Positions 1 to 47,200 of a stretch of 47,200 nucleotides of DNA are shown here, piece by piece. The position numbers and the translations under genes were made by a program. Location: contig JAUNHA010000016.1 of NCBI GenBank assembly GCA_030524135.1, positions 1 through 47,200 on the forward strand, given 5' to 3'. Numbering within the stretch: position 1 is the first letter of the stretch; every line of letters starts with the position of its first letter. The DNA comes from Eubacteriales bacterium (GTDB lineage Bacteria; Bacillota; Clostridia; Lachnospirales; Lachnospiraceae). The notes below the pieces were generated by a model. That model was not told the origin of the DNA, ran no database searches, and saw nothing but the letters and a program-made list of their open reading frames with translations.

Positions 1-256
1 TATTAAGCCAAAAAAACATAACTACGTTATACAATGGCGGTTGAAATGTACTGACAATTCGCTCATATATATTGGTATGGCTTAACCCATCGGGTACCAA
101 GCCAAATAGAAACTTTGAATAATAAAATTCGATTGTTTCATCATACCAAAGAGAAGCATTCGTTAACTTATGAATACCTATTAAGAAGAGGATCCCTAAA
201 GATATTCCCATTAGCAAATACCGCTCTTTTTCCTTATCTGTTTTTTCTATTAACAT
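1..256 (-). CDS. Membrane glycosyltransferase, GT39/ArnT-like, N-terminal part (cut by window edge)
   Basis: An open frame on the minus strand starts at an ATG at 254-256 and runs off the left edge of the window (85 codons visible). A good AAGGAG ribosome binding site lies about 11 nt upstream. Residues about 15-27 form a hydrophobic segment, followed by WYDE and a QPPLYN stretch. These are hallmarks of polyprenyl-phosphate-sugar-dependent membrane glycosyltransferases (PMT/ArnT, GT39 and related GT-C folds), where the acidic residue in the first extracellular loop is catalytic. It is the last visible gene of the polysaccharide operon, 87 bp after ugd, and probably decorates the polymer or a cell-wall lipid outside the membrane. 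Family assignment rests on a short N-terminal stretch, so the exact subfamily is uncertain. Confidence 0.7.
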   Translation of the reverse strand, partial: MLIEKTDKEKERYLLMGISLGILFLIGIHKLTNASLWYDETIEFYYSKFLFGLVPDGLSHTNIYERIVSTFQPPLYNVVMFFWLN

Positions 257-343
257 TTTTTAATAATCTCCTTTTTATTATCTGACATATATCTGCCACT
301 ATATTGAGGAATTATGCCAAAGAGCCTACTATTTCCAAAATAT

Positions 344-1582
344 CTAATCCCTTCCAAACAAATCTCTCGTATACACTTTTTCCTTCACATCATCCAGACA
401 TTCATCATATCTATTCGCAATAATCGCCTGTGACTGGTCCTTGAATTTTTGCAAATCATTTACCACTCTGCTTCCAAAGAACGTGCTTCCATCTTCCAGT
501 GTCGGTTCATATACGATTACCGTAGCGCCCTTTGCTTTTATGCGCTTCATAACTCCCTGAATAGAGCTCTGACGGAAATTATCGGAGTTGGATTTCATGG
601 TAAGACGATATACGCCAATCACAGTTTCCTTTTCTTCTGAAGGTGCATAATTATTGTCATCCGTATATGCGTAGCATCCGGCAAGCTGAAGTACACGATC
701 TGCAATAAAGTCTTTTCTGGTACGATTGCTTTCTACGATCGCTTCAATCAGGTTCTCCGGTACATCCTGATAGTTTGCCAAAAGCTGCTTTGTATCCTTC
801 GGCAGGCAGTATCCTCCATAACCAAACGAAGGATTATTATAATGACTTCCAATTCTCGGATCCAGGCAGACTCCATCTATGATCTGCTTTGTATTCAATC
901 CCTTCATCTCCGCATAGGTATCCAGCTCATTAAAATAGGATACGCGCAGTGCAAGATAAGTGTTTGCAAAAAGCTTTACTGCTTCCGCCTCAGTAAATCC
1001 CATGATCAGTGTATCGATCTCTTCTTTTAAAGCGCCCTCTTTCAGAAGATCTGCAAAAGTCTCTGCTACCTTAGTCAGTCTCTCATCCTGTACATCCGTT
1101 CCAACAATAATACGACTTGGATAAAGATTATCATAAAGCGCTTTACTCTCTCTTAAAAACTCAGGGCTGAAGATAATATTATTACAGTGATATTTTTCGC
1201 GTACTGATGCCGTATATCCTACCGGAATAGTTGATTTGATCACCATGATCGCATTCGGATTATACTTGAGCACAAGCTCGATCACCGCCTCTACCGCTGA
1301 TGTATCAAAGAAATTCTTTTGGCTGTCATAGTTCGTCGGAGCTGCAATGATAACAAATTCTGCATCTTTATAAGCAGCTTCCGCATCCAGCGTGGCAGTA
1401 AGCTGCAGATCCCTTTCTGCAAGATATTTTTCAATATAGTCATCCTGAAGCGGAGACTTTTTTTGATTGATCAGATTAACTTTTTCCTCAATGATATCAA
1501 CTGCCCACACTTCGTTGTGCTGTGCAAGCAATGTGGCCAGCGATAATCCTACATATCCGGTTCCTGCAACTGCGATCTTCAT
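344..1582 (-). CDS. ugd: UDP-glucose 6-dehydrogenase
   Basis: A 412-residue member of the UDP-glucose/GDP-mannose dehydrogenase family, which oxidises UDP-glucose to UDP-glucuronate with two NAD+ molecules. The N-terminal Rossmann motif is GTGYVGLS (residues 7-14). IKSTIPVG (115-122) and SPEFLRE (139-145) are typical substrate-site stretches, and the catalytic cysteine is in [11 protein letters not shown] (Cys259). Length and motif order match the short bacterial form. An AAGGAG site lies 8 nt before the ATG. Placed near the end of the polysaccharide operon, it would supply glucuronic acid, or a precursor of derived sugars, for the exported polymer. UDP-ManNAc or GDP-mannose dehydrogenase is possible but less likely given the motif set. 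Confidence 0.9.
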
Positions 1583-1627
1583 AATCTTTCACTCCTTTGA
1601 GCTCATATTCGAGTATCTTCCAACTTG

Positions 1628-2680
1628 TTATCTCTGCTTTTTAACTGCCATCATAAGTTTTCTTGGCAACCATAGCACTGCTTTCCCAACCTTAAAAGTT
1701 TCTGTTTCTTTTAATTCAATATATCGTTTCTTCCACGTAGTGTCATCCATGATTAGTTCACGAAATACATCGAATAAAGCTTCTGCTTCCACTTTATATT
1801 CACTTTCCTGAAGCATATCTGGTCTCGTCAATAATAAAAATGTATAGAGACTCCTCTGTATCCTTATATCAAAAAGCTTGCCTGCATTCTCTAAAAACAC
1901 TTCTTTATGCTCCACAATACGTTGTACAGTATATGCATGCAGTTCATTTAATCCATTTTCCGCTGATATCTTTAGATTGTCACAGATCCCTTTAGAGAAA
2001 TCGATCAGCTTGTCAGTACTCCATATCGGGGACTGATGACCTAAACGATATTGGTAACTTACTCTTTTTAATGCATAAAACCGTCCTGCTGCAAGCATCG
2101 CTTTTACAAAGAAAGGCGGATCCTGAAATCTTTTATAAGGTGGGAAGACAATTTTATTCTCTTTCAGCAAATCCAGATCGTAGATAAAACGGTGATAGCC
2201 ATAATCAAACTGATAATCTTTATAATCTACATAACCATCTTCCTTAAATGTATACGGTAGATAGGCACCGGCAAATACTGTAGTCAGTTTACCGGTCTCC
2301 TGATCATAATGGCTGAAAGAGCCCCCACAGATCTGCGCATTATGTATTTCAGCGGCTATATATAAATCCTCTAATACAGTTTTATCCGGATAAAGGTCAT
2401 CCGGATCCATAAAACACACATATTTTGATTTAGCTTTCTCTATTGCTATATTCCGAGCAGCCGAAACGCCCTTGTTTTCCTGATGAATGATCGTAATTCT
2501 ATCATCCTTTTTGCTATAATCCTTCAGAATATTCAGAGACTGATCTGTTGATCCATCATCCACACAGATAAGTTCAATATCTTCCAAAGTTTGTCCTAAT
2601 GCACTATCAAGACACTCTTTCAGATATTTTTGCATATTGTAGATAGGAATTATTACTGTGAGTTTTTTTTCTTTTTTCAT
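1628..2680 (-). CDS. Family 2 glycosyltransferase
   Basis: A 350-residue cytoplasmic GT-A glycosyltransferase. The N-terminus has the GT2 start (TVIIPIYNMQKYL), the nucleotide-binding VDDGSTDQS segment and the metal-binding MDPDDLY (DxD-like) motif near residues 91-97. The C-terminal half is less conserved, as is usual when it determines acceptor specificity. It closely resembles the third module of the large protein at 2801-5851 (shared RFQDPPFFVKAM- and YRLGHQS-like stretches), so it probably acts on a similar acceptor or arose by duplication. Donor sugar cannot be told from sequence. A candidate promoter and hairpin precede it, so it may be partly independent of the upstream operon. Confidence 0.88.
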   Translation of the reverse strand: MKKEKKLTVIIPIYNMQKYLKECLDSALGQTLEDIELICVDDGSTDQSLNILKDYSKKDDRITIIHQENKGVSAARNIAIEKAKSKYVCFMDPDDLYPDKTVLEDLYIAAEIHNAQICGGSFSHYDQETGKLTTVFAGAYLPYTFKEDGYVDYKDYQFDYGYHRFIYDLDLLKENKIVFPPYKRFQDPPFFVKAMLAAGRFYALKRVSYQYRLGHQSPIWSTDKLIDFSKGICDNLKISAENGLNELHAYTVQRIVEHKEVFLENAGKLFDIRIQRSLYTFLLLTRPDMLQESEYKVEAEALFDVFRELIMDDTTWKKRYIELKETETFKVGKAVLWLPRKLMMAVKKQR

Positions 2681-2725
2681 GTGCTCTTTACTTATGAAAC
2701 GATAATATCTTACTCTTGTGATCCT

Positions 2726-2755
2726 ATTTTACTTATATCCTTATACTAATCTCAA
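2726..2755 (-). promoter_or_regulatory. Candidate internal sigma-A promoter
   Basis: On the minus strand TTGAGA and TAAAAT are separated by 18 nt, about 45 nt before the GT2 gene ending at 1628. The -35 lies inside the right arm of the adjacent hairpin. Both boxes deviate from consensus, so this is only a plausible internal promoter. Confidence 0.35.
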
Positions 2756-2790
2756 CCCGCCACTTTGCGTGGCAGGTTGAGATTTTTTTA
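2748..2790 (+). terminator. Intergenic hairpin with T-tract on the plus strand
   Basis: Two 16-nt arms (2748-2763 and 2769-2784) surround a 5-nt loop. On the plus strand the stem has one C-A mismatch and is followed by a T-run, the form of an intrinsic terminator. On the minus strand the same stem is fully paired with one G-U wobble but lacks a U-tract. Because both flanking genes are on the minus strand, the terminator orientation would only stop antisense transcription. In the sense direction it may act as an mRNA stabilising or processing structure. Confidence 0.6.
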
Positions 2791-2800
2791 TATCATTTAA

Positions 2801-5800
2801 TCATTTTTTAATGAAAGAGATGACTTTTTGACCTGTTCTGCGTACCGTATAGAGCGCACCATGTTCACGGCAGCATCGAATACCTCCACGGATTTTTCGT
2901 GGAGTAAAAGTAATAACTCGTCCAATTCTAAATGAAACGGATCTCCGAATACACTTTAATTCATTTTCTAAATTTTGGATATGAGCTTTGTCATAATTAT
3001 TACTTGGTAATCTTTTTACACCTCCTAACTTTGATTTTGCAATTCTTGCATTATTTTCATCACTCGGTATGAACTCTTTTTCCAATACACTTAACAAATC
3101 CTTTTGAAAAAGTGCTATTGCAGGCTTCAAAACCAATCCATTATTAAGACCTAAAAGGGCATTGTTTACATGCGCATTTGCCTCCAAAACCAATCTTGCC
3201 ACTTCTGGATATTTAAGATTATTCATTATAATATCATTAAAATCATTGCAAAACCTGTATACAATGCTCATATGCATTTTCACAAAATTGTGATTAGATG
3301 ATATATCTAATAGGTCAATTAATCCATGAATAAGATCACATACCTTTCTTTCTGTCCAGTTGACTGACTTGTGCCCTTCTCTGTACAAATATGTAGGCGC
3401 TGGTATATGATAAAACTTACCTGCACATATCATAGCCTTCACCATAAATGGCGGATCTTGGAATCTTAGATAATCAGGAAAATTTATTTTGTTTTTCCTT
3501 AACATGCTTCTTCTATATATAAATCTTTGATATCCATATTCAAATTGATACTCTGCATATTCTCTGATTCCTTCAGCGGAAAACGCTTGTCCTGCTATTG
3601 AGCCAGAAAATTTATCCTTTATCTTTCCATTTAACTGTAGCACACTCATTGAACCGCCACAGATTTCCAAATTATTTTCTTTTGCCAAATTATATAAATT
3701 TTGAAGCGTACTTTCATCAGGATATTTATCATCTGCATCCAGAAAACTAATAAATTCTCCACCTGCTCTATATAATCCGTTATTTCTAGCAATACCAGAA
3801 CCTTGGTTGTTTTGTTTGAGAATAATGATTCGAGGATCTTGTTCAGACATAGCATGCAATATTTCCAAAGAATCATCCGTTGACCCATCATCTATACATA
3901 TAATTTCTATATCCTCTATATTTTGCTTACATGCACTATCGAGACTTTCTCTTAAATATTCTGAAGCATTATATATTGGCATAATGATACTGACTTTTGG
4001 TCGTTTAACTTTAGGCAACGGACATATGGTACCAAACTGCATGCGCTTTAGCAATGTATCTTCAGCACCATAATACTCATTATATCTTTCAAGAATATTT
4101 GCTATTTGTAAGTCATTTCCCCCATCATTTAAATTTGTATGCCATAATGCTTCTTTCTGAGAATCTGCAACATATTTTAAAGGCTGATCTGGACGAACCA
4201 TGACCGTTGGAGTCTCACTCATCAACTGCATAAATTTCATCCAAATATCATCTGCATACGGACAACATGCCAACATAGCATCAATATTAAATAACTCGCT
4301 ATGCATACATTTAGGAGGATAGAGCGTTCCACCACCGCTAGTAGCAAATAATGTCATTGAAGGAATTCCGATTAATTCAGAATAACACATTTTCCAATTC
4401 TTATAATTCTCCAATCTACCATCCTGAGTAAAAATCGGCAAGTGACATCTTAACGCAGAGACGCAATTTGGAAACTCAAGATATGACTGATATAAAGTCT
4501 CAATAGAATCGGGCGAATAAATTAAGTCATCATCTGCAGTAATAATAATCTCATCCGGATATTCCAACATTGCATAATAATATTTTTTATGTGATTTAAG
4601 ATCCTTGTCGCACCACCGTATAACTAGTCCTTGTTTTTTCAACTCTAAAAGCTGCGTTGGTAAATCCTTCTCTAGATTCGGAAATTGTTCTTCAGCTAGC
4701 CATAAAACTATCATATCCGCCTTCATCGTCTGTTCCATTAAAGAGCGAATCGATGTTGCAACATAATTGATTCTTGCGGGATATGATGTCAATGATACGA
4801 TAATTTGAGGTTTCGTATTCAATGGAATTTCGGTCTCTAACCATTTTATAGAACTATTATTTTGATAAATTTTTGCAGTATTTCGAAAATAACTATCTTT
4901 ATCTCTTAACATCCACGTTAATTGCTTGCTTAAATAATCACTATACAAACTATAATTAATTAATCCCTGTTGCGAGTACTTTTCAAATTCATTAACAAAG
5001 CGAAAATAAAAGGCTTGTTGATACTCAGCAGATACTCTTCCATATGTCCACAAATAAGAGGAAAATTTCCGTCTAACCAAATAAGGCATAACTTTTGAAC
5101 GATTGGACGGGTGTTTTTTTAAAAAGTCCTCTATATAATTGTATTCCTCAGACATACAAAAAACTTTTGCTGATGAATTACTAGATGAGCTTTCATTATC
5201 AAGTCGATAGCAATGAAAGTATTTGTCTACAACCATAACTCTTTGGGCACAATATAATGTCTGGAATGAAAAACCAACATCCTGATAGGATGCCCCCGGA
5301 GTTTCATTATAAACGATATCATTATTTCTGATAAAATCTGTCCTATATAAAGCAGTCCATGTTGTTGGCTGAATACAAAAGATGCCTGGGAAGTCAATAG
5401 GATTAAATACTTGATTATATTTACATAAATGTGTTGGGTCATCATTTAACACTGGATATGGAGTAAATTCACTACCATGAGAATAAAACTTTTTATAATT
5501 TGATTTCACTACATCCAATGAATTATCAAGCATTATATTGTATAATACTTCATACATATTCTTTGCAACAAAATCATCAGTCTCAACAATACCGATATAT
5601 TCCCCCGTCGCAGCTGAAAGACCCAGATTCATTTGATAACCATAACTTCTTTTATCTGAAATGATCAATTTGATACGCGGATCTTCAGAAGAATACTCTT
5701 GTAATATTTCTAATGTACCATCTGTAGATCCAGCATCAACGCAGATGATTTCAATTTCTTTAAGTGTTTGATTCTTTACGCTCTCAATACTTTCCTTAAT

Positions 5801-5851
5801 ATATGCACACACATTTAAAGAGGGCATAATAACAGATACTTTCGGTTTCAT
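2801..5851 (-). CDS. Three-module glycosyltransferase (GT2 - middle GT-like - GT2)
   Basis: A 1016-residue protein with three glycosyltransferase-like modules. Module 1 (about residues 4-230) has VSVIMPSLN, VDAGSTDGT and a DxD-like ETDDF (90-94). The middle module (about 347-595) begins IIVSLTSYPARI and carries TADDDLIY (438-445), a metal-site type acidic cluster seen in small capsular/LPS glycosyltransferase families. Module 3 (about 618-860) has VSIIMPIYN, IDDGSTDDS and LDADD (704-708). The C-terminus is basic. A clear AGGAG lies 7 nt before the ATG. Such fusions usually add successive sugars of one repeat unit. The gene is markedly AT-rich compared with genes from 7.8 to 15.6 kb, consistent with separate acquisition. 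Sugar specificities are unknown. Confidence 0.85.
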   Translation of the reverse strand: MKPKVSVIMPSLNVCAYIKESIESVKNQTLKEIEIICVDAGSTDGTLEILQEYSSEDPRIKLIISDKRSYGYQMNLGLSAATGEYIGIVETDDFVAKNMYEVLYNIMLDNSLDVVKSNYKKFYSHGSEFTPYPVLNDDPTHLCKYNQVFNPIDFPGIFCIQPTTWTALYRTDFIRNNDIVYNETPGASYQDVGFSFQTLYCAQRVMVVDKYFHCYRLDNESSSSNSSAKVFCMSEEYNYIEDFLKKHPSNRSKVMPYLVRRKFSSYLWTYGRVSAEYQQAFYFRFVNEFEKYSQQGLINYSLYSDYLSKQLTWMLRDKDSYFRNTAKIYQNNSSIKWLETEIPLNTKPQIIVSLTSYPARINYVATSIRSLMEQTMKADMIVLWLAEEQFPNLEKDLPTQLLELKKQGLVIRWCDKDLKSHKKYYYAMLEYPDEIIITADDDLIYSPDSIETLYQSYLEFPNCVSALRCHLPIFTQDGRLENYKNWKMCYSELIGIPSMTLFATSGGGTLYPPKCMHSELFNIDAMLACCPYADDIWMKFMQLMSETPTVMVRPDQPLKYVADSQKEALWHTNLNDGGNDLQIANILERYNEYYGAEDTLLKRMQFGTICPLPKVKRPKVSIIMPIYNASEYLRESLDSACKQNIEDIEIICIDDGSTDDSLEILHAMSEQDPRIIILKQNNQGSGIARNNGLYRAGGEFISFLDADDKYPDESTLQNLYNLAKENNLEICGGSMSVLQLNGKIKDKFSGSIAGQAFSAEGIREYAEYQFEYGYQRFIYRRSMLRKNKINFPDYLRFQDPPFMVKAMICAGKFYHIPAPTYLYREGHKSVNWTERKVCDLIHGLIDLLDISSNHNFVKMHMSIVYRFCNDFNDIIMNNLKYPEVARLVLEANAHVNNALLGLNNGLVLKPAIALFQKDLLSVLEKEFIPSDENNARIAKSKLGGVKRLPSNNYDKAHIQNLENELKCIRRSVSFRIGRVITFTPRKIRGGIRCCREHGALYTVRRTGQKVISFIKK

Positions 5852-5951
5852 AAGGTACTCCTAATTTATGTTTCGAATATTTGGCTGTTGTAGATTTCAA
5901 ATTCATAGAGAAAAACAGCCTAATAATTAGTGTTTATATATCATTCAACCT

Positions 5952-7016
5952 CTACATTGAACAAAGAAATCCATCTTTTTTACTCGTTAGCATAAATGTT
6001 TGTTTCTCTCCATTGTATACACCTGTTTCATATTCTATTCCCATTTCCTGTAAACGCTTTTCCAACAGCGTAATCGTCTGCTTCTCTCCACTTCGCTGAG
6101 AATCATCCATCATAATAACAAAAGACGTTGGCAGGCATTCCTCAAGGATAGTTAACACATCCACTCTTGAATAATCTTTCATATCCCAACCAATCGGCGC
6201 ATCTATGAATATCAGATCATATTTCCCCGGCATAATCCCCTCGGCAAAATTCTTGTAGCATCTGATATGTTCTTTATCATTCAACGTCATCTCATCAAGC
6301 TGCTTATGAATAATCTGCGTCCGTTCAGATATCGTATTTCCATTCTTAAAGAATTCGATCCAGGATTCATCATGTTCAACAACCTTGTGCATTACATCTT
6401 CATGTGAAGCAACATATTGGGAGATCAGTTTTGTACTTTGTCCTAATCCTAGTTCCAAAATATTTTTTGGCTTAAATTCATCCAAAACTCGATACAGTGT
6501 ATATAAAACCGGATATCCAATTGCCCACCGTCCGGGAGAAAATGTCTTTTCCTTCAGCCATTCTGAAGCGGCAACCGTATCATGATAAACGTCTGCCCAT
6601 ACGGCTTCTTTCGCAAATCTGGATGCGTCATGGTTTTCTTTTCCCACCCTCTGAATGAGTTCCGTATTTTTCTTAATCAGCTCCTGTCCCTGTGTCTCTG
6701 CTGAGAGCATCTTTTCATACTGTACTCTTATTGTTTCTGTGTTCTGTATTTGAGCACTTTGCATTTGCTCCAGCTTCTTTCCGCCTTCCGCAGTCAATAA
6801 TCTTATTTCTTCCAGCGCCTGCTGATATTTCTCAAGCAACTCTTGACATTGTTGTTGACTTATATGTACCTGTTTTATCTCTTCTTTCTGTTGCTGTTTA
6901 AGCTCCTCCAGTTGTTTTTTTAAGTCCTGCAAATCTTTATTTCTTTTTTCTGTATCATTATGAAAAGCTTCTTTCGAAACCGGCAGTAAACGTCTGTATA
7001 TTTTCTTTAAATCCAT
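5952..7016 (-). CDS. Coiled-coil protein with class I methyltransferase-like domain
   Basis: A 354-residue protein. Residues about 20-130 are Glu/Lys/Gln-rich heptad-like sequence predicted to form a long coiled coil. Residues about 150-345 resemble a class I SAM-dependent methyltransferase fold, with motif I ILELGLGQSTK, an acidic end of the second strand (VVEHDE) and YDLIFIDAP as the motif II/post-II strand. A GGAGGTGA site precedes the ATG. It lies between the export ATPase and the three-module glycosyltransferase in the polysaccharide operon. It could methylate a sugar or the chain end, with the coiled coil acting as a spacer or oligomerisation rod. Activity is inferred from fold motifs only and a non-enzymatic role is possible. 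Confidence 0.75.
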   Translation of the reverse strand: MDLKKIYRRLLPVSKEAFHNDTEKRNKDLQDLKKQLEELKQQQKEEIKQVHISQQQCQELLEKYQQALEEIRLLTAEGGKKLEQMQSAQIQNTETIRVQYEKMLSAETQGQELIKKNTELIQRVGKENHDASRFAKEAVWADVYHDTVAASEWLKEKTFSPGRWAIGYPVLYTLYRVLDEFKPKNILELGLGQSTKLISQYVASHEDVMHKVVEHDESWIEFFKNGNTISERTQIIHKQLDEMTLNDKEHIRCYKNFAEGIMPGKYDLIFIDAPIGWDMKDYSRVDVLTILEECLPTSFVIMMDDSQRSGEKQTITLLEKRLQEMGIEYETGVYNGEKQTFMLTSKKDGFLCSM

Positions 7017-7054
7017 GAACTCACCTCCTCATATCACCACGACATCAATTTGTA

Positions 7055-7792
7055 TTATTTTTTATAATCAGCATATGCATTACATACACTTTCGACATCT
7101 CCACTCATCTTCACGCGTCCTTTATCAAGCCACAGAGCATGATCGCATATCTTTTTAACAGTTTCCACGTTATGCGACACAAAGAGTAATGTCGTTCCGG
7201 ATCCCATTAGTTTCTCCATACGTTCCATGCATTTCTTCTGGAACAGGAAGTCTCCGACTGCCAGAATTTCATCCACGATCAGAATATCCGGTCTAACCAT
7301 TGTAGCGATAGAAAATCCAAGTCTTGCCGACATACCGGAAGAAAAGTTTTTGATCGGTGTATCAAGGAAATCCCAGAGTTCTGCAAAATCCACGATCTCA
7401 TTAAAGTGTTCATCCATGAACTTTTTGGAGTTTCCGAGCACTGTACCATTGAGATATATATTTTCCCTTGCTGTCAGATTTTGATCAAATCCGGCTCCCA
7501 GCTCAATCAATGGGGCAATTTCTCCGTTTACTTTGATTGTACCCTTATAAGGTTTTATAATACCGCTGATTGCTTTCAGCAGCGTAGATTTACCTGAACC
7601 ATTCACACCGATCAGCGCCCATGCTTCTCCGCGCTTTACTTTCAGTGAGACATCCTGCAGTGCAAGGAACTCCTGAAAGATCAGTTCCTTTTTCATCAGC
7701 TTGATCACATATTCTTTAAGGTTGTCCACCTTTTCACTTGCCAGATTGAAGCGTATTGTGAGATTATCTACTTCAATTGCGTATTCTTCCAT
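7055..7792 (-). CDS. Polysaccharide ABC exporter ATP-binding protein (TagH/Wzt-like, short form)
   Basis: ATPase subunit of a polysaccharide/teichoic-acid type ABC exporter. It has Walker A GVNGSGKST, a signature region SSGMSARLGFS, Walker B ILIVDEILAVGD and the switch histidine in VSHN. At about 245 residues it contains only the nucleotide-binding domain and lacks the C-terminal carbohydrate-binding extension found in longer Wzt proteins. Two ATGs stand in tandem at the start; the second (7792) is better spaced from the AGGAG site. It immediately follows the permease gene (7810-8598), so the pair forms one transporter that moves lipid-linked polymer across the membrane. Confidence 0.93.
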   Translation of the reverse strand: MEEYAIEVDNLTIRFNLASEKVDNLKEYVIKLMKKELIFQEFLALQDVSLKVKRGEAWALIGVNGSGKSTLLKAISGIIKPYKGTIKVNGEIAPLIELGAGFDQNLTARENIYLNGTVLGNSKKFMDEHFNEIVDFAELWDFLDTPIKNFSSGMSARLGFSIATMVRPDILIVDEILAVGDFLFQKKCMERMEKLMGSGTTLLFVSHNVETVKKICDHALWLDKGRVKMSGDVESVCNAYADYKK

Positions 7793-7809
7793 CATATCTC
7801 CTATATCAG

Positions 7810-8598
7810 TTAAATATACAGAATAAACTCGTCTTGTTTTTTCTTAAATGTCCACAGACCAAATGCCAACATTACAAATGCGATGATCCATCCGCCCCAG
7901 AATACACGCCATCCCGGTATTCTTCCATAGTATACGAGGTCTCTGAACTGCGCCACATAATAGTATACAGGATTCAGACCTTTTACAAAAAACTGCACAG
8001 TATCCGGAAGAGATTCAACTGGATAGAAAATCGGGGTCAGATACATCCACGCAGTAATCACCGCATGGTAGATATACTGAACATCTCGGAAAAACACATT
8101 GAACTCTGCAAGAAAAAATCCCAGTCCGCAGCAGAAAATATAGATCTGTACTACCACGATTGGAAACAGCCAGAAGGTCCAGTATATATGGGCTCTCGTC
8201 ACCAGCATAACGATCAGCAGTGCGCCAAAGGAAAACACCAGATCCACCATGCAGCTCGTTACCTTAGAAAGCGTAAAAATATACTTTGGCACATAGGTCT
8301 TCTTCAAGAGAGAAGCATTTCCTGTTACCGAGGTCATTGCCTGTGTCGTGGAAACAGACAGGAAATCAAACAGCATCTTTCCTGTAAACAGATAGACCGG
8401 GAAATTCTCGATATTCCGGCTGAACATCGTTGAAAATACGATGGTCATGATGATCATAACAAACAGCGGGTTCAGGACGCTCCACAGATATCCGAGAATA
8501 CTTCGTCTGTACTTAAGTTTAATGTCCCTTGTTACAAGCTGATACAATAAGTCCTTATATTTCAGAAAAATATTAATTCTGTCTATCCAAATCTTCAT
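7810..8598 (-). CDS. Polysaccharide ABC exporter permease (TagG/Wzm-like)
   Basis: A 262-residue integral membrane protein of the ABC-2 type used for O-antigen and teichoic acid export. The N-terminus carries the conserved LVTRDIKLKYRRSILGYLWSVLNPL segment, split here between a cytoplasmic amphipathic helix and the first membrane helix, followed by about six hydrophobic segments. NVFFRDVQYI and TPIFYPVE are typical of the family. It is 17 nt upstream of its ATPase gene. It is the only permease of this type in the window, although a second export ATPase is encoded at 30652-32019. Confidence 0.93.
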   Translation of the reverse strand: MKIWIDRINIFLKYKDLLYQLVTRDIKLKYRRSILGYLWSVLNPLFVMIIMTIVFSTMFSRNIENFPVYLFTGKMLFDFLSVSTTQAMTSVTGNASLLKKTYVPKYIFTLSKVTSCMVDLVFSFGALLIVMLVTRAHIYWTFWLFPIVVVQIYIFCCGLGFFLAEFNVFFRDVQYIYHAVITAWMYLTPIFYPVESLPDTVQFFVKGLNPVYYYVAQFRDLVYYGRIPGWRVFWGGWIIAFVMLAFGLWTFKKKQDEFILYI

Positions 8599-8621
8599 CG
8601 TGATTATTCCTGTTTTCCGTA

Positions 8622-10469
8622 TTATTTAATCCCCAGATACTTTATCCATGTTCCATAACCGGTAATCTGATTCCTGTGCTTACGATATGCCCTTGCCGCT
8701 TTGGGATAGCGGAATACGATCAGCATCAGGGCTTTCCAGTATAGACCTGCCGCTTTCAGCAGTTCCTGATAATCTTTTTTTGCAAGAACAGCCTTTCTGC
8801 TGAACGGTTCAAACAGTATGATCTGTTTTTCCCTGTAAGCCTCAAACGGGGAATCCAATGCGGAAATCGTCCGTATCTCTCCGTTCTTACGCCGCTTTGC
8901 AGGAAGGCTCCAGCCGTTAAATGTCAGCTTCTTTTTTTTGCCGCCTCTGCGTTTTTCCGGGTCGTGGTTATGCAGGATCTGCTCCACCCCAAATGCATCC
9001 GCATATTGTTCCATTCTGCGGACAGCCATATGGTATTCCTGTTCTGTCAGCTTTTCTTTTAAAGCTTCATAAGGTTCCAGCTTGATCTGTGCGCGCAGAG
9101 CATTATTAAGCTGTTCCGGATTCTGCCTGATGAGCCATTTGGGTCCCCTGCAGAAATCCCGGAAGCCCTGATAGGCCAGTTCCGTTTCTGCGTAGCGGTA
9201 GGAGATCAACGCACTTGTCATCGCCTTCCACACATACTTAAGCACCGCAAGCGTGGATTTCTCCGGATAGAAAAATGCCATCGTCATCAGGGCATTGCGC
9301 ACGTCATAATACCGGTTGACCCCCGAAAACGTCAGTTCAAATCCCCTGTGCCATGCGCCGATTCCGTTCAGGAACACGATTCCCTTATCCTGATTGCGCA
9401 TGCCAAACTCGATATCATCATGGTGGATAAAGAGCGGAAGCGGAAGATTGTCTTTTCTGACCGTATTGAGGGAATAACAGCAGCACCACCAGCCGCTGTA
9501 GGTACCCTCTGGCATGACCGGAGCGGTCATATAGTCAGATACGCAGTTCTCATACTCCCGCATATCCTTAAGCTCATAGCTGTTTTGTACCGAGAAGTTT
9601 TCAAAGCGCTCGCCGCAGGCTTGCTGCAGATACGGATAGTCCTCCCGCATCAGGTTTCCGCCGACCGTGATATCCCTATACTCCTGCTTCAGCGTCGTCA
9701 AAAGTCCGTATAGCCGTACAAACAGATCCGGCGCAAATACGGCGTCGTCGTCCATGAGCAGCACATGCGTGAGCTTCAGTTCTTCCTTCTTCTGCAGTAC
9801 CTCGATCATGCCCCTGGTAAAGCCGCCAGCGCCGCCCGCATTTTTATTCGGGCAGACTGTGATCCTGTTTTCACCCGCAAGCAGCTTCTGTATTCCTTCA
9901 TGCGAGGAAAGCGTCTGTCCATTGTCGATGAGCCACACGCGGAGATGGTCTCTTACCTCCAGCGCCTCATTGCTGAATATATGGCTGCAGATGCTCTGCA
10001 AGTTGCGGAGCACATAATCTTCTCTCCGGTAGGTGCAGATATCCGCTGCGATATTGATCTCATTGTATGCTGAAGCCTCGCCCTCATACCAGCCGTCGAT
10101 CTGCTCCCATTCCGTTTCTGCATTCGTTCCTGCAGCGAGTTTTACTTCCGGTTCTTTTTCAAGACTGAACCAGAACACGCCGCGCTCCGTCTCCTGATAC
10201 GGAAGTTCAAGGCGGTACGCGCATTTCTCTGCCGGGGAAAGCGTCTCAGAGGCGATCTCTTCCCTGTCATGCATCAGATGGATCTTCGAAAATCCCTTTA
10301 GCTCCATGCAGAGAAACAGCCGCTCCAGTGCGGTATACTTCTTTCTCTTTTCAATGTAAAAGAGATTGAAAAATCCGTCTGCCTGCAGCAGCTTCCCATC
10401 TCTGTGAAAATATAATTCTTCCACCTCACAGATCTGCTTATCCGGTTTTAAAATCGTTTGTAGGTGCAT
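8622..10469 (-). CDS. GlfT2-like galactofuranosyltransferase
   Basis: A 615-residue glycosyltransferase with the architecture of mycobacterial GlfT2. It has an N-terminal beta-rich domain (about 1-130), a GT-A domain with LLMDDDAVF (DDD at 240-242), an acidic HHDDIEFG site (349-356), a catalytic-type histidine in WHRGFE (His374), and a long C-terminal region. Spacing between the acidic site and the histidine is close to that in GlfT2. The family transfers galactofuranose from UDP-Galf. No UDP-galactopyranose mutase gene is in the window, so the donor would have to be made elsewhere, or the enzyme uses another sugar. An AAGGA site lies 7 nt before the ATG. Confidence 0.85.
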   Translation of the reverse strand: MHLQTILKPDKQICEVEELYFHRDGKLLQADGFFNLFYIEKRKKYTALERLFLCMELKGFSKIHLMHDREEIASETLSPAEKCAYRLELPYQETERGVFWFSLEKEPEVKLAAGTNAETEWEQIDGWYEGEASAYNEINIAADICTYRREDYVLRNLQSICSHIFSNEALEVRDHLRVWLIDNGQTLSSHEGIQKLLAGENRITVCPNKNAGGAGGFTRGMIEVLQKKEELKLTHVLLMDDDAVFAPDLFVRLYGLLTTLKQEYRDITVGGNLMREDYPYLQQACGERFENFSVQNSYELKDMREYENCVSDYMTAPVMPEGTYSGWWCCCYSLNTVRKDNLPLPLFIHHDDIEFGMRNQDKGIVFLNGIGAWHRGFELTFSGVNRYYDVRNALMTMAFFYPEKSTLAVLKYVWKAMTSALISYRYAETELAYQGFRDFCRGPKWLIRQNPEQLNNALRAQIKLEPYEALKEKLTEQEYHMAVRRMEQYADAFGVEQILHNHDPEKRRGGKKKKLTFNGWSLPAKRRKNGEIRTISALDSPFEAYREKQIILFEPFSRKAVLAKKDYQELLKAAGLYWKALMLIVFRYPKAARAYRKHRNQITGYGTWIKYLGIK

Positions 10470-10479
10470 TGATATTTCC

Positions 10480-11505
10480 TTATCGCTTTGTTTGCCTGAG
10501 CATCCATGCTGCCGGTCTGTACAGCAAATAGTTGCTCATTCTCAGCAGTTTTACCGCCTTGTTTCTGTTCGCCGCGTAAATATCCGGGAAATCCTTCTTC
10601 AGTTCCTGATCAAAGGTACGCAGCGCTTCCTTATATCTCCTGTCCGGCGGGAAGCTCAGAATGACCTTGATCTTCCCGGCCGCCGCACGTGCCGCAATTC
10701 CATTGATGTAGGCAAGCTTTTCCGGCGTACACGGGATGTCTCCCGTCCTGCAGCGTTCTGTAAAACCGCAGACAGATTTCATCACCCTGTCATAGTGTGC
10801 AGCATTTTTCTGCATACGCTCGGGACTTACGCTCTGTCCGCTCCGTCCGATCCGGTACTGATAGACAAAGTCCGGAATGAACAGCACGGTTTCTATATAT
10901 GGTATGGGATACAGGATATATTCCGTATCCACGTAATAACAGTTTTCGTCCACCCGGATCTCATGCGACCGAAGCACATCCGTGCGCCAGGTAAGCCCGT
11001 GCATCTTGAGATAACACTTCGCAGCGATCTCATTGAACCGGTAGAGCTTTCCGTATTCCACGCCCGGAAACGGTTCTTTGATCTCCGCCTTCCGCGGGAA
11101 TTCGTCCGGCGTCTTTCCATTTTCCTCAAATGCCCAGTAAAACCCGCTTACGACCGCATCCGCGTTCGTCTCTTCCAGTGTCTTAAGAAGTTTCAGAAAT
11201 GCATTTGCATCCACCCAGTCGTCCGCATCCACGATCTTAAAGTATCGTCCGGATGCCTCTCTGATCCCAGTGTTGATGCCGGATCCATGCCCGCCATTTT
11301 CCTTTGTGATGACGCGCACCGTATCCGGATAGCGCGCCTGCCAGCTTTCCGCGAGCGTCTTTGTTCCATCCGTGGAACCGTCATTGATAACGAGCACCTC
11401 GAGACGGCTGAGCGCCGCCTCCCGGCAGAGTGAGGCGAGGCAGGTGTCGAGGTATTTTTCCGCATTGTAGGCGGGAACCGTCACCGTAAGAAGCTTCTGT
11501 TCCAT
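10480..11505 (-). CDS. Family 2 glycosyltransferase
   Basis: A 341-residue GT2 enzyme. The N-terminus (LLTVTVPAYNAEKYL), VINDGSTDGT and IVDADDWVD motifs define the donor-binding GT-A half. YQYRIGRSGQS, found at the acceptor side in many polysaccharide GT2 enzymes, is near residue 220. The start codon lies 1 nt after the stop of the upstream sugar-phosphate transferase gene, with GGGAG inside the end of that gene, so the two are translationally linked. It probably adds an early sugar to the lipid-linked intermediate. Confidence 0.9.
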   Translation of the reverse strand: MEQKLLTVTVPAYNAEKYLDTCLASLCREAALSRLEVLVINDGSTDGTKTLAESWQARYPDTVRVITKENGGHGSGINTGIREASGRYFKIVDADDWVDANAFLKLLKTLEETNADAVVSGFYWAFEENGKTPDEFPRKAEIKEPFPGVEYGKLYRFNEIAAKCYLKMHGLTWRTDVLRSHEIRVDENCYYVDTEYILYPIPYIETVLFIPDFVYQYRIGRSGQSVSPERMQKNAAHYDRVMKSVCGFTERCRTGDIPCTPEKLAYINGIAARAAAGKIKVILSFPPDRRYKEALRTFDQELKKDFPDIYAANRNKAVKLLRMSNYLLYRPAAWMLRQTKR

Positions 11506-11506
11506 C

Positions 11507-12877
11507 TTATGCTTCTCCCTCGCTGTCCTTCACTTCCTCAGCCTCCGGCTTTACTCCCTCCGTACTCTCCTTCAGAAGGAGGATCTTCGGCGTAAGCAGA
11601 ATGAGCTTCAGATCAAGGAAAAACGAATAGTTTCTGATATAGGTCAGATCAAGCTTCAGCTTGTCATAGGGCGTGGTATTGTATTTTCCGTAAAACTGCG
11701 CGTAGCCGGTAAGGCCCGCCTTTACCTTGAGGCGGTAGGAGAATTCCGGCATTTCCTTCTCAATTTCTTCTGCGATCTCCGGACGTTCCGGACGCGGACC
11801 GACGATGCTCATCTCACCTTTCAGGATATTAAAGAGCTGAGGCAATTCATCCATCCGGCATGCCCTCAGGAATTTCCCGACAGGCGTGATGCGCGGATCA
11901 TGCTCCGATGCAAGCCGGGCGCCGCAGTTCTTTTCCGCATCCGGGATCATGGTGCGGAACTTGTAGATATCAAATTCTTTCCGGTCCTTCGTGAGGCGCC
12001 GCTGCTTATAAAATACCGGACCGCCGTCTGTTAACTTGATCAGCACTGCAATGATCAGGAAAAACGGAGAGGTCACGATCAGCGCGATCGCAGAGAGAAT
12101 AATATCTGCAAAGCGCTTCAGCGCTTCCTGCTCGAGGCTCAGCCCCTCATTTCTCGACAGATACAGCGGCGAATCGAAAATATTAAGCTCCACCGCCGAA
12201 CGGATAATGATATCGCTGATCTTCGGCACGATATAGGTTCTGATATTCATGCGGTAGCAGACCTTTACGATCTCATTGCGCTGGTCCGCAGGCACATCTC
12301 CCAATATAACGGCATCATACTTAAGCGCCTCCTGCAGGATGCGCTGCACGCCGTTTGAGATATTCATCGCCCCCTCAAGGATGTACTTGTCATCCCGGGA
12401 ATTGATCTTATCCATCAGATGAAACGCAGGGCGTTCCCCGTACACGAGCATCATGCGCCTTGGCGGGAACAATGTCTCATATACCTTCTGGAACGCAAGG
12501 CACCAGAGCACGATCACCACCGCGTCGGCAAGCTCCATGCCGAGTACATAGCCAATGTTATGAAATTTCTTATCCAGCAATGCGATCTGAAGATAGGTAA
12601 TAACATTGACAAAGGTTACCGAAAGCATCTGCGAATACATCAGGTTGCCTCTCCGGAGGAAGCCCACTCGCAGTCCGCCGTACATCTGGTTAAAGAAAAG
12701 GAGCAGGATGCCGTAAAGCGCGACCATCAGCCAGTTTCCCCTTCTCCAGAACGGGAATTCAATGATGCGGTTATAGTACCGGTTCCAGATGAACCAGTAC
12801 ACCATACATTCGAGCGCAATGATAGCAATTGCCGCAAGAAGCTTGACTATTCTTTTATTCGTTTCTTGTTGTTTCAA
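11507..12877 (-). CDS. Undecaprenyl-phosphate sugar-1-phosphate transferase (WbaP/CpsE-like)
   Basis: A 456-residue polyprenyl glycosylphosphotransferase that starts polymer synthesis by moving a sugar-1-phosphate onto undecaprenyl phosphate. Four hydrophobic helices fill residues about 12-130, a CoA-binding-like domain follows, a further helix lies near 255-280, and the C-terminal catalytic domain has YKFRTM, DELPQLFN and MSIVGPRP. It ends with an acidic tail. The likely start is TTG (12875-12877) with AAGGA about 12 nt upstream, and no ATG fits better. The initiating sugar (glucose, galactose or an N-acetylated sugar) cannot be decided from sequence. Confidence 0.92.
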   Translation of the reverse strand: MKQQETNKRIVKLLAAIAIIALECMVYWFIWNRYYNRIIEFPFWRRGNWLMVALYGILLLFFNQMYGGLRVGFLRRGNLMYSQMLSVTFVNVITYLQIALLDKKFHNIGYVLGMELADAVVIVLWCLAFQKVYETLFPPRRMMLVYGERPAFHLMDKINSRDDKYILEGAMNISNGVQRILQEALKYDAVILGDVPADQRNEIVKVCYRMNIRTYIVPKISDIIIRSAVELNIFDSPLYLSRNEGLSLEQEALKRFADIILSAIALIVTSPFFLIIAVLIKLTDGGPVFYKQRRLTKDRKEFDIYKFRTMIPDAEKNCGARLASEHDPRITPVGKFLRACRMDELPQLFNILKGEMSIVGPRPERPEIAEEIEKEMPEFSYRLKVKAGLTGYAQFYGKYNTTPYDKLKLDLTYIRNYSFFLDLKLILLTPKILLLKESTEGVKPEAEEVKDSEGEA

Positions 12878-12881
12878 AGTT

Positions 12882-13712
12882 TTATTGTTTCCTTCTCAGA
12901 TTTCTCCGGTAAAACCGCTCTCTAAAGCCGTTTGGCATCAGGCCAATACCAATACGAATCAGACAGTTTGTCAGAAATTCCGGATAACTGATAAATCCGC
13001 TTTTCAAAAAGCTTTGCTGCAGCGCAATAGCACTTCTGATATATGCAATCCCTCCGCGTCTTGCGATCATACCATTTCCGATGCGGGCGTATACCAACAC
13101 TTGCGGAAGGTTCTCTGCCTCAGCGCCATTTTGGAGCATACGCACCCATAAATCATAATCCTCCGCTCCTTTGACATCATGATAGTTGCCTGCAGCAAGC
13201 ACAGCACTGCGACGCATCATGACAGCCATATGGTTCATCGGATTTCTGCGTTTTGCATACCGCAGGATTTCCGTCTGTGTTTCAGGCAAACAGCGTAAGG
13301 CTTCCGTCTTTTGGGGATCCTCTCGAAATTCCGCAATTGTTCCACTGCAAAGTGAAAGTTTTGTACTATTACGAAATGCTTCAAGCTGCAATTCACAGCG
13401 TTCCGGAAGCGCAATATCATCACTATCCATTCTGGCAATTAGTTCACAAGAACACTCCTGCACACCTGCAGCGAGTGCCTTTCCAATGCCCTGATTTTCC
13501 GGCAGTCTCACGAGATGTAAAAGCTCTGGAATACAGACTTGAAAGGTTTCTAATTCTTTTTCAAGCTCTTCCGTCAACGGACCGTCACATACCAGAACAA
13601 TTTCCGCAGGAGCTACACTTTGCTTCAGCATGCTTTCAAGTGCCACCCGAAAACATGCCGCATTTTCGCCCTTATAGACTGGCATCAGTACGGAATACTT
13701 CAGATCAGTCAT
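12882..13712 (-). CDS. Family 2 glycosyltransferase
   Basis: A 276-residue GT2 enzyme with YSVLMPVYKGE, VCDGPLTEE in place of the usual DDGSTD, and RMDSDD as the metal-binding motif. MNHMAVMMR and EDYDLWVRM are typical of bacterial capsular GT2 enzymes. A longer frame begins at 13757, but the ATG at 13712 has GGGAG 8 nt upstream and overlaps the stop of the preceding gene by 8 bp, so coupled translation from 13712 is favoured. Base composition is slightly more AT-rich than its neighbours. Confidence 0.88.
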   Translation of the reverse strand: MTDLKYSVLMPVYKGENAACFRVALESMLKQSVAPAEIVLVCDGPLTEELEKELETFQVCIPELLHLVRLPENQGIGKALAAGVQECSCELIARMDSDDIALPERCELQLEAFRNSTKLSLCSGTIAEFREDPQKTEALRCLPETQTEILRYAKRRNPMNHMAVMMRRSAVLAAGNYHDVKGAEDYDLWVRMLQNGAEAENLPQVLVYARIGNGMIARRGGIAYIRSAIALQQSFLKSGFISYPEFLTNCLIRIGIGLMPNGFRERFYRRNLRRKQ

Positions 13713-15588
13713 TTCCATCTCTCCCTGCAGCAGCCTGTGACAGGGAAAATACCACAATCACAAGTCCAACGATAATCGGTACGGAAATATTGATAAAAGA
13801 CTGTCCTGTATATACAAGCACCGCAAATGCACAGGCTGCCATTGCAGCCCGGTCCTGCATTCCTGACGTTTTTTTATATGTTGAATACAGAGCGTCTCCT
13901 GACTTACCATTTTTCCCTGTTTTTACACAAAGACCAAACGCCTGCGCACAGCCGCTGATGATCCACCCGAAATACCCGACAAATCCCAGCACACCCGTCG
14001 TAAACAGATACTGCAGGAACTCATTGTGCGGAGAATCATAGATCTCTCCATACAGATCCATCATTTCCTGATAGTCATATACTCTGGTCACGATGCCGTA
14101 GGTCTCAGGGCCTGAGCCGATGAGCTTTTTCCAGAGCGGGAACTCCGAAAAGTGTCTGGCCAGGATCGACCAGTTGTGCCCGCGGTGCGTGCCCCAGTCG
14201 TTGTTGAAATAAAATACATTGGCATAGGGCTCATACCAGGACGGGTGCCCGCCGTGGTTCGCATCCCAGAACAGCCATACGATCACACAAACTCCGAGGA
14301 TGCCGAGGATCAGCCAGATCACGCGTGCAAAGCCCGGCATGCGGCTGGTAAATATTCCGCCAAAACGCTTGCCCGGAGCTGCTTTTGCAGATGCAGCTCT
14401 GATGCAGAGCGCCGCCAGCACGATCACGATCAGCACGAGGATACCGGCAAATGCCTTTTCCACCCAGCTCTGCTCGCTCAGCCCAAGCAGGATACCGCTC
14501 CAGAAGCCATTGTAGGAAAGCGGGTTTGAAAGTGTCAGGTGCCTCGTGATCAGAAGCGCCAGAAGGAACTCCGCCGCGATCAGCAGATACCGTACAAATC
14601 CGCCCCAGGTCTTCCATGCGTAAAACGGCAGGAAGGAAAGCAGCACTGCCACGCCGATCACCGCATTGTCCGACTGTCCCGTGATGATGGCGGTGAAAAA
14701 CACTGCCGTGCTCACAAAATAGAAGAGCATCCTGATCACGGAGAGTGCCGGAGCAAGCTTTTCGATGCCTGGCAGGGTGTTTCCGCCTCGTTCGCCCGAG
14801 CATCCGGAGATGCCCGGTGCCGAAGCCCCGTTACCGGAAGTCCCACTCGCAAAAAGCACCGCACTGAGCGCCAGATAGACGCCGATCACCGCGGTGTAGG
14901 TATTGATATTTCCAATTGAAGAGGTAAACATTGCTTTCTGCTCGCCTGTTACCTCATAGAGCCACCCATGCGGATCGAGCTCCAGATAGTCCTGAATGCC
15001 CCACACTGCAAGGTACAGTCCCACGATCAGTGCCACATCCAGATACCAGCGCTTCATCCGGAAAAATCTTGTCACCATGAAATAGGCGACTGCATACCAG
15101 ATCCAGAGAAAAAATCCCTGGTAACGTCCCATATTGCCCCAGAACGCTTCATACTGCCACTCGGAAAAGATCGTAGAGATGAGCGCCGTGAGCATGAATA
15201 GAATAAGGAAGAGATCCGGCAGCCGGAACAGATTTTTGATTGCCTGCCTGCGGTCCTTATTTGCCCTGCTGAACTGTCCGAAAAACTCCCGCACTGCAAG
15301 GCCGCCATTTTCCTTGTATTCCACGAACAGCCCGATCAGTCCGATCGCCGCGCTCACGCAGAGCATGACCGCTGTCGTGATCCAGAAAAAATAATACCGG
15401 TCCACAAGAATGTTGAAATACATGTCAGTCGCAAACAGCGGGAAGACCACAAGAATGGCAAACACATAAACAGCGACGATGCTGCTCACAACATCGCCGC
15501 AGATCTTCATCGGAGTTGAGGGCATCACGCCCGCCGACGGTTTTCTGCTGTTTTTGCCTGTCTCAGTTTTGCCTGCTGCCTTTGCCAT
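13705..15588 (-). CDS. O-antigen ligase/polymerase-like membrane protein (WaaL/Wzy family)
   Basis: A 627-residue multi-spanning membrane protein, first gene of the polysaccharide operon. About a dozen hydrophobic segments run from residue 27 to 620. The Wzy_C signature, a long extracytoplasmic loop ending in DSPHNEFLQYLFTTG, lies around residues 500-530. A Gly/Ser-rich insert (about 250-280) interrupts one loop. Members either polymerise repeat units or join finished glycans to an acceptor. Because this operon has an ABC exporter and no flippase of the Wzx type in view, a ligase role outside the membrane is the more natural reading. The promoter at 15655-15683 gives a leader of about 60 nt; the ribosome binding site is weak. 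Confidence 0.85.
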   Translation of the reverse strand: MAKAAGKTETGKNSRKPSAGVMPSTPMKICGDVVSSIVAVYVFAILVVFPLFATDMYFNILVDRYYFFWITTAVMLCVSAAIGLIGLFVEYKENGGLAVREFFGQFSRANKDRRQAIKNLFRLPDLFLILFMLTALISTIFSEWQYEAFWGNMGRYQGFFLWIWYAVAYFMVTRFFRMKRWYLDVALIVGLYLAVWGIQDYLELDPHGWLYEVTGEQKAMFTSSIGNINTYTAVIGVYLALSAVLFASGTSGNGASAPGISGCSGERGGNTLPGIEKLAPALSVIRMLFYFVSTAVFFTAIITGQSDNAVIGVAVLLSFLPFYAWKTWGGFVRYLLIAAEFLLALLITRHLTLSNPLSYNGFWSGILLGLSEQSWVEKAFAGILVLIVIVLAALCIRAASAKAAPGKRFGGIFTSRMPGFARVIWLILGILGVCVIVWLFWDANHGGHPSWYEPYANVFYFNNDWGTHRGHNWSILARHFSEFPLWKKLIGSGPETYGIVTRVYDYQEMMDLYGEIYDSPHNEFLQYLFTTGVLGFVGYFGWIISGCAQAFGLCVKTGKNGKSGDALYSTYKKTSGMQDRAAMAACAFAVLVYTGQSFINISVPIIVGLVIVVFSLSQAAAGRDGND

Positions 15589-15654
15589 AGCTTCTCATTT
15601 CTTTCCAATACTGAAAATGCCAATACACGGGGTATCAGCATTTCGATTTGGATT

Positions 15655-15683
15655 ATTATAGCACTCTTCCACTTGAATGACAA
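15655..15683 (-). promoter_or_regulatory. Sigma-A promoter of the polysaccharide operon
   Basis: On the minus strand TTGTCA (15678-15683) and TATAAT (15655-15660) are separated by exactly 17 nt, and a TGC precedes the -10 (extended -10). Transcription would begin near 15648. All genes from 15588 to the left window edge follow in the same direction with short gaps or overlaps. Confidence 0.85.
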
Positions 15684-15736
15684 CGCAAAGGGGGGTAAGA
15701 CTAAGAAAGTATTAAGAAAATTTCCCCAGCAAGAAT

Positions 15737-15775
15737 CTGCCCGTCCCTCTGCGTATATCACATAGGGGCGGGCAG
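15737..15775 (-). terminator. GC-rich hairpin, candidate terminator
   Basis: Arms 15737-15747 and 15765-15775 pair over 11 bp around a 17-nt loop. On the minus strand one pair is mismatched and the tail is ATTCTT, a poor U-tract; on the plus strand the stem has a G-U pair but no T-run. It could end the transcript of the upstream operon (16062-19831) or a short RNA from the promoter at 15919-15947. Confidence 0.4.
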
Positions 15776-16061
15776 CTGCAGATGCACCTTTGTGCCTTGA
15801 CACCTTTTCCGGTTTTGATTTTAATCTGCACGCAACCGGTCTGATCTACTTGGGAAAAATACTGTGAAGATTTCCGAAAAGATGGAGAAGCCGCTTGGGG
15901 CTGTCGATCTGTAGCTCAAAAGTAACAGGATTTTACTTCGATGTCAATAGGCAATCACGTTTTTATTGTGCATTATTTATATATTTTATTATATTTTCAT
16001 CTATAATTTAGTTATTTTTACTTTACGGTTGATTTTTCTCTCCCATGGTTTCTAAAGCTTA
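15776..16061. other. Intergenic region, AT-rich, with a possible orphan promoter
   Basis: No protein-coding gene is supported here. The stretch about 15955-16020 is very AT-rich. On the minus strand TTGACA (15942-15947) is followed after 17 nt by TACTTT (15919-15924) with an upstream TGT, a promoter-like arrangement that would read towards the hairpin at 15737-15775 without an obvious reading frame. Confidence 0.35.
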
Positions 16062-17528
16062 TTACTTCCGGAACACGTCCGGCCGGGTCTTTGATTTCAG
16101 CTTTTCTGCCATCCAGGAGAACGGAGATACGCCGGTATAGTTCTCATTCCTTACCGACACCGTAAGACCCTCACGTCTGAGGATTTCCAGTACCTTCGCC
16201 GGGATATCCGTGCGGCGGTACTTCGAGGTAATGCTGATATAAAAAGAGTCCTGATAGGAGCAGGCGCACATCTGAAGCTTGTCCGTACTTGCGATCGCTC
16301 CAAATCCTTCGATATACGGTGTATAGCAGTCGGGCAGGCTGATAATGCTCATATTGGAAAATACCGCAGTTACATTCCGGCCGCCGAGCGTCGTGCCGAT
16401 CTTCAGGAAAAAGTCCTTTACCGGCAGCGGAATGATGTGCATCAGCGGATTTTTCTCAATGCGGACAAATCCGTTCATACGCGCCGCCACCTGTCCTTTT
16501 GTGAGGTCTTCTGTGAAGCGTTTTTTCACATGCGCGAGCAGGTCTGCAAATGAAGCTCCCTCCGGAAAGCCGTATTCGATCTCCATCAGCCCGAAAAAGT
16601 TTGACAGGGATTTTGACGGATAATACTTTCTTAAATTAACGGGGATCATAAGTGTGACCGGCGGCTTTTCCGTCTGCCCGCTCCTGATCTGTGCCGCAGA
16701 TCTCACGCCTCTTACGGAACTGAACAACCCGGCCCGCTTCTTTCCCCAGCGTTTCTGATAGCGCTCGCTTTCCGCGATCGCCTGCATCAGCACAGCTGAC
16801 AGATATTCCGTAATGGAAACGCCGCAGGCCCGCGCCTTTTTCAAAAGCTCCTGCACCGAAAGCGTGCATTCCAGAATGCGCATTTCTTCCTGTCCGACGC
16901 GCCTTCCGCCGATCTGATAGGCCGGTTCGCTCTTTCTGCTGCGCTTTTCCTGCTTTTCCGGAGAATAGTATCGCTGAAAGCTGTCCTCCTCCTGTGCTGC
17001 AAACGCCGCCGGACCTCCCGCAGCTGCGCCGCCCGCCTCTCCGGCAGTCTCCGCCTCTGCCATCTCGATCCCGTGCTTTTTCCAGAGGTAATCCTTTACG
17101 ATCTCTGTCAGAAACTCGATGGCGCCGGTCCCGTCCGTGAGCGCATGAAACACCTCCAGATTGATCCGGTTTTCCCGGCAGCTCACCTGATACAGCATTT
17201 TTTCTGATCCGGCTTCATACAGCGGACTGCAGGGTACGGGCTTTTCGTCCACGACGACAGGCTGTGTCTTTGATTTTTCAAAATAATACCAGAAATTCCC
17301 GCGCCGGAGCACACTGTTAAAGATCGGATAGCGCTTGATCGTCTCCAGGAGCGCTTCCTGCAGTACGGTCTTGTCGACCTGTTCCTGCAGGCGGCAGCAG
17401 ATGCGGAACACGCGGCTGTCAGCCTTTCCCGTCGCCGCAGGAAACGCAAGTGCAACATTATCCAGTTTTCTTCTTCTGATTCCCAGACTCATACGCTTCA
17501 TCTCCCGGGTTTCTGCTTCCCGGTTCAT
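16062..17528 (-). CDS. Condensation-domain/alcohol-acetyltransferase-like acyltransferase
   Basis: A 488-residue protein of the CoA-dependent acyltransferase superfamily that includes NRPS condensation domains, PapA and alcohol acetyltransferases. The active-site motif HHxxxDG appears as FHALTDG (His128, Asp132, Gly133), with the first histidine replaced by Phe but the catalytic one kept. The Gly/Ala-rich stretch near residues 160-180 is probably a loop insertion. It would transfer an acyl group from CoA to a hydroxyl or amine. It follows the esterase gene by 25 nt and is the last gene of the cyuA-like operon. The substrate is unknown, and the start has only a weak ribosome binding site. Confidence 0.72.
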   Translation of the reverse strand: MNREAETREMKRMSLGIRRRKLDNVALAFPAATGKADSRVFRICCRLQEQVDKTVLQEALLETIKRYPIFNSVLRRGNFWYYFEKSKTQPVVVDEKPVPCSPLYEAGSEKMLYQVSCRENRINLEVFHALTDGTGAIEFLTEIVKDYLWKKHGIEMAEAETAGEAGGAAAGGPAAFAAQEEDSFQRYYSPEKQEKRSRKSEPAYQIGGRRVGQEEMRILECTLSVQELLKKARACGVSITEYLSAVLMQAIAESERYQKRWGKKRAGLFSSVRGVRSAAQIRSGQTEKPPVTLMIPVNLRKYYPSKSLSNFFGLMEIEYGFPEGASFADLLAHVKKRFTEDLTKGQVAARMNGFVRIEKNPLMHIIPLPVKDFFLKIGTTLGGRNVTAVFSNMSIISLPDCYTPYIEGFGAIASTDKLQMCACSYQDSFYISITSKYRRTDIPAKVLEILRREGLTVSVRNENYTGVSPFSWMAEKLKSKTRPDVFRK

Positions 17529-17553
17529 CTATCTGCTTTATCGTTTTTCTGTT

Positions 17554-18546
17554 TTATGCATGCTCTTCTGCAGGCGCGCCCTCAGCCTGCGCCTCTGTCT
17601 TCTTCAGAAATTCTACTATATATGTAAGGCTCTCCGCCACATGATTCTGCTTAAATCCAAGCGCAAAAAATCCGTGCTGCGCCTTTTCGATGCGGTGCAT
17701 GCTGACCTCGTTGCCCGCCGCAGCAAGCTTTGCCGCAAAATCCTCGCCCTCGTCCCGGAGCGGGTCGAGCTCCGCCGTGAGGACCAGTGTTCCCGGAAAT
17801 CCGCTCAGGTTTTTCTCAAGGAGCGGTGCAAAATACGGATTTTCCCGGTCTGCCGGCGTCCGCTGATAGAGATCGAGGTACTCCCGCATCTTTTCGCTCG
17901 TCAGAATATAGCCCGTGCCGTTTTCCCTGACAGACGCATAGGGAGACTGCTCCGAATAATCGTTCCAGAGCGCAGGATATACGAGCACCAGCCGCTCCGG
18001 CATGAATTCACCGCGGTCTCTTGCCATCAGGCAGAGCGCCGCCGCCAGATTGCCGCCCGCACTGTCCCCGATCAGCGTGATCTGTCCGGGCTTTACCGCG
18101 GGAAGCAGTTCCCCGGTATAGAGCGCCTTTGCGGCGGCATAGCAGTCGAGAAGTGCCGTCGGAAAGCGGTCCTCGGGCGCGCGCCGGTATTCCACCGCAA
18201 GCACGGGATCGCCCGTCGTTTCCGCCATCTCCGAGCAGATACGCTCATAGGTGTCCACGCTTTCCGTCACCCATCCACCACCGTGCAGAAACAGAAGAAC
18301 GCCTCCGGCATACGCCGAAAGCCCTGCCTTCTGCTGTTCTTCCGAGGCAAAAAAGATCCGTGCCGGCACCTCGTGCGCGTCATTTTGAATCTTCACATCG
18401 AGTTTCTTTGCGAAAATACGGATCGGATCAAACTTTTTAAGCTCCGCAAGCTTTCGCTCCGCCTGATAATCCATGCTGCCGAATTTTTTTGCCGATATTG
18501 TTTTGACCGTCCGCTTTGCAGCCTTCAGTTTATTTTTAAATGACAT
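17554..18546 (-). CDS. Alpha/beta hydrolase, hormone-sensitive-lipase family esterase
   Basis: A 330-residue cytoplasmic esterase. It has the oxyanion-hole motif LHGGGW (HGGGW), the nucleophile elbow GDSAGGN with the catalytic serine, an aspartate in ELDPLRDEG and a histidine in AQHGFF, all in the order expected for the family. AAGGAG immediately follows the stop codon of the upstream cyuA-like gene and lies 5 nt before this ATG. The pairing with an acyltransferase suggests that the two act on the same acyl ester in opposite directions. The natural substrate cannot be given. Confidence 0.85.
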   Translation of the reverse strand: MSFKNKLKAAKRTVKTISAKKFGSMDYQAERKLAELKKFDPIRIFAKKLDVKIQNDAHEVPARIFFASEEQQKAGLSAYAGGVLLFLHGGGWVTESVDTYERICSEMAETTGDPVLAVEYRRAPEDRFPTALLDCYAAAKALYTGELLPAVKPGQITLIGDSAGGNLAAALCLMARDRGEFMPERLVLVYPALWNDYSEQSPYASVRENGTGYILTSEKMREYLDLYQRTPADRENPYFAPLLEKNLSGFPGTLVLTAELDPLRDEGEDFAAKLAAAGNEVSMHRIEKAQHGFFALGFKQNHVAESLTYIVEFLKKTEAQAEGAPAEEHA

Positions 18547-18553
18547 AGTCTCC

Positions 18554-19831
18554 TTATTCCCCGATCATGATCTTGATGATCTCCCGGTTGGTTTCCTTCA
18601 TGCCTTCCTTCGCAAGGCGTCCTACATTCTGGATATTTGCCTCAACGCCTGAGCCCACAAGGCCGTCTCCGCTTACGAACTGCTGACCCTGCTCATACAT
18701 GTTTCCGCCCATGATTCCCGCTTCCACCGCGGCAGCGATCTTCGCCGCACAGGAGGCCTTCGCGCCGTCACAGACGATTCCCGATACGATCGCAAGCGCA
18801 TTTACTACGGTATGGATGACCTCATCGTATCCGCCGCCCTTGAGATAGGTGATGCCCGCGCCCGCACCCGCGCCTGCGCTTACCGCGCCGCAGAAGGCCG
18901 ACAGTCTGCCGATCGGCGTCTTCTGATGGATCGCCGTGAGGTTGGAAAGCGCCAGCGCACGGTAGAGCTTGTCCTCGCTTACGCCGAGGTCTCTCGCATA
19001 TACAACGACCGGCACGGAAGCAGTCATTCCCTGATTGCCGCTGCCCGAATTAATGACAACCGGCATCTCGCAGCCGTTCATGCGGGCATCCGAGCCTGCT
19101 GCCGCCATCGCCCTTGCCTTATTTGCCGTGGTCGGCTCCGTCGTTTTCAGAAGCACCTTACCGATATTTGCCCCGTAAGGGTTCTTCATTCCCTCTTCCG
19201 CGATCGCCATGTTGCAGTCGATCTGTCTCGAAAGCACCGGTCTGATGTCCTCGATCTCCACGGAATTGATGAAATCCCAGATGCCTTCCATCGTAAGAAG
19301 CGAACGGTCCGTCAGATTTTCTTCCGTCTCACCCCTGACCGGAATTTCCAGCAGCTTCTCCCCATCCTTTTCAATGAGCACGATATTCGTGTGGTAATTC
19401 GCGATCCGTACCTTCGCATAGGAGCTGCCCTTCCAAAGCGTCACGACGATATCAAACGTAAGCCCGCTCTCGAGATGGGATACCTCGATGTCGGCGCTCT
19501 TTAAAAATGTATTGATCTCTTTGATCTGTTCCTCACTTACCTCGGAAATGACCTCAAGCTCCTTCTCAGGGTCTCCTGCGATAATACCCGCAGCCGCGGC
19601 CGCCGGAATTCCCTTCAAATGTCCGGTGTTCGGCACGATCACGGACTTCACATTCTTGATAATGCTGCCGCTCGCTCCGATCTCCACGCGATCCGGAATC
19701 GCGCCGAGCGTCTTCTTTGCAACCGCTGCCGCATAGGCGAGCGCGATCGGCTCCGTGCAGCCCATGGCCGGAACCAGTTCTTCCTTCAAAATGTTAATAT
19801 AAGCCTCATAACGTACATCGGTTTTTTCCAC
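18554..19831 (-). CDS. cyuA: L-cysteine desulfidase / UPF0597 (CyuA) family protein
   Basis: A 425-residue protein of the CyuA/YhaM (UPF0597) family, related to the alpha subunit of iron-sulfur L-serine dehydratase. Members break down cysteine to pyruvate, ammonia and sulfide, or act on serine. The N-terminal MGCTEPIALAYA motif carries a conserved cysteine (Cys25), and further cysteines (for example CDGAKASCAAK near 355-365) are placed as iron-sulfur ligands. Translation starts at GTG (19829-19831) with GGGGG about 8 nt upstream. It is divergent from the LysR gene at 20018 and heads an operon with the esterase and acyltransferase. Cysteine versus serine as substrate is not decided by the sequence. 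Confidence 0.82.
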   Translation of the reverse strand: MEKTDVRYEAYINILKEELVPAMGCTEPIALAYAAAVAKKTLGAIPDRVEIGASGSIIKNVKSVIVPNTGHLKGIPAAAAAGIIAGDPEKELEVISEVSEEQIKEINTFLKSADIEVSHLESGLTFDIVVTLWKGSSYAKVRIANYHTNIVLIEKDGEKLLEIPVRGETEENLTDRSLLTMEGIWDFINSVEIEDIRPVLSRQIDCNMAIAEEGMKNPYGANIGKVLLKTTEPTTANKARAMAAAGSDARMNGCEMPVVINSGSGNQGMTASVPVVVYARDLGVSEDKLYRALALSNLTAIHQKTPIGRLSAFCGAVSAGAGAGAGITYLKGGGYDEVIHTVVNALAIVSGIVCDGAKASCAAKIAAAVEAGIMGGNMYEQGQQFVSGDGLVGSGVEANIQNVGRLAKEGMKETNREIIKIMIGE

Positions 19832-19863
19832 GACAGGTTCCCCCTTGCTTTTTCTTTACATCT

Positions 19864-19892
19864 ACTGTACCATAGGGAAAAAGAGAAGTAAA
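19864..19892 (-). promoter_or_regulatory. Candidate promoter of the cyuA-like operon
   Basis: On the minus strand TTTACT (19887-19892) and TACAGT (19864-19869) are 17 nt apart, with TGG before the -10 (extended -10). It lies 33 nt before the GTG start. Confidence 0.5.
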
Positions 19893-19923
19893 ATTTAATG
19901 TTTTTATATAAATAATAAAATCT

Positions 19924-19945
19924 TTTTATAGCTATAAAATATAAT
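19924..19945. promoter_or_regulatory. Palindromic operator candidate and -10 of the LysR gene
   Basis: TTTTATAGCTATAAAA (19924-19939) is a perfect 16-bp palindrome in the divergent region between the cyuA-like gene and the LysR gene, the usual place for a LysR-type binding site (T-rich/A-rich dyad). It abuts TATAAT (19940-19945) on the plus strand, which lacks a good -35. Binding there could repress lysR and activate the divergent operon. Confidence 0.5.
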
Positions 19946-20017
19946 GGACGGGGTCAGAATGGTTTGCAGAAATTCTTCCATTTCAGGATCCCCGCCGGAA
20001 AGGCTCTGGGTGAAACG

Positions 20018-20896
20018 ATGGAATTAAGACAGATCGAAGCGTTTCTGCGCGTTGCAAAATACAAAAACTTTTCCCGCGCTGCCGAGAAGCTCGGCTATAC
20101 GCAGGCTGCCATCACGATTCAGATCCGCCAGCTTGAAAAGGAGCTGGGCGTGCATCTGTTTGACCGCATCGGAAAGCAGACGCTCCTGACCAGACAGGGG
20201 GAAGTCTTCTACCACCATGCAGAGGCTGTCATGCAGAGTCTTACGGAAGCAAGGGAGGAGCTTTCGTCCGCTGACGAGCTGCACGGGCGGCTCTCACTTG
20301 GCGCGATCGAATCGATCTGCACCTCAGTGCTTCCGGATGTGATCACACGCTATCACTCCCTCTATCCGAATGTACGCATCTCGATCGAGCTTGAATCCCC
20401 GGAAGTTCTGCTTGCGCGCATGAACCGGAACGAACTGGATATGGTCTATCTGCTTGATAAAAAGATCTGTGATAAAAAATGGATCAAGGCACTCGAAGAG
20501 CCTGAAGAGGCAGTATTTGTGACTGCGCCTGAGACGGCTGCCGGGCTTCCGGATCCGCCCAGCCTCGAAGAACTGATTCGTCTCCCGCTCATCCTGACAG
20601 AACGCGGCGCAAGCTACCGGCTTATTCTCGAAAACTATCTCGCCATGAAAGGACTTTCGATCCGTCCCTTCGCGGAGACCGGGAATACCGCCTTTATCAT
20701 TGACCTGCTAAAAAGCGGCGCAGGTATCTCTCTCCTGCCCATGTATACCGTAAAAAAAGAACTGGAAGCCGGGACGCTCAGCGTCCTTCCCGTGAAGAAT
20801 TTCCAGATGAATGTCTGGAGACAGATCGTCTATCATAAAGATAAGTGGGTGACGCGGGAAATGAAGGCGTTTTTAGAACTTGTTAATCACGCCTGA
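20018..20896 (+). CDS. LysR-family transcriptional regulator
   Basis: A 292-residue LysR-type regulator. The winged helix-turn-helix covers about residues 1-60 (MELRQIEAFLRVAKYKNFSRAAE type start, then AAITIQIRQLEKELG and LFDRIGKQTLLT). The C-terminal effector-binding domain follows from about 90. A longer frame begins at 19964, but the ATG at 20018 has GGGTGA about 5 nt upstream and matches the family N-terminus. Its position divergent from the cyuA-like operon makes control of that operon likely. The effector is unknown. Its last 10 bp overlap the toxin stub on the opposite strand. Confidence 0.9.
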   Translation: MELRQIEAFLRVAKYKNFSRAAEKLGYTQAAITIQIRQLEKELGVHLFDRIGKQTLLTRQGEVFYHHAEAVMQSLTEAREELSSADELHGRLSLGAIESICTSVLPDVITRYHSLYPNVRISIELESPEVLLARMNRNELDMVYLLDKKICDKKWIKALEEPEEAVFVTAPETAAGLPDPPSLEELIRLPLILTERGASYRLILENYLAMKGLSIRPFAETGNTAFIIDLLKSGAGISLLPMYTVKKELEAGTLSVLPVKNFQMNVWRQIVYHKDKWVTREMKAFLELVNHA

Positions 20897-20943
20897 TACA
20901 ACGCCAGAACATTTGTATTGATAACTGCATAACAAACTATCAT
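20887..20943 (-). pseudogene. Truncated PIN-domain toxin remnant (18 codons)
   Basis: Directly downstream of the 66-residue antitoxin-like gene, an ATG shares one base with that gene's TGA stop (TGATG). The frame reads MIVCYAVINTNVLALYQA and then stops. This matches the start of PIN-family toxin components, which typically read YAVIDTNVLV, where the aspartate is a catalytic metal ligand. Here the aspartate is Asn and the protein ends after 18 residues at the 3' end of the convergent LysR gene. It is read as the 5' stub of a deleted toxin gene. Confidence 0.72.
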
Positions 20944-21143
20944 CACGACTCCTTATATCTGGTTTTTCGAATCTCCTCATTTATTTCATCAAGTGATAGA
21001 TCCTGAATACCATTCTTTTGCGCTTGCGCCCGGAGCGCAAGAAACGCCTGAAGTCCCGCCGTTCTTAATGTCTCATCATCTTGTGCCTGATGTTTAGGTG
21101 AATTTTCGTTTTGGAGCGCTTCAGCAGCAATCGTTATTCGCAT
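20943..21143 (-). CDS. Small antitoxin-like protein
   Basis: A 66-residue acidic protein. The C-terminal half (LQAFLALRAQAQKNG, then LSLDEINEEI) resembles the tail found in small antitoxins of PIN and RelB/DinJ-type modules, where it wraps the toxin. The start overlaps the AbrB gene by 10 bp, with GGGGAAA upstream, and the stop overlaps the start of the PIN remnant. Together this looks like a three-gene AbrB / small antitoxin / PIN operon that has lost its toxin. No DNA-binding motif is obvious in this protein. Function is inferred from context and the weak tail similarity. Confidence 0.6.
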   Translation of the reverse strand: MRITIAAEALQNENSPKHQAQDDETLRTAGLQAFLALRAQAQKNGIQDLSLDEINEEIRKTRYKES

Positions 21144-21403
21144 TGATATTTCCCCTTTCTCTCAGCACGAATTTCCTTCACCATATTCACAACGTCTTCT
21201 TCATCTTTAAGCCCGGCATCTTCGGCAACACCCTGAAATGCTTTTTGCGCTGTCAGCAAAGCATTGACAGATGCGTTCATCATAACGATTTTATCTCCTT
21301 CCTGGACAAATAAAACTTTATCTCCATCTTTCAAGCCCAATAATTTGCGAATAGCAATTGGAATGGTAATCTGTCCCTTTGAAGTAATTTTTGCCAGTTC
21401 CAT
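21134..21403 (-). CDS. AbrB/MazE/SpoVT-family DNA-binding protein (antitoxin type)
   Basis: An 89-residue protein with an N-terminal swapped-hairpin AbrB domain (MELAKITSKGQITIPIAIRK type, then LGLKDGDKVLF), which binds DNA as a dimer. The C-terminal part is charged and helical, as in toxin-binding antitoxin tails. A strong GAGGAGG site precedes the ATG. It is the first gene of the operon reading into the small antitoxin-like protein and the PIN stub, and it would repress its own promoter at 21450-21478. Confidence 0.88.
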   Translation of the reverse strand: MELAKITSKGQITIPIAIRKLLGLKDGDKVLFVQEGDKIVMMNASVNALLTAQKAFQGVAEDAGLKDEEDVVNMVKEIRAERKGKYQCE

Positions 21404-21449
21404 AATATCCCCTCCTCGTATTCCTTACTTTCATTGTTTTCCTTGCTTT

Positions 21450-21478
21450 ATTATAAAACAATTTACCTTTATTCACAA
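21450..21478 (-). promoter_or_regulatory. Promoter of the AbrB-type antitoxin operon
   Basis: On the minus strand TTGTGA (21473-21478) and TATAAT (21450-21455) are 17 nt apart, about 45 nt before the AbrB ATG. The sequence around it is AT-rich, typical of AbrB-type autoregulated sites. Confidence 0.75.
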
Positions 21479-21566
21479 TACAAGCTTTTTCTGATTGACC
21501 AATCCAGAATTTGCTCTATTCCATATTGTTCACTGATTCTGAAGCCCTAACTTAATCCATGAAGTA

Positions 21567-21634
21567 TAAAAAAGAGACAGTCTCGAAACCCCGGATTTTC
21601 TCATAACCTGAAAATCTCGCCGATCTGTCTCTTT
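21567..21634 (-). terminator. Terminator of the amino acid transporter operon
   Basis: Arms AAAGAGACAG (21571-21580 on plus) and CTGTCTCTTT (21625-21634) pair over 10 bp around a long, partly structured loop. On the minus strand the stem is followed by further T residues. It sits just after the stop of the ATP-binding gene. Confidence 0.7.
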
Positions 21635-21653
21635 CAAATATTCACATTATATG

Positions 21654-22409
21654 TTATCTCTGCGTAAACCGCTCCAGAAACTCCTTCGTGCGCTCCTCCT
21701 TCGGATGCTCGAAGATTTCCTCCGGCGTGCCTTCCTCGCAGATCACGCCATCCGCCATATATACAACATGCGTGGATACATCCCTTGCAAATGCCATCTC
21801 ATGTGTTACGACGATCATGGTCAGGCCTTCGGATGCAAGCTGGCGCATAACGGCAAGCACCTCGCCTACCATCTGCGGATCGAGCGCTGAGGTCGGCTCA
21901 TCAAACAGCAGCACCTCCGGCTGCATTGCGAGCGCACGCGCGATCGCCACTCTCTGCTTCTGTCCGCCTGAGAGCTGTCTCGGCTTCGCATTTACATACG
22001 GCGCCATTCCGACCTTTTCCAGATACTTCATCGCGAGGCTCTTTGCCTCTTCCTTGCTCTTCTTCAGTACCTTTACAGGTCCTGTCATGCAGTTTTCAAG
22101 CACTGTCATATTGTTGAAGAGGTTAAAGCTCTGGAAGCACATGCCTACCTTTGCGCGGTATTTGCACGGATCAAATCCGTGTCCTTCGATCTCCGTTCCG
22201 TGGAACAGAATCTTTCCGCCGCTCGGCTTTTCCAGAAGATTGATGCAGCGGAGCAGGGTGGATTTTCCGGATCCCGATGCGCCGATGATGCAGACCACAT
22301 CCCCTTCTTTCACTGAAAAGTCAACGTCTCTCAGCACCTGATTCGATCCGAAGGTCTTGCTCAGATGCGCCACTTCGATAATGTTTTCAGAAATTCCGTG
22401 CTCTGCCAT
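21654..22409 (-). CDS. Polar amino acid ABC importer, ATP-binding protein (predicted lysine)
   Basis: A 251-residue ATPase of the GlnQ/ArtP/HisP family. It has Walker [11 protein letters not shown]-loop QSFNLF, signature [15 protein letters not shown], Walker [14 protein letters not shown] and the switch histidine in VTHEM. The ATG follows the permease stop by 1 nt, and its GGAGG lies in the last codons of that gene. It energises uptake by the permease at 22411-23268. The operon's lysine riboswitch points to lysine as the main substrate. Confidence 0.93.
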
Positions 22410-22410
22410 A

Positions 22411-23268
22411 TCAGCGGCCTCCTTTCCGGACTACGCCGTCCAGTTCCTCGCCGCGCTTATACTCGCGGAAATCCGGATTCGGCTCATGCGGGTGCTGCCC
22501 GTACTTATAGTTCGCCATGCCCATGCTCTCGTCCACGACCAGCGTATAGTTCTCCGGTCCGTCCATCTTCTTTTCAATGAAACGCAGAATGCGCGAGCAT
22601 ACGAAGGTCAGGATGAAATACAGCACCATCGCGATCGAGAAGGATTCGAAGAAGGTGTAATACGCGCCCGCCACGCTTCTCGTCGCATAGGTAAGCTCCG
22701 TCACGCCGATGATCGTCAGTACGCAGGTATCCTTGATATTGATGATCAGGTTGTTGCCGATCTGCGGCATGATATTTCTCAGAGCCTGCGGAAGGATAAC
22801 ATTGATCATCGTCTGGAAATGCGTCATACCGATCGCCATCGCACCCTCGGTCTGGCCGGGGTCGATGGACAAAATGCCGCCTCTTACGGTTTCGGCCATA
22901 TACGCACCCGTATTGATGGATACGATCAGCAGCGCCGCCTGCATCATTCCGAGGTTAATGCCGAAGATATATGGCACTCCATAATAGATGAAGGCCGCCT
23001 GAATCATCATCGGCGTTCCGCGGAAGATTTCTACATAGGCACGGAGAATGACCTTCACGAGCCCGATCAGATAGTACTTCGCGGCATTTTCCTTCCTGTC
23101 AGTCGGAATGGTATCCACAATACCTACACCAAATCCGATGATGCAGCCGACAAATGTCGAAACAAGGGCAATGAGCATCGTATTGCCGATGCCCGATAAA
23201 AATGACTGCCCGTAATTTTGAAGTATAAAGAGGATGCGAGGGAAAAATCCCTCCGGTAATGACGCCAT
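22411..23268 (-). CDS. Polar amino acid ABC importer, permease (predicted lysine)
   Basis: A 285-residue membrane protein of the His/Glu/Gln/Arg-type permease family. [15 protein letters not shown] begins the transmembrane domain and the EAA-like cytoplasmic loop ([15 protein letters not shown]) contacts the ATPase. [13 protein letters not shown] is a strong family signature. The C-terminal tail after about residue 235 is hydrophilic and longer than in most relatives. It is separated from the binding-protein gene by a 113-bp spacer with two tandem hairpins. Confidence 0.92.
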
Positions 23269-23287
23269 AACAATTCCTTTCTTATAT

Positions 23288-23380
23288 TTGCGCTGTTTTT
23301 CAGCGCATAAAGGTATCCACGGGGTTTCCTGATTATTGCGCTGCCTTTCAGCGCATGAAGGTATCCCTTTACGGGGTTTC
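23288..23380 (-). repeat. Two tandem hairpin-bearing repeats between binding-protein and permease genes
   Basis: Copy 1 is 23288-23328 and copy 2 is 23336-23380; they are nearly identical except for a few substitutions and a 4-nt insertion. Each contains a TGCGCTG/CAGCGCA stem with a 5-nt loop in the minus-strand transcript. The second copy ends 1 nt before the stop codon of the binding-protein gene. Neither hairpin has a U-tract, so they are more likely RNA-stabilising elements than terminators. Confidence 0.75.
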
Positions 23381-23381
23381 T

Positions 23382-24233
23382 TTAGTTGCTCAGCGGCTGT
23401 ACGCTGATCGCCTCGTTCATCATCTCGGTGAAGTCGTCCGCGGTCATCTCTGAAAGCACGCCGTTGATCTTGTCCTTAAGCTCCGTGTTGCCCTTCTTTA
23501 CGGAGATTCCGATGTTAACATCCTCATCGGATACCTCGAAATCATCCGAACCGCCGGTGAAATCCAGGATCTGCATATCCGGATAAGCAACACATGCTGC
23601 CATAGCGGTCGGCATATCGGTTACGATCAGATCGCATTTTCCGGTCTCAAGCGCCATCAGCATCGCCGGAGCGGATTCCTGCGCTGCAAGAATGTTTGCA
23701 TCCGGGATCTGCGGAAGGCAGCTGTCATACCAGATCGTGTTGAGCTGGCTCGTGCAGGTAGCGCCTGCAAGGTCTGCCACGCCTGCTGCCGATGCATACT
23801 TTGAATCCTTCTTCGTAACAGCCACTACGGATGCGAAGTAATACGGCTCCGTGAAATCCACACTCTGAAGGCGCTCGGAGGTGATGGACTGTCCTGCGAT
23901 GACACAGTCAACTGTACCAGCCTGTACCGCCGGCACCAGGGAATCCCAGTCGGACTTTACGATCTCAAGATCCATGCCGAGCTTTTCCGCAATGAGCTTT
24001 GCCATCATGACATCATAGCCGTAAGCATAGTCCTTGCTGTCCTTGATCGGCACTGCGCCATTGGAATCATCTCCCTGCGTCCAGTTATAAGGTGCATACG
24101 CGCACTCCATTGCTACCGTGAGCGTGTTGTCGGAAAGCGTATCCTGTACGGACTGCTTCTGTCCGCATGCCGCCATGCTCATTGCCATTACGCCTGCCAG
24201 CACTGCTGCCAGCACTTTTCCTGATTTTCTCAT
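23382..24233 (-). CDS. Polar amino acid ABC importer, substrate-binding lipoprotein (predicted lysine)
   Basis: A 283-residue solute-binding protein. The signal peptide ends in a lipobox with the modified cysteine at residue 23 (MSMAAC), so the mature protein is lipid-anchored outside the cell. The bilobed SBP_bac_3 domain shows ECAYAPYNW near the start, DVMMAKLIAEKLG and FTEPYYFASV, typical for binding of polar amino acids. A longer frame starts at 24308, but the ATG at 24233 has AAGGAG at good spacing and begins the signal peptide. The lysine riboswitch upstream indicates lysine. Confidence 0.92.
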   Translation of the reverse strand: MRKSGKVLAAVLAGVMAMSMAACGQKQSVQDTLSDNTLTVAMECAYAPYNWTQGDDSNGAVPIKDSKDYAYGYDVMMAKLIAEKLGMDLEIVKSDWDSLVPAVQAGTVDCVIAGQSITSERLQSVDFTEPYYFASVVAVTKKDSKYASAAGVADLAGATCTSQLNTIWYDSCLPQIPDANILAAQESAPAMLMALETGKCDLIVTDMPTAMAACVAYPDMQILDFTGGSDDFEVSDEDVNIGISVKKGNTELKDKINGVLSEMTADDFTEMMNEAISVQPLSN

Positions 24234-24342
24234 ACTTTTTTCTCCTTCCCGCCGTTTTACGGCACGGGAGACTTCATTCAAAATCTCCCATCTGTGGTAT
24301 TGCTTCATACCGGACGCCCGCGCGCTTTTTGCTTCATCGGAA

Positions 24343-24380
24343 GAAAAAAACCACGAAGCGTCTTCGAAACACTTCGTGGT
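24343..24380 (-). terminator. Riboswitch-controlled intrinsic terminator
   Basis: ACCACGAAG and CTTCGTGGT form a strong 9-bp stem (24350-24358 with 24372-24380) followed on the minus strand by seven T residues. It lies between the lysine aptamer and the binding-protein start, so it serves as the OFF structure of the expression platform. Confidence 0.9.
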
Positions 24381-24426
24381 CTGAACTCCAAGTAATCAAA
24401 AAATCACTTAAACGTACAGTCTGCAG

Positions 24427-24589
24427 GATAGCGCTTCACTTAAGACGTGACAGTCCGCAGGATCTTATTCCTGCGGCCCAACGAGAAGCCGCGGCAGTCC
24501 GCTTCCCGTTTCGGCGGATGTCTCCTTTCCTCCGGACAGCCCTTGCCAGCCTCATGTCCGTTCTACTATTAGCATTCCGCGCCTCTACC
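24427..24589 (-). promoter_or_regulatory. Lysine riboswitch (L box) aptamer
   Basis: On the minus strand the conserved core of the lysine riboswitch appears in order: GGTAGAGGCGCGG, CTAATAGTA (loop-E-like), a stem GGACA...TGTCC, GGAAAGG followed by CATCCGCCGAAA, a stem of the P4 type (GGGAAGC with GCTTCTC), a perfect P5 stem (CCGCAGG with CCTGCGG), then ACTGTCAC. The closing P1 pairs 24585-24589 with 24427-24431. The terminator at 24343-24380 follows within 50 nt. Lysine binding is expected to favour the terminator and shut off the transporter genes. Confidence 0.93.
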
Positions 24590-24684
24590 TTCTGAATTCC
24601 TGAAAGCCCCGCAGGAGCGGATCTTCCGGATTTCAAGACAGCTCTATGATCTTTTTCACCGGTCTTGCCGGTATCTGTTGATAT

Positions 24685-24713
24685 ACGTTAGCACTTGTTT
24701 TCCGAAATGTCAA
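24685..24713 (-). promoter_or_regulatory. Promoter of the lysine riboswitch/transporter operon
   Basis: Consensus TTGACA (24708-24713) and TAACGT (24685-24690) are 17 nt apart with TGC before the -10. Transcription would start near 24678, about 90 nt before the aptamer. The TGA stop codon of the upstream lipoprotein gene lies inside the -35 box. Confidence 0.8.
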
Positions 24714-25618
24714 TCGGCTTTCTGCAAAAAAGCGGAAAACAGCGCTTCATTTTCCACATACGGCAGCTCGATCGTGATCTGCCCCGCCGCATACGGCGCA
24801 ACATCATACGGATTGAAGTATACGGTCATTCCGGTGTCGCTTAAGGTCCACTGCAGCTTTGCCGGCTCATCTGATCCCTCAATTGCGGTTCCGTCCACCA
24901 TTCCTCTTACCGTATCCTTATACTCGTCAAACAGCACGCCGCCGCCATTTTCTTCGGAAAATGCCTCGAGCTTTTCGATCAGCTTCTCATACAGCGCGTC
25001 CTGATCGCTCACGACGTCCGAAAGCTGCAGCTCTTTTCCTGTCTGGCTGTCATAGCTAAGCCCCGCGGAACCGGACATCGGATGCGCGCCTCCGGTATTT
25101 TCATAGCTGTCAGTGCGGTAGCTGAAGACCTTTTCATCAGCCCGCGTTACGGTAATGCGCGTTTCCCAGGCATAGCCGGCAAAGGTTCCGCCGTCCTTTT
25201 TTGTCTCCTCATAGCTTTCCTCGGCTGCCTTTGAGATCTCATCAAAAGCCGCCTCCGCCTGTTTTCCGGCCTCGCGGTTATTCTGTGCGAGTGTTCCCGC
25301 AAGCGCGCTGTAGCCTTCGTTCATCAGATAGATCTCGTCATAGATCACGGATACGAGCTCCTGCTCTCCGTCCTCATTCTTTTTGGAAAGCGTCGCCGCC
25401 TCGATCACGGGCTCCGGAACCTCATCCTCTTCCGCCGTACCTTCCGCATCCTCCGATGCGTCAGTCTCCGTCTCCGAACTCGTTTCCTCCGCTTTCTCCG
25501 TCTCTGTTTCCGTTACTGCCTGTGTACTCTCCGCCGTGGTTTCCGTATTTTTTCCGCCGCAGGCTGAAAGCAGCATCATCGCTGCGAGCATATATGCTCC
25601 TGCCTTCTTTAAACGCAT
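24710..25618 (-). CDS. DUF3298/DUF4163-like lipoprotein
   Basis: A 302-residue predicted lipoprotein. The signal peptide has a lipobox LLSAC (cysteine near residue 20). It is followed by a Thr/Glu/Ser-rich linker (about 25-75) that probably spans the cell wall. The rest resembles the tandem DUF4163/DUF3298 fold of the extracellular parts of RsiV and PdaC: an ENTGGAHPMSG motif and a C-terminal VYFNPYDVAPYAAGQITIEL-type segment split around 270-290. RsiV binds lysozyme, but no anti-sigma segment is present here, so that role should not be assumed. The ATG at 25618 with GAGGGG upstream is preferred to one at 25648. It ends inside the promoter of the next operon. Confidence 0.78.
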   Translation of the reverse strand: MRLKKAGAYMLAAMMLLSACGGKNTETTAESTQAVTETETEKAEETSSETETDASEDAEGTAEEDEVPEPVIEAATLSKKNEDGEQELVSVIYDEIYLMNEGYSALAGTLAQNNREAGKQAEAAFDEISKAAEESYEETKKDGGTFAGYAWETRITVTRADEKVFSYRTDSYENTGGAHPMSGSAGLSYDSQTGKELQLSDVVSDQDALYEKLIEKLEAFSEENGGGVLFDEYKDTVRGMVDGTAIEGSDEPAKLQWTLSDTGMTVYFNPYDVAPYAAGQITIELPYVENEALFSAFLQKAD

Positions 25619-25634
25619 TGTACCCCTCTCTTTC

Positions 25635-25659
25635 TGCCGTGCATGCACGGCATCATGCC
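25635..25659. promoter_or_regulatory. Two adjacent palindromes upstream of the lipoprotein gene
   Basis: TGCCGTGCATGCACGGCA (25635-25652) is a perfect 18-bp palindrome, partly overlapped by the odd palindrome GGCATCATGCC (25649-25659). They lie 17-41 nt before the lipoprotein ATG. They may be a repressor site or form an mRNA hairpin just before the ribosome binding site; no binding protein can be named. Confidence 0.45.
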
Positions 25660-25734
25660 ATTTTAATTCTTTTATCCGGATCCTCCGGCGCCCGGTCTCC
25701 CGGCTTCCTGATTTTCCGGCTGCTGCACAAACTG

Positions 25735-26583
25735 TTACACAAATTTTCTGACCTTCACATAGAGCCTTCCTTTTTTTGTTTCATGCTCCATGCCGTCATA
25801 GATAAATTTTCCGTATCCGCGTACGGAGATGCGCATGCCTTCCTTTAAGGAAGCGCCTGACTGCCTGAGTATCCTGCCGTCTGCAAACACCTTTTCAGCG
25901 GCGATGAGTTCAGCCGAAACGCCCCGGGACAGCTTGAATACAGCTGAAACAAGTGCATCCAGGCGCTCCGACGCCACGTTGACGGACATCGCCTCAAACT
26001 TTGGAAAAAGGCTGCACTCCGCCGGGGAAACGCGCTCGCATTCCACCGCCGTATGGCGGACCCGCGTAAGCTCGTCCGTGATGAGCCCGGCAACGCCCGT
26101 CGTGCAGAAGATCCACGCCTCTGTGCCGTCCACAAGGATATCACCGGTCTGATCCCGCTCGATCCCGAGGTTCATAAGCGCCCCCAGATAGTCCCGGTGC
26201 GTTAACGCATCTGCAAATTTCTCACTGCGCGCCCTGATGCGGATACACGCAAGATATTCGGAAAACAGCTCCGCAAGACGGCGGTTTTGCTCCGCTGCCC
26301 CTGCGTCACCGGCCTCATCTTCCCTGTTCCCGCCGGCAGCGCTCTTTTTTCCCAAAGCGGCCTCTTCCGAAAGATACGCGGGAAGAAACAGCGCCATCTG
26401 CCGGTCTGCTTCCGCATGTCCTCCGTATAGCACGAACGGAACAGGAGCAAGCTCCCGTTCCGTTTCATGAAATACTGCCTGCTCCGAGGTTCCAAGAAAG
26501 TCCGTATGCTGCGGAATATCCCGCTGATATGTTCTGTTTGAGAGCTCGCGCAGTCTTGCCGCGAGCAGATCTCTGTCTTCCAA
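25735..26583 (-). CDS. ylmH: YlmH family S4-domain RNA-binding protein
   Basis: A 282-residue protein of the YlmH family, which binds ribosomal RNA through a C-terminal S4 domain and helps rescue stalled ribosomes in Firmicutes. The S4 domain covers about residues 200-260 (VASERLDALVSAVFKLSR, then LIAAEKVFADGR). HRDYLGALMNLGIERDQTGDI, conserved in YlmH, lies around 130-150. The start is TTG (26581-26583) with GAGGGA 8 nt upstream. The usual neighbours (the ylm/divIVA cluster) are missing; here it is the distal gene after the giant glycosyltransferase. Confidence 0.9.
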   Translation of the reverse strand: MEDRDLLAARLRELSNRTYQRDIPQHTDFLGTSEQAVFHETERELAPVPFVLYGGHAEADRQMALFLPAYLSEEAALGKKSAAGGNREDEAGDAGAAEQNRRLAELFSEYLACIRIRARSEKFADALTHRDYLGALMNLGIERDQTGDILVDGTEAWIFCTTGVAGLITDELTRVRHTAVECERVSPAECSLFPKFEAMSVNVASERLDALVSAVFKLSRGVSAELIAAEKVFADGRILRQSGASLKEGMRISVRGYGKFIYDGMEHETKKGRLYVKVRKFV

Positions 26584-26596
26584 CGCCGGTTCCCTC

Positions 26597-29500
26597 TTAT
26601 TTCTCCGTCTTTGCTTCCGGTCTCTTTTTCTTTACCTTGAAATCCGGTGCGACGATCTTCCATGCCGCGTCCATGCTGTAATGCTTCTTCATATAGCCTT
26701 CCGTCTCCCGGCTGATCGCAGAGAGCACCTTTGCATCCCCGTACAGCTTAAGCACCGCGTCCGCAAAGCCCTGCGCCGTCTCTTCCGGCTTCTCGTAAAT
26801 GTCCTCGTCCCGGTCATTGGTAACCGCAAGGACCTTCTCCGCATCCGGAATTCCCTCGGCGCCCACGGAGGTCGTTACGACCACTGCTCCGTTGTAGAGT
26901 GCTTCTACGACCTTGCCCTTTACGCCCGCGCCGTAGCGGAGCGGAACAACGGTGAGCCTTGTCTTATGATACAGCTCCGAAAGCGCCTCGTCGCTGACAA
27001 ATCCGAGCACATGGATGCCGCTTTCCTCCGGCTTTTCTCCGAGTGCCGCGATCTCATCCGTCACCTTCGATCCCGCGATGTAGAAATTCATCTCCGGATG
27101 CGCCGTGCGAAGCTTCGGGAAAATGTCCTTTGCAAACCACAGCACACCGTCCGCATTCGGCGGGTGCGCGAAGCCGCCCACAAAGAGCAGGCCCTCCCGC
27201 TTTTCATAATCGGCCTCTGCCGCTTCATTCTCCGGGAAGCTGTCCCAGAGATATGCGGTGATCGCCTTTACCGGGATCTCCGGATCGACCGCATGGATCT
27301 CCTCCACCTCAAGCTCCGACGGATAGTAGGAAACCTCCGCCTTCCGCATGACGGTAAATTCAATGTTCTTCCAGTAATCCGCTTCCCGCTTTGTGCGGAT
27401 ATCGCCTGTCAGCTCATACTCCCTCGTAAGGCGCATGAAGTGCAGATCATGCCCGTAATAGATGCATTTGATATCCGTATTGTCCCGGATAAATTCTATG
27501 TATTTGATCGCAATATGCGGCCGGTTCAGGTAGGCAATGTCGATAAATGCCTGGTTTTCTTTGATCCAGTCCCAGATTCCGCTCTGCATTTCCTGTCCGT
27601 ACAGGATCTCCACACCCATCTGCATGAGCTCTGTGGAGTAGGGCTCCTCATGAAGGAAATTGTCTCCGAGGAATTTTACGTTATAGCCCTTTGCAAGGAG
27701 CATCCGGATATACTGCCAGGTCGTCTTTGATCCGGCATCCTTATCCCTTGTCGGCACGTAGTGGTCTATGATCAGCACGCAGGGCTTGTCCTGCGAACGG
27801 TCTCTTGCCGCAAACGGGTTCGGATTTCCCGTGTTCTTCGACTGTCTCCGAAGCTCTGCCTTCCATTTGCCCTTAAACTTTTCCTGGTTTACGAGCTGGT
27901 ATTTCTTTAAGCCGCTTCCATTCACGTCCGTACCGTTTGAAATACCTTCAAAGTGCACGACCACGGACTTCGGCTGATACACAACTCTCTTTCCGTGCCG
28001 GCGTACCTCAAACGCGAGATCGCTGTCCTCGCAGTATGCCGGTGCATAGCGCTCGTCAAATCCGCCGATCTCCTCCCAGAGATCCGTCCGGATCATGATC
28101 GCCGCTCCCGAAATGTAATCAACTTCCTTTACATAATTATACTGCGGTTTTTCCGGATCATCCAGTCTTCCGTAATTCCAGCCGGAGCCGTCGTCCCAGA
28201 TGATGCCGCCCGCCTCCTGCAGGCGTCCGTCCGGATAGATGAGCTTTGAGCCCGCAAGTCCGATGCTCCGGTCCGCATCCATCATGGACACAAGCGAGGA
28301 CAGCCAGCCGTCCGTCACCCTGGTATCGTTGTTCAGGAAGAAAATATATTCACCGCGCGCCTTCTTCGCAGCCTGATTGCAGTTCTTCAGGAAGCCCTGA
28401 TTTTCCGCATTCCGGCTTACAACAAGACCCTGAATGTATTTTTCAACATTGCTCGTCGCGTCCATCGAAACATCATCCGCAAGGATGATCTCATACGGCG
28501 TCTCATCGCTGTCCGTATGCTCAATGATCGAACGCACGCAGGCATAGGTATAGGCGATCTGGTTATATACAGGAAGCACGATCGATACTTTCGGGCTCTC
28601 GCATGAAGGTACGGTCAGTCTGCCGTATTCCATATAGTCAGCGCTTACGTTAAACTCTCCCGAGATCCGGTTTCTGCCGTCTTCCGACAGATACAGAGAG
28701 AGCATTTTCACCGGATGCCGGAGCGTGTTTTTCGCATAGGTGATCAGGCGGTGCTTTCTTGAGCCTTCCGGAAATGCACTGAGGAATGCCTTATGGAGCG
28801 AGCGCGACAGGCGCGATCCCATGCCCTCATGCTTTCTCAAATAGGCAAGCTCCTCCAGCATCGCCGCGATATCCCGCTCATGGATCCGGTTCGCTTCCTC
28901 GATGTTGAGGACATGATTCTGCGTTAATCTCAGAACCTCAAGGTTTTTGCTGATCGTCTCCTTATGCTCCCGCACTTCATCCTGCAGGCGGAGATTCCAG
29001 TCTGTGAACTCTGCCAGCTTCCGTTCCGTCTCATGCATATCAGAAAGCGTTTTCTGCTCCCTGCGGTAGCGCCCGATAAATGCCTGCTGCCCGTCTCCGT
29101 GGACAAACTGCTGGAACGATTCTTCCATTTTTTCAAATTCCGGAAGCTCCTCCGCGCGGATGCCGAAGGCTGCAAGGAAGGCCGGAAGGCCTGTATAGGC
29201 GTACAACGCCTCGCGGTAAGCCTCGTACCAGTAGCGGAGCATACGGTAGCGGAGATAATCCCGGTCGAGCGAGTTTTCAAATACCCATTCGTAATCCAGG
29301 TAATAATAGGCGTTTCCGCATACCATGATGTTCTCAAAGAGGCAGTCCATGTTGTGGCACTCGTGTGTTCCCATGCCGAGTACCAGCTCGAGCGCCTCCT
29401 TGATCGCGTGAACCGGCGCTTTTCCGTCCGCGATCAAAAGCGCCAGCTTTCTTGCGAGCGTGATACCGTCCAGATAGGTATAGGATACGCTGTAAAGTCC

Positions 29501-30649
29501 TGCCTTGTCCTTTGTAAAGCGCGGCGCCTGGGTCTGAAGCTTTGTTTCACGGTCCTCTGAGAGGATCTTATACTTCCACTCGAGGGAAAGGATGTGGTCG
29601 TTTGCCGCTTCGGAAAGCGCCCGTTTTACTACGCGGCGTTCGCCGTTTTCTTCTAATATTTCTGTTCTGGTCTGATAAGCCGGAATACGCGTGCGGTTAT
29701 AGCGGATATAGATCTGCGGCGGCAGGGCGGAAAGCGCTCCCGCAGCGGTTCCGTTCTCCGCATCCTCTTCGCCCTCTTCTCCCAGATATCCGGAAAGCAG
29801 CACGAAATAAGCCGGCGCAAACGGTGCGAACGCCTTGTTTTTGCACAGCGTTCCGTAGACCGCTTCCTCGTCGCAGGTCACATAGCGGTCCGCCTCATAC
29901 GCATCGGAAATCCCGCGGAAATCCCCGTCCTGCGGAAGATACGCATCTGAGAAAATATCCTTTGTAAGCCTTGCGTCAGGGAGCGGATAATACCACTTTG
30001 ACGCAGAGAACGGAAGTTTCTCCACATCCCGCTTAAAATTCTCATATCCGGCATATACCCTGCCCTCTGTATGTTTATCACCGGTCAGAAACCGGAGCGC
30101 GTCATAATTATCCACGGACAGAAGCAGGAGGCCTCCCTTTTTCAGGTGACCGGCTGCCGCGTGGAGAAATTCCGGAAGCGCCTCTTCAAACAGGGTCTCC
30201 GCTTTCTGTCCCGCATCCTTCTGCTGGATTTTCTGCAGAAGTCCCGGTACGGTCTCCAGCATCAGCTCTTCCGTGATCTCGGGAATGACCACCGCGTCAT
30301 ATCTGCGCGTGATCACATTTTTGATCAGTCCGAGATTCCCGCCGTTTTCCCGAAGGCGGTCCGGACAGCGGAATCTGATCACCTCCAGATTTTCGACCCT
30401 GCTGTCCTTTACATCCAGTTCTCCGACCTTTCCGGAAAGCAGCTCGCAGCAGGCGCCGTAATTGGCGCCGAGCATCAGCACGTTCATCCTGTCCGTAAAC
30501 GGATACCACTCAAACAGGTTTTCCCTGTTCGGGGAAAGCGCATAGAGATAATCCGCACGCTCCTCATTCAGGAGAATCGCCTGCTCCGCTTCGCTCCCGC
30601 TTCCCTGTGCTCTTAGTTTTTCAATAAGATCATAGCTGATCAAGTCCAT
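26597..30649 (-). CDS. Giant fused methyltransferase-like / kinase-like / coiled-coil / GT2 / GT4 protein
   Basis: A 1350-residue multidomain protein. Residues about 40-290 resemble a class I methyltransferase (motif I LMLGANYGA, 58-66). Residues about 310-520 look like a small-molecule kinase fold: Lys342 in RVVKRAL, a catalytic loop NMDCLFENIMV (Asp435, Asn440) and LDYEW (Asp452) in the DFG position. Residues about 530-605 form a coiled coil. A GT2 domain follows (VSIVLPVYN 688-696, LADDVSMDAT, FLNNDTR 771-777), then a GT4-type domain (about 955-1320, with GFAHPPNADGVLWF and VVPLRYGAGVKGKVVEAL). The first three parts match the layout of WbdD, the chain terminator of polymannose O-antigens. 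It starts 2 nt after the Wzt-like ATPase gene, so both are made together. Confidence 0.82.
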   Translation of the reverse strand: MDLISYDLIEKLRAQGSGSEAEQAILLNEERADYLYALSPNRENLFEWYPFTDRMNVLMLGANYGACCELLSGKVGELDVKDSRVENLEVIRFRCPDRLRENGGNLGLIKNVITRRYDAVVIPEITEELMLETVPGLLQKIQQKDAGQKAETLFEEALPEFLHAAAGHLKKGGLLLLSVDNYDALRFLTGDKHTEGRVYAGYENFKRDVEKLPFSASKWYYPLPDARLTKDIFSDAYLPQDGDFRGISDAYEADRYVTCDEEAVYGTLCKNKAFAPFAPAYFVLLSGYLGEEGEEDAENGTAAGALSALPPQIYIRYNRTRIPAYQTRTEILEENGERRVVKRALSEAANDHILSLEWKYKILSEDRETKLQTQAPRFTKDKAGLYSVSYTYLDGITLARKLALLIADGKAPVHAIKEALELVLGMGTHECHNMDCLFENIMVCGNAYYYLDYEWVFENSLDRDYLRYRMLRYWYEAYREALYAYTGLPAFLAAFGIRAEELPEFEKMEESFQQFVHGDGQQAFIGRYRREQKTLSDMHETERKLAEFTDWNLRLQDEVREHKETISKNLEVLRLTQNHVLNIEEANRIHERDIAAMLEELAYLRKHEGMGSRLSRSLHKAFLSAFPEGSRKHRLITYAKNTLRHPVKMLSLYLSEDGRNRISGEFNVSADYMEYGRLTVPSCESPKVSIVLPVYNQIAYTYACVRSIIEHTDSDETPYEIILADDVSMDATSNVEKYIQGLVVSRNAENQGFLKNCNQAAKKARGEYIFFLNNDTRVTDGWLSSLVSMMDADRSIGLAGSKLIYPDGRLQEAGGIIWDDGSGWNYGRLDDPEKPQYNYVKEVDYISGAAIMIRTDLWEEIGGFDERYAPAYCEDSDLAFEVRRHGKRVVYQPKSVVVHFEGISNGTDVNGSGLKKYQLVNQEKFKGKWKAELRRQSKNTGNPNPFAARDRSQDKPCVLIIDHYVPTRDKDAGSKTTWQYIRMLLAKGYNVKFLGDNFLHEEPYSTELMQMGVEILYGQEMQSGIWDWIKENQAFIDIAYLNRPHIAIKYIEFIRDNTDIKCIYYGHDLHFMRLTREYELTGDIRTKREADYWKNIEFTVMRKAEVSYYPSELEVEEIHAVDPEIPVKAITAYLWDSFPENEAAEADYEKREGLLFVGGFAHPPNADGVLWFAKDIFPKLRTAHPEMNFYIAGSKVTDEIAALGEKPEESGIHVLGFVSDEALSELYHKTRLTVVPLRYGAGVKGKVVEALYNGAVVVTTSVGAEGIPDAEKVLAVTNDRDEDIYEKPEETAQGFADAVLKLYGDAKVLSAISRETEGYMKKHYSMDAAWKIVAPDFKVKKKRPEAKTEK

Positions 30650-30651
30650 AT

Positions 30652-32019
30652 CTACTCCTGTCCTCCCGCTTCTGCCTTCGAAAGCCGACGGCAGTTCACT
30701 CCGGATTCCATATCGTATACGCCGACCGTGTTCTTATTGGAGATCACCGTCAGATTGAGAAGATCATACAGCCTGTGATATACCGTATGCTCTCCCTGTT
30801 CAAAGCCCGTACAGCTCATGCTGACCAGATATTCCCCGCCCTGCAGATTCATGTGCTGGCTGAACGTTACCTCATAGCCGTCCCCGTCTTCCACGCAGCC
30901 GGTGTCCACGCCCTCAAACATCGTATTCGTGCCGGTCAGGTCGTTTCCGCGCTTGTCACGGATCGTAAAGGTAAAGATCGGGGAATCTATATGCGCATGG
31001 AAGCGGATCCGCTCACGGATGGAAAAATTCTCGCCCTTCAGCACCAGATTGGTGAGCTTTCCTTTTTCATCCAGAATGCCGAAATCATAGATTTCCGCCT
31101 TCCCGTTTCCATATTCATTGACGTTGGGATTGACCGTCATCTGCGCGCGCATCGGTCCTGTCTGCGCTGCCTCTGCCGCTGCGCTCACCTTTCGCGCGGA
31201 GGTCTCCCGGTACAGCGCGCTGTTTTCCTCAGCCTTTTCCTTCTGCTTGTCGATGGTTTCGGAAAGGGCCTCCTGAAGCTGGTCATACTGTCCCGCGAGG
31301 ATCTTCTTGTAGAGATCCACCATCTCGCCCGGCACGCCCTCCGCGATCTTCTCTCCCTTATTCAGGAGTACGACCTTGTCGCAGTATTTCATGACGGATC
31401 CCATGTCATGCGTGACCATGAGGATCGTCGTACCGCGCGCCCGAAGCTCGTCCATGCGGTGATAGCACTTCGCCTGGAAAAACACGTCTCCCACAGAAAG
31501 CGCCTCATCGACGATCAGGATCTCCGGCTCCACATTGATCGCAAGCGCAAAGGCAAGGCGTACGAACATACCGGAGGAATAGGACTTTACTGGCTGATGG
31601 ACGAAATCCCCGATGTCCGCAAACTCCAGAATATCCGGCAGCTTTTCATCCATTTCCTTCTTGGAAAATCCCATCATCGTGCCGTTCATGTATATGTTTT
31701 CGATCCCGGTATAGTCCATGTTAAACCCGGCGCCAAGCTCGAGCAGCGCTGAGATCGTGCCGTTTACGCGCACCGATCCCGCAGTCTGCGTGAGCACGCC
31801 GGTGATGATCTTCAGCATCGTGGACTTTCCGGAGCCGTTCGTTCCGATAATGCCGACCGACTGTCCCTTTTCCACGGAAAAGGAGACGCCGGAAAGCGCG
31901 TAAAAGTCTCTGTGATAGCTTTTTTTACTGAGGCTCAGGCTTTCCCTGAGCCTGTCGATCGGTTTGTCATAAAGCCTGTATACCTTTGTGACATCCGTTA
32001 CTTCAATTACATTTTCCAT
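30652..32019 (-). CDS. Polysaccharide ABC exporter ATPase with C-terminal Wzt carbohydrate-binding domain
   Basis: A 455-residue Wzt-type ATPase. The nucleotide-binding domain has Walker A GTNGSGKST, signature SSGMFVRLAFA, Walker B ILIVDEALSVGD and switch VTHD. After a Lys/Glu/Ala-rich linker (about 245-295), residues about 300-450 form a Wzt_C-type beta-sandwich (FGILDEKGKLTNLV, YEVTFSQHMNLQGGEYLVS), which in Gram-negative systems recognises the capped end of the finished polymer. No matching permease gene is adjacent. The gene lies 18 nt after the aminotransferase stop and just before the giant capping/glycosyltransferase gene. It could share the permease at 7810-8598. Confidence 0.92.
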   Translation of the reverse strand: MENVIEVTDVTKVYRLYDKPIDRLRESLSLSKKSYHRDFYALSGVSFSVEKGQSVGIIGTNGSGKSTMLKIITGVLTQTAGSVRVNGTISALLELGAGFNMDYTGIENIYMNGTMMGFSKKEMDEKLPDILEFADIGDFVHQPVKSYSSGMFVRLAFALAINVEPEILIVDEALSVGDVFFQAKCYHRMDELRARGTTILMVTHDMGSVMKYCDKVVLLNKGEKIAEGVPGEMVDLYKKILAGQYDQLQEALSETIDKQKEKAEENSALYRETSARKVSAAAEAAQTGPMRAQMTVNPNVNEYGNGKAEIYDFGILDEKGKLTNLVLKGENFSIRERIRFHAHIDSPIFTFTIRDKRGNDLTGTNTMFEGVDTGCVEDGDGYEVTFSQHMNLQGGEYLVSMSCTGFEQGEHTVYHRLYDLLNLTVISNKNTVGVYDMESGVNCRRLSKAEAGGQE

Positions 32020-32037
32020 GCCGTTGTCCAGTTTCCT

Positions 32038-33204
32038 TTATTGCGGAAGCGTCTTCACAAACCGTCCGATCCGCTCCATCGCGCGCTTCAGATCGCGCAG
32101 GGAATATGCATAGGATATTCTGAGGAAGCCCTCCCCGCTGTCCCCGAACGCTGATCCCGGAACGACCGCGACCTTTTCCGTCTCCAGAAGGCGCATCGCA
32201 AACTCCTCCGAGCTCATACCGAATTTTTTGATGCAGGGGAAGAGATAGAAGGCCCCCTGTGCCGGAAAGCAGGGAATTCCCAGCTCCGCAAATTTCTCCA
32301 GCAGATAGCGCCGTCTCTGGTTATAGGCCTCGCGCATCTCTGCAATGTCGTCATCGCCTTTATTCATCGCCTCCACGGCCGCGTACTGCGCGGTCGTCGG
32401 CGCGCACATGATCGCAAACTGATGGATCTTCAGCATCTGATGCAGGATACGCTCCGGTCCGCAGGCATATCCCAGTCTCCAGCCCGTCATCGCAAATGCC
32501 TTTGAAAAGCCGTTGATCACGATCGTCCGGTCCCGCATGCCCGGAAGCGAAGCGATGGAAACATGCGGCTTTCCGGTATAGCTGAGCTCCGAATAGATCT
32601 CATCGGAGATCACGTACAGATCCTTTTCTTCGACGATCTGCGCGATTTTTTCCAGATCCTCCCGCTCCATGACCGCGCCGGTCGGGTTGTTCGGGTAGGA
32701 AATAAACAGAAGCTTTGTCCTGTCCGTAATATGCGAAAGAAGCTCTTCCGGCTGAAGCTTGAAGTGATTTTCCTCCTTCAGCGGAATCGTCACCGGCGTC
32801 GCACCCGCAAGGATGGCGCAGGGCTTATAGGATACAAAGCAGGGTTCCGGGATGATGACTTCGTCCCCGCGTTCAAGCATCGCGCGGAACGCAAGGTCAA
32901 TCGCCTCTGAACCGCCTACCGTCACGAGGACCTCGCCCTCCGGATCATACGACATTCCGTAATGCCGCTTTACAAATCCCGTAATCGCCTCGCGCAGACT
33001 TTTGAGGCCTGCGTTCGAGGTATAGAAGGTCTTTCCCTTTACGAGGGAATAGATTCCTTCCTCCCGCACATGCCAGGGCGTATCAAAATCCGGCTCGCCC
33101 ACGCCGAGCGAGATCGCACCGTCCATTTCGCCCACGATATCGAAAAATTTCCGGATGCCGGAAGGCGGAATGTCCTCGATAAAGCTGTTCAGCGGGTTTC
33201 TCAT
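32038..33204 (-). CDS. Class I/II PLP-dependent aminotransferase
   Basis: A 388-residue fold-type I aminotransferase of the aspartate/aromatic/alanine group. SLGVGEPDFDTP, YPNNPTGAV and the PLP lysine in NGFSKAFAMTGWRLGY are in order, with an FLRISYA arginine near the C-terminus for carboxylate binding. The start overlaps the stop of the Lrp-family gene by 4 bp (ATGA), so the two are cotranslated, and the regulator probably senses an amino acid made or used by this enzyme. The exact amino acid is not determined. Confidence 0.92.
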   Translation of the reverse strand: MRNPLNSFIEDIPPSGIRKFFDIVGEMDGAISLGVGEPDFDTPWHVREEGIYSLVKGKTFYTSNAGLKSLREAITGFVKRHYGMSYDPEGEVLVTVGGSEAIDLAFRAMLERGDEVIIPEPCFVSYKPCAILAGATPVTIPLKEENHFKLQPEELLSHITDRTKLLFISYPNNPTGAVMEREDLEKIAQIVEEKDLYVISDEIYSELSYTGKPHVSIASLPGMRDRTIVINGFSKAFAMTGWRLGYACGPERILHQMLKIHQFAIMCAPTTAQYAAVEAMNKGDDDIAEMREAYNQRRRYLLEKFAELGIPCFPAQGAFYLFPCIKKFGMSSEEFAMRLLETEKVAVVPGSAFGDSGEGFLRISYAYSLRDLKRAMERIGRFVKTLPQ

Positions 33205-33695
33205 GACATTTCGATCCTTTCGTCCTTCCGCGGCTCCTCAAGCACGGTGCCGTGATCCTTATATTTTTTCAGAATAAACAGTGTGGAAGTGGAGAGCACC
33301 CCATCGATCGTGGAGAGCTTTTCCGATACGAACATCGCGATCTCACGCATGGACTTGCCCTGGATGATGACCGCATAGTCAAAGTTTCCGCTGATCAGAT
33401 AAACGCTCGTCACCTCCGGATACTGCCAGATACGCTCCGCGATCTGTTCAAAACCGACGCCGCGCTGCGGAGCCACCTTTACCTCGATAAACGCATCCGC
33501 TTTTTCATTGTCCGTCTTGTCCCAGTTCACCATCGTGTGATAGCCGCAGATCACGCCCGAATCCTCAAGCGCCTCGATCTCCTTTGCGACGTCCTCCTCG
33601 CGCTCGCCGATGAGTGCCGCGAGGTCCTTTGCCGTGATGCGCGCATTTTTTTCAAGTATCGTTAAAATCTTATCTCCTAAAACCTTGTCCCTCAT
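33201..33695 (-). CDS. Lrp/AsnC-family transcriptional regulator
   Basis: A 164-residue regulator. The N-terminal helix-turn-helix (about 1-60: ILTILEKNARITAKDLAALIGE type) is followed by a RAM/AsnC ligand-binding domain (about 70-150: VAPQRGVGFEQIAERI, VYLISGNFDYAVII). AAAGGAAG lies upstream of the ATG. It overlaps the downstream aminotransferase by 4 bp. Lrp-type proteins commonly bind an amino acid and control the adjacent enzyme. The promoter is not obvious in the 46-bp gap upstream. Confidence 0.93.
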   Translation of the reverse strand: MRDKVLGDKILTILEKNARITAKDLAALIGEREEDVAKEIEALEDSGVICGYHTMVNWDKTDNEKADAFIEVKVAPQRGVGFEQIAERIWQYPEVTSVYLISGNFDYAVIIQGKSMREIAMFVSEKLSTIDGVLSTSTLFILKKYKDHGTVLEEPRKDERIEMS

Positions 33696-33718
33696 GTTCT
33701 CTTCCTTTCTGCCGCAGG

Positions 33719-33738
33719 TTTACGCGCCTTTACGCGCC
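33719..33738. repeat. Perfect 10-bp tandem repeat
   Basis: TTTACGCGCC occurs twice without a gap between the deaminase stop codon and the Lrp-family gene. It may be slippage or part of a short regulatory site; no hairpin with a U-tract was found here. Confidence 0.6.
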
Positions 33739-33741
33739 GGG

Positions 33742-34236
33742 TTACAGAGCGAGCGTTACCTTTCTGCCGCTCGGCTGGTACTGGTAATAACGGACGCCCG
33801 CCGCATTCAGCATGCGCTTTGAAGCGCGCACGGCCGCCGTATCCGCATATTTATCTTCTCCGTAGATCAGCGTCTTGATTCCGCTCTGAATGATCGCCTT
33901 GGCGCATTCGTTGCACGGAAAGAGCGTCACATAGATCTTGCTTCCTTCCAGAGAGCCGCCGCGATAGTTAAGGATCGCATTCAGCTCGCTGTGCGTTGTG
34001 TAAAAATACTTTGCATTATAGGGATCGTCTTTTTCCTTTTCCTTATCCCACGGAAATTCATCATCGCTGCAGCCGTTGGGGAACCCGTTGTAGCCCATGC
34101 TGAGGATCTTGTTGTCGTCGCTTACGATGCAGGCGCCGACCTGCGTGTTCGGATCCTTTGAGCGTCTTGCGGAAAGCTCTGCAACGCCCATAAAATATTC
34201 ATCCCAGCTGATATAATCCGTTCTCTTACTCGTCAT
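33742..34236 (-). CDS. dCMP deaminase/ComEB-like cytidine-type deaminase
   Basis: A 164-residue zinc-dependent deaminase of the dCMP deaminase family. The zinc and catalytic motifs are TTHSELNAIL (HxE) and FPCNECAKAI (PCxxC). DPNTQVGACIV and GYNGFP are conserved in dCMP deaminases, which convert dCMP to dUMP for thymidylate synthesis. The ATG at 34236 has AAGGAGGAG upstream; a longer frame to 34281 is less likely. It overlaps the end of the upstream gene by 11 bp. Confidence 0.9.
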   Translation of the reverse strand: MTSKRTDYISWDEYFMGVAELSARRSKDPNTQVGACIVSDDNKILSMGYNGFPNGCSDDEFPWDKEKEKDDPYNAKYFYTTHSELNAILNYRGGSLEGSKIYVTLFPCNECAKAIIQSGIKTLIYGEDKYADTAAVRASKRMLNAAGVRYYQYQPSGRKVTLAL

Positions 34237-34807
34237 AAGAAGCTCCTCCTTTTTCCTCACCCAGTATCCGGCATAGCGCATCCGGCTCCGGCCGTCTCAG
34301 ATAGGCCGTCTCTTCGCCGTCTACCCGGCGGATCGCAGGCCCCCTTTCCGTGCTGCCGATCACCGCAGCCGGAAGGCCGGCATCTTCCGCCATACGGCAA
34401 AGCCGTTCGCCTTCCTCTGAGAGGCAGACAAAGCAGCCTGCCGACGAAAGCCGGTACGGGCTTACCGCATACTGCTCGCAAAGCTCTACCGTCTGCTGCC
34501 TGAGCGGGATCTTCTGCTGGCAGAATGCCGCTCCAAAGCCGTTTTGTTTTAAAAGTCTCCAGAGCGCCGCGAACACGCCGCCTTCCCTTGCTTCAGAAAC
34601 ATGCTCCCGTAAAACGCCGGCTTCCTGAAAAAGCGCGCGCACGCGCTCCGCTTCCTCTGTCCCTGCGCCATCCTGCGGTTCCGGTTCCAGAGCCTTAAGA
34701 AACCTCGCCGGATAGCGTTTTTTTAATGCGCTGCGAAACGGCTCGCGCGCATAGATTTCCCGGCTGCCCGAAAGCCCCGCGTATCCGATCACCACGATCT
34801 CCGCCAT
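34226..34807 (-). CDS. AIR-synthase C-terminal-like protein (HypE/ThiL-related half)
   Basis: A 193-residue protein resembling only the C-terminal domain of the AIR synthase superfamily (PurM, HypE, SelD, ThiL). A stretch with EGGVFAALWRLLKQNGFG and KIPLRQQTVELCEQY matches the GG(V/L)...L...ALAxASG and helix region of HypE. The ATP-binding N-terminal domain is absent. The start at 34807 has GGAGG 4-5 nt upstream and its first residues read MAEIVVIGYAG. It is probably a regulatory or degenerate homologue. Function is unknown. Confidence 0.6.
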   Translation of the reverse strand: MAEIVVIGYAGLSGSREIYAREPFRSALKKRYPARFLKALEPEPQDGAGTEEAERVRALFQEAGVLREHVSEAREGGVFAALWRLLKQNGFGAAFCQQKIPLRQQTVELCEQYAVSPYRLSSAGCFVCLSEEGERLCRMAEDAGLPAAVIGSTERGPAIRRVDGEETAYLRRPEPDALCRILGEEKGGASYDE

Positions 34808-34866
34808 GCTGCCTCCCTCTGTCCTCTCCCAAAGGTTTTTCCGCATTTTTCCCTAAGAGAGAAATT

Positions 34867-34884
34867 GACAGCCCGAAGGCTGTC
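34867..34884 (-). terminator. Compact hairpin after the membrane microprotein gene
   Basis: GACAGCC and GGCTGTC form a 7-bp stem with a TTCG loop on the minus strand, followed by AATTTCTCTCTT. The tail is weak on minus and TTTTCT on plus, so it may work in both directions, perhaps with readthrough into the AIR-synthase-like gene. Confidence 0.65.
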
Positions 34885-34904
34885 TTTTCTGCATACTGAA
34901 CTGA

Positions 34905-35003
34905 TCAGAAGCGCAGATAGCTGAGCGCCATCGGCAGAATCATGGCAATCACGATGATGATCACAATGATGCTCGAAATAATCTTTCTCTTTTTGTCATG
35001 CAT
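34905..35003 (-). CDS. 32-residue single-span membrane microprotein
   Basis: A short frame starting at ATG 35001-35003 encodes a basic N-terminus (MHDKKRKI) followed by a single hydrophobic helix (about residues 8-26, Ile/Val-rich) and a short tail. GGAGG lies 9 nt upstream. It has its own promoter (35037-35066) and a following hairpin terminator (34867-34884), so it looks like a complete gene. The basic-in orientation predicts a cytoplasmic N-terminus. Small proteins of this type are common in Clostridia and mostly have no known role. Confidence 0.72.
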   Translation of the reverse strand: MHDKKRKIISSIIVIIIVIAMILPMALSYLRF

Positions 35004-35036
35004 AATCCATGTCCTCCAAAATTTGCCGTATATGAA

Positions 35037-35066
35037 AGTATATCACAGATAAGCCCGTCCTTTCAA
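35037..35066 (-). promoter_or_regulatory. Promoter of the membrane microprotein gene
   Basis: TTGAAA (35061-35066) and TATACT (35037-35042) are 18 nt apart on the minus strand, with TGA before the -10 (extended -10). The leader would be about 27 nt. Confidence 0.65.
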
Positions 35067-35097
35067 GACGCGCTTCATACCGCCTGTTCCCCTTTGC

Positions 35098-35757
35098 TTA
35101 TTCTCCCGCCGCAAGCTTTGCCGACGGGCAGTCATTGCGCAGAAAGCACTCCCCGCACTTCGGTTTTCTGGCCTCGCAGATCGTCCTGCCGAGCGTGATA
35201 ATATCAATATTCCATAAGATCCAGTGATCCTTCGGCAGCACCTTCATCAGTTCGAACTCGATCTTGACCGGATCCTCCGAAGTTACAAGCCCGAGCTTCC
35301 GGCTGATCCGCTTTACATGCGTGTCCACCACGACGCTCGGTTCATTATAAATATTGCCGCGTATGACGTTTGCCGTCTTTCTCCCCACGCCGGGAAGCGC
35401 TGTGAGCTCCTCGATCGAGGACGGTACTTTTCCGCCGTACTGATCGATCAGCACCTTTGCACAGGCAATGATATTTTTCGCCTTATTGTGATAAAAGCCC
35501 GTCGAGTGGATATCCTGCTCGAATTCCTTCAGATCCGCATCCGCAAAGGCCTGAAGCGTCGGATATTTTTTGAACAGCGTTTCCGTTACGATATTGACCC
35601 TCGCATCCGTGCACTGCGCGCTCATGATGACGGCAAACAGAAGCTGCCAGTCCGTTTCGTGATTCAGATAGCAGCGGTATTCCGTTCCATACTGCCGGTC
35701 AAGCTCCGCAAGAATACGCAGGACGCGTGCGTCCCTGTCTTTTTTGCTTTCCTTCAT
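35098..35757 (-). CDS. nth: Endonuclease III (DNA glycosylase/AP lyase)
   Basis: A 219-residue base-excision repair enzyme that removes oxidised pyrimidines and cuts the abasic site. The helix-hairpin-helix motif LPGVGRKTANV carries the catalytic lysine and the catalytic aspartate is in VVVDTHVKR. Four cysteines near the C-terminus (C-x6-C-x2-C-x5-C, from ICEARKPKCGEC to NDCPS) bind the 4Fe-4S cluster. Length is typical. It follows tsaC by 65 bp in an operon that starts at the GH18 gene. Confidence 0.96.
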   Translation of the reverse strand: MKESKKDRDARVLRILAELDRQYGTEYRCYLNHETDWQLLFAVIMSAQCTDARVNIVTETLFKKYPTLQAFADADLKEFEQDIHSTGFYHNKAKNIIACAKVLIDQYGGKVPSSIEELTALPGVGRKTANVIRGNIYNEPSVVVDTHVKRISRKLGLVTSEDPVKIEFELMKVLPKDHWILWNIDIITLGRTICEARKPKCGECFLRNDCPSAKLAAGE

Positions 35758-35779
35758 AAATATAAATATCCCCTATACA

Positions 35780-35813
35780 AATATACCCTGAATACAGCCT
35801 GAATATACCCTGA
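35780..35813. repeat. Three 11-bp tandem repeats in the tsaC-nth gap
   Basis: AATATACCCTG, AATACAGCCTG and AATATACCCTG follow each other exactly (starts 35780, 35791, 35802). The period of 11 bp is about one DNA helical turn. They lie 23-56 bp before the nth start codon. Confidence 0.7.
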
Positions 35814-35822
35814 TATATGTTC

Positions 35823-36944
35823 CTATACAAGCACCACATTCTGGCCAGCGGCCTTTTTCATGCGGTTCATAATAGCATAGCCGAGCGCTTCTTTCCTCAC
35901 GCCCTCCGCCGCAATAAATTCCACGCCGCGCGCATCCATTTCCCGCAGCACGGAAAACAGGTTATGCGCGATATTTTCCTCTTTTTCATGCGATCCGAGG
36001 CTTGCAAGAATCACATCCTCCCGTCCGCCATATGCCTTCTCATAGACAGGCAGCGTCTCTCCGGAACAGATAATGCCCACGCGCTGTCCCCTGGAAAGCC
36101 TTTCATCAGCCTCCCGGCACAGCCGCTCCGTGATCCTTCCGAGGCCCTCCGCCGAATAGATGCCGTCTGCGGGTTCCGCAAGCATCATCTGGGCCTTCGG
36201 AGCATAGTGTCTGTATTTCATGCCCGGCGCCTTCGGATGTATGGACGCGTCCAGCGGACGTTCAAGCGCGGGATCCATCTCGACCTGCTCTCCGAGGACT
36301 GTTTCCAGCATTTCCCTGGTTATCGCACCCGGGCGGAGGAGGACCGCCTTTTTTCCCGAGAGGTCCACGATCGTCGATTCCACGCCGATGCCCGCAGGGC
36401 CTCCGTCCACGATCGCGCCGATCTTTCCCATAAGGTCTTCCGCGACGTGCTCAGCCGTCGTCGGGCTCGGCCGCCCCGAGGTGTTGGCGCTCGGCGCCGC
36501 CACCGGAATGCCGGAGAGCGCGATCAGCTGTCTTGCCGCGGCATGTTCCGGCATACGGACAGCGACCGTATCAAGCCCGCCCGTCGTCTCATACGGCACG
36601 GCTTTGGCCTTTTTCATGATCATCGTAAGCGGTCCCGGCCAGAACGCCTCCGCCAGCTTCTGCGCCCGCACCGGGATCTCTTCCACGACCGGGGGCAGTT
36701 CTGCCATGCAGGAAATATGCACGATCAGCGGATTGTCGGAGGGTCTTCCCTTCGCGGCATAGATCGCCGCAGCGGCATGCTGATCGAGTGCGTTTCCGCC
36801 AAGCCCGTATACTGTCTCCGTTGGAAACGCCGCAAGGCCGCCTTCCCGGAGGATCTTTGCGGCGCACCCGAGCTTTTCCGCGTCTGCCGTGCTTATGATT
36901 CCTGTTTTTTTATAATCTGCCAGTTCTAACAGCAAAGTCTCCAT
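35823..36944 (-). CDS. tsaC: L-threonylcarbamoyladenylate synthase (Sua5-type TsaC)
   Basis: A 373-residue enzyme that makes threonylcarbamoyl-AMP from threonine, bicarbonate and ATP for t6A37 modification of ANN-reading tRNAs. The YrdC domain (about 20-215) has GGLAAFPTETVYGLG, KGRPSDNPLIVH and the SANTSG stretch (PSANTSGRPSPTTAEHV). A C-terminal Sua5 domain (about 245-370) follows a linker with GMKYRHYAPKA, so it is the long Sua5 form as in Bacillus YwlC. AAGGAG overlaps the stop of the upstream GH18 gene. Confidence 0.95.
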   Translation of the reverse strand: METLLLELADYKKTGIISTADAEKLGCAAKILREGGLAAFPTETVYGLGGNALDQHAAAAIYAAKGRPSDNPLIVHISCMAELPPVVEEIPVRAQKLAEAFWPGPLTMIMKKAKAVPYETTGGLDTVAVRMPEHAAARQLIALSGIPVAAPSANTSGRPSPTTAEHVAEDLMGKIGAIVDGGPAGIGVESTIVDLSGKKAVLLRPGAITREMLETVLGEQVEMDPALERPLDASIHPKAPGMKYRHYAPKAQMMLAEPADGIYSAEGLGRITERLCREADERLSRGQRVGIICSGETLPVYEKAYGGREDVILASLGSHEKEENIAHNLFSVLREMDARGVEFIAAEGVRKEALGYAIMNRMKKAAGQNVVLV

Positions 36945-36954
36945 CAGAAGCTCC

Positions 36955-38769
36955 TTAGAGCACGCCGTTTAAATCCATCTCGTCCCAGACGTCAGACGGC
37001 TCGTACTGCAGTCTCCAGCCCGCAACGCCTGCGAGCTTATATTCCTTAATCGCACTGACCTTTTCCGCAATGGAGCGCTCATCCTCCATCCAGATCCGGC
37101 GCATTCCGGTTCCGGTATCCTTTTCACCATAATACTGACCGCATTCCACATTCCATTTCAGCTCAATGCCCTGCGCCTCGACATAGGCCTTCGCATCGAT
37201 AATGCCCATCGCATCCGAGGACAGGTTCGGCCCGGAGCTCTTCCAGACGCGTGTGAAGAACGGAATGCCGTTGATCAGATGCTCCGGCGCAACATGCTTC
37301 AGCGTTTCTTCGATTCCGTACCTTGTATAACCGATCGACGCTACGGAACCCGCCTCCTCGGAGCCGGTCGTATGCTCGTCGTAGCCCATGATCACGACAT
37401 AGTCCGCAAAGTCGCCCTGCTCGCCGAGATCATAATGGTCATTGAAATGATACGGCACATAATTATCAATGGAAAGCACCAGTCCGTTCTGCCTGCACGC
37501 CACGGATAGTTCTCTGTAAAACTGGACATAGCTCGGACCCGCATCAGACGGAAGGCCCTCAAAATCGAGATTGTATCCGTCATAACCGTACTGCACCGCA
37601 TCCGCGATCAGGCGGTCAATGAAGCTCTGACGGTTTTCTGCATGTGCAAAGTATTCCTTCGTGCTGAAGTCCTTAAGGCCGCCCGGCTGATTGAAGTTAT
37701 CGATCATCACCCATACCTGAAGGCCTTTTTCATGCGCGCTGTTTACATAGGTCTCGTCAATATAGTTTTCGTAATTTCCCTCCGCGTCCCTGATCTGGAT
37801 GCCGGTCGGGCAGATCACGTTCATAACGCCCTTCGTGTTTTCAACATAGCTTTCGAGCGTCGTATTGGCCGCCGACTTGCTGAATACCATGTGCCAGCCC
37901 ATCACGACCTTCTCCGGAAGCTCCTGATGCCTGAATACCGGGGCTTCAAAGGAGGAGGCAAGCGTCTTCTCGGACGGGTCGTTCAGGTATTTATTCTGCA
38001 CAAATCCGATCACGCCCTCAGAAGAAACCACCCTGGACCATTTGTCCATCGTTTCAAGCACCTTAAGCTCTGAACCCTCGGCAGCGTCTGCAAGGATCGG
38101 AGCCTTTATGCCGCCCTTCGTCCTGATCTGCGCCGCTTTCTTCGTCGTAACAAGCTGTATTGGAGACCAGTCATTATAGATAAATACGCGTTTTGCGCTG
38201 TCCGCCTCAGAGGTGAAGCTGTCCGTACGGATATCCGTATATTTTTCGATCGTAGACAGATTGATCAGAGGATTGCCGCTCTCATCCAGCAGATATACAG
38301 CCCCGCCGTCCGTTTCCCGAGATTCCTCCGTATACCGCACGACCTCATCCGGCAGCGTATAGATGAGCTGTCCGTCCCCGTTCTGCCAGTAAAAACGCTT
38401 GTTCAGATTCGTACTCACCCAGGTGATCGGAAGATATACCGTGCCGCCGCTTACCGTCGCGACGATCTCGCGGTCCAGCGCATCGTTCAGATAGACCCTC
38501 GCCTCGTTCCCGCTTACCTCGAACCATTCGTTCAGATCCTTCCGTTCCGTGGAAGGCGCGTATTTTTTCGCGATGACACCTCCGAACAGGCCGCCCGACA
38601 ATACCACGATCAAAAGGACCGCAAGCATCGGAAGCAGCGCTCCCCCGCGTCTTTTCCTGCGGCGGGAGGCAAGGCGCTCCTCTTCCTCCGGGGTCATTGC
38701 CTCGATCATATATTCCTTATTTCGCTGTGTTCTTCTGCTTTCCCGTCCGCGCGGTCTGCGTTCAGCCAT
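36955..38769 (-). CDS. Membrane-anchored GH18 cell-wall hydrolase with SH3 domain
   Basis: A 604-residue protein. A basic N-terminus is followed by one membrane helix (about 44-66), so the bulk lies outside. Next is a copper-amine-oxidase-N-like domain (about 85-145, with VYLPITWVSTNLNKRFYW), then an SH3b domain (about 205-262), then a GH18 catalytic domain (about 285-600). The active-site motif is YDGYNLDFEGL, where Asn replaces the first Asp of DxDxE, as in the YaaH/SleL spore cortex glucosaminidases. It probably cleaves peptidoglycan glycan strands. A good AAAGGAG precedes the ATG. Confidence 0.9.
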   Translation of the reverse strand: MAERRPRGRESRRTQRNKEYMIEAMTPEEEERLASRRRKRRGGALLPMLAVLLIVVLSGGLFGGVIAKKYAPSTERKDLNEWFEVSGNEARVYLNDALDREIVATVSGGTVYLPITWVSTNLNKRFYWQNGDGQLIYTLPDEVVRYTEESRETDGGAVYLLDESGNPLINLSTIEKYTDIRTDSFTSEADSAKRVFIYNDWSPIQLVTTKKAAQIRTKGGIKAPILADAAEGSELKVLETMDKWSRVVSSEGVIGFVQNKYLNDPSEKTLASSFEAPVFRHQELPEKVVMGWHMVFSKSAANTTLESYVENTKGVMNVICPTGIQIRDAEGNYENYIDETYVNSAHEKGLQVWVMIDNFNQPGGLKDFSTKEYFAHAENRQSFIDRLIADAVQYGYDGYNLDFEGLPSDAGPSYVQFYRELSVACRQNGLVLSIDNYVPYHFNDHYDLGEQGDFADYVVIMGYDEHTTGSEEAGSVASIGYTRYGIEETLKHVAPEHLINGIPFFTRVWKSSGPNLSSDAMGIIDAKAYVEAQGIELKWNVECGQYYGEKDTGTGMRRIWMEDERSIAEKVSAIKEYKLAGVAGWRLQYEPSDVWDEMDLNGVL

Positions 38770-38860
38770 GATAACTCCTTTATATTTCCCAAACGATGTT
38801 TTTCAAACGATATTCACAGGGAAACGTCCCGGTAAATATTGCCATAACAAAATACAGTTA

Positions 38861-38890
38861 AGTATAGCATTTTTCCGGCATAAAAATCAA
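38861..38890 (-). promoter_or_regulatory. Candidate promoter of the GH18-tsaC-nth operon
   Basis: TTGATT (38885-38890) and TATACT (38861-38866) are 18 nt apart on the minus strand with TGC before the -10. The leader to the GH18 ATG would be about 85 nt. Confidence 0.6.
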
Positions 38891-39003
38891 CCGGCGAACG
38901 CCGCTTATCCCGCCTTCCTGCAGAAGATCTGCAAAAGCTTCGGGGACCGCGTATTCCCGGCTGATTTCCTCTCTGCTATTCAGTTTTTCGATTTGCAGAA
39001 TTC

Positions 39004-39276
39004 CTAAAAGTCCTTCATGTAAATCTTATCGAACCGGATCTCTTTTACAAGGCCTTCCGTCTCCGTCACGTAATCGGCCATGTAGAATCCCGCGTCTTCC
39101 GAGCAAAACAGCTTCGGCCAGATATGCTCCGGCTCTTCTCTTCCGTCGATCAGCACGCGTATCCCCCGTTCCCTGCAGTTTCTCAGGCTCTCCAGATACC
39201 GTGCGCGCAGCACCTCCATCTCCGGTATGCCTGTCGTAGGGACCCGCTCTGTATAAGTGATCCCTATTAAACTCAT
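39004..39276 (-). CDS. Hypothetical protein, 90 residues
   Basis: A small acidic protein not recognised as a known family. The frame extends to 39345, but the ATG at 39276 (MSLIGITYTER) follows an AGGAG/GGAGG-rich stretch and gives a more protein-like N-terminus. It has no membrane segment and no cysteine pair. A central Arg/Glu-rich helix (about 20-45) is followed by beta-like sequence (GFYMADYVTE, VKEIRFDKIY). No partner gene is obvious: the GH18 operon promoter lies downstream and a gene-poor stretch upstream. Confidence 0.6.
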   Translation of the reverse strand: MSLIGITYTERVPTTGIPEMEVLRARYLESLRNCRERGIRVLIDGREEPEHIWPKLFCSEDAGFYMADYVTETEGLVKEIRFDKIYMKDF

Positions 39277-39877
39277 TTCTCCTGAATCCTCCTCCCCGAA
39301 CCGCCGGACATGACCACAAGCCCGTGACACCCGTGTGCCCGGCATCTGCCCCTGTGTTCCTGCTTCTCCCCCTTTTCGGCGTTGTCTTTTCTCTCATTTA
39401 TCCGCATTATCCTGCAGCAATTTTGCTGCCGCGGCTCTCATCACAGCCGTTTTGGGAAGGCGCCTTTGTATCGGGGCGTCCTGCAATCTAAAAGGTTGTG
39501 TGCGGTTTCTGATCCGGCATATGTCCCGTCTGTTCACAATGAAATGAAAATGCTTATACAGATTTATGCGCGCAGAGACAGCCGGGCTTCCAGGAATCAG
39601 GCTTTCAGGACCCACGATGGCATTGTTTCCTTTTACAAACCAAACTTTCAAAAACACTTTAAATGATGAATAAGGTAGCGTCCGTGCCCCTACCGCCGCG
39701 CTGAAATAACATAAACCTGTGTCTGTTAAGTTAATATGCAGGATTCATATCTGGATTCATGTGGAGTGCTTCAGATCCATTCGCTGAAATGCATAAGAAT
39801 AATAATAGACTGGTGATACAGAATAAACCGATCGGGAGTATCCCCCGTAAAAGAACTGCTACATTTCCTTTGTCTGC
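39277..39877. other. Gene-poor interval, possibly a transcribed non-coding region
   Basis: No convincing protein-coding gene was found on either strand. The minus strand downstream of the promoter at 39878-39906 contains no ATG frame with a ribosome binding site of useful length. A short hairpin (39674-39694, GGTAG/CTACC) with a T-rich tail on the minus strand could end a transcript of about 200 nt. Confidence 0.4.
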
Positions 39878-39906
39878 ATTATAGACGATGCCCTCCGGGC
39901 TGTCAA
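39878..39906 (-). promoter_or_regulatory. Perfect-consensus sigma-A promoter with no obvious gene
   Basis: On the minus strand TTGACA (39901-39906) and TATAAT (39878-39883) are exactly 17 nt apart. This is the only fully consensus promoter noticed in the window. The spacer contains a GC-rich dyad (GCCCGGAGGGC). No supported gene starts within the next 590 bp. Confidence 0.75.
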
Positions 39907-40038
39907 TTCTGACATTCTACCAAATCGCTGCGGTCCCCTTTGTAGATTCTGACGATTTTCCGATATGCTCCGGCATAACCGCAAATTATAGAGCGTTTCC
40001 TTAACATATTAAATAAGTATAAATTTTTATCCGCAGAA

Positions 40039-40067
40039 TTGAATTATATCTCTTTTTATAGTATGAT
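40039..40067 (+). promoter_or_regulatory. Promoter of mecA
   Basis: TTGAAT (40039-40044) and TATGAT (40062-40067) are 17 nt apart on the plus strand, about 60 nt before the mecA ATG. Confidence 0.7.
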
Positions 40068-40129
40068 GAGTGCAGAACAGGAGTGGAAAAGAGCTTTTCA
40101 CTCTTGCTTCGCAATTTTGGAGGACAAAT

Positions 40130-40891
40130 ATGAAAATAGAACGCATCAGTGAAAATTCCATACGTTGTACTCTGACAGGATTCGATTTAAGCGTGCGCAA
40201 TCTGAATATCAAGGAGCTTGCTTATGGCTCGGAAAAAGCGAGAAAGCTTTTTAACGAAATGATGGCAAAAGCCAGCAAGGATGTCGGATTTGAAGCGGAA
40301 AACACGCCGATCATGATAGAAGCGATCCCGCTCGGCGGTGATTCCATCCAGCTTGTGATCACCAAGGTCGAGGACCCGGAAGAGCTCGATACAAGATTTT
40401 CCAAATTCTCACCCATGCCGAAGGGCGCTGCCGAAGACTGGGTCAAAAAGCTTACCTCTGAGCTTCTCGAGGGCGCCGACGGACTTCTGCGCCAGATGCA
40501 GCAGCTCGGTGCTAACGGCGGCATGAAGCCGCAGCAGGCTTCCCGTCAGGGCGAGGAGCGCATGCCGGGAGATGCTCCCGTGCAGACCGCGCCGCAGGAG
40601 ATCGCCTCCCGCGTATTCGCGTTTGACCGGCTTGACCGCGTCATCGAGGCAGCCGCCGCATCCGCAGGTTTTTCGGGCTGCAGCCGTCTCTACAAGAAGC
40701 CGGACGGAAGCGAGTATATCCTTGTCATTGAAAACCGCGAGGCGCAGGACGCCGAGTTTGCCAAGGTATGCAACACCGCCGCGGAATACGGCCGGAAAAT
40801 AAAGGCTGTCCCCGCATCCCTTGCCTATTTCGAGGAGCACTATGATCCGCTGATCAAATCGCACGCGCTTCAGAAGCTGAGCCGGATATAA
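40130..40891 (+). CDS. mecA: Adaptor protein MecA
   Basis: A 253-residue MecA-family adaptor that delivers substrates to the ClpC-ClpP protease. The N-terminal domain begins MKIERISENSIRCTL and has the D(L/F)...LAYGSEKARKLFNEMM region. A Gln/Gly/Met-rich linker (about 120-165) separates it from the C-terminal ClpC-binding domain (about 170-250: RVFAFDRLDRVIEAA, GCSRLYKKPDGSEYILVI). A longer frame starts at 40070, but GGAGG 7 nt before the ATG at 40130 decides the start. It is a single-gene unit with its own promoter and terminator. Confidence 0.92.
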   Translation: MKIERISENSIRCTLTGFDLSVRNLNIKELAYGSEKARKLFNEMMAKASKDVGFEAENTPIMIEAIPLGGDSIQLVITKVEDPEELDTRFSKFSPMPKGAAEDWVKKLTSELLEGADGLLRQMQQLGANGGMKPQQASRQGEERMPGDAPVQTAPQEIASRVFAFDRLDRVIEAAAASAGFSGCSRLYKKPDGSEYILVIENREAQDAEFAKVCNTAAEYGRKIKAVPASLAYFEEHYDPLIKSHALQKLSRI

Positions 40892-40954
40892 CAGATCCGC
40901 TGTACAGAGAACACATCAGGACATAAAGTCCTGCAATTTCACAAATATTCAAAA

Positions 40955-41010
40955 ACGCCCCGGAGATCCGAAAATGTACTTTCCTGATCCGCCGGGGCGT
41001 CTTTTCTTTT
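40955..41010 (+). terminator. Terminator of mecA
   Basis: ACGCCCCGG (40955-40963) and CCGGGGCGT (40992-41000) form a 9-bp stem followed by CTTTTCTTTT on the plus strand. It lies about 65 bp after the mecA stop and faces the convergent DUF1858 gene. Confidence 0.88.
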
Positions 41011-41063
41011 ATTCTGCCTGCCTTCCTGCCGGCTGAGCTCTCTATTCAGCCTGCATCCGGAAC

Positions 41064-41270
41064 TTACTCTCTCGTTGCAAGAATCTCATTGATTCCGTTT
41101 ACAAGATCCTCACAGTCAATGCCGTGTACCATGCACGCCTCTTCCAGAGATTCCATCTGGGAAGCCGGGCATCCGAGGCAGTGCATTCCCGCACGCATCA
41201 GAATCGGTGCGATGCAGTCATCCACATAAAGCAGTTCTCCGATTACCATGTCCTTTGTGATCTGTTTCAT
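41064..41270 (-). CDS. DUF1858-domain protein
   Basis: A 68-residue DUF1858 protein (ScdA N-terminal-like family, often called hybrid-cluster-protein-associated redox disulfide domain). The start ITKDMVIGELLYVD and the CLGCPAS motif, with its CxxC-type pair, are diagnostic. The cysteines may bind a metal or undergo redox change. The ATG at 41270 has GGAGG upstream, placed over the end of dnaB, whose stop is 2 nt before. It is the last gene of the gdpP-rplI-dnaB operon. Confidence 0.88.
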   Translation of the reverse strand: MKQITKDMVIGELLYVDDCIAPILMRAGMHCLGCPASQMESLEEACMVHGIDCEDLVNGINEILATRE

Positions 41271-41271
41271 T

Positions 41272-42621
41272 TTAAAATCCTCCTGCAAAATTTTTCTCTT
41301 TATTTACAAACCTTGTCGTTGCCGACTGCCAGTAGAGCGATACCGTACCGATCGGGCCGTTACGCTGTTTTGCAATAATGACCTCCGCTTCTCCGGGATG
41401 CTCCGTGTCCTGGTTGTAATACTCGTCTCTGTAAAGAAACATAACGATATCCGCATCCTGCTCGATCGCACCTGATTCTCGCAGGTCCGAAAGCATCGGG
41501 CGCTTGTCATTTCTCGTCTCGCACGCACGGGAGAGCTGGGAGAGTGCCACGACCGGGCAGTCCAGATCTCTTGCCAGTCCCTTCAGGGAACGGGAAATAT
41601 CGGAAATTTCCTGCTGACGGTTATCCGACTTCTTTGAACCGCCGCTCATGAGCTGCAGATAGTCGATGATGACAAGGTCAAGCCCGCGCTCGAGCTTTAC
41701 CTTTCTGCATTTGCTCCGAAGCTCCGATACCGTGATACCCGAGGTATCATCTATGATGATCTTTGAGGAACCGACACGATCCACTGTATCCACAAGCCTG
41801 GACCAGTCATTTTCACTGAGCTCTCCGGTACGGAGCGCCTGTGCGTCGATACCGGAATCCATTGCAAACAGTCGGTTGACCAGCTGGTCCTTGCTCATCT
41901 CGAGCGAGAAGATCATACACGGATGATCCTTTTTGAGCGCGACATACTCCACAATATTGAGGATGAACGCCGTCTTTCCCATGGACGGTCGCGCCGCGAT
42001 CAGAATCAGATCCGAGGGCTGAAGCCCCGTCGTCATATAGTCAAGATCCGTAAAGCCGGTCGGAACGCCGGTCACGTGTCCCTTATTCTTTGACGCTTCC
42101 TGTATTTTCTGGAACACGTTCAGCGCGACCTCATCGATCGGCACAAATTCATGTGTTCCCTTTTTCTTTAAGATATCAAAGATCGTCTTTTCCGTATCCT
42201 CGAGGATATCCTCTGTCTCTTCAGACTGCTCATAGCATTTCTGAATGATTCCCTCGCTGCTGCGGATCAGACGTCTGAGCACCGCCTTGTCGCGCACGAT
42301 CTCCGCGTAGGATTTTGCATTTGCCGAGGTCGGCACCGTGTTCAGAATGTCCTTGATAAAATCAAGGCTCTGCATCTCCGGCGGCGCATTGTCCTTAATG
42401 AGCTTGTCCTGCAGCGTCACAAGGTCGACCGGCTTGTCTTTTCCAAACAGCGATATGATCGCGTCGAACATGATCGCGTACTGCCGCTGATAGAAATCCT
42501 CCGGCGTGAGAAGCTCCGCCACAGCCGCGATCGCGTCCTTGTCCATCAGCATGGAGCCGATCACGGACTGCTCCGCTTCGATGCTGTGCGGCGCGATCCG
42601 CTTTAATACATCATCCGCCAT
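41272..42621 (-). CDS. dnaB: Replicative DNA helicase DnaB
   Basis: A 449-residue hexameric replicative helicase (DnaC in Bacillus naming). The N-terminal collar domain (about 1-110) starts with APHSIEAEQSVIGSMLMD. The RecA-like motor domain has the Walker A ARPSMGKTAF, ETRNDKRPMLSDLRESGAIEQDADIV in two conserved pieces near 350-375, and VIIDYLQLM as Walker B. It starts 3 nt after the rplI stop with GAGGAAG upstream. No intein or insertion is present. Confidence 0.97.
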   Translation of the reverse strand: MADDVLKRIAPHSIEAEQSVIGSMLMDKDAIAAVAELLTPEDFYQRQYAIMFDAIISLFGKDKPVDLVTLQDKLIKDNAPPEMQSLDFIKDILNTVPTSANAKSYAEIVRDKAVLRRLIRSSEGIIQKCYEQSEETEDILEDTEKTIFDILKKKGTHEFVPIDEVALNVFQKIQEASKNKGHVTGVPTGFTDLDYMTTGLQPSDLILIAARPSMGKTAFILNIVEYVALKKDHPCMIFSLEMSKDQLVNRLFAMDSGIDAQALRTGELSENDWSRLVDTVDRVGSSKIIIDDTSGITVSELRSKCRKVKLERGLDLVIIDYLQLMSGGSKKSDNRQQEISDISRSLKGLARDLDCPVVALSQLSRACETRNDKRPMLSDLRESGAIEQDADIVMFLYRDEYYNQDTEHPGEAEVIIAKQRNGPIGTVSLYWQSATTRFVNKEKNFAGGF

Positions 42622-42624
42622 GAA

Positions 42625-43071
42625 TTATGCTTCCTCGATCTTAACCGTAATCTCCGCAGAGATATCCTTGTACAGCTTCAGATTGACCGTACGCGTGCCG
42701 ACAGCCTTGATCGGCTCGTCCAGGCTGATCTTCTTTTTATCCACCTCGACGCCCATGCTGTCCATGATCGCCTGCGCAATCTCTTTGCCGGTTATGGAAC
42801 CGAAGGTCTTTCCGTCCTTGCCGGCCTTGATCTTTACCGTGAATGCCTTTCCTTCGAGCTTTGCCTTGATGTCGCGCGCACTCTGCTGCTTCATCGCCTC
42901 GATCTTCTCGGCATTTGCATTCTGCAGCTTCAGATTGTTTAAGTTTGCGGCGTTTGCCTCCACGCCGAGTTTTTTCGGAATAATATAATTACGGCCATAG
43001 CTGTCGTTTACCTTTACGACCGTGCCCTTTTTTCCAAGTGACTTTACGTCCTCCAGTAAAATAATCTGCAT
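42625..43071 (-). CDS. rplI: 50S ribosomal protein bL9
   Basis: A 148-residue bL9. The rRNA-binding N-terminal domain (MQIILLEDVKSLGKKG, NDSYGRNYIIPKKLG) is joined by the long connecting helix (about 40-75) to the C-terminal domain (GKTFGSITGKEIAQAI). It starts 1 nt after the gdpP stop, the usual gene order in Firmicutes. Confidence 0.97.
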   Translation of the reverse strand: MQIILLEDVKSLGKKGTVVKVNDSYGRNYIIPKKLGVEANAANLNNLKLQNANAEKIEAMKQQSARDIKAKLEGKAFTVKIKAGKDGKTFGSITGKEIAQAIMDSMGVEVDKKKISLDEPIKAVGTRTVNLKLYKDISAEITVKIEEA

Positions 43072-43072
43072 G

Positions 43073-45127
43073 TTATGATACCTCGCCTTCCCTTAACATT
43101 TCGTCGATCACGAGCTTTACCTTTTCCCGCGCTTCGTCGATCGTAATATCATGGAACTGCGCTCCCGCAACGGTCTTGTGTCCGCCGCCGCCGAGCTTTT
43201 CCATCATTACCTGGACATTGACCTCGTCAATGCTTCTGGCTGACAAATAGATCTTGCCGTCCACCTCTGTCATCACGACGGAAGCCTTGATGCCGCGGAT
43301 CTCCAGAAGACTGTTTGCAGCCTGTGCGCCGACCACTGTGGGCGCTTCCGTTCCCTCCGCATCGCATACGGAGATCGCAAAATGCTCCTGATAGATCTCC
43401 GCCTTGTCCACGGCATCCGCCTTGGCCTTGTAATCCGCCAGGTTTTCCCGGAACATCTTGCGGATCCGGACGACGTCCGCCCCGCTTCTCCGGAGAAATG
43501 CCGCAGCCTCAAAGGTACGCACACCGGTCTGATTCGTGAAGTTCTGCGTATCGATCACGATGCCGGAATACATTGCATCCGCTTCCTGCGGCGTCAGCTT
43601 AATGCCGTCGTCGCCGATATACTGAATGATCTCTGCGACCATCTCGGAAGCCGAAGAAGCAAACGGCTCCACGTAAGAAAGCACCGCTGTATCGATCGTC
43701 TCGGAGCTCTTTCTGTGGTGATCCAAGACCACGATCGTATCACAGGCCGCAAGCAGGCGCGGCTCTTCCGTATAGCTCGGACGGTTTACATCTGTCACGA
43801 CGACCATCGTGCTGCTGTCGAGCAGCTCGAGCGCACGGTTTCCGTCCACGAACATATCTTTCGAATAGCCTGCCTCTTCCGTAAAACGCATGCGCAGCGG
43901 TTTTACGGAATGGTTGGCCGGGCCGATCACGATATACGCTTTTTTTCCGAGCGCCGTGGCGATCTTCCAGAAACCGATCGAGGAACCGAGGCTGTCCACA
44001 TCGCCGTTCTTGTGTCCCATGACGATCATCTTGTCCTTGGATTCCAGAAGCTCCTTGAACGCCTGTGCCTTTACACGGGCTTTTACGCGCGTGTTCTTCT
44101 CCACCGCCTGCGCCTTGCCGCCGAAATACAGGATCTGCGAGCCCGACTTCAACACGACCTGATCGCCGCCTCTTCCGAGCGCAAGATCCATGGACGCGCG
44201 CGCAGCCTCATAATTTTCCCGGTAGCCGCGGCCCTCCATGCCAATGCCGATGCTGAGCGTGAGCGGCAGATTGTTTCCGATGTTGACCGCCTTGACATCC
44301 TCAAGAATGGAGAAACGGTCCTCCTTCATCTTGTTGATATAGCGGTCCATTACCATAAAGATATACTTATCTTTTTCCAGCTTTTTGACGATTCCTTCCA
44401 TGGAGGAAATGTAGTTGCTGATCTTTCGGTCGACAAGCGCGGTCAGAAGCGAGCTTCGCACGTCCTCCACCGTCTCAAGCGCCTCGTCATAATTGTCAAG
44501 GCTGATAAGGCCGAGACACATTTTCGAATCCTGATACTGCTTTTTCAGGCGCACCTGCTCTGTCTCGTCCGTCAGGTAGCAGACCACGACCTCCTTGCGC
44601 GTTTCCGCAAAGAAACCCTCTTCATCCGTTTCCCCGTCCTCCGCAAGCCTGGTCCAGATCAGCTCGATCCCGTAGCGGCGCTTCCCAAGGGAGGAATGCA
44701 CGATTGCATCCTCATTCTCCGAATTCAGAAGAATCTCTTTTGTAATGTCCGGAAATGCCGCCTGGATATTTCCGATGCTGATATTTTCGCTGTGCAAAAG
44801 CTCGCGGAACGCCCGGTTCTTCCAGAGAATGCCGCCCGAGGTATCGCAGATCGCCACAGGCATGTTCATATCCCGCATCAGGCGCTGCTGCACGCTGTTA
44901 AAGCCGCTCGCAAAATTCATGAGACCGGCAAACAGGCCTCTGCGTGTATAGAAATACATCCACAGGCCGATCAGCACGTAGGCAGCCGTAAACACGCCCA
45001 TGATCGCGGCCGCATGCCTTGATACCGGGATCAGCGCCAGATTTACGAGCACCATGATGACGGATAAGATCAGGGGCCAGCTCAAATAGATTGAAAGGGC
45101 CCATCCTTCTTTAGTCTTGTTCTTCAT
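43073..45127 (-). CDS. gdpP: Cyclic-di-AMP phosphodiesterase GdpP
   Basis: A 684-residue membrane phosphodiesterase that hydrolyses c-di-AMP. It has two N-terminal membrane helices (about 13-58), a PAS domain (about 80-170), a degenerate GGDEF domain (LALGRGGDQ near its active site) and a DHH/DHHA1 catalytic unit with GHKNGDVDSLGSS, VTDVNRPS, LDHHRKS and the final LGGGGHKTVAG. An open frame continues to 45211, but the ATG at 45127 starts directly before the membrane segment as in relatives. The only nearby -10 lies just 10 nt upstream, so the mRNA may have almost no leader. Confidence 0.95.
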   Translation of the reverse strand: MKNKTKEGWALSIYLSWPLILSVIMVLVNLALIPVSRHAAAIMGVFTAAYVLIGLWMYFYTRRGLFAGLMNFASGFNSVQQRLMRDMNMPVAICDTSGGILWKNRAFRELLHSENISIGNIQAAFPDITKEILLNSENEDAIVHSSLGKRRYGIELIWTRLAEDGETDEEGFFAETRKEVVVCYLTDETEQVRLKKQYQDSKMCLGLISLDNYDEALETVEDVRSSLLTALVDRKISNYISSMEGIVKKLEKDKYIFMVMDRYINKMKEDRFSILEDVKAVNIGNNLPLTLSIGIGMEGRGYRENYEAARASMDLALGRGGDQVVLKSGSQILYFGGKAQAVEKNTRVKARVKAQAFKELLESKDKMIVMGHKNGDVDSLGSSIGFWKIATALGKKAYIVIGPANHSVKPLRMRFTEEAGYSKDMFVDGNRALELLDSSTMVVVTDVNRPSYTEEPRLLAACDTIVVLDHHRKSSETIDTAVLSYVEPFASSASEMVAEIIQYIGDDGIKLTPQEADAMYSGIVIDTQNFTNQTGVRTFEAAAFLRRSGADVVRIRKMFRENLADYKAKADAVDKAEIYQEHFAISVCDAEGTEAPTVVGAQAANSLLEIRGIKASVVMTEVDGKIYLSARSIDEVNVQVMMEKLGGGGHKTVAGAQFHDITIDEAREKVKLVIDEMLREGEVS

Positions 45128-45136
45128 AATGTTCCC

Positions 45137-45165
45137 ATTATAACGCAAAAAGGGGAAGGAGTCAC
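45137..45165 (-). promoter_or_regulatory. Candidate promoter of the gdpP-rplI-dnaB operon
   Basis: On the minus strand GTGACT (45160-45165) and TATAAT (45137-45142) are 17 nt apart. A start near 45130 would leave only about 3 nt before the gdpP ATG. Confidence 0.5.
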
Positions 45166-45250
45166 TAGATTTCCGGCACAAGCGCCGCGAATACCTCTCC
45201 GATCTTTTCATGGATACGGGAGTTTGACAGTTAAAAAAGAGAAAACATCG

Positions 45251-45279
45251 TATAAGCCGCAGCGGGCTTATATTTTTTT
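45251..45279 (+). terminator. Left-end terminator of the insertion sequence
   Basis: TATAAGCC (45251-45258) pairs with GGCTTATA (45265-45272) around a 6-nt loop, followed by seven T residues on the plus strand. It would stop outside transcription from entering the transposase gene. Confidence 0.75.
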
Positions 45280-45322
45280 GTCAAATTTATTGTTTTTATA
45301 TATAGGCTTTTTCGGCTTTTTA

Positions 45323-45331
45323 TGGTATAAT
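45323..45331 (+). promoter_or_regulatory. Extended -10 promoter of the transposase
   Basis: TATAAT (45326-45331) is preceded by TGG, giving an extended -10; the -35 is poor. The transposase ATG with GAGGTGA is 20 nt downstream. Confidence 0.55.
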
Positions 45332-45350
45332 AGTATTGAGGTGAAACCAT

Positions 45351-47090
45351 ATGAAAGTAAATACGTCGAAATCCAAAAACGCTGAATCCTTTTACATCAA
45401 ACAGTCTTACATTGATGGCAACGGTAAATCCACTTCAAGAACCATACGAAAGCTTGGTACCCTGAAGGAACTTCTCATTGAGCACGGTCCCACCAGAGCC
45501 GATGTCATGGAATGGGCAAAGGAACAGGCACGTATCGAGACTGAAAAGTATGAGCTCGAAAAAGAAAACCACTGCATCCCCGTCGTCTTTCATCCGAACA
45601 GAAAGATACCACACGGGGAAAGAAGGCTCTTTCAGGGCGGATATCTGTTCTTACAGTCCCTCTACTATGAGTTGGGACTGAACCGGATCTGCCGCAAGAT
45701 CCGGGATAAGCATCGCTATTCCTATGACCTGAACGCGATCCTCTCCGATCTCATTTATACCAGAATCCTCGAGCCGGGCAGCAAACGGTCATCCTTTCAG
45801 ACCGCCAAAGAGTTTCTTGAAGCTCCGGACTATGAACTTCATGACATCTACAGGGCTCTCAGTGTCCTGTCCGAAGAATGCGACCTCATCCAGTCAGAGG
45901 TCTATAAGAACTCCAAAGCTGTCACGGAACGTAATGACAGTGTTCTCTACTACGACTGCACCAACTACTACTTTGAGATCGAACAGGAGGACGGGGACCT
46001 ACAGTTCGGAAAAAGCAAGGAGAACCGCCCCAATCCGATCATACAGATGGGGATGTTTGTGGACGGGGACGGGATCCCTCTTGCGTTCCGGCTCTTCCCG
46101 GGGAAGCAGAACGAACAGAAATCCCTGAAACCTCTTGAGAAAAAGGTGATCGAAGAATTCGGCTGCAAACGCTTTATCTATTGTTCCGATGCCGGACTTG
46201 CTTCCGAAGATAACCGTCTTTTCAACCATACGCAGAACCGCGCTTATATCGTGACACAGTCCATTAAAAAACTTCCCTTGGAATACAGGGAAAGGGCGCT
46301 TGATAAAAAAGGCTTCCGCAGGCTTTCCGACAACAGACTTGTTGATCTTGACCAGTTGACTGATGATGACTATGATGAGCTGTTCTACAAGGAAGAACCT
46401 TACAGCACAAAGAAAACGGAACAGCGTCTCCTCATCACCTATTCCCCAAAGTATGCCGCTTATCAGAAAGAGATCAGGGAAAAACAGGTGGAGCGGGCAA
46501 AGGCAATGCTTGCAGGCAACAACCACAAAAAAACAAGGAAAAACCCAAACGACCCGGCGAGGTTCATCGACAGGACTGCCGTTACCACGGATGGGGAGAT
46601 CGCTGATATCCTTTACTTTCTGAATGAGGAAAAGATCGCAGAGGAAGCAAGGTATGATGGTCTTTACGCTGTTTGCACCGACCTCTTTGACGATGCCGTT
46701 GGAGATATCCTGAAAGTAAGTGAGGGAAGATGGCAGATCGAAGCCTGCTTCCGGATCATGAAGACGGATTTTGAAGCGAGACCGGTGTATGTGCAGAGGA
46801 AAGACCGGATCAGGGCACATTTCCTCATCTGCTTCCTTGCTCTTCTTTTTTACCGGATGCTGGAGAAAAAACTGGGAGGACGTTATACCTGTGACGAGCT
46901 CCTTGATACACTCAGGAAGTTTGCCTTTGCGGATGTTCAGGGACAGGGTTTCATGCCGGTCTACACCTCCACAAAACTGACGGATGAACTGCACCAGATC
47001 TGCGGCTTTGAAACTGATTTTGAGTTCATCACAAAAAGTAAGATGAAGGAGATCCAAAAGCTTAGCAAACAGACTTCCCGTTTGAAATAA
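45351..47090 (+). CDS. IS1634-family transposase (IS4 superfamily)
   Basis: A 579-residue DDE transposase. The N-terminus (SFYIKQSYIDGNGKSTSRT split over a short region) is typical of the family. The first catalytic aspartate is in LYYDCTNYYFE, the second in IYCSDAGLAS, and the YREK-type region with the glutamate is GRWQIEACFRIMK, followed by RAHFLICFLALLFYR. Length matches an intact IS1634/ISL-type element and no frameshift is seen, so it may be active. GAGGTGA lies 7 nt before the ATG. It is divergent from gdpP. Confidence 0.93.
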   Translation: MKVNTSKSKNAESFYIKQSYIDGNGKSTSRTIRKLGTLKELLIEHGPTRADVMEWAKEQARIETEKYELEKENHCIPVVFHPNRKIPHGERRLFQGGYLFLQSLYYELGLNRICRKIRDKHRYSYDLNAILSDLIYTRILEPGSKRSSFQTAKEFLEAPDYELHDIYRALSVLSEECDLIQSEVYKNSKAVTERNDSVLYYDCTNYYFEIEQEDGDLQFGKSKENRPNPIIQMGMFVDGDGIPLAFRLFPGKQNEQKSLKPLEKKVIEEFGCKRFIYCSDAGLASEDNRLFNHTQNRAYIVTQSIKKLPLEYRERALDKKGFRRLSDNRLVDLDQLTDDDYDELFYKEEPYSTKKTEQRLLITYSPKYAAYQKEIREKQVERAKAMLAGNNHKKTRKNPNDPARFIDRTAVTTDGEIADILYFLNEEKIAEEARYDGLYAVCTDLFDDAVGDILKVSEGRWQIEACFRIMKTDFEARPVYVQRKDRIRAHFLICFLALLFYRMLEKKLGGRYTCDELLDTLRKFAFADVQGQGFMPVYTSTKLTDELHQICGFETDFEFITKSKMKEIQKLSKQTSRLK

Positions 47091-47143
47091 AACTTATAGA
47101 TTTCTCCCTAAAAGAGAAAAAAGACTATACCTTAAAACGAAAC

Positions 47144-47200
47144 AACACCGCTGTAAAACCCTTATGTTATGGGCCTTATAGCGGTGTTCTATATTTTTTT
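47144..47200 (+). terminator. Terminator after the transposase
   Basis: An 18-bp imperfect stem (from AACACCGCT at 47144 to AGCGGTGTT ending at 47188) with two internal mismatches and a G-U pair is followed by TATATTTTTTT at the window end. Confidence 0.8.

Follow-up and report, generated by a model that had tools for sequence, protein, structure and literature searches.

The window analysed here (47,200 nt, contig JAUNHA010000016.1 of a Lachnospiraceae bacterium, assembly GCA_030524135.1) encodes a 1350-aa fusion protein (26597..30649, minus strand), which we consider probably to be the polymerase-terminator of an ABC-exported surface glycan: its kinase-like domain would cap the chain with phosphate, its methyltransferase is predicted to be dead, and the Wzt_C domain of the adjoining exporter ATPase would read the cap. 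With about even confidence we propose, from sequence comparisons, the narrower reading of a kinase-only terminator, in which an O7-type methyltransferase has died, the chain carries a bare phosphate end and the Wzt_C pocket has been adapted (Ser in place of Gly at the methyl-pocket position, Thr in place of Ala next to it) to give a readable code.

Domain organization and genetic neighbourhood

The domain order that an earlier note had read from the sequence (methyltransferase, kinase-like domain, coiled coil, GT2, GT4) is borne out by ORF, Pfam, profile and motif evidence, and the fusion has matches in 24/24 other genomes of the genus searched. All features lie on the minus strand. The protein begins with a class I methyltransferase fold (residues 35-292, 29774..30547), recognized by profile matches to solved methyltransferases and marked by a rate shift and a broken SAM site (M59, N63 and E at the Y158 position). 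A kinase-like domain follows (residues 308-535, 29045..29728), with K342, D435, N440, D452 and E454 as invariant residues and only weak APH and protein-kinase similarity. Next come a coiled-coil block (residues 537-612, 28814..29041), a GT2 domain (residues 684-945, 27815..28600) and a GT4 domain (residues 955-1330, 26660..27787); Pfam places Glycos_transf_2 (PF00535, 84 bits) at residues 689-858 and Glyco_trans_1_4 (PF13692, 75 bits) at residues 1153-1305. The coiled-coil block of 76 aa, a candidate length ruler, has identical length in 24/24 genus proteins, and its best hydrophobic period is 3.42–3.48 in the 23/23 tested. An AlphaFold2 model of residues 1-560, built from two input sequences, reached a mean pLDDT of 40.4 and was set aside.

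The gene 2 nt upstream (30652..32019, minus strand) encodes, as the earlier note had it, a Wzt of 455 aa, that is, an ABC ATPase with a C-terminal cap-reading domain. Pfam scores the NBD at 78.8 bits and Wzt_C (residues 300-437, 30709..31122, minus strand) at 145.7 bits against a cut-off of 30.4, and solved relatives are 8dku and 2r5o; the domain was aligned by profile to A. aeolicus Wzt and to 2r5o. The adjacency, proposed earlier as a check across homologues, holds: Wzt lies directly upstream of the fusion in 23/23 assessable other genus genomes, and Wzt_C occurs within two ORFs in 52/59 kinase-bearing loci of the order.

A kinase match was found in 59/68 loci examined, and members of the terminator family are found repeatedly in Lachnospiraceae and related families. 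In a phylum-wide search 304/398 genomes match at E 1e-3; because most listed rows are short 30–40-bit matches to the methyltransferase motif in frames of ~300 aa, only genomes above 90 bits were counted, which are 15 (own included) among the matches listed. One scan of the genome contigs returned a single locus (L033).

The kinase-like domain

Lys342, Asp435, Asn440 and Asp452, which had been singled out earlier, are invariant together with E454 in 81/81 homologues found by profile (alignment A7 holds 55 of these 81 kinase domains). D435-N440-D452 align with the D-N-D motif of the P. asturiensis homologue (25 bits in that part). The position of the Lys is His in the P. asturiensis homologue and that of the last Asp is Glu in the Citrobacter one, so conservation of the motif is looser outside Clostridia. 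The kinase identity is suggested by these motif residues but not by profile and structure searches, which gave no significant family match. Against solved structures the domain had no significant match (a phage neck protein at E 0.09 on top, then JAK1 kinase near E 1), and neither had it in a second such search (JAK1, E 0.34). Pfam APH was reached by 1/55 kinase-domain members (E 3e-4), and when kinase domains of 20 relatives were scanned one by one against Pfam, one weak DUF4135 match (E 0.005) and one irrelevant match came up. The putative kinase is assigned by its motifs and not by a significant family match.

Our explanation is weakened in that the kinase of the window protein has no significant family match and the domain evolves fast overall, at about 5 times the NBD. 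The first would suit a pseudokinase, or an enzyme acting on protein, lipid or another target instead of the glycan end, with Wzt_C reading some other feature of the chain. We hold this to be improbable, since the five catalytic-type residues are invariant in 81/81 homologues, Wzt_C is nearby in 52 of the 59 loci, and the O7 kinase, homologous by inference, is described as phosphorylating terminal rhamnose (PMC11231755).

Probable degeneration of the methyltransferase domain

A Pfam scan of residues 1-560 of the window protein gave no match, while Methyltransf_23 was matched by 4/23 genus members (best E 3.6e-7). A profile of 23 homologues brought the N-terminal domain to solved methyltransferases at best E values of 1e-4 and 9e-5, and its weak matches include aminopropyltransferases.

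The eight SAM-site positions are canonical in 40/41 relatives of the intact group, in 0/23 genus proteins and in 0/5 fused sisters, where the counts for sister and other loci cover profile matches only and leave members without a match uncounted. From the methyltransferase counts L055 (incomplete at a contig end) was excluded, and from the SAM-site comparison ten loci with a partial or generic methyltransferase (L146, L153, L155, L156, L160, L163 and L165-L168); the group of other loci at first numbered 48, including L128 and L159, which were later classed as eroded, and the clean count is 41. L054 was excluded from alignment A5. The SAM-binding set of O7 (Y28, Y66, G91, G93, E112, Y158) is complete in 0/23 genus proteins, and at these positions the window protein lacks the Y28 region and then has Y, G, N, D and E. 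Motif I is degenerate in all 23 genus proteins compared, its acid being kept in 5/23, and the second glycine, the Y158-type tyrosine and the Y28 region are each found in 0/23. However, G61 and G65 are kept in 23/23 and the acidic motif II position in 22/23, so SAM binding may persist, which speaks against a dead methyltransferase.

The ratio of methyltransferase to kinase distances is 1.34 in the fused clade versus 0.45 elsewhere, and that of kinase to NBD distances is 4.92 versus 4.96; relative to the kinase, the methyltransferase diverges about threefold faster in the fused clade. Among the three parts set side by side within the genus, it shows the lowest conservation (41% mean column identity versus 53% and 63%, the last being the GT half in 23 proteins). 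Nevertheless, it is retained in all 23 genus proteins covering that region, with the conserved stretches YYPLPD and YD, whereas in other lineages it is reduced to 162–199 aa or has lost its first part.

The broken SAM site and the relaxed evolution predict that the methyltransferase of the genus is probably inactive, and the methylated glycan end that the earlier note had allowed for is unlikely because none of the 23 genus proteins compared has an intact site. Were the protein an ordinary O7-type terminator instead, its methyltransferase would work with an altered SAM site and give the methylphosphate cap known from Klebsiella O7. This would agree with homology to the O7-type family over the whole domain, with the surviving G61, G65 and motif II acid, and with the retention of the domain in the 23 genus proteins covering it; we nevertheless find it unlikely in view of the residues lost from all 23 proteins (second glycine, Y158-type tyrosine, Y28 region), the motif I acid left in only 5, the accelerated divergence and the changed methyl-pocket position of Wzt_C. 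Still less credible, at a very low probability, is a repurposed domain that binds another ligand or adds a group other than methyl to the phosphate: that it is kept rather than deleted in the genus, with its conserved stretches, and that its weak matches include aminopropyltransferases would fit, but conservation in the genus is lowest in this part, and in other lineages it has become shorter or lacks its first part. With a dead methyltransferase as the preferred reading, phosphate is the probable cap, most likely in bare form.

The cap-reading domain of Wzt

Residue comparison and profile alignment point to three pocket residues in Wzt_C, T350 (30970-30972), S402 (30814-30816) and R416 (30772-30774, all minus strand). 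T350 and S402 are present in 34/34 loci of the methyltransferase-dead group, and A and G stand there in 41/41 loci of the intact group; 0/284 NBD columns separate the two groups. Residue 336 of Wzt, which has no known role, separates them likewise. The genus rows in this comparison are the 22 recovered at >350 aa, and the G022 row has no readable methyltransferase; alignment A9 holds 34 of the 75 Wzt_C rows. By profile alignment S402 corresponds to Ala348 and R416 to Trp362 in the cap pocket of Aquifex aeolicus Wzt, in which Ala348 is described as a methyl-pocket residue (PMC9445017). As part of the kinase-only reading we propose a code in which Ala/Trp would stand for methyl (a reading from just two sequences, one compared by eye), Gly/Arg for methylphosphate and Ser/Arg for phosphate. 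In trees with 11 of the genus rows a single methyltransferase-dead clade was not rejected (p-AU 0.453 and 0.463), and independent methyltransferase losses were tested and not shown; loss of the methyltransferase and change of the Wzt_C residues may have happened together in a single evolutionary event.

The membrane half of the exporter

A matching Wzm is absent from the fusion locus. An orphan Wzm adjoins RmlC in 23/23 genus loci examined and clusters in the tree with the Wzm that the fused sister genus encodes in its operon, and we infer that it pairs with the Wzt of the fusion locus. The window's own Wzm (7810-8598) was rejected as the partner, as it comes with an ATPase of its own that lacks Wzt_C and branches elsewhere in the tree. 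A further permease (G000:C32), at a contig end, stands apart in the tree. Among the 59 kinase-bearing loci, Wzm is in the stretch in 52 and RmlC in 26. The genome contains rmlA and rmlD, and the exported glycan probably contains rhamnose.

Proposed function

In the proposed mechanism, GT2 and GT4 would extend the chain on a lipid carrier in the cytoplasm, and the coiled coil would keep the distance of the capping kinase constant and thereby determine the chain length, as suggested by the published O9/O12 rulers, the O7 precedent and the invariant length. The kinase would phosphorylate the non-reducing end, to judge from its invariant catalytic-type residues and homology to the O7 terminator, and the methyltransferase, degenerated and without methylating activity, would persist as a scaffold. 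The Wzt_C domain of the adjoining Wzt would recognise the phosphate cap: Arg416 would serve the phosphate itself, while Thr350 and Ser402 may occupy room that is left by the Ala or Gly of methylphosphate readers; Wzt and the unlinked Wzm would then export the chain. Of the earlier reading, the domain order, the kinase residues and the Wzt_C neighbour are supported, and so is the idea that one chain combines polymerase, terminator and ruler and works with an exporter that reads the cap.

In the cited literature, ABC-exported capped glycans are described as O antigens in Gram-negatives and as S-layer glycans in Gram-positives. The terminator family in Lachnospiraceae and related families includes a lineage with seemingly changed cap chemistry. 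The two-residue Wzt_C signature would allow the cap type to be predicted from sequence, and, if true, how Wzt_C tells caps apart becomes directly testable.

Comparison with known systems

The protein resembles WbdD of E. coli O9a and K. pneumoniae O3 in the order methyltransferase, kinase, coiled coil and in the terminator-ruler logic (PMC3482155), and wzt adjoins the gene in E. coli HS as it does here. The 'WbdD-like' label of the earlier note does not hold as a family, however: a profile of methyltransferase plus kinase (window included) gave 2.7 bits on WbdD of E. coli HS (E 0.01 among six sequences) versus 216.8 and 206.0 bits on the O7-type proteins of the Gram-negatives P. asturiensis and Citrobacter. 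The kinase profile had no match to the E. coli HS WbdD kinase in profile-profile and HMM comparison, so family membership was rejected for the kinase, while the methyltransferase profile alone scored 15 bits on the WbdD methyltransferase, a weak likeness. Unlike the window fusion, WbdD is described as separate from the polymerase WbdA, with a eukaryote-type kinase and an active methyltransferase (PMC3482155). WsaE of the S-layer glycan of Geobacillus stearothermophilus, likewise from a Gram-positive, combines a methyltransferase domain for capping with two rhamnosyltransferases in one protein, and the genes wzm, wzt and wsaE overlap in their cluster (PMC2943079). It is set apart by its description, in which the cap is 2-O-methyl and no kinase is mentioned (PMC2943079), whereas the window fusion has a kinase-like domain. 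Aquifex aeolicus Wzt shares the Wzt_C fold and reads a 3-O-methyl-mannose cap, described as a methyl ether without phosphate (PMC9445017).

On sequence evidence the capping unit is related to Klebsiella pneumoniae O7 ORF6, which joins a methyltransferase-kinase terminator to two GT2 modules and whose APH-like kinase phosphorylates terminal rhamnose and has D441 as its catalytic Asp (PMC11231755). The link runs through the proteins of P. asturiensis and Citrobacter; in one of these the SAM-site residues published for ORF6-O7 occur with identical numbering (alignment A8 holds 26 methyltransferase-kinase proteins from 31 listed relatives plus the window). The fusion format itself is published for Klebsiella O7 (PMC11231755). 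The two differ in that ORF6 has an extra CBM, for which the stretch of 20-odd residues separating the kinase from the coiled-coil block in the window protein is too short, and GT2 plus GT2 in place of GT2 plus GT4; furthermore, the window protein has a broken SAM site, an unlinked Wzm and a Gram-positive host. Both have a methyltransferase, a kinase (a putative one in the window protein), a coiled coil and two GT modules in this order on one chain of ~1400 aa, with the coiled coil between terminator and GT modules, and both systems have a Wzm/Wzt exporter (with a candidate Wzm partner here) and rml genes.

Organization of the locus and its conservation in the genus

As the earlier note had described, an ABC ATPase with a Wzt_C domain (455 amino acid residues, 30652–32019, minus strand) and the 1350-residue fusion protein (26597–30649, minus strand) are encoded 2 nt apart, and the GT2 and GT4 domains are found in the C-terminal half of the latter. 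The methyltransferase (MT)-like N-terminal domain claimed there is borne out at profile level: Pfam returned nothing for the N-terminal half of the window protein, but Methyltransf_23 was matched by 4 of 23 genus members, and the best hit of a profile built from 23 homologues to a class I methyltransferase of known structure had E 9e-5. This half was matched in all 24 other same-genus genomes searched (in G022 as a fragment at a contig end), and the Wzt gene lies directly upstream of the fusion in 23 of the 24, the contig of G004 stopping within the fusion gene. Around the pair, the recognised genes in the genus are of housekeeping type (aminotransferase, regulator, endonuclease III, YlmH), without any Wzm in the stretches read. 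Of the three parts compared in the genus, the GT half is the best conserved (63% mean column identity), followed by the kinase (53%) and the MT domain (41%). Unlike the N-terminal domain, whose length varies, the coiled-coil block has equal length in 24/24 genus proteins, with a hydrophobic period of 3.42–3.48 in the 23 tested; the 3.5-residue periodicity of the window coiled coil was equalled by 53 of 2000 shuffles.

A candidate for the missing half of the exporter lies elsewhere. The search covered 23 of the 25 genomes of the genus (all but G013 and G015, whose completeness is low), and at each of these 23 loci a Wzm gene adjoins RmlC without a neighbouring NBD gene; in the window genome it lies at 23306–24178 of contig C83. 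In a FastTree tree without support values this orphan Wzm clusters with its counterparts from the sister-genus operons, far from the window's other Wzm; thus the ancestral exporter operon seems to have been split in the genus. Contig C18 carries rmlA (497 bits) together with rmlD (324 bits), so rhamnose is a likely component of the glycan. At L097 (3362–11359) the RmlC-Wzm pair is flanked by genes for a DUF2142 membrane protein, an acyltransferase, Ppx/GppA and polyphosphate kinase.

The window also holds a second ABC-type glycan cluster (344–15588, minus strand), which encodes a UDP-sugar dehydrogenase, several GT2 proteins, a Wzt without Wzt_C, a Wzm, a Bac_transf sugar-phosphate transferase, a Methyltransf_24-like protein with an N-terminus rich in Gln/Glu/Lys and a membrane protein with a Wzy_C match below threshold. 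A protein with SH3 and GH18 domains is encoded at 36955–38769 (minus strand), a relative being labelled in 12 of 24 genus stretches, some of which end before that position, and a 579-residue ORF at 45351–47090 (plus strand) resembles, on visual inspection, an IS1634-type transposase.

Distribution of the family in the order and phylum

The profile of the MT-kinase half matched 69 of 295 genomes of the order, its own included, and the surroundings of the best match were read in all 68 others. Nine loci, among them L146 on a 3-kb contig, have an MT match without a kinase match, and none of the nine has Wzt_C within two ORFs. Among the 59 kinase-bearing loci, Wzt_C lies within two ORFs in 52, Wzm is in the stretch in 52 and RmlC in 26, some of those lacking one of them stopping at a contig edge; the adjacency of a Wzt_C ATPase expected for homologues is therefore seen in the order as well as in the genus. 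The usual gene order is RmlC-Wzm-Wzt_C-MT-kinase-GTs, in which the MT-kinase is free (about 700 residues), split, or on one chain with the GTs. One sister genus (L130, L132, L134) has RmlC-Wzm-Wzt_C-MT-[kinase-coiled coil-GT2-GT4], and L104 and L101 carry the same fusion as the window protein. In the phylum, a match above 90 bits was obtained in 15 of 398 genomes. In L148 and L152, MT and kinase genes stand beside a Wzt without Wzt_C; a further ORF of about 280 residues, located in between, may be a detached cap reader.

Probable decay of the methyltransferase, and residues of the Wzt_C cap pocket

Eight MT positions were scored, six from PMC11231755 and two of our own addition (the motif I acid and the third glycine). 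They are fully canonical in 40 of the 41 intact-group loci also carrying Wzt_C (the exception is L105), and in 0/23 genus proteins, 0/5 sister proteins and 0/2 readable members of the shrunken lineages; the motif reads MLGANYG in the window versus EVGSGCG in relatives. The shrunken lineages are L128 and six genomes of one genus (L157, L158, L159, L161, L162, L164), where an ORF of 162–199 residues stands in for the MT, flanked by Wzt_C and by a protein of 1176–1178 residues that bears the kinase; the glycine motif is absent from both short ORFs inspected. With the Wzt NBD distance as a clock, the median MT/kinase distance ratio was 1.34 over 307 pairs from 26 loci of the fused clade versus 0.45 over 882 pairs from 43 other loci (presumably including L128 and L159), the pairs being mutually dependent, while the median kinase/NBD ratio was steady (4.92 versus 4.96).

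With the groups defined on MT state before the comparison, Wzt residue 350 is Thr in 34/34 MT-dead loci (22 genus, 5 sister, 7 eroded) versus Ala in 41/41 intact loci, and residue 402 is Ser versus Gly in the same loci. Residue 336 (31012–31014), which has no known role, separates them less uniformly (Glu in the genus and sister clade, Ser or Tyr in eroded lineages, Met/Ile/Phe in intact loci). No column separates the groups among 284 of the NBD part (34 versus 41 rows) or among 479 of NBD plus kinase (23 versus 41 rows). The pocket for the cap methyl group is formed by Leu300, Thr346, Ala348 and Trp362 in Aquifex aeolicus Wzt, according to PMC9445017. Profile alignment to that protein, its numbering anchored (offset of one) on His350, Met353, His355 and Trp362 from the same source, places S402 on Ala348, R416 on Trp362 and T350 on Gly298, beside Ile299 and Leu300. 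The Wzt of E. coli HS (annotated O9 family) and two plasmid proteins have Gly/Gly/Arg at 350/402/416; that of E. coli IAI1 (annotated O8 family) has Gly/Ala at 350/402 and, at 416, Asp by automatic alignment, a nearby YEW motif suggesting Trp by eye. According to PMC3482155, the O9a cap is methylphosphate and the O8 terminator a 'simple methyltransferase'.

The trees require three MT losses, and well-supported branches of the tree with Wzm, which carries a long-branch warning, force two. Because one clade of all MT-dead loci is compatible with the data (p-AU 0.453; 0.463 with Wzm), MT loss and the Wzt_C residue change may have been a single coupled event.

Comparison of the kinase and the fusion with known terminators

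The kinase residues named in the earlier note are real and invariant: Lys342, Asp435, Asn440 and Asp452, together with Glu454, are identical in 81/81 kinase domains selected by profile, of which 24 are from the genus and 57 from elsewhere. Family matches are weak. Against solved structures the best was a phage neck protein (E 0.09), with JAK1 near E 1 (0.34 with a wider profile), and Pfam on 55 members gave APH (3e-4, one member), choline kinase (0.008, one member) and DUF4135 (five members); calling the domain a kinase therefore depends on its motif residues and on its link with the O7 enzyme. The proposed likeness to the WbdD kinase was not upheld, since on E. coli HS WbdD the kinase profile gave nothing and the joint MT-kinase profile 2.7 bits (MT profile, 15.1), and profile-profile comparison agreed.

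In the Klebsiella O7 protein ORF6, a single chain comprises an MT, an unannotated AmiN-resembling kinase, a CBM, a coiled coil and two GT2 modules; the product is a terminal methylphosphate, and D441A abolishes phosphorylation (PMC11231755). A tblastn search of plasmids with the Clostridia relative L102 matched three records, two strongly: a 649-residue protein of Citrobacter braakii and a 1457-residue protein of Pseudomonas asturiensis, both directly behind ABC permease and ATPase genes. Since the latter has Y28, Y66, G91, G93, E112 and Y158 at the numbers published for six ORF6 SAM-site residues, and Asp at 443 where ORF6 has D441, we take it, by residue numbering, as an ORF6 relative. The MT-kinase profile scored 216.8 bits on the Pseudomonas and 206.0 on the Citrobacter protein, mostly via the MT, and the kinase profile alone 25.3 and 4.2 bits. 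Against the assignment to the ORF6 family count His at the Lys position in the Pseudomonas kinase and Glu for the last Asp in that of Citrobacter.

No report of such terminators in Clostridia, or of kinase-only caps, was found among the titles and abstract openings listed from an open-access library (for one query, 8 of 62 matching papers), subscription literature being mostly outside this search. The MT-kinase-coiled coil-GT architecture of the fusion is itself already published for Klebsiella O7 (PMC11231755), as is an MT-GT fusion in a Gram-positive, WsaE (PMC2943079). Within this scope, the new elements are the O7-type family in Gram-positives, the pairing of a putatively dead MT with a kinase that looks live, the apparent splitting of the exporter operon and the Wzt_C residue signature; and where ORF6 has two GT2 modules, the window protein has a GT2 and a GT4.
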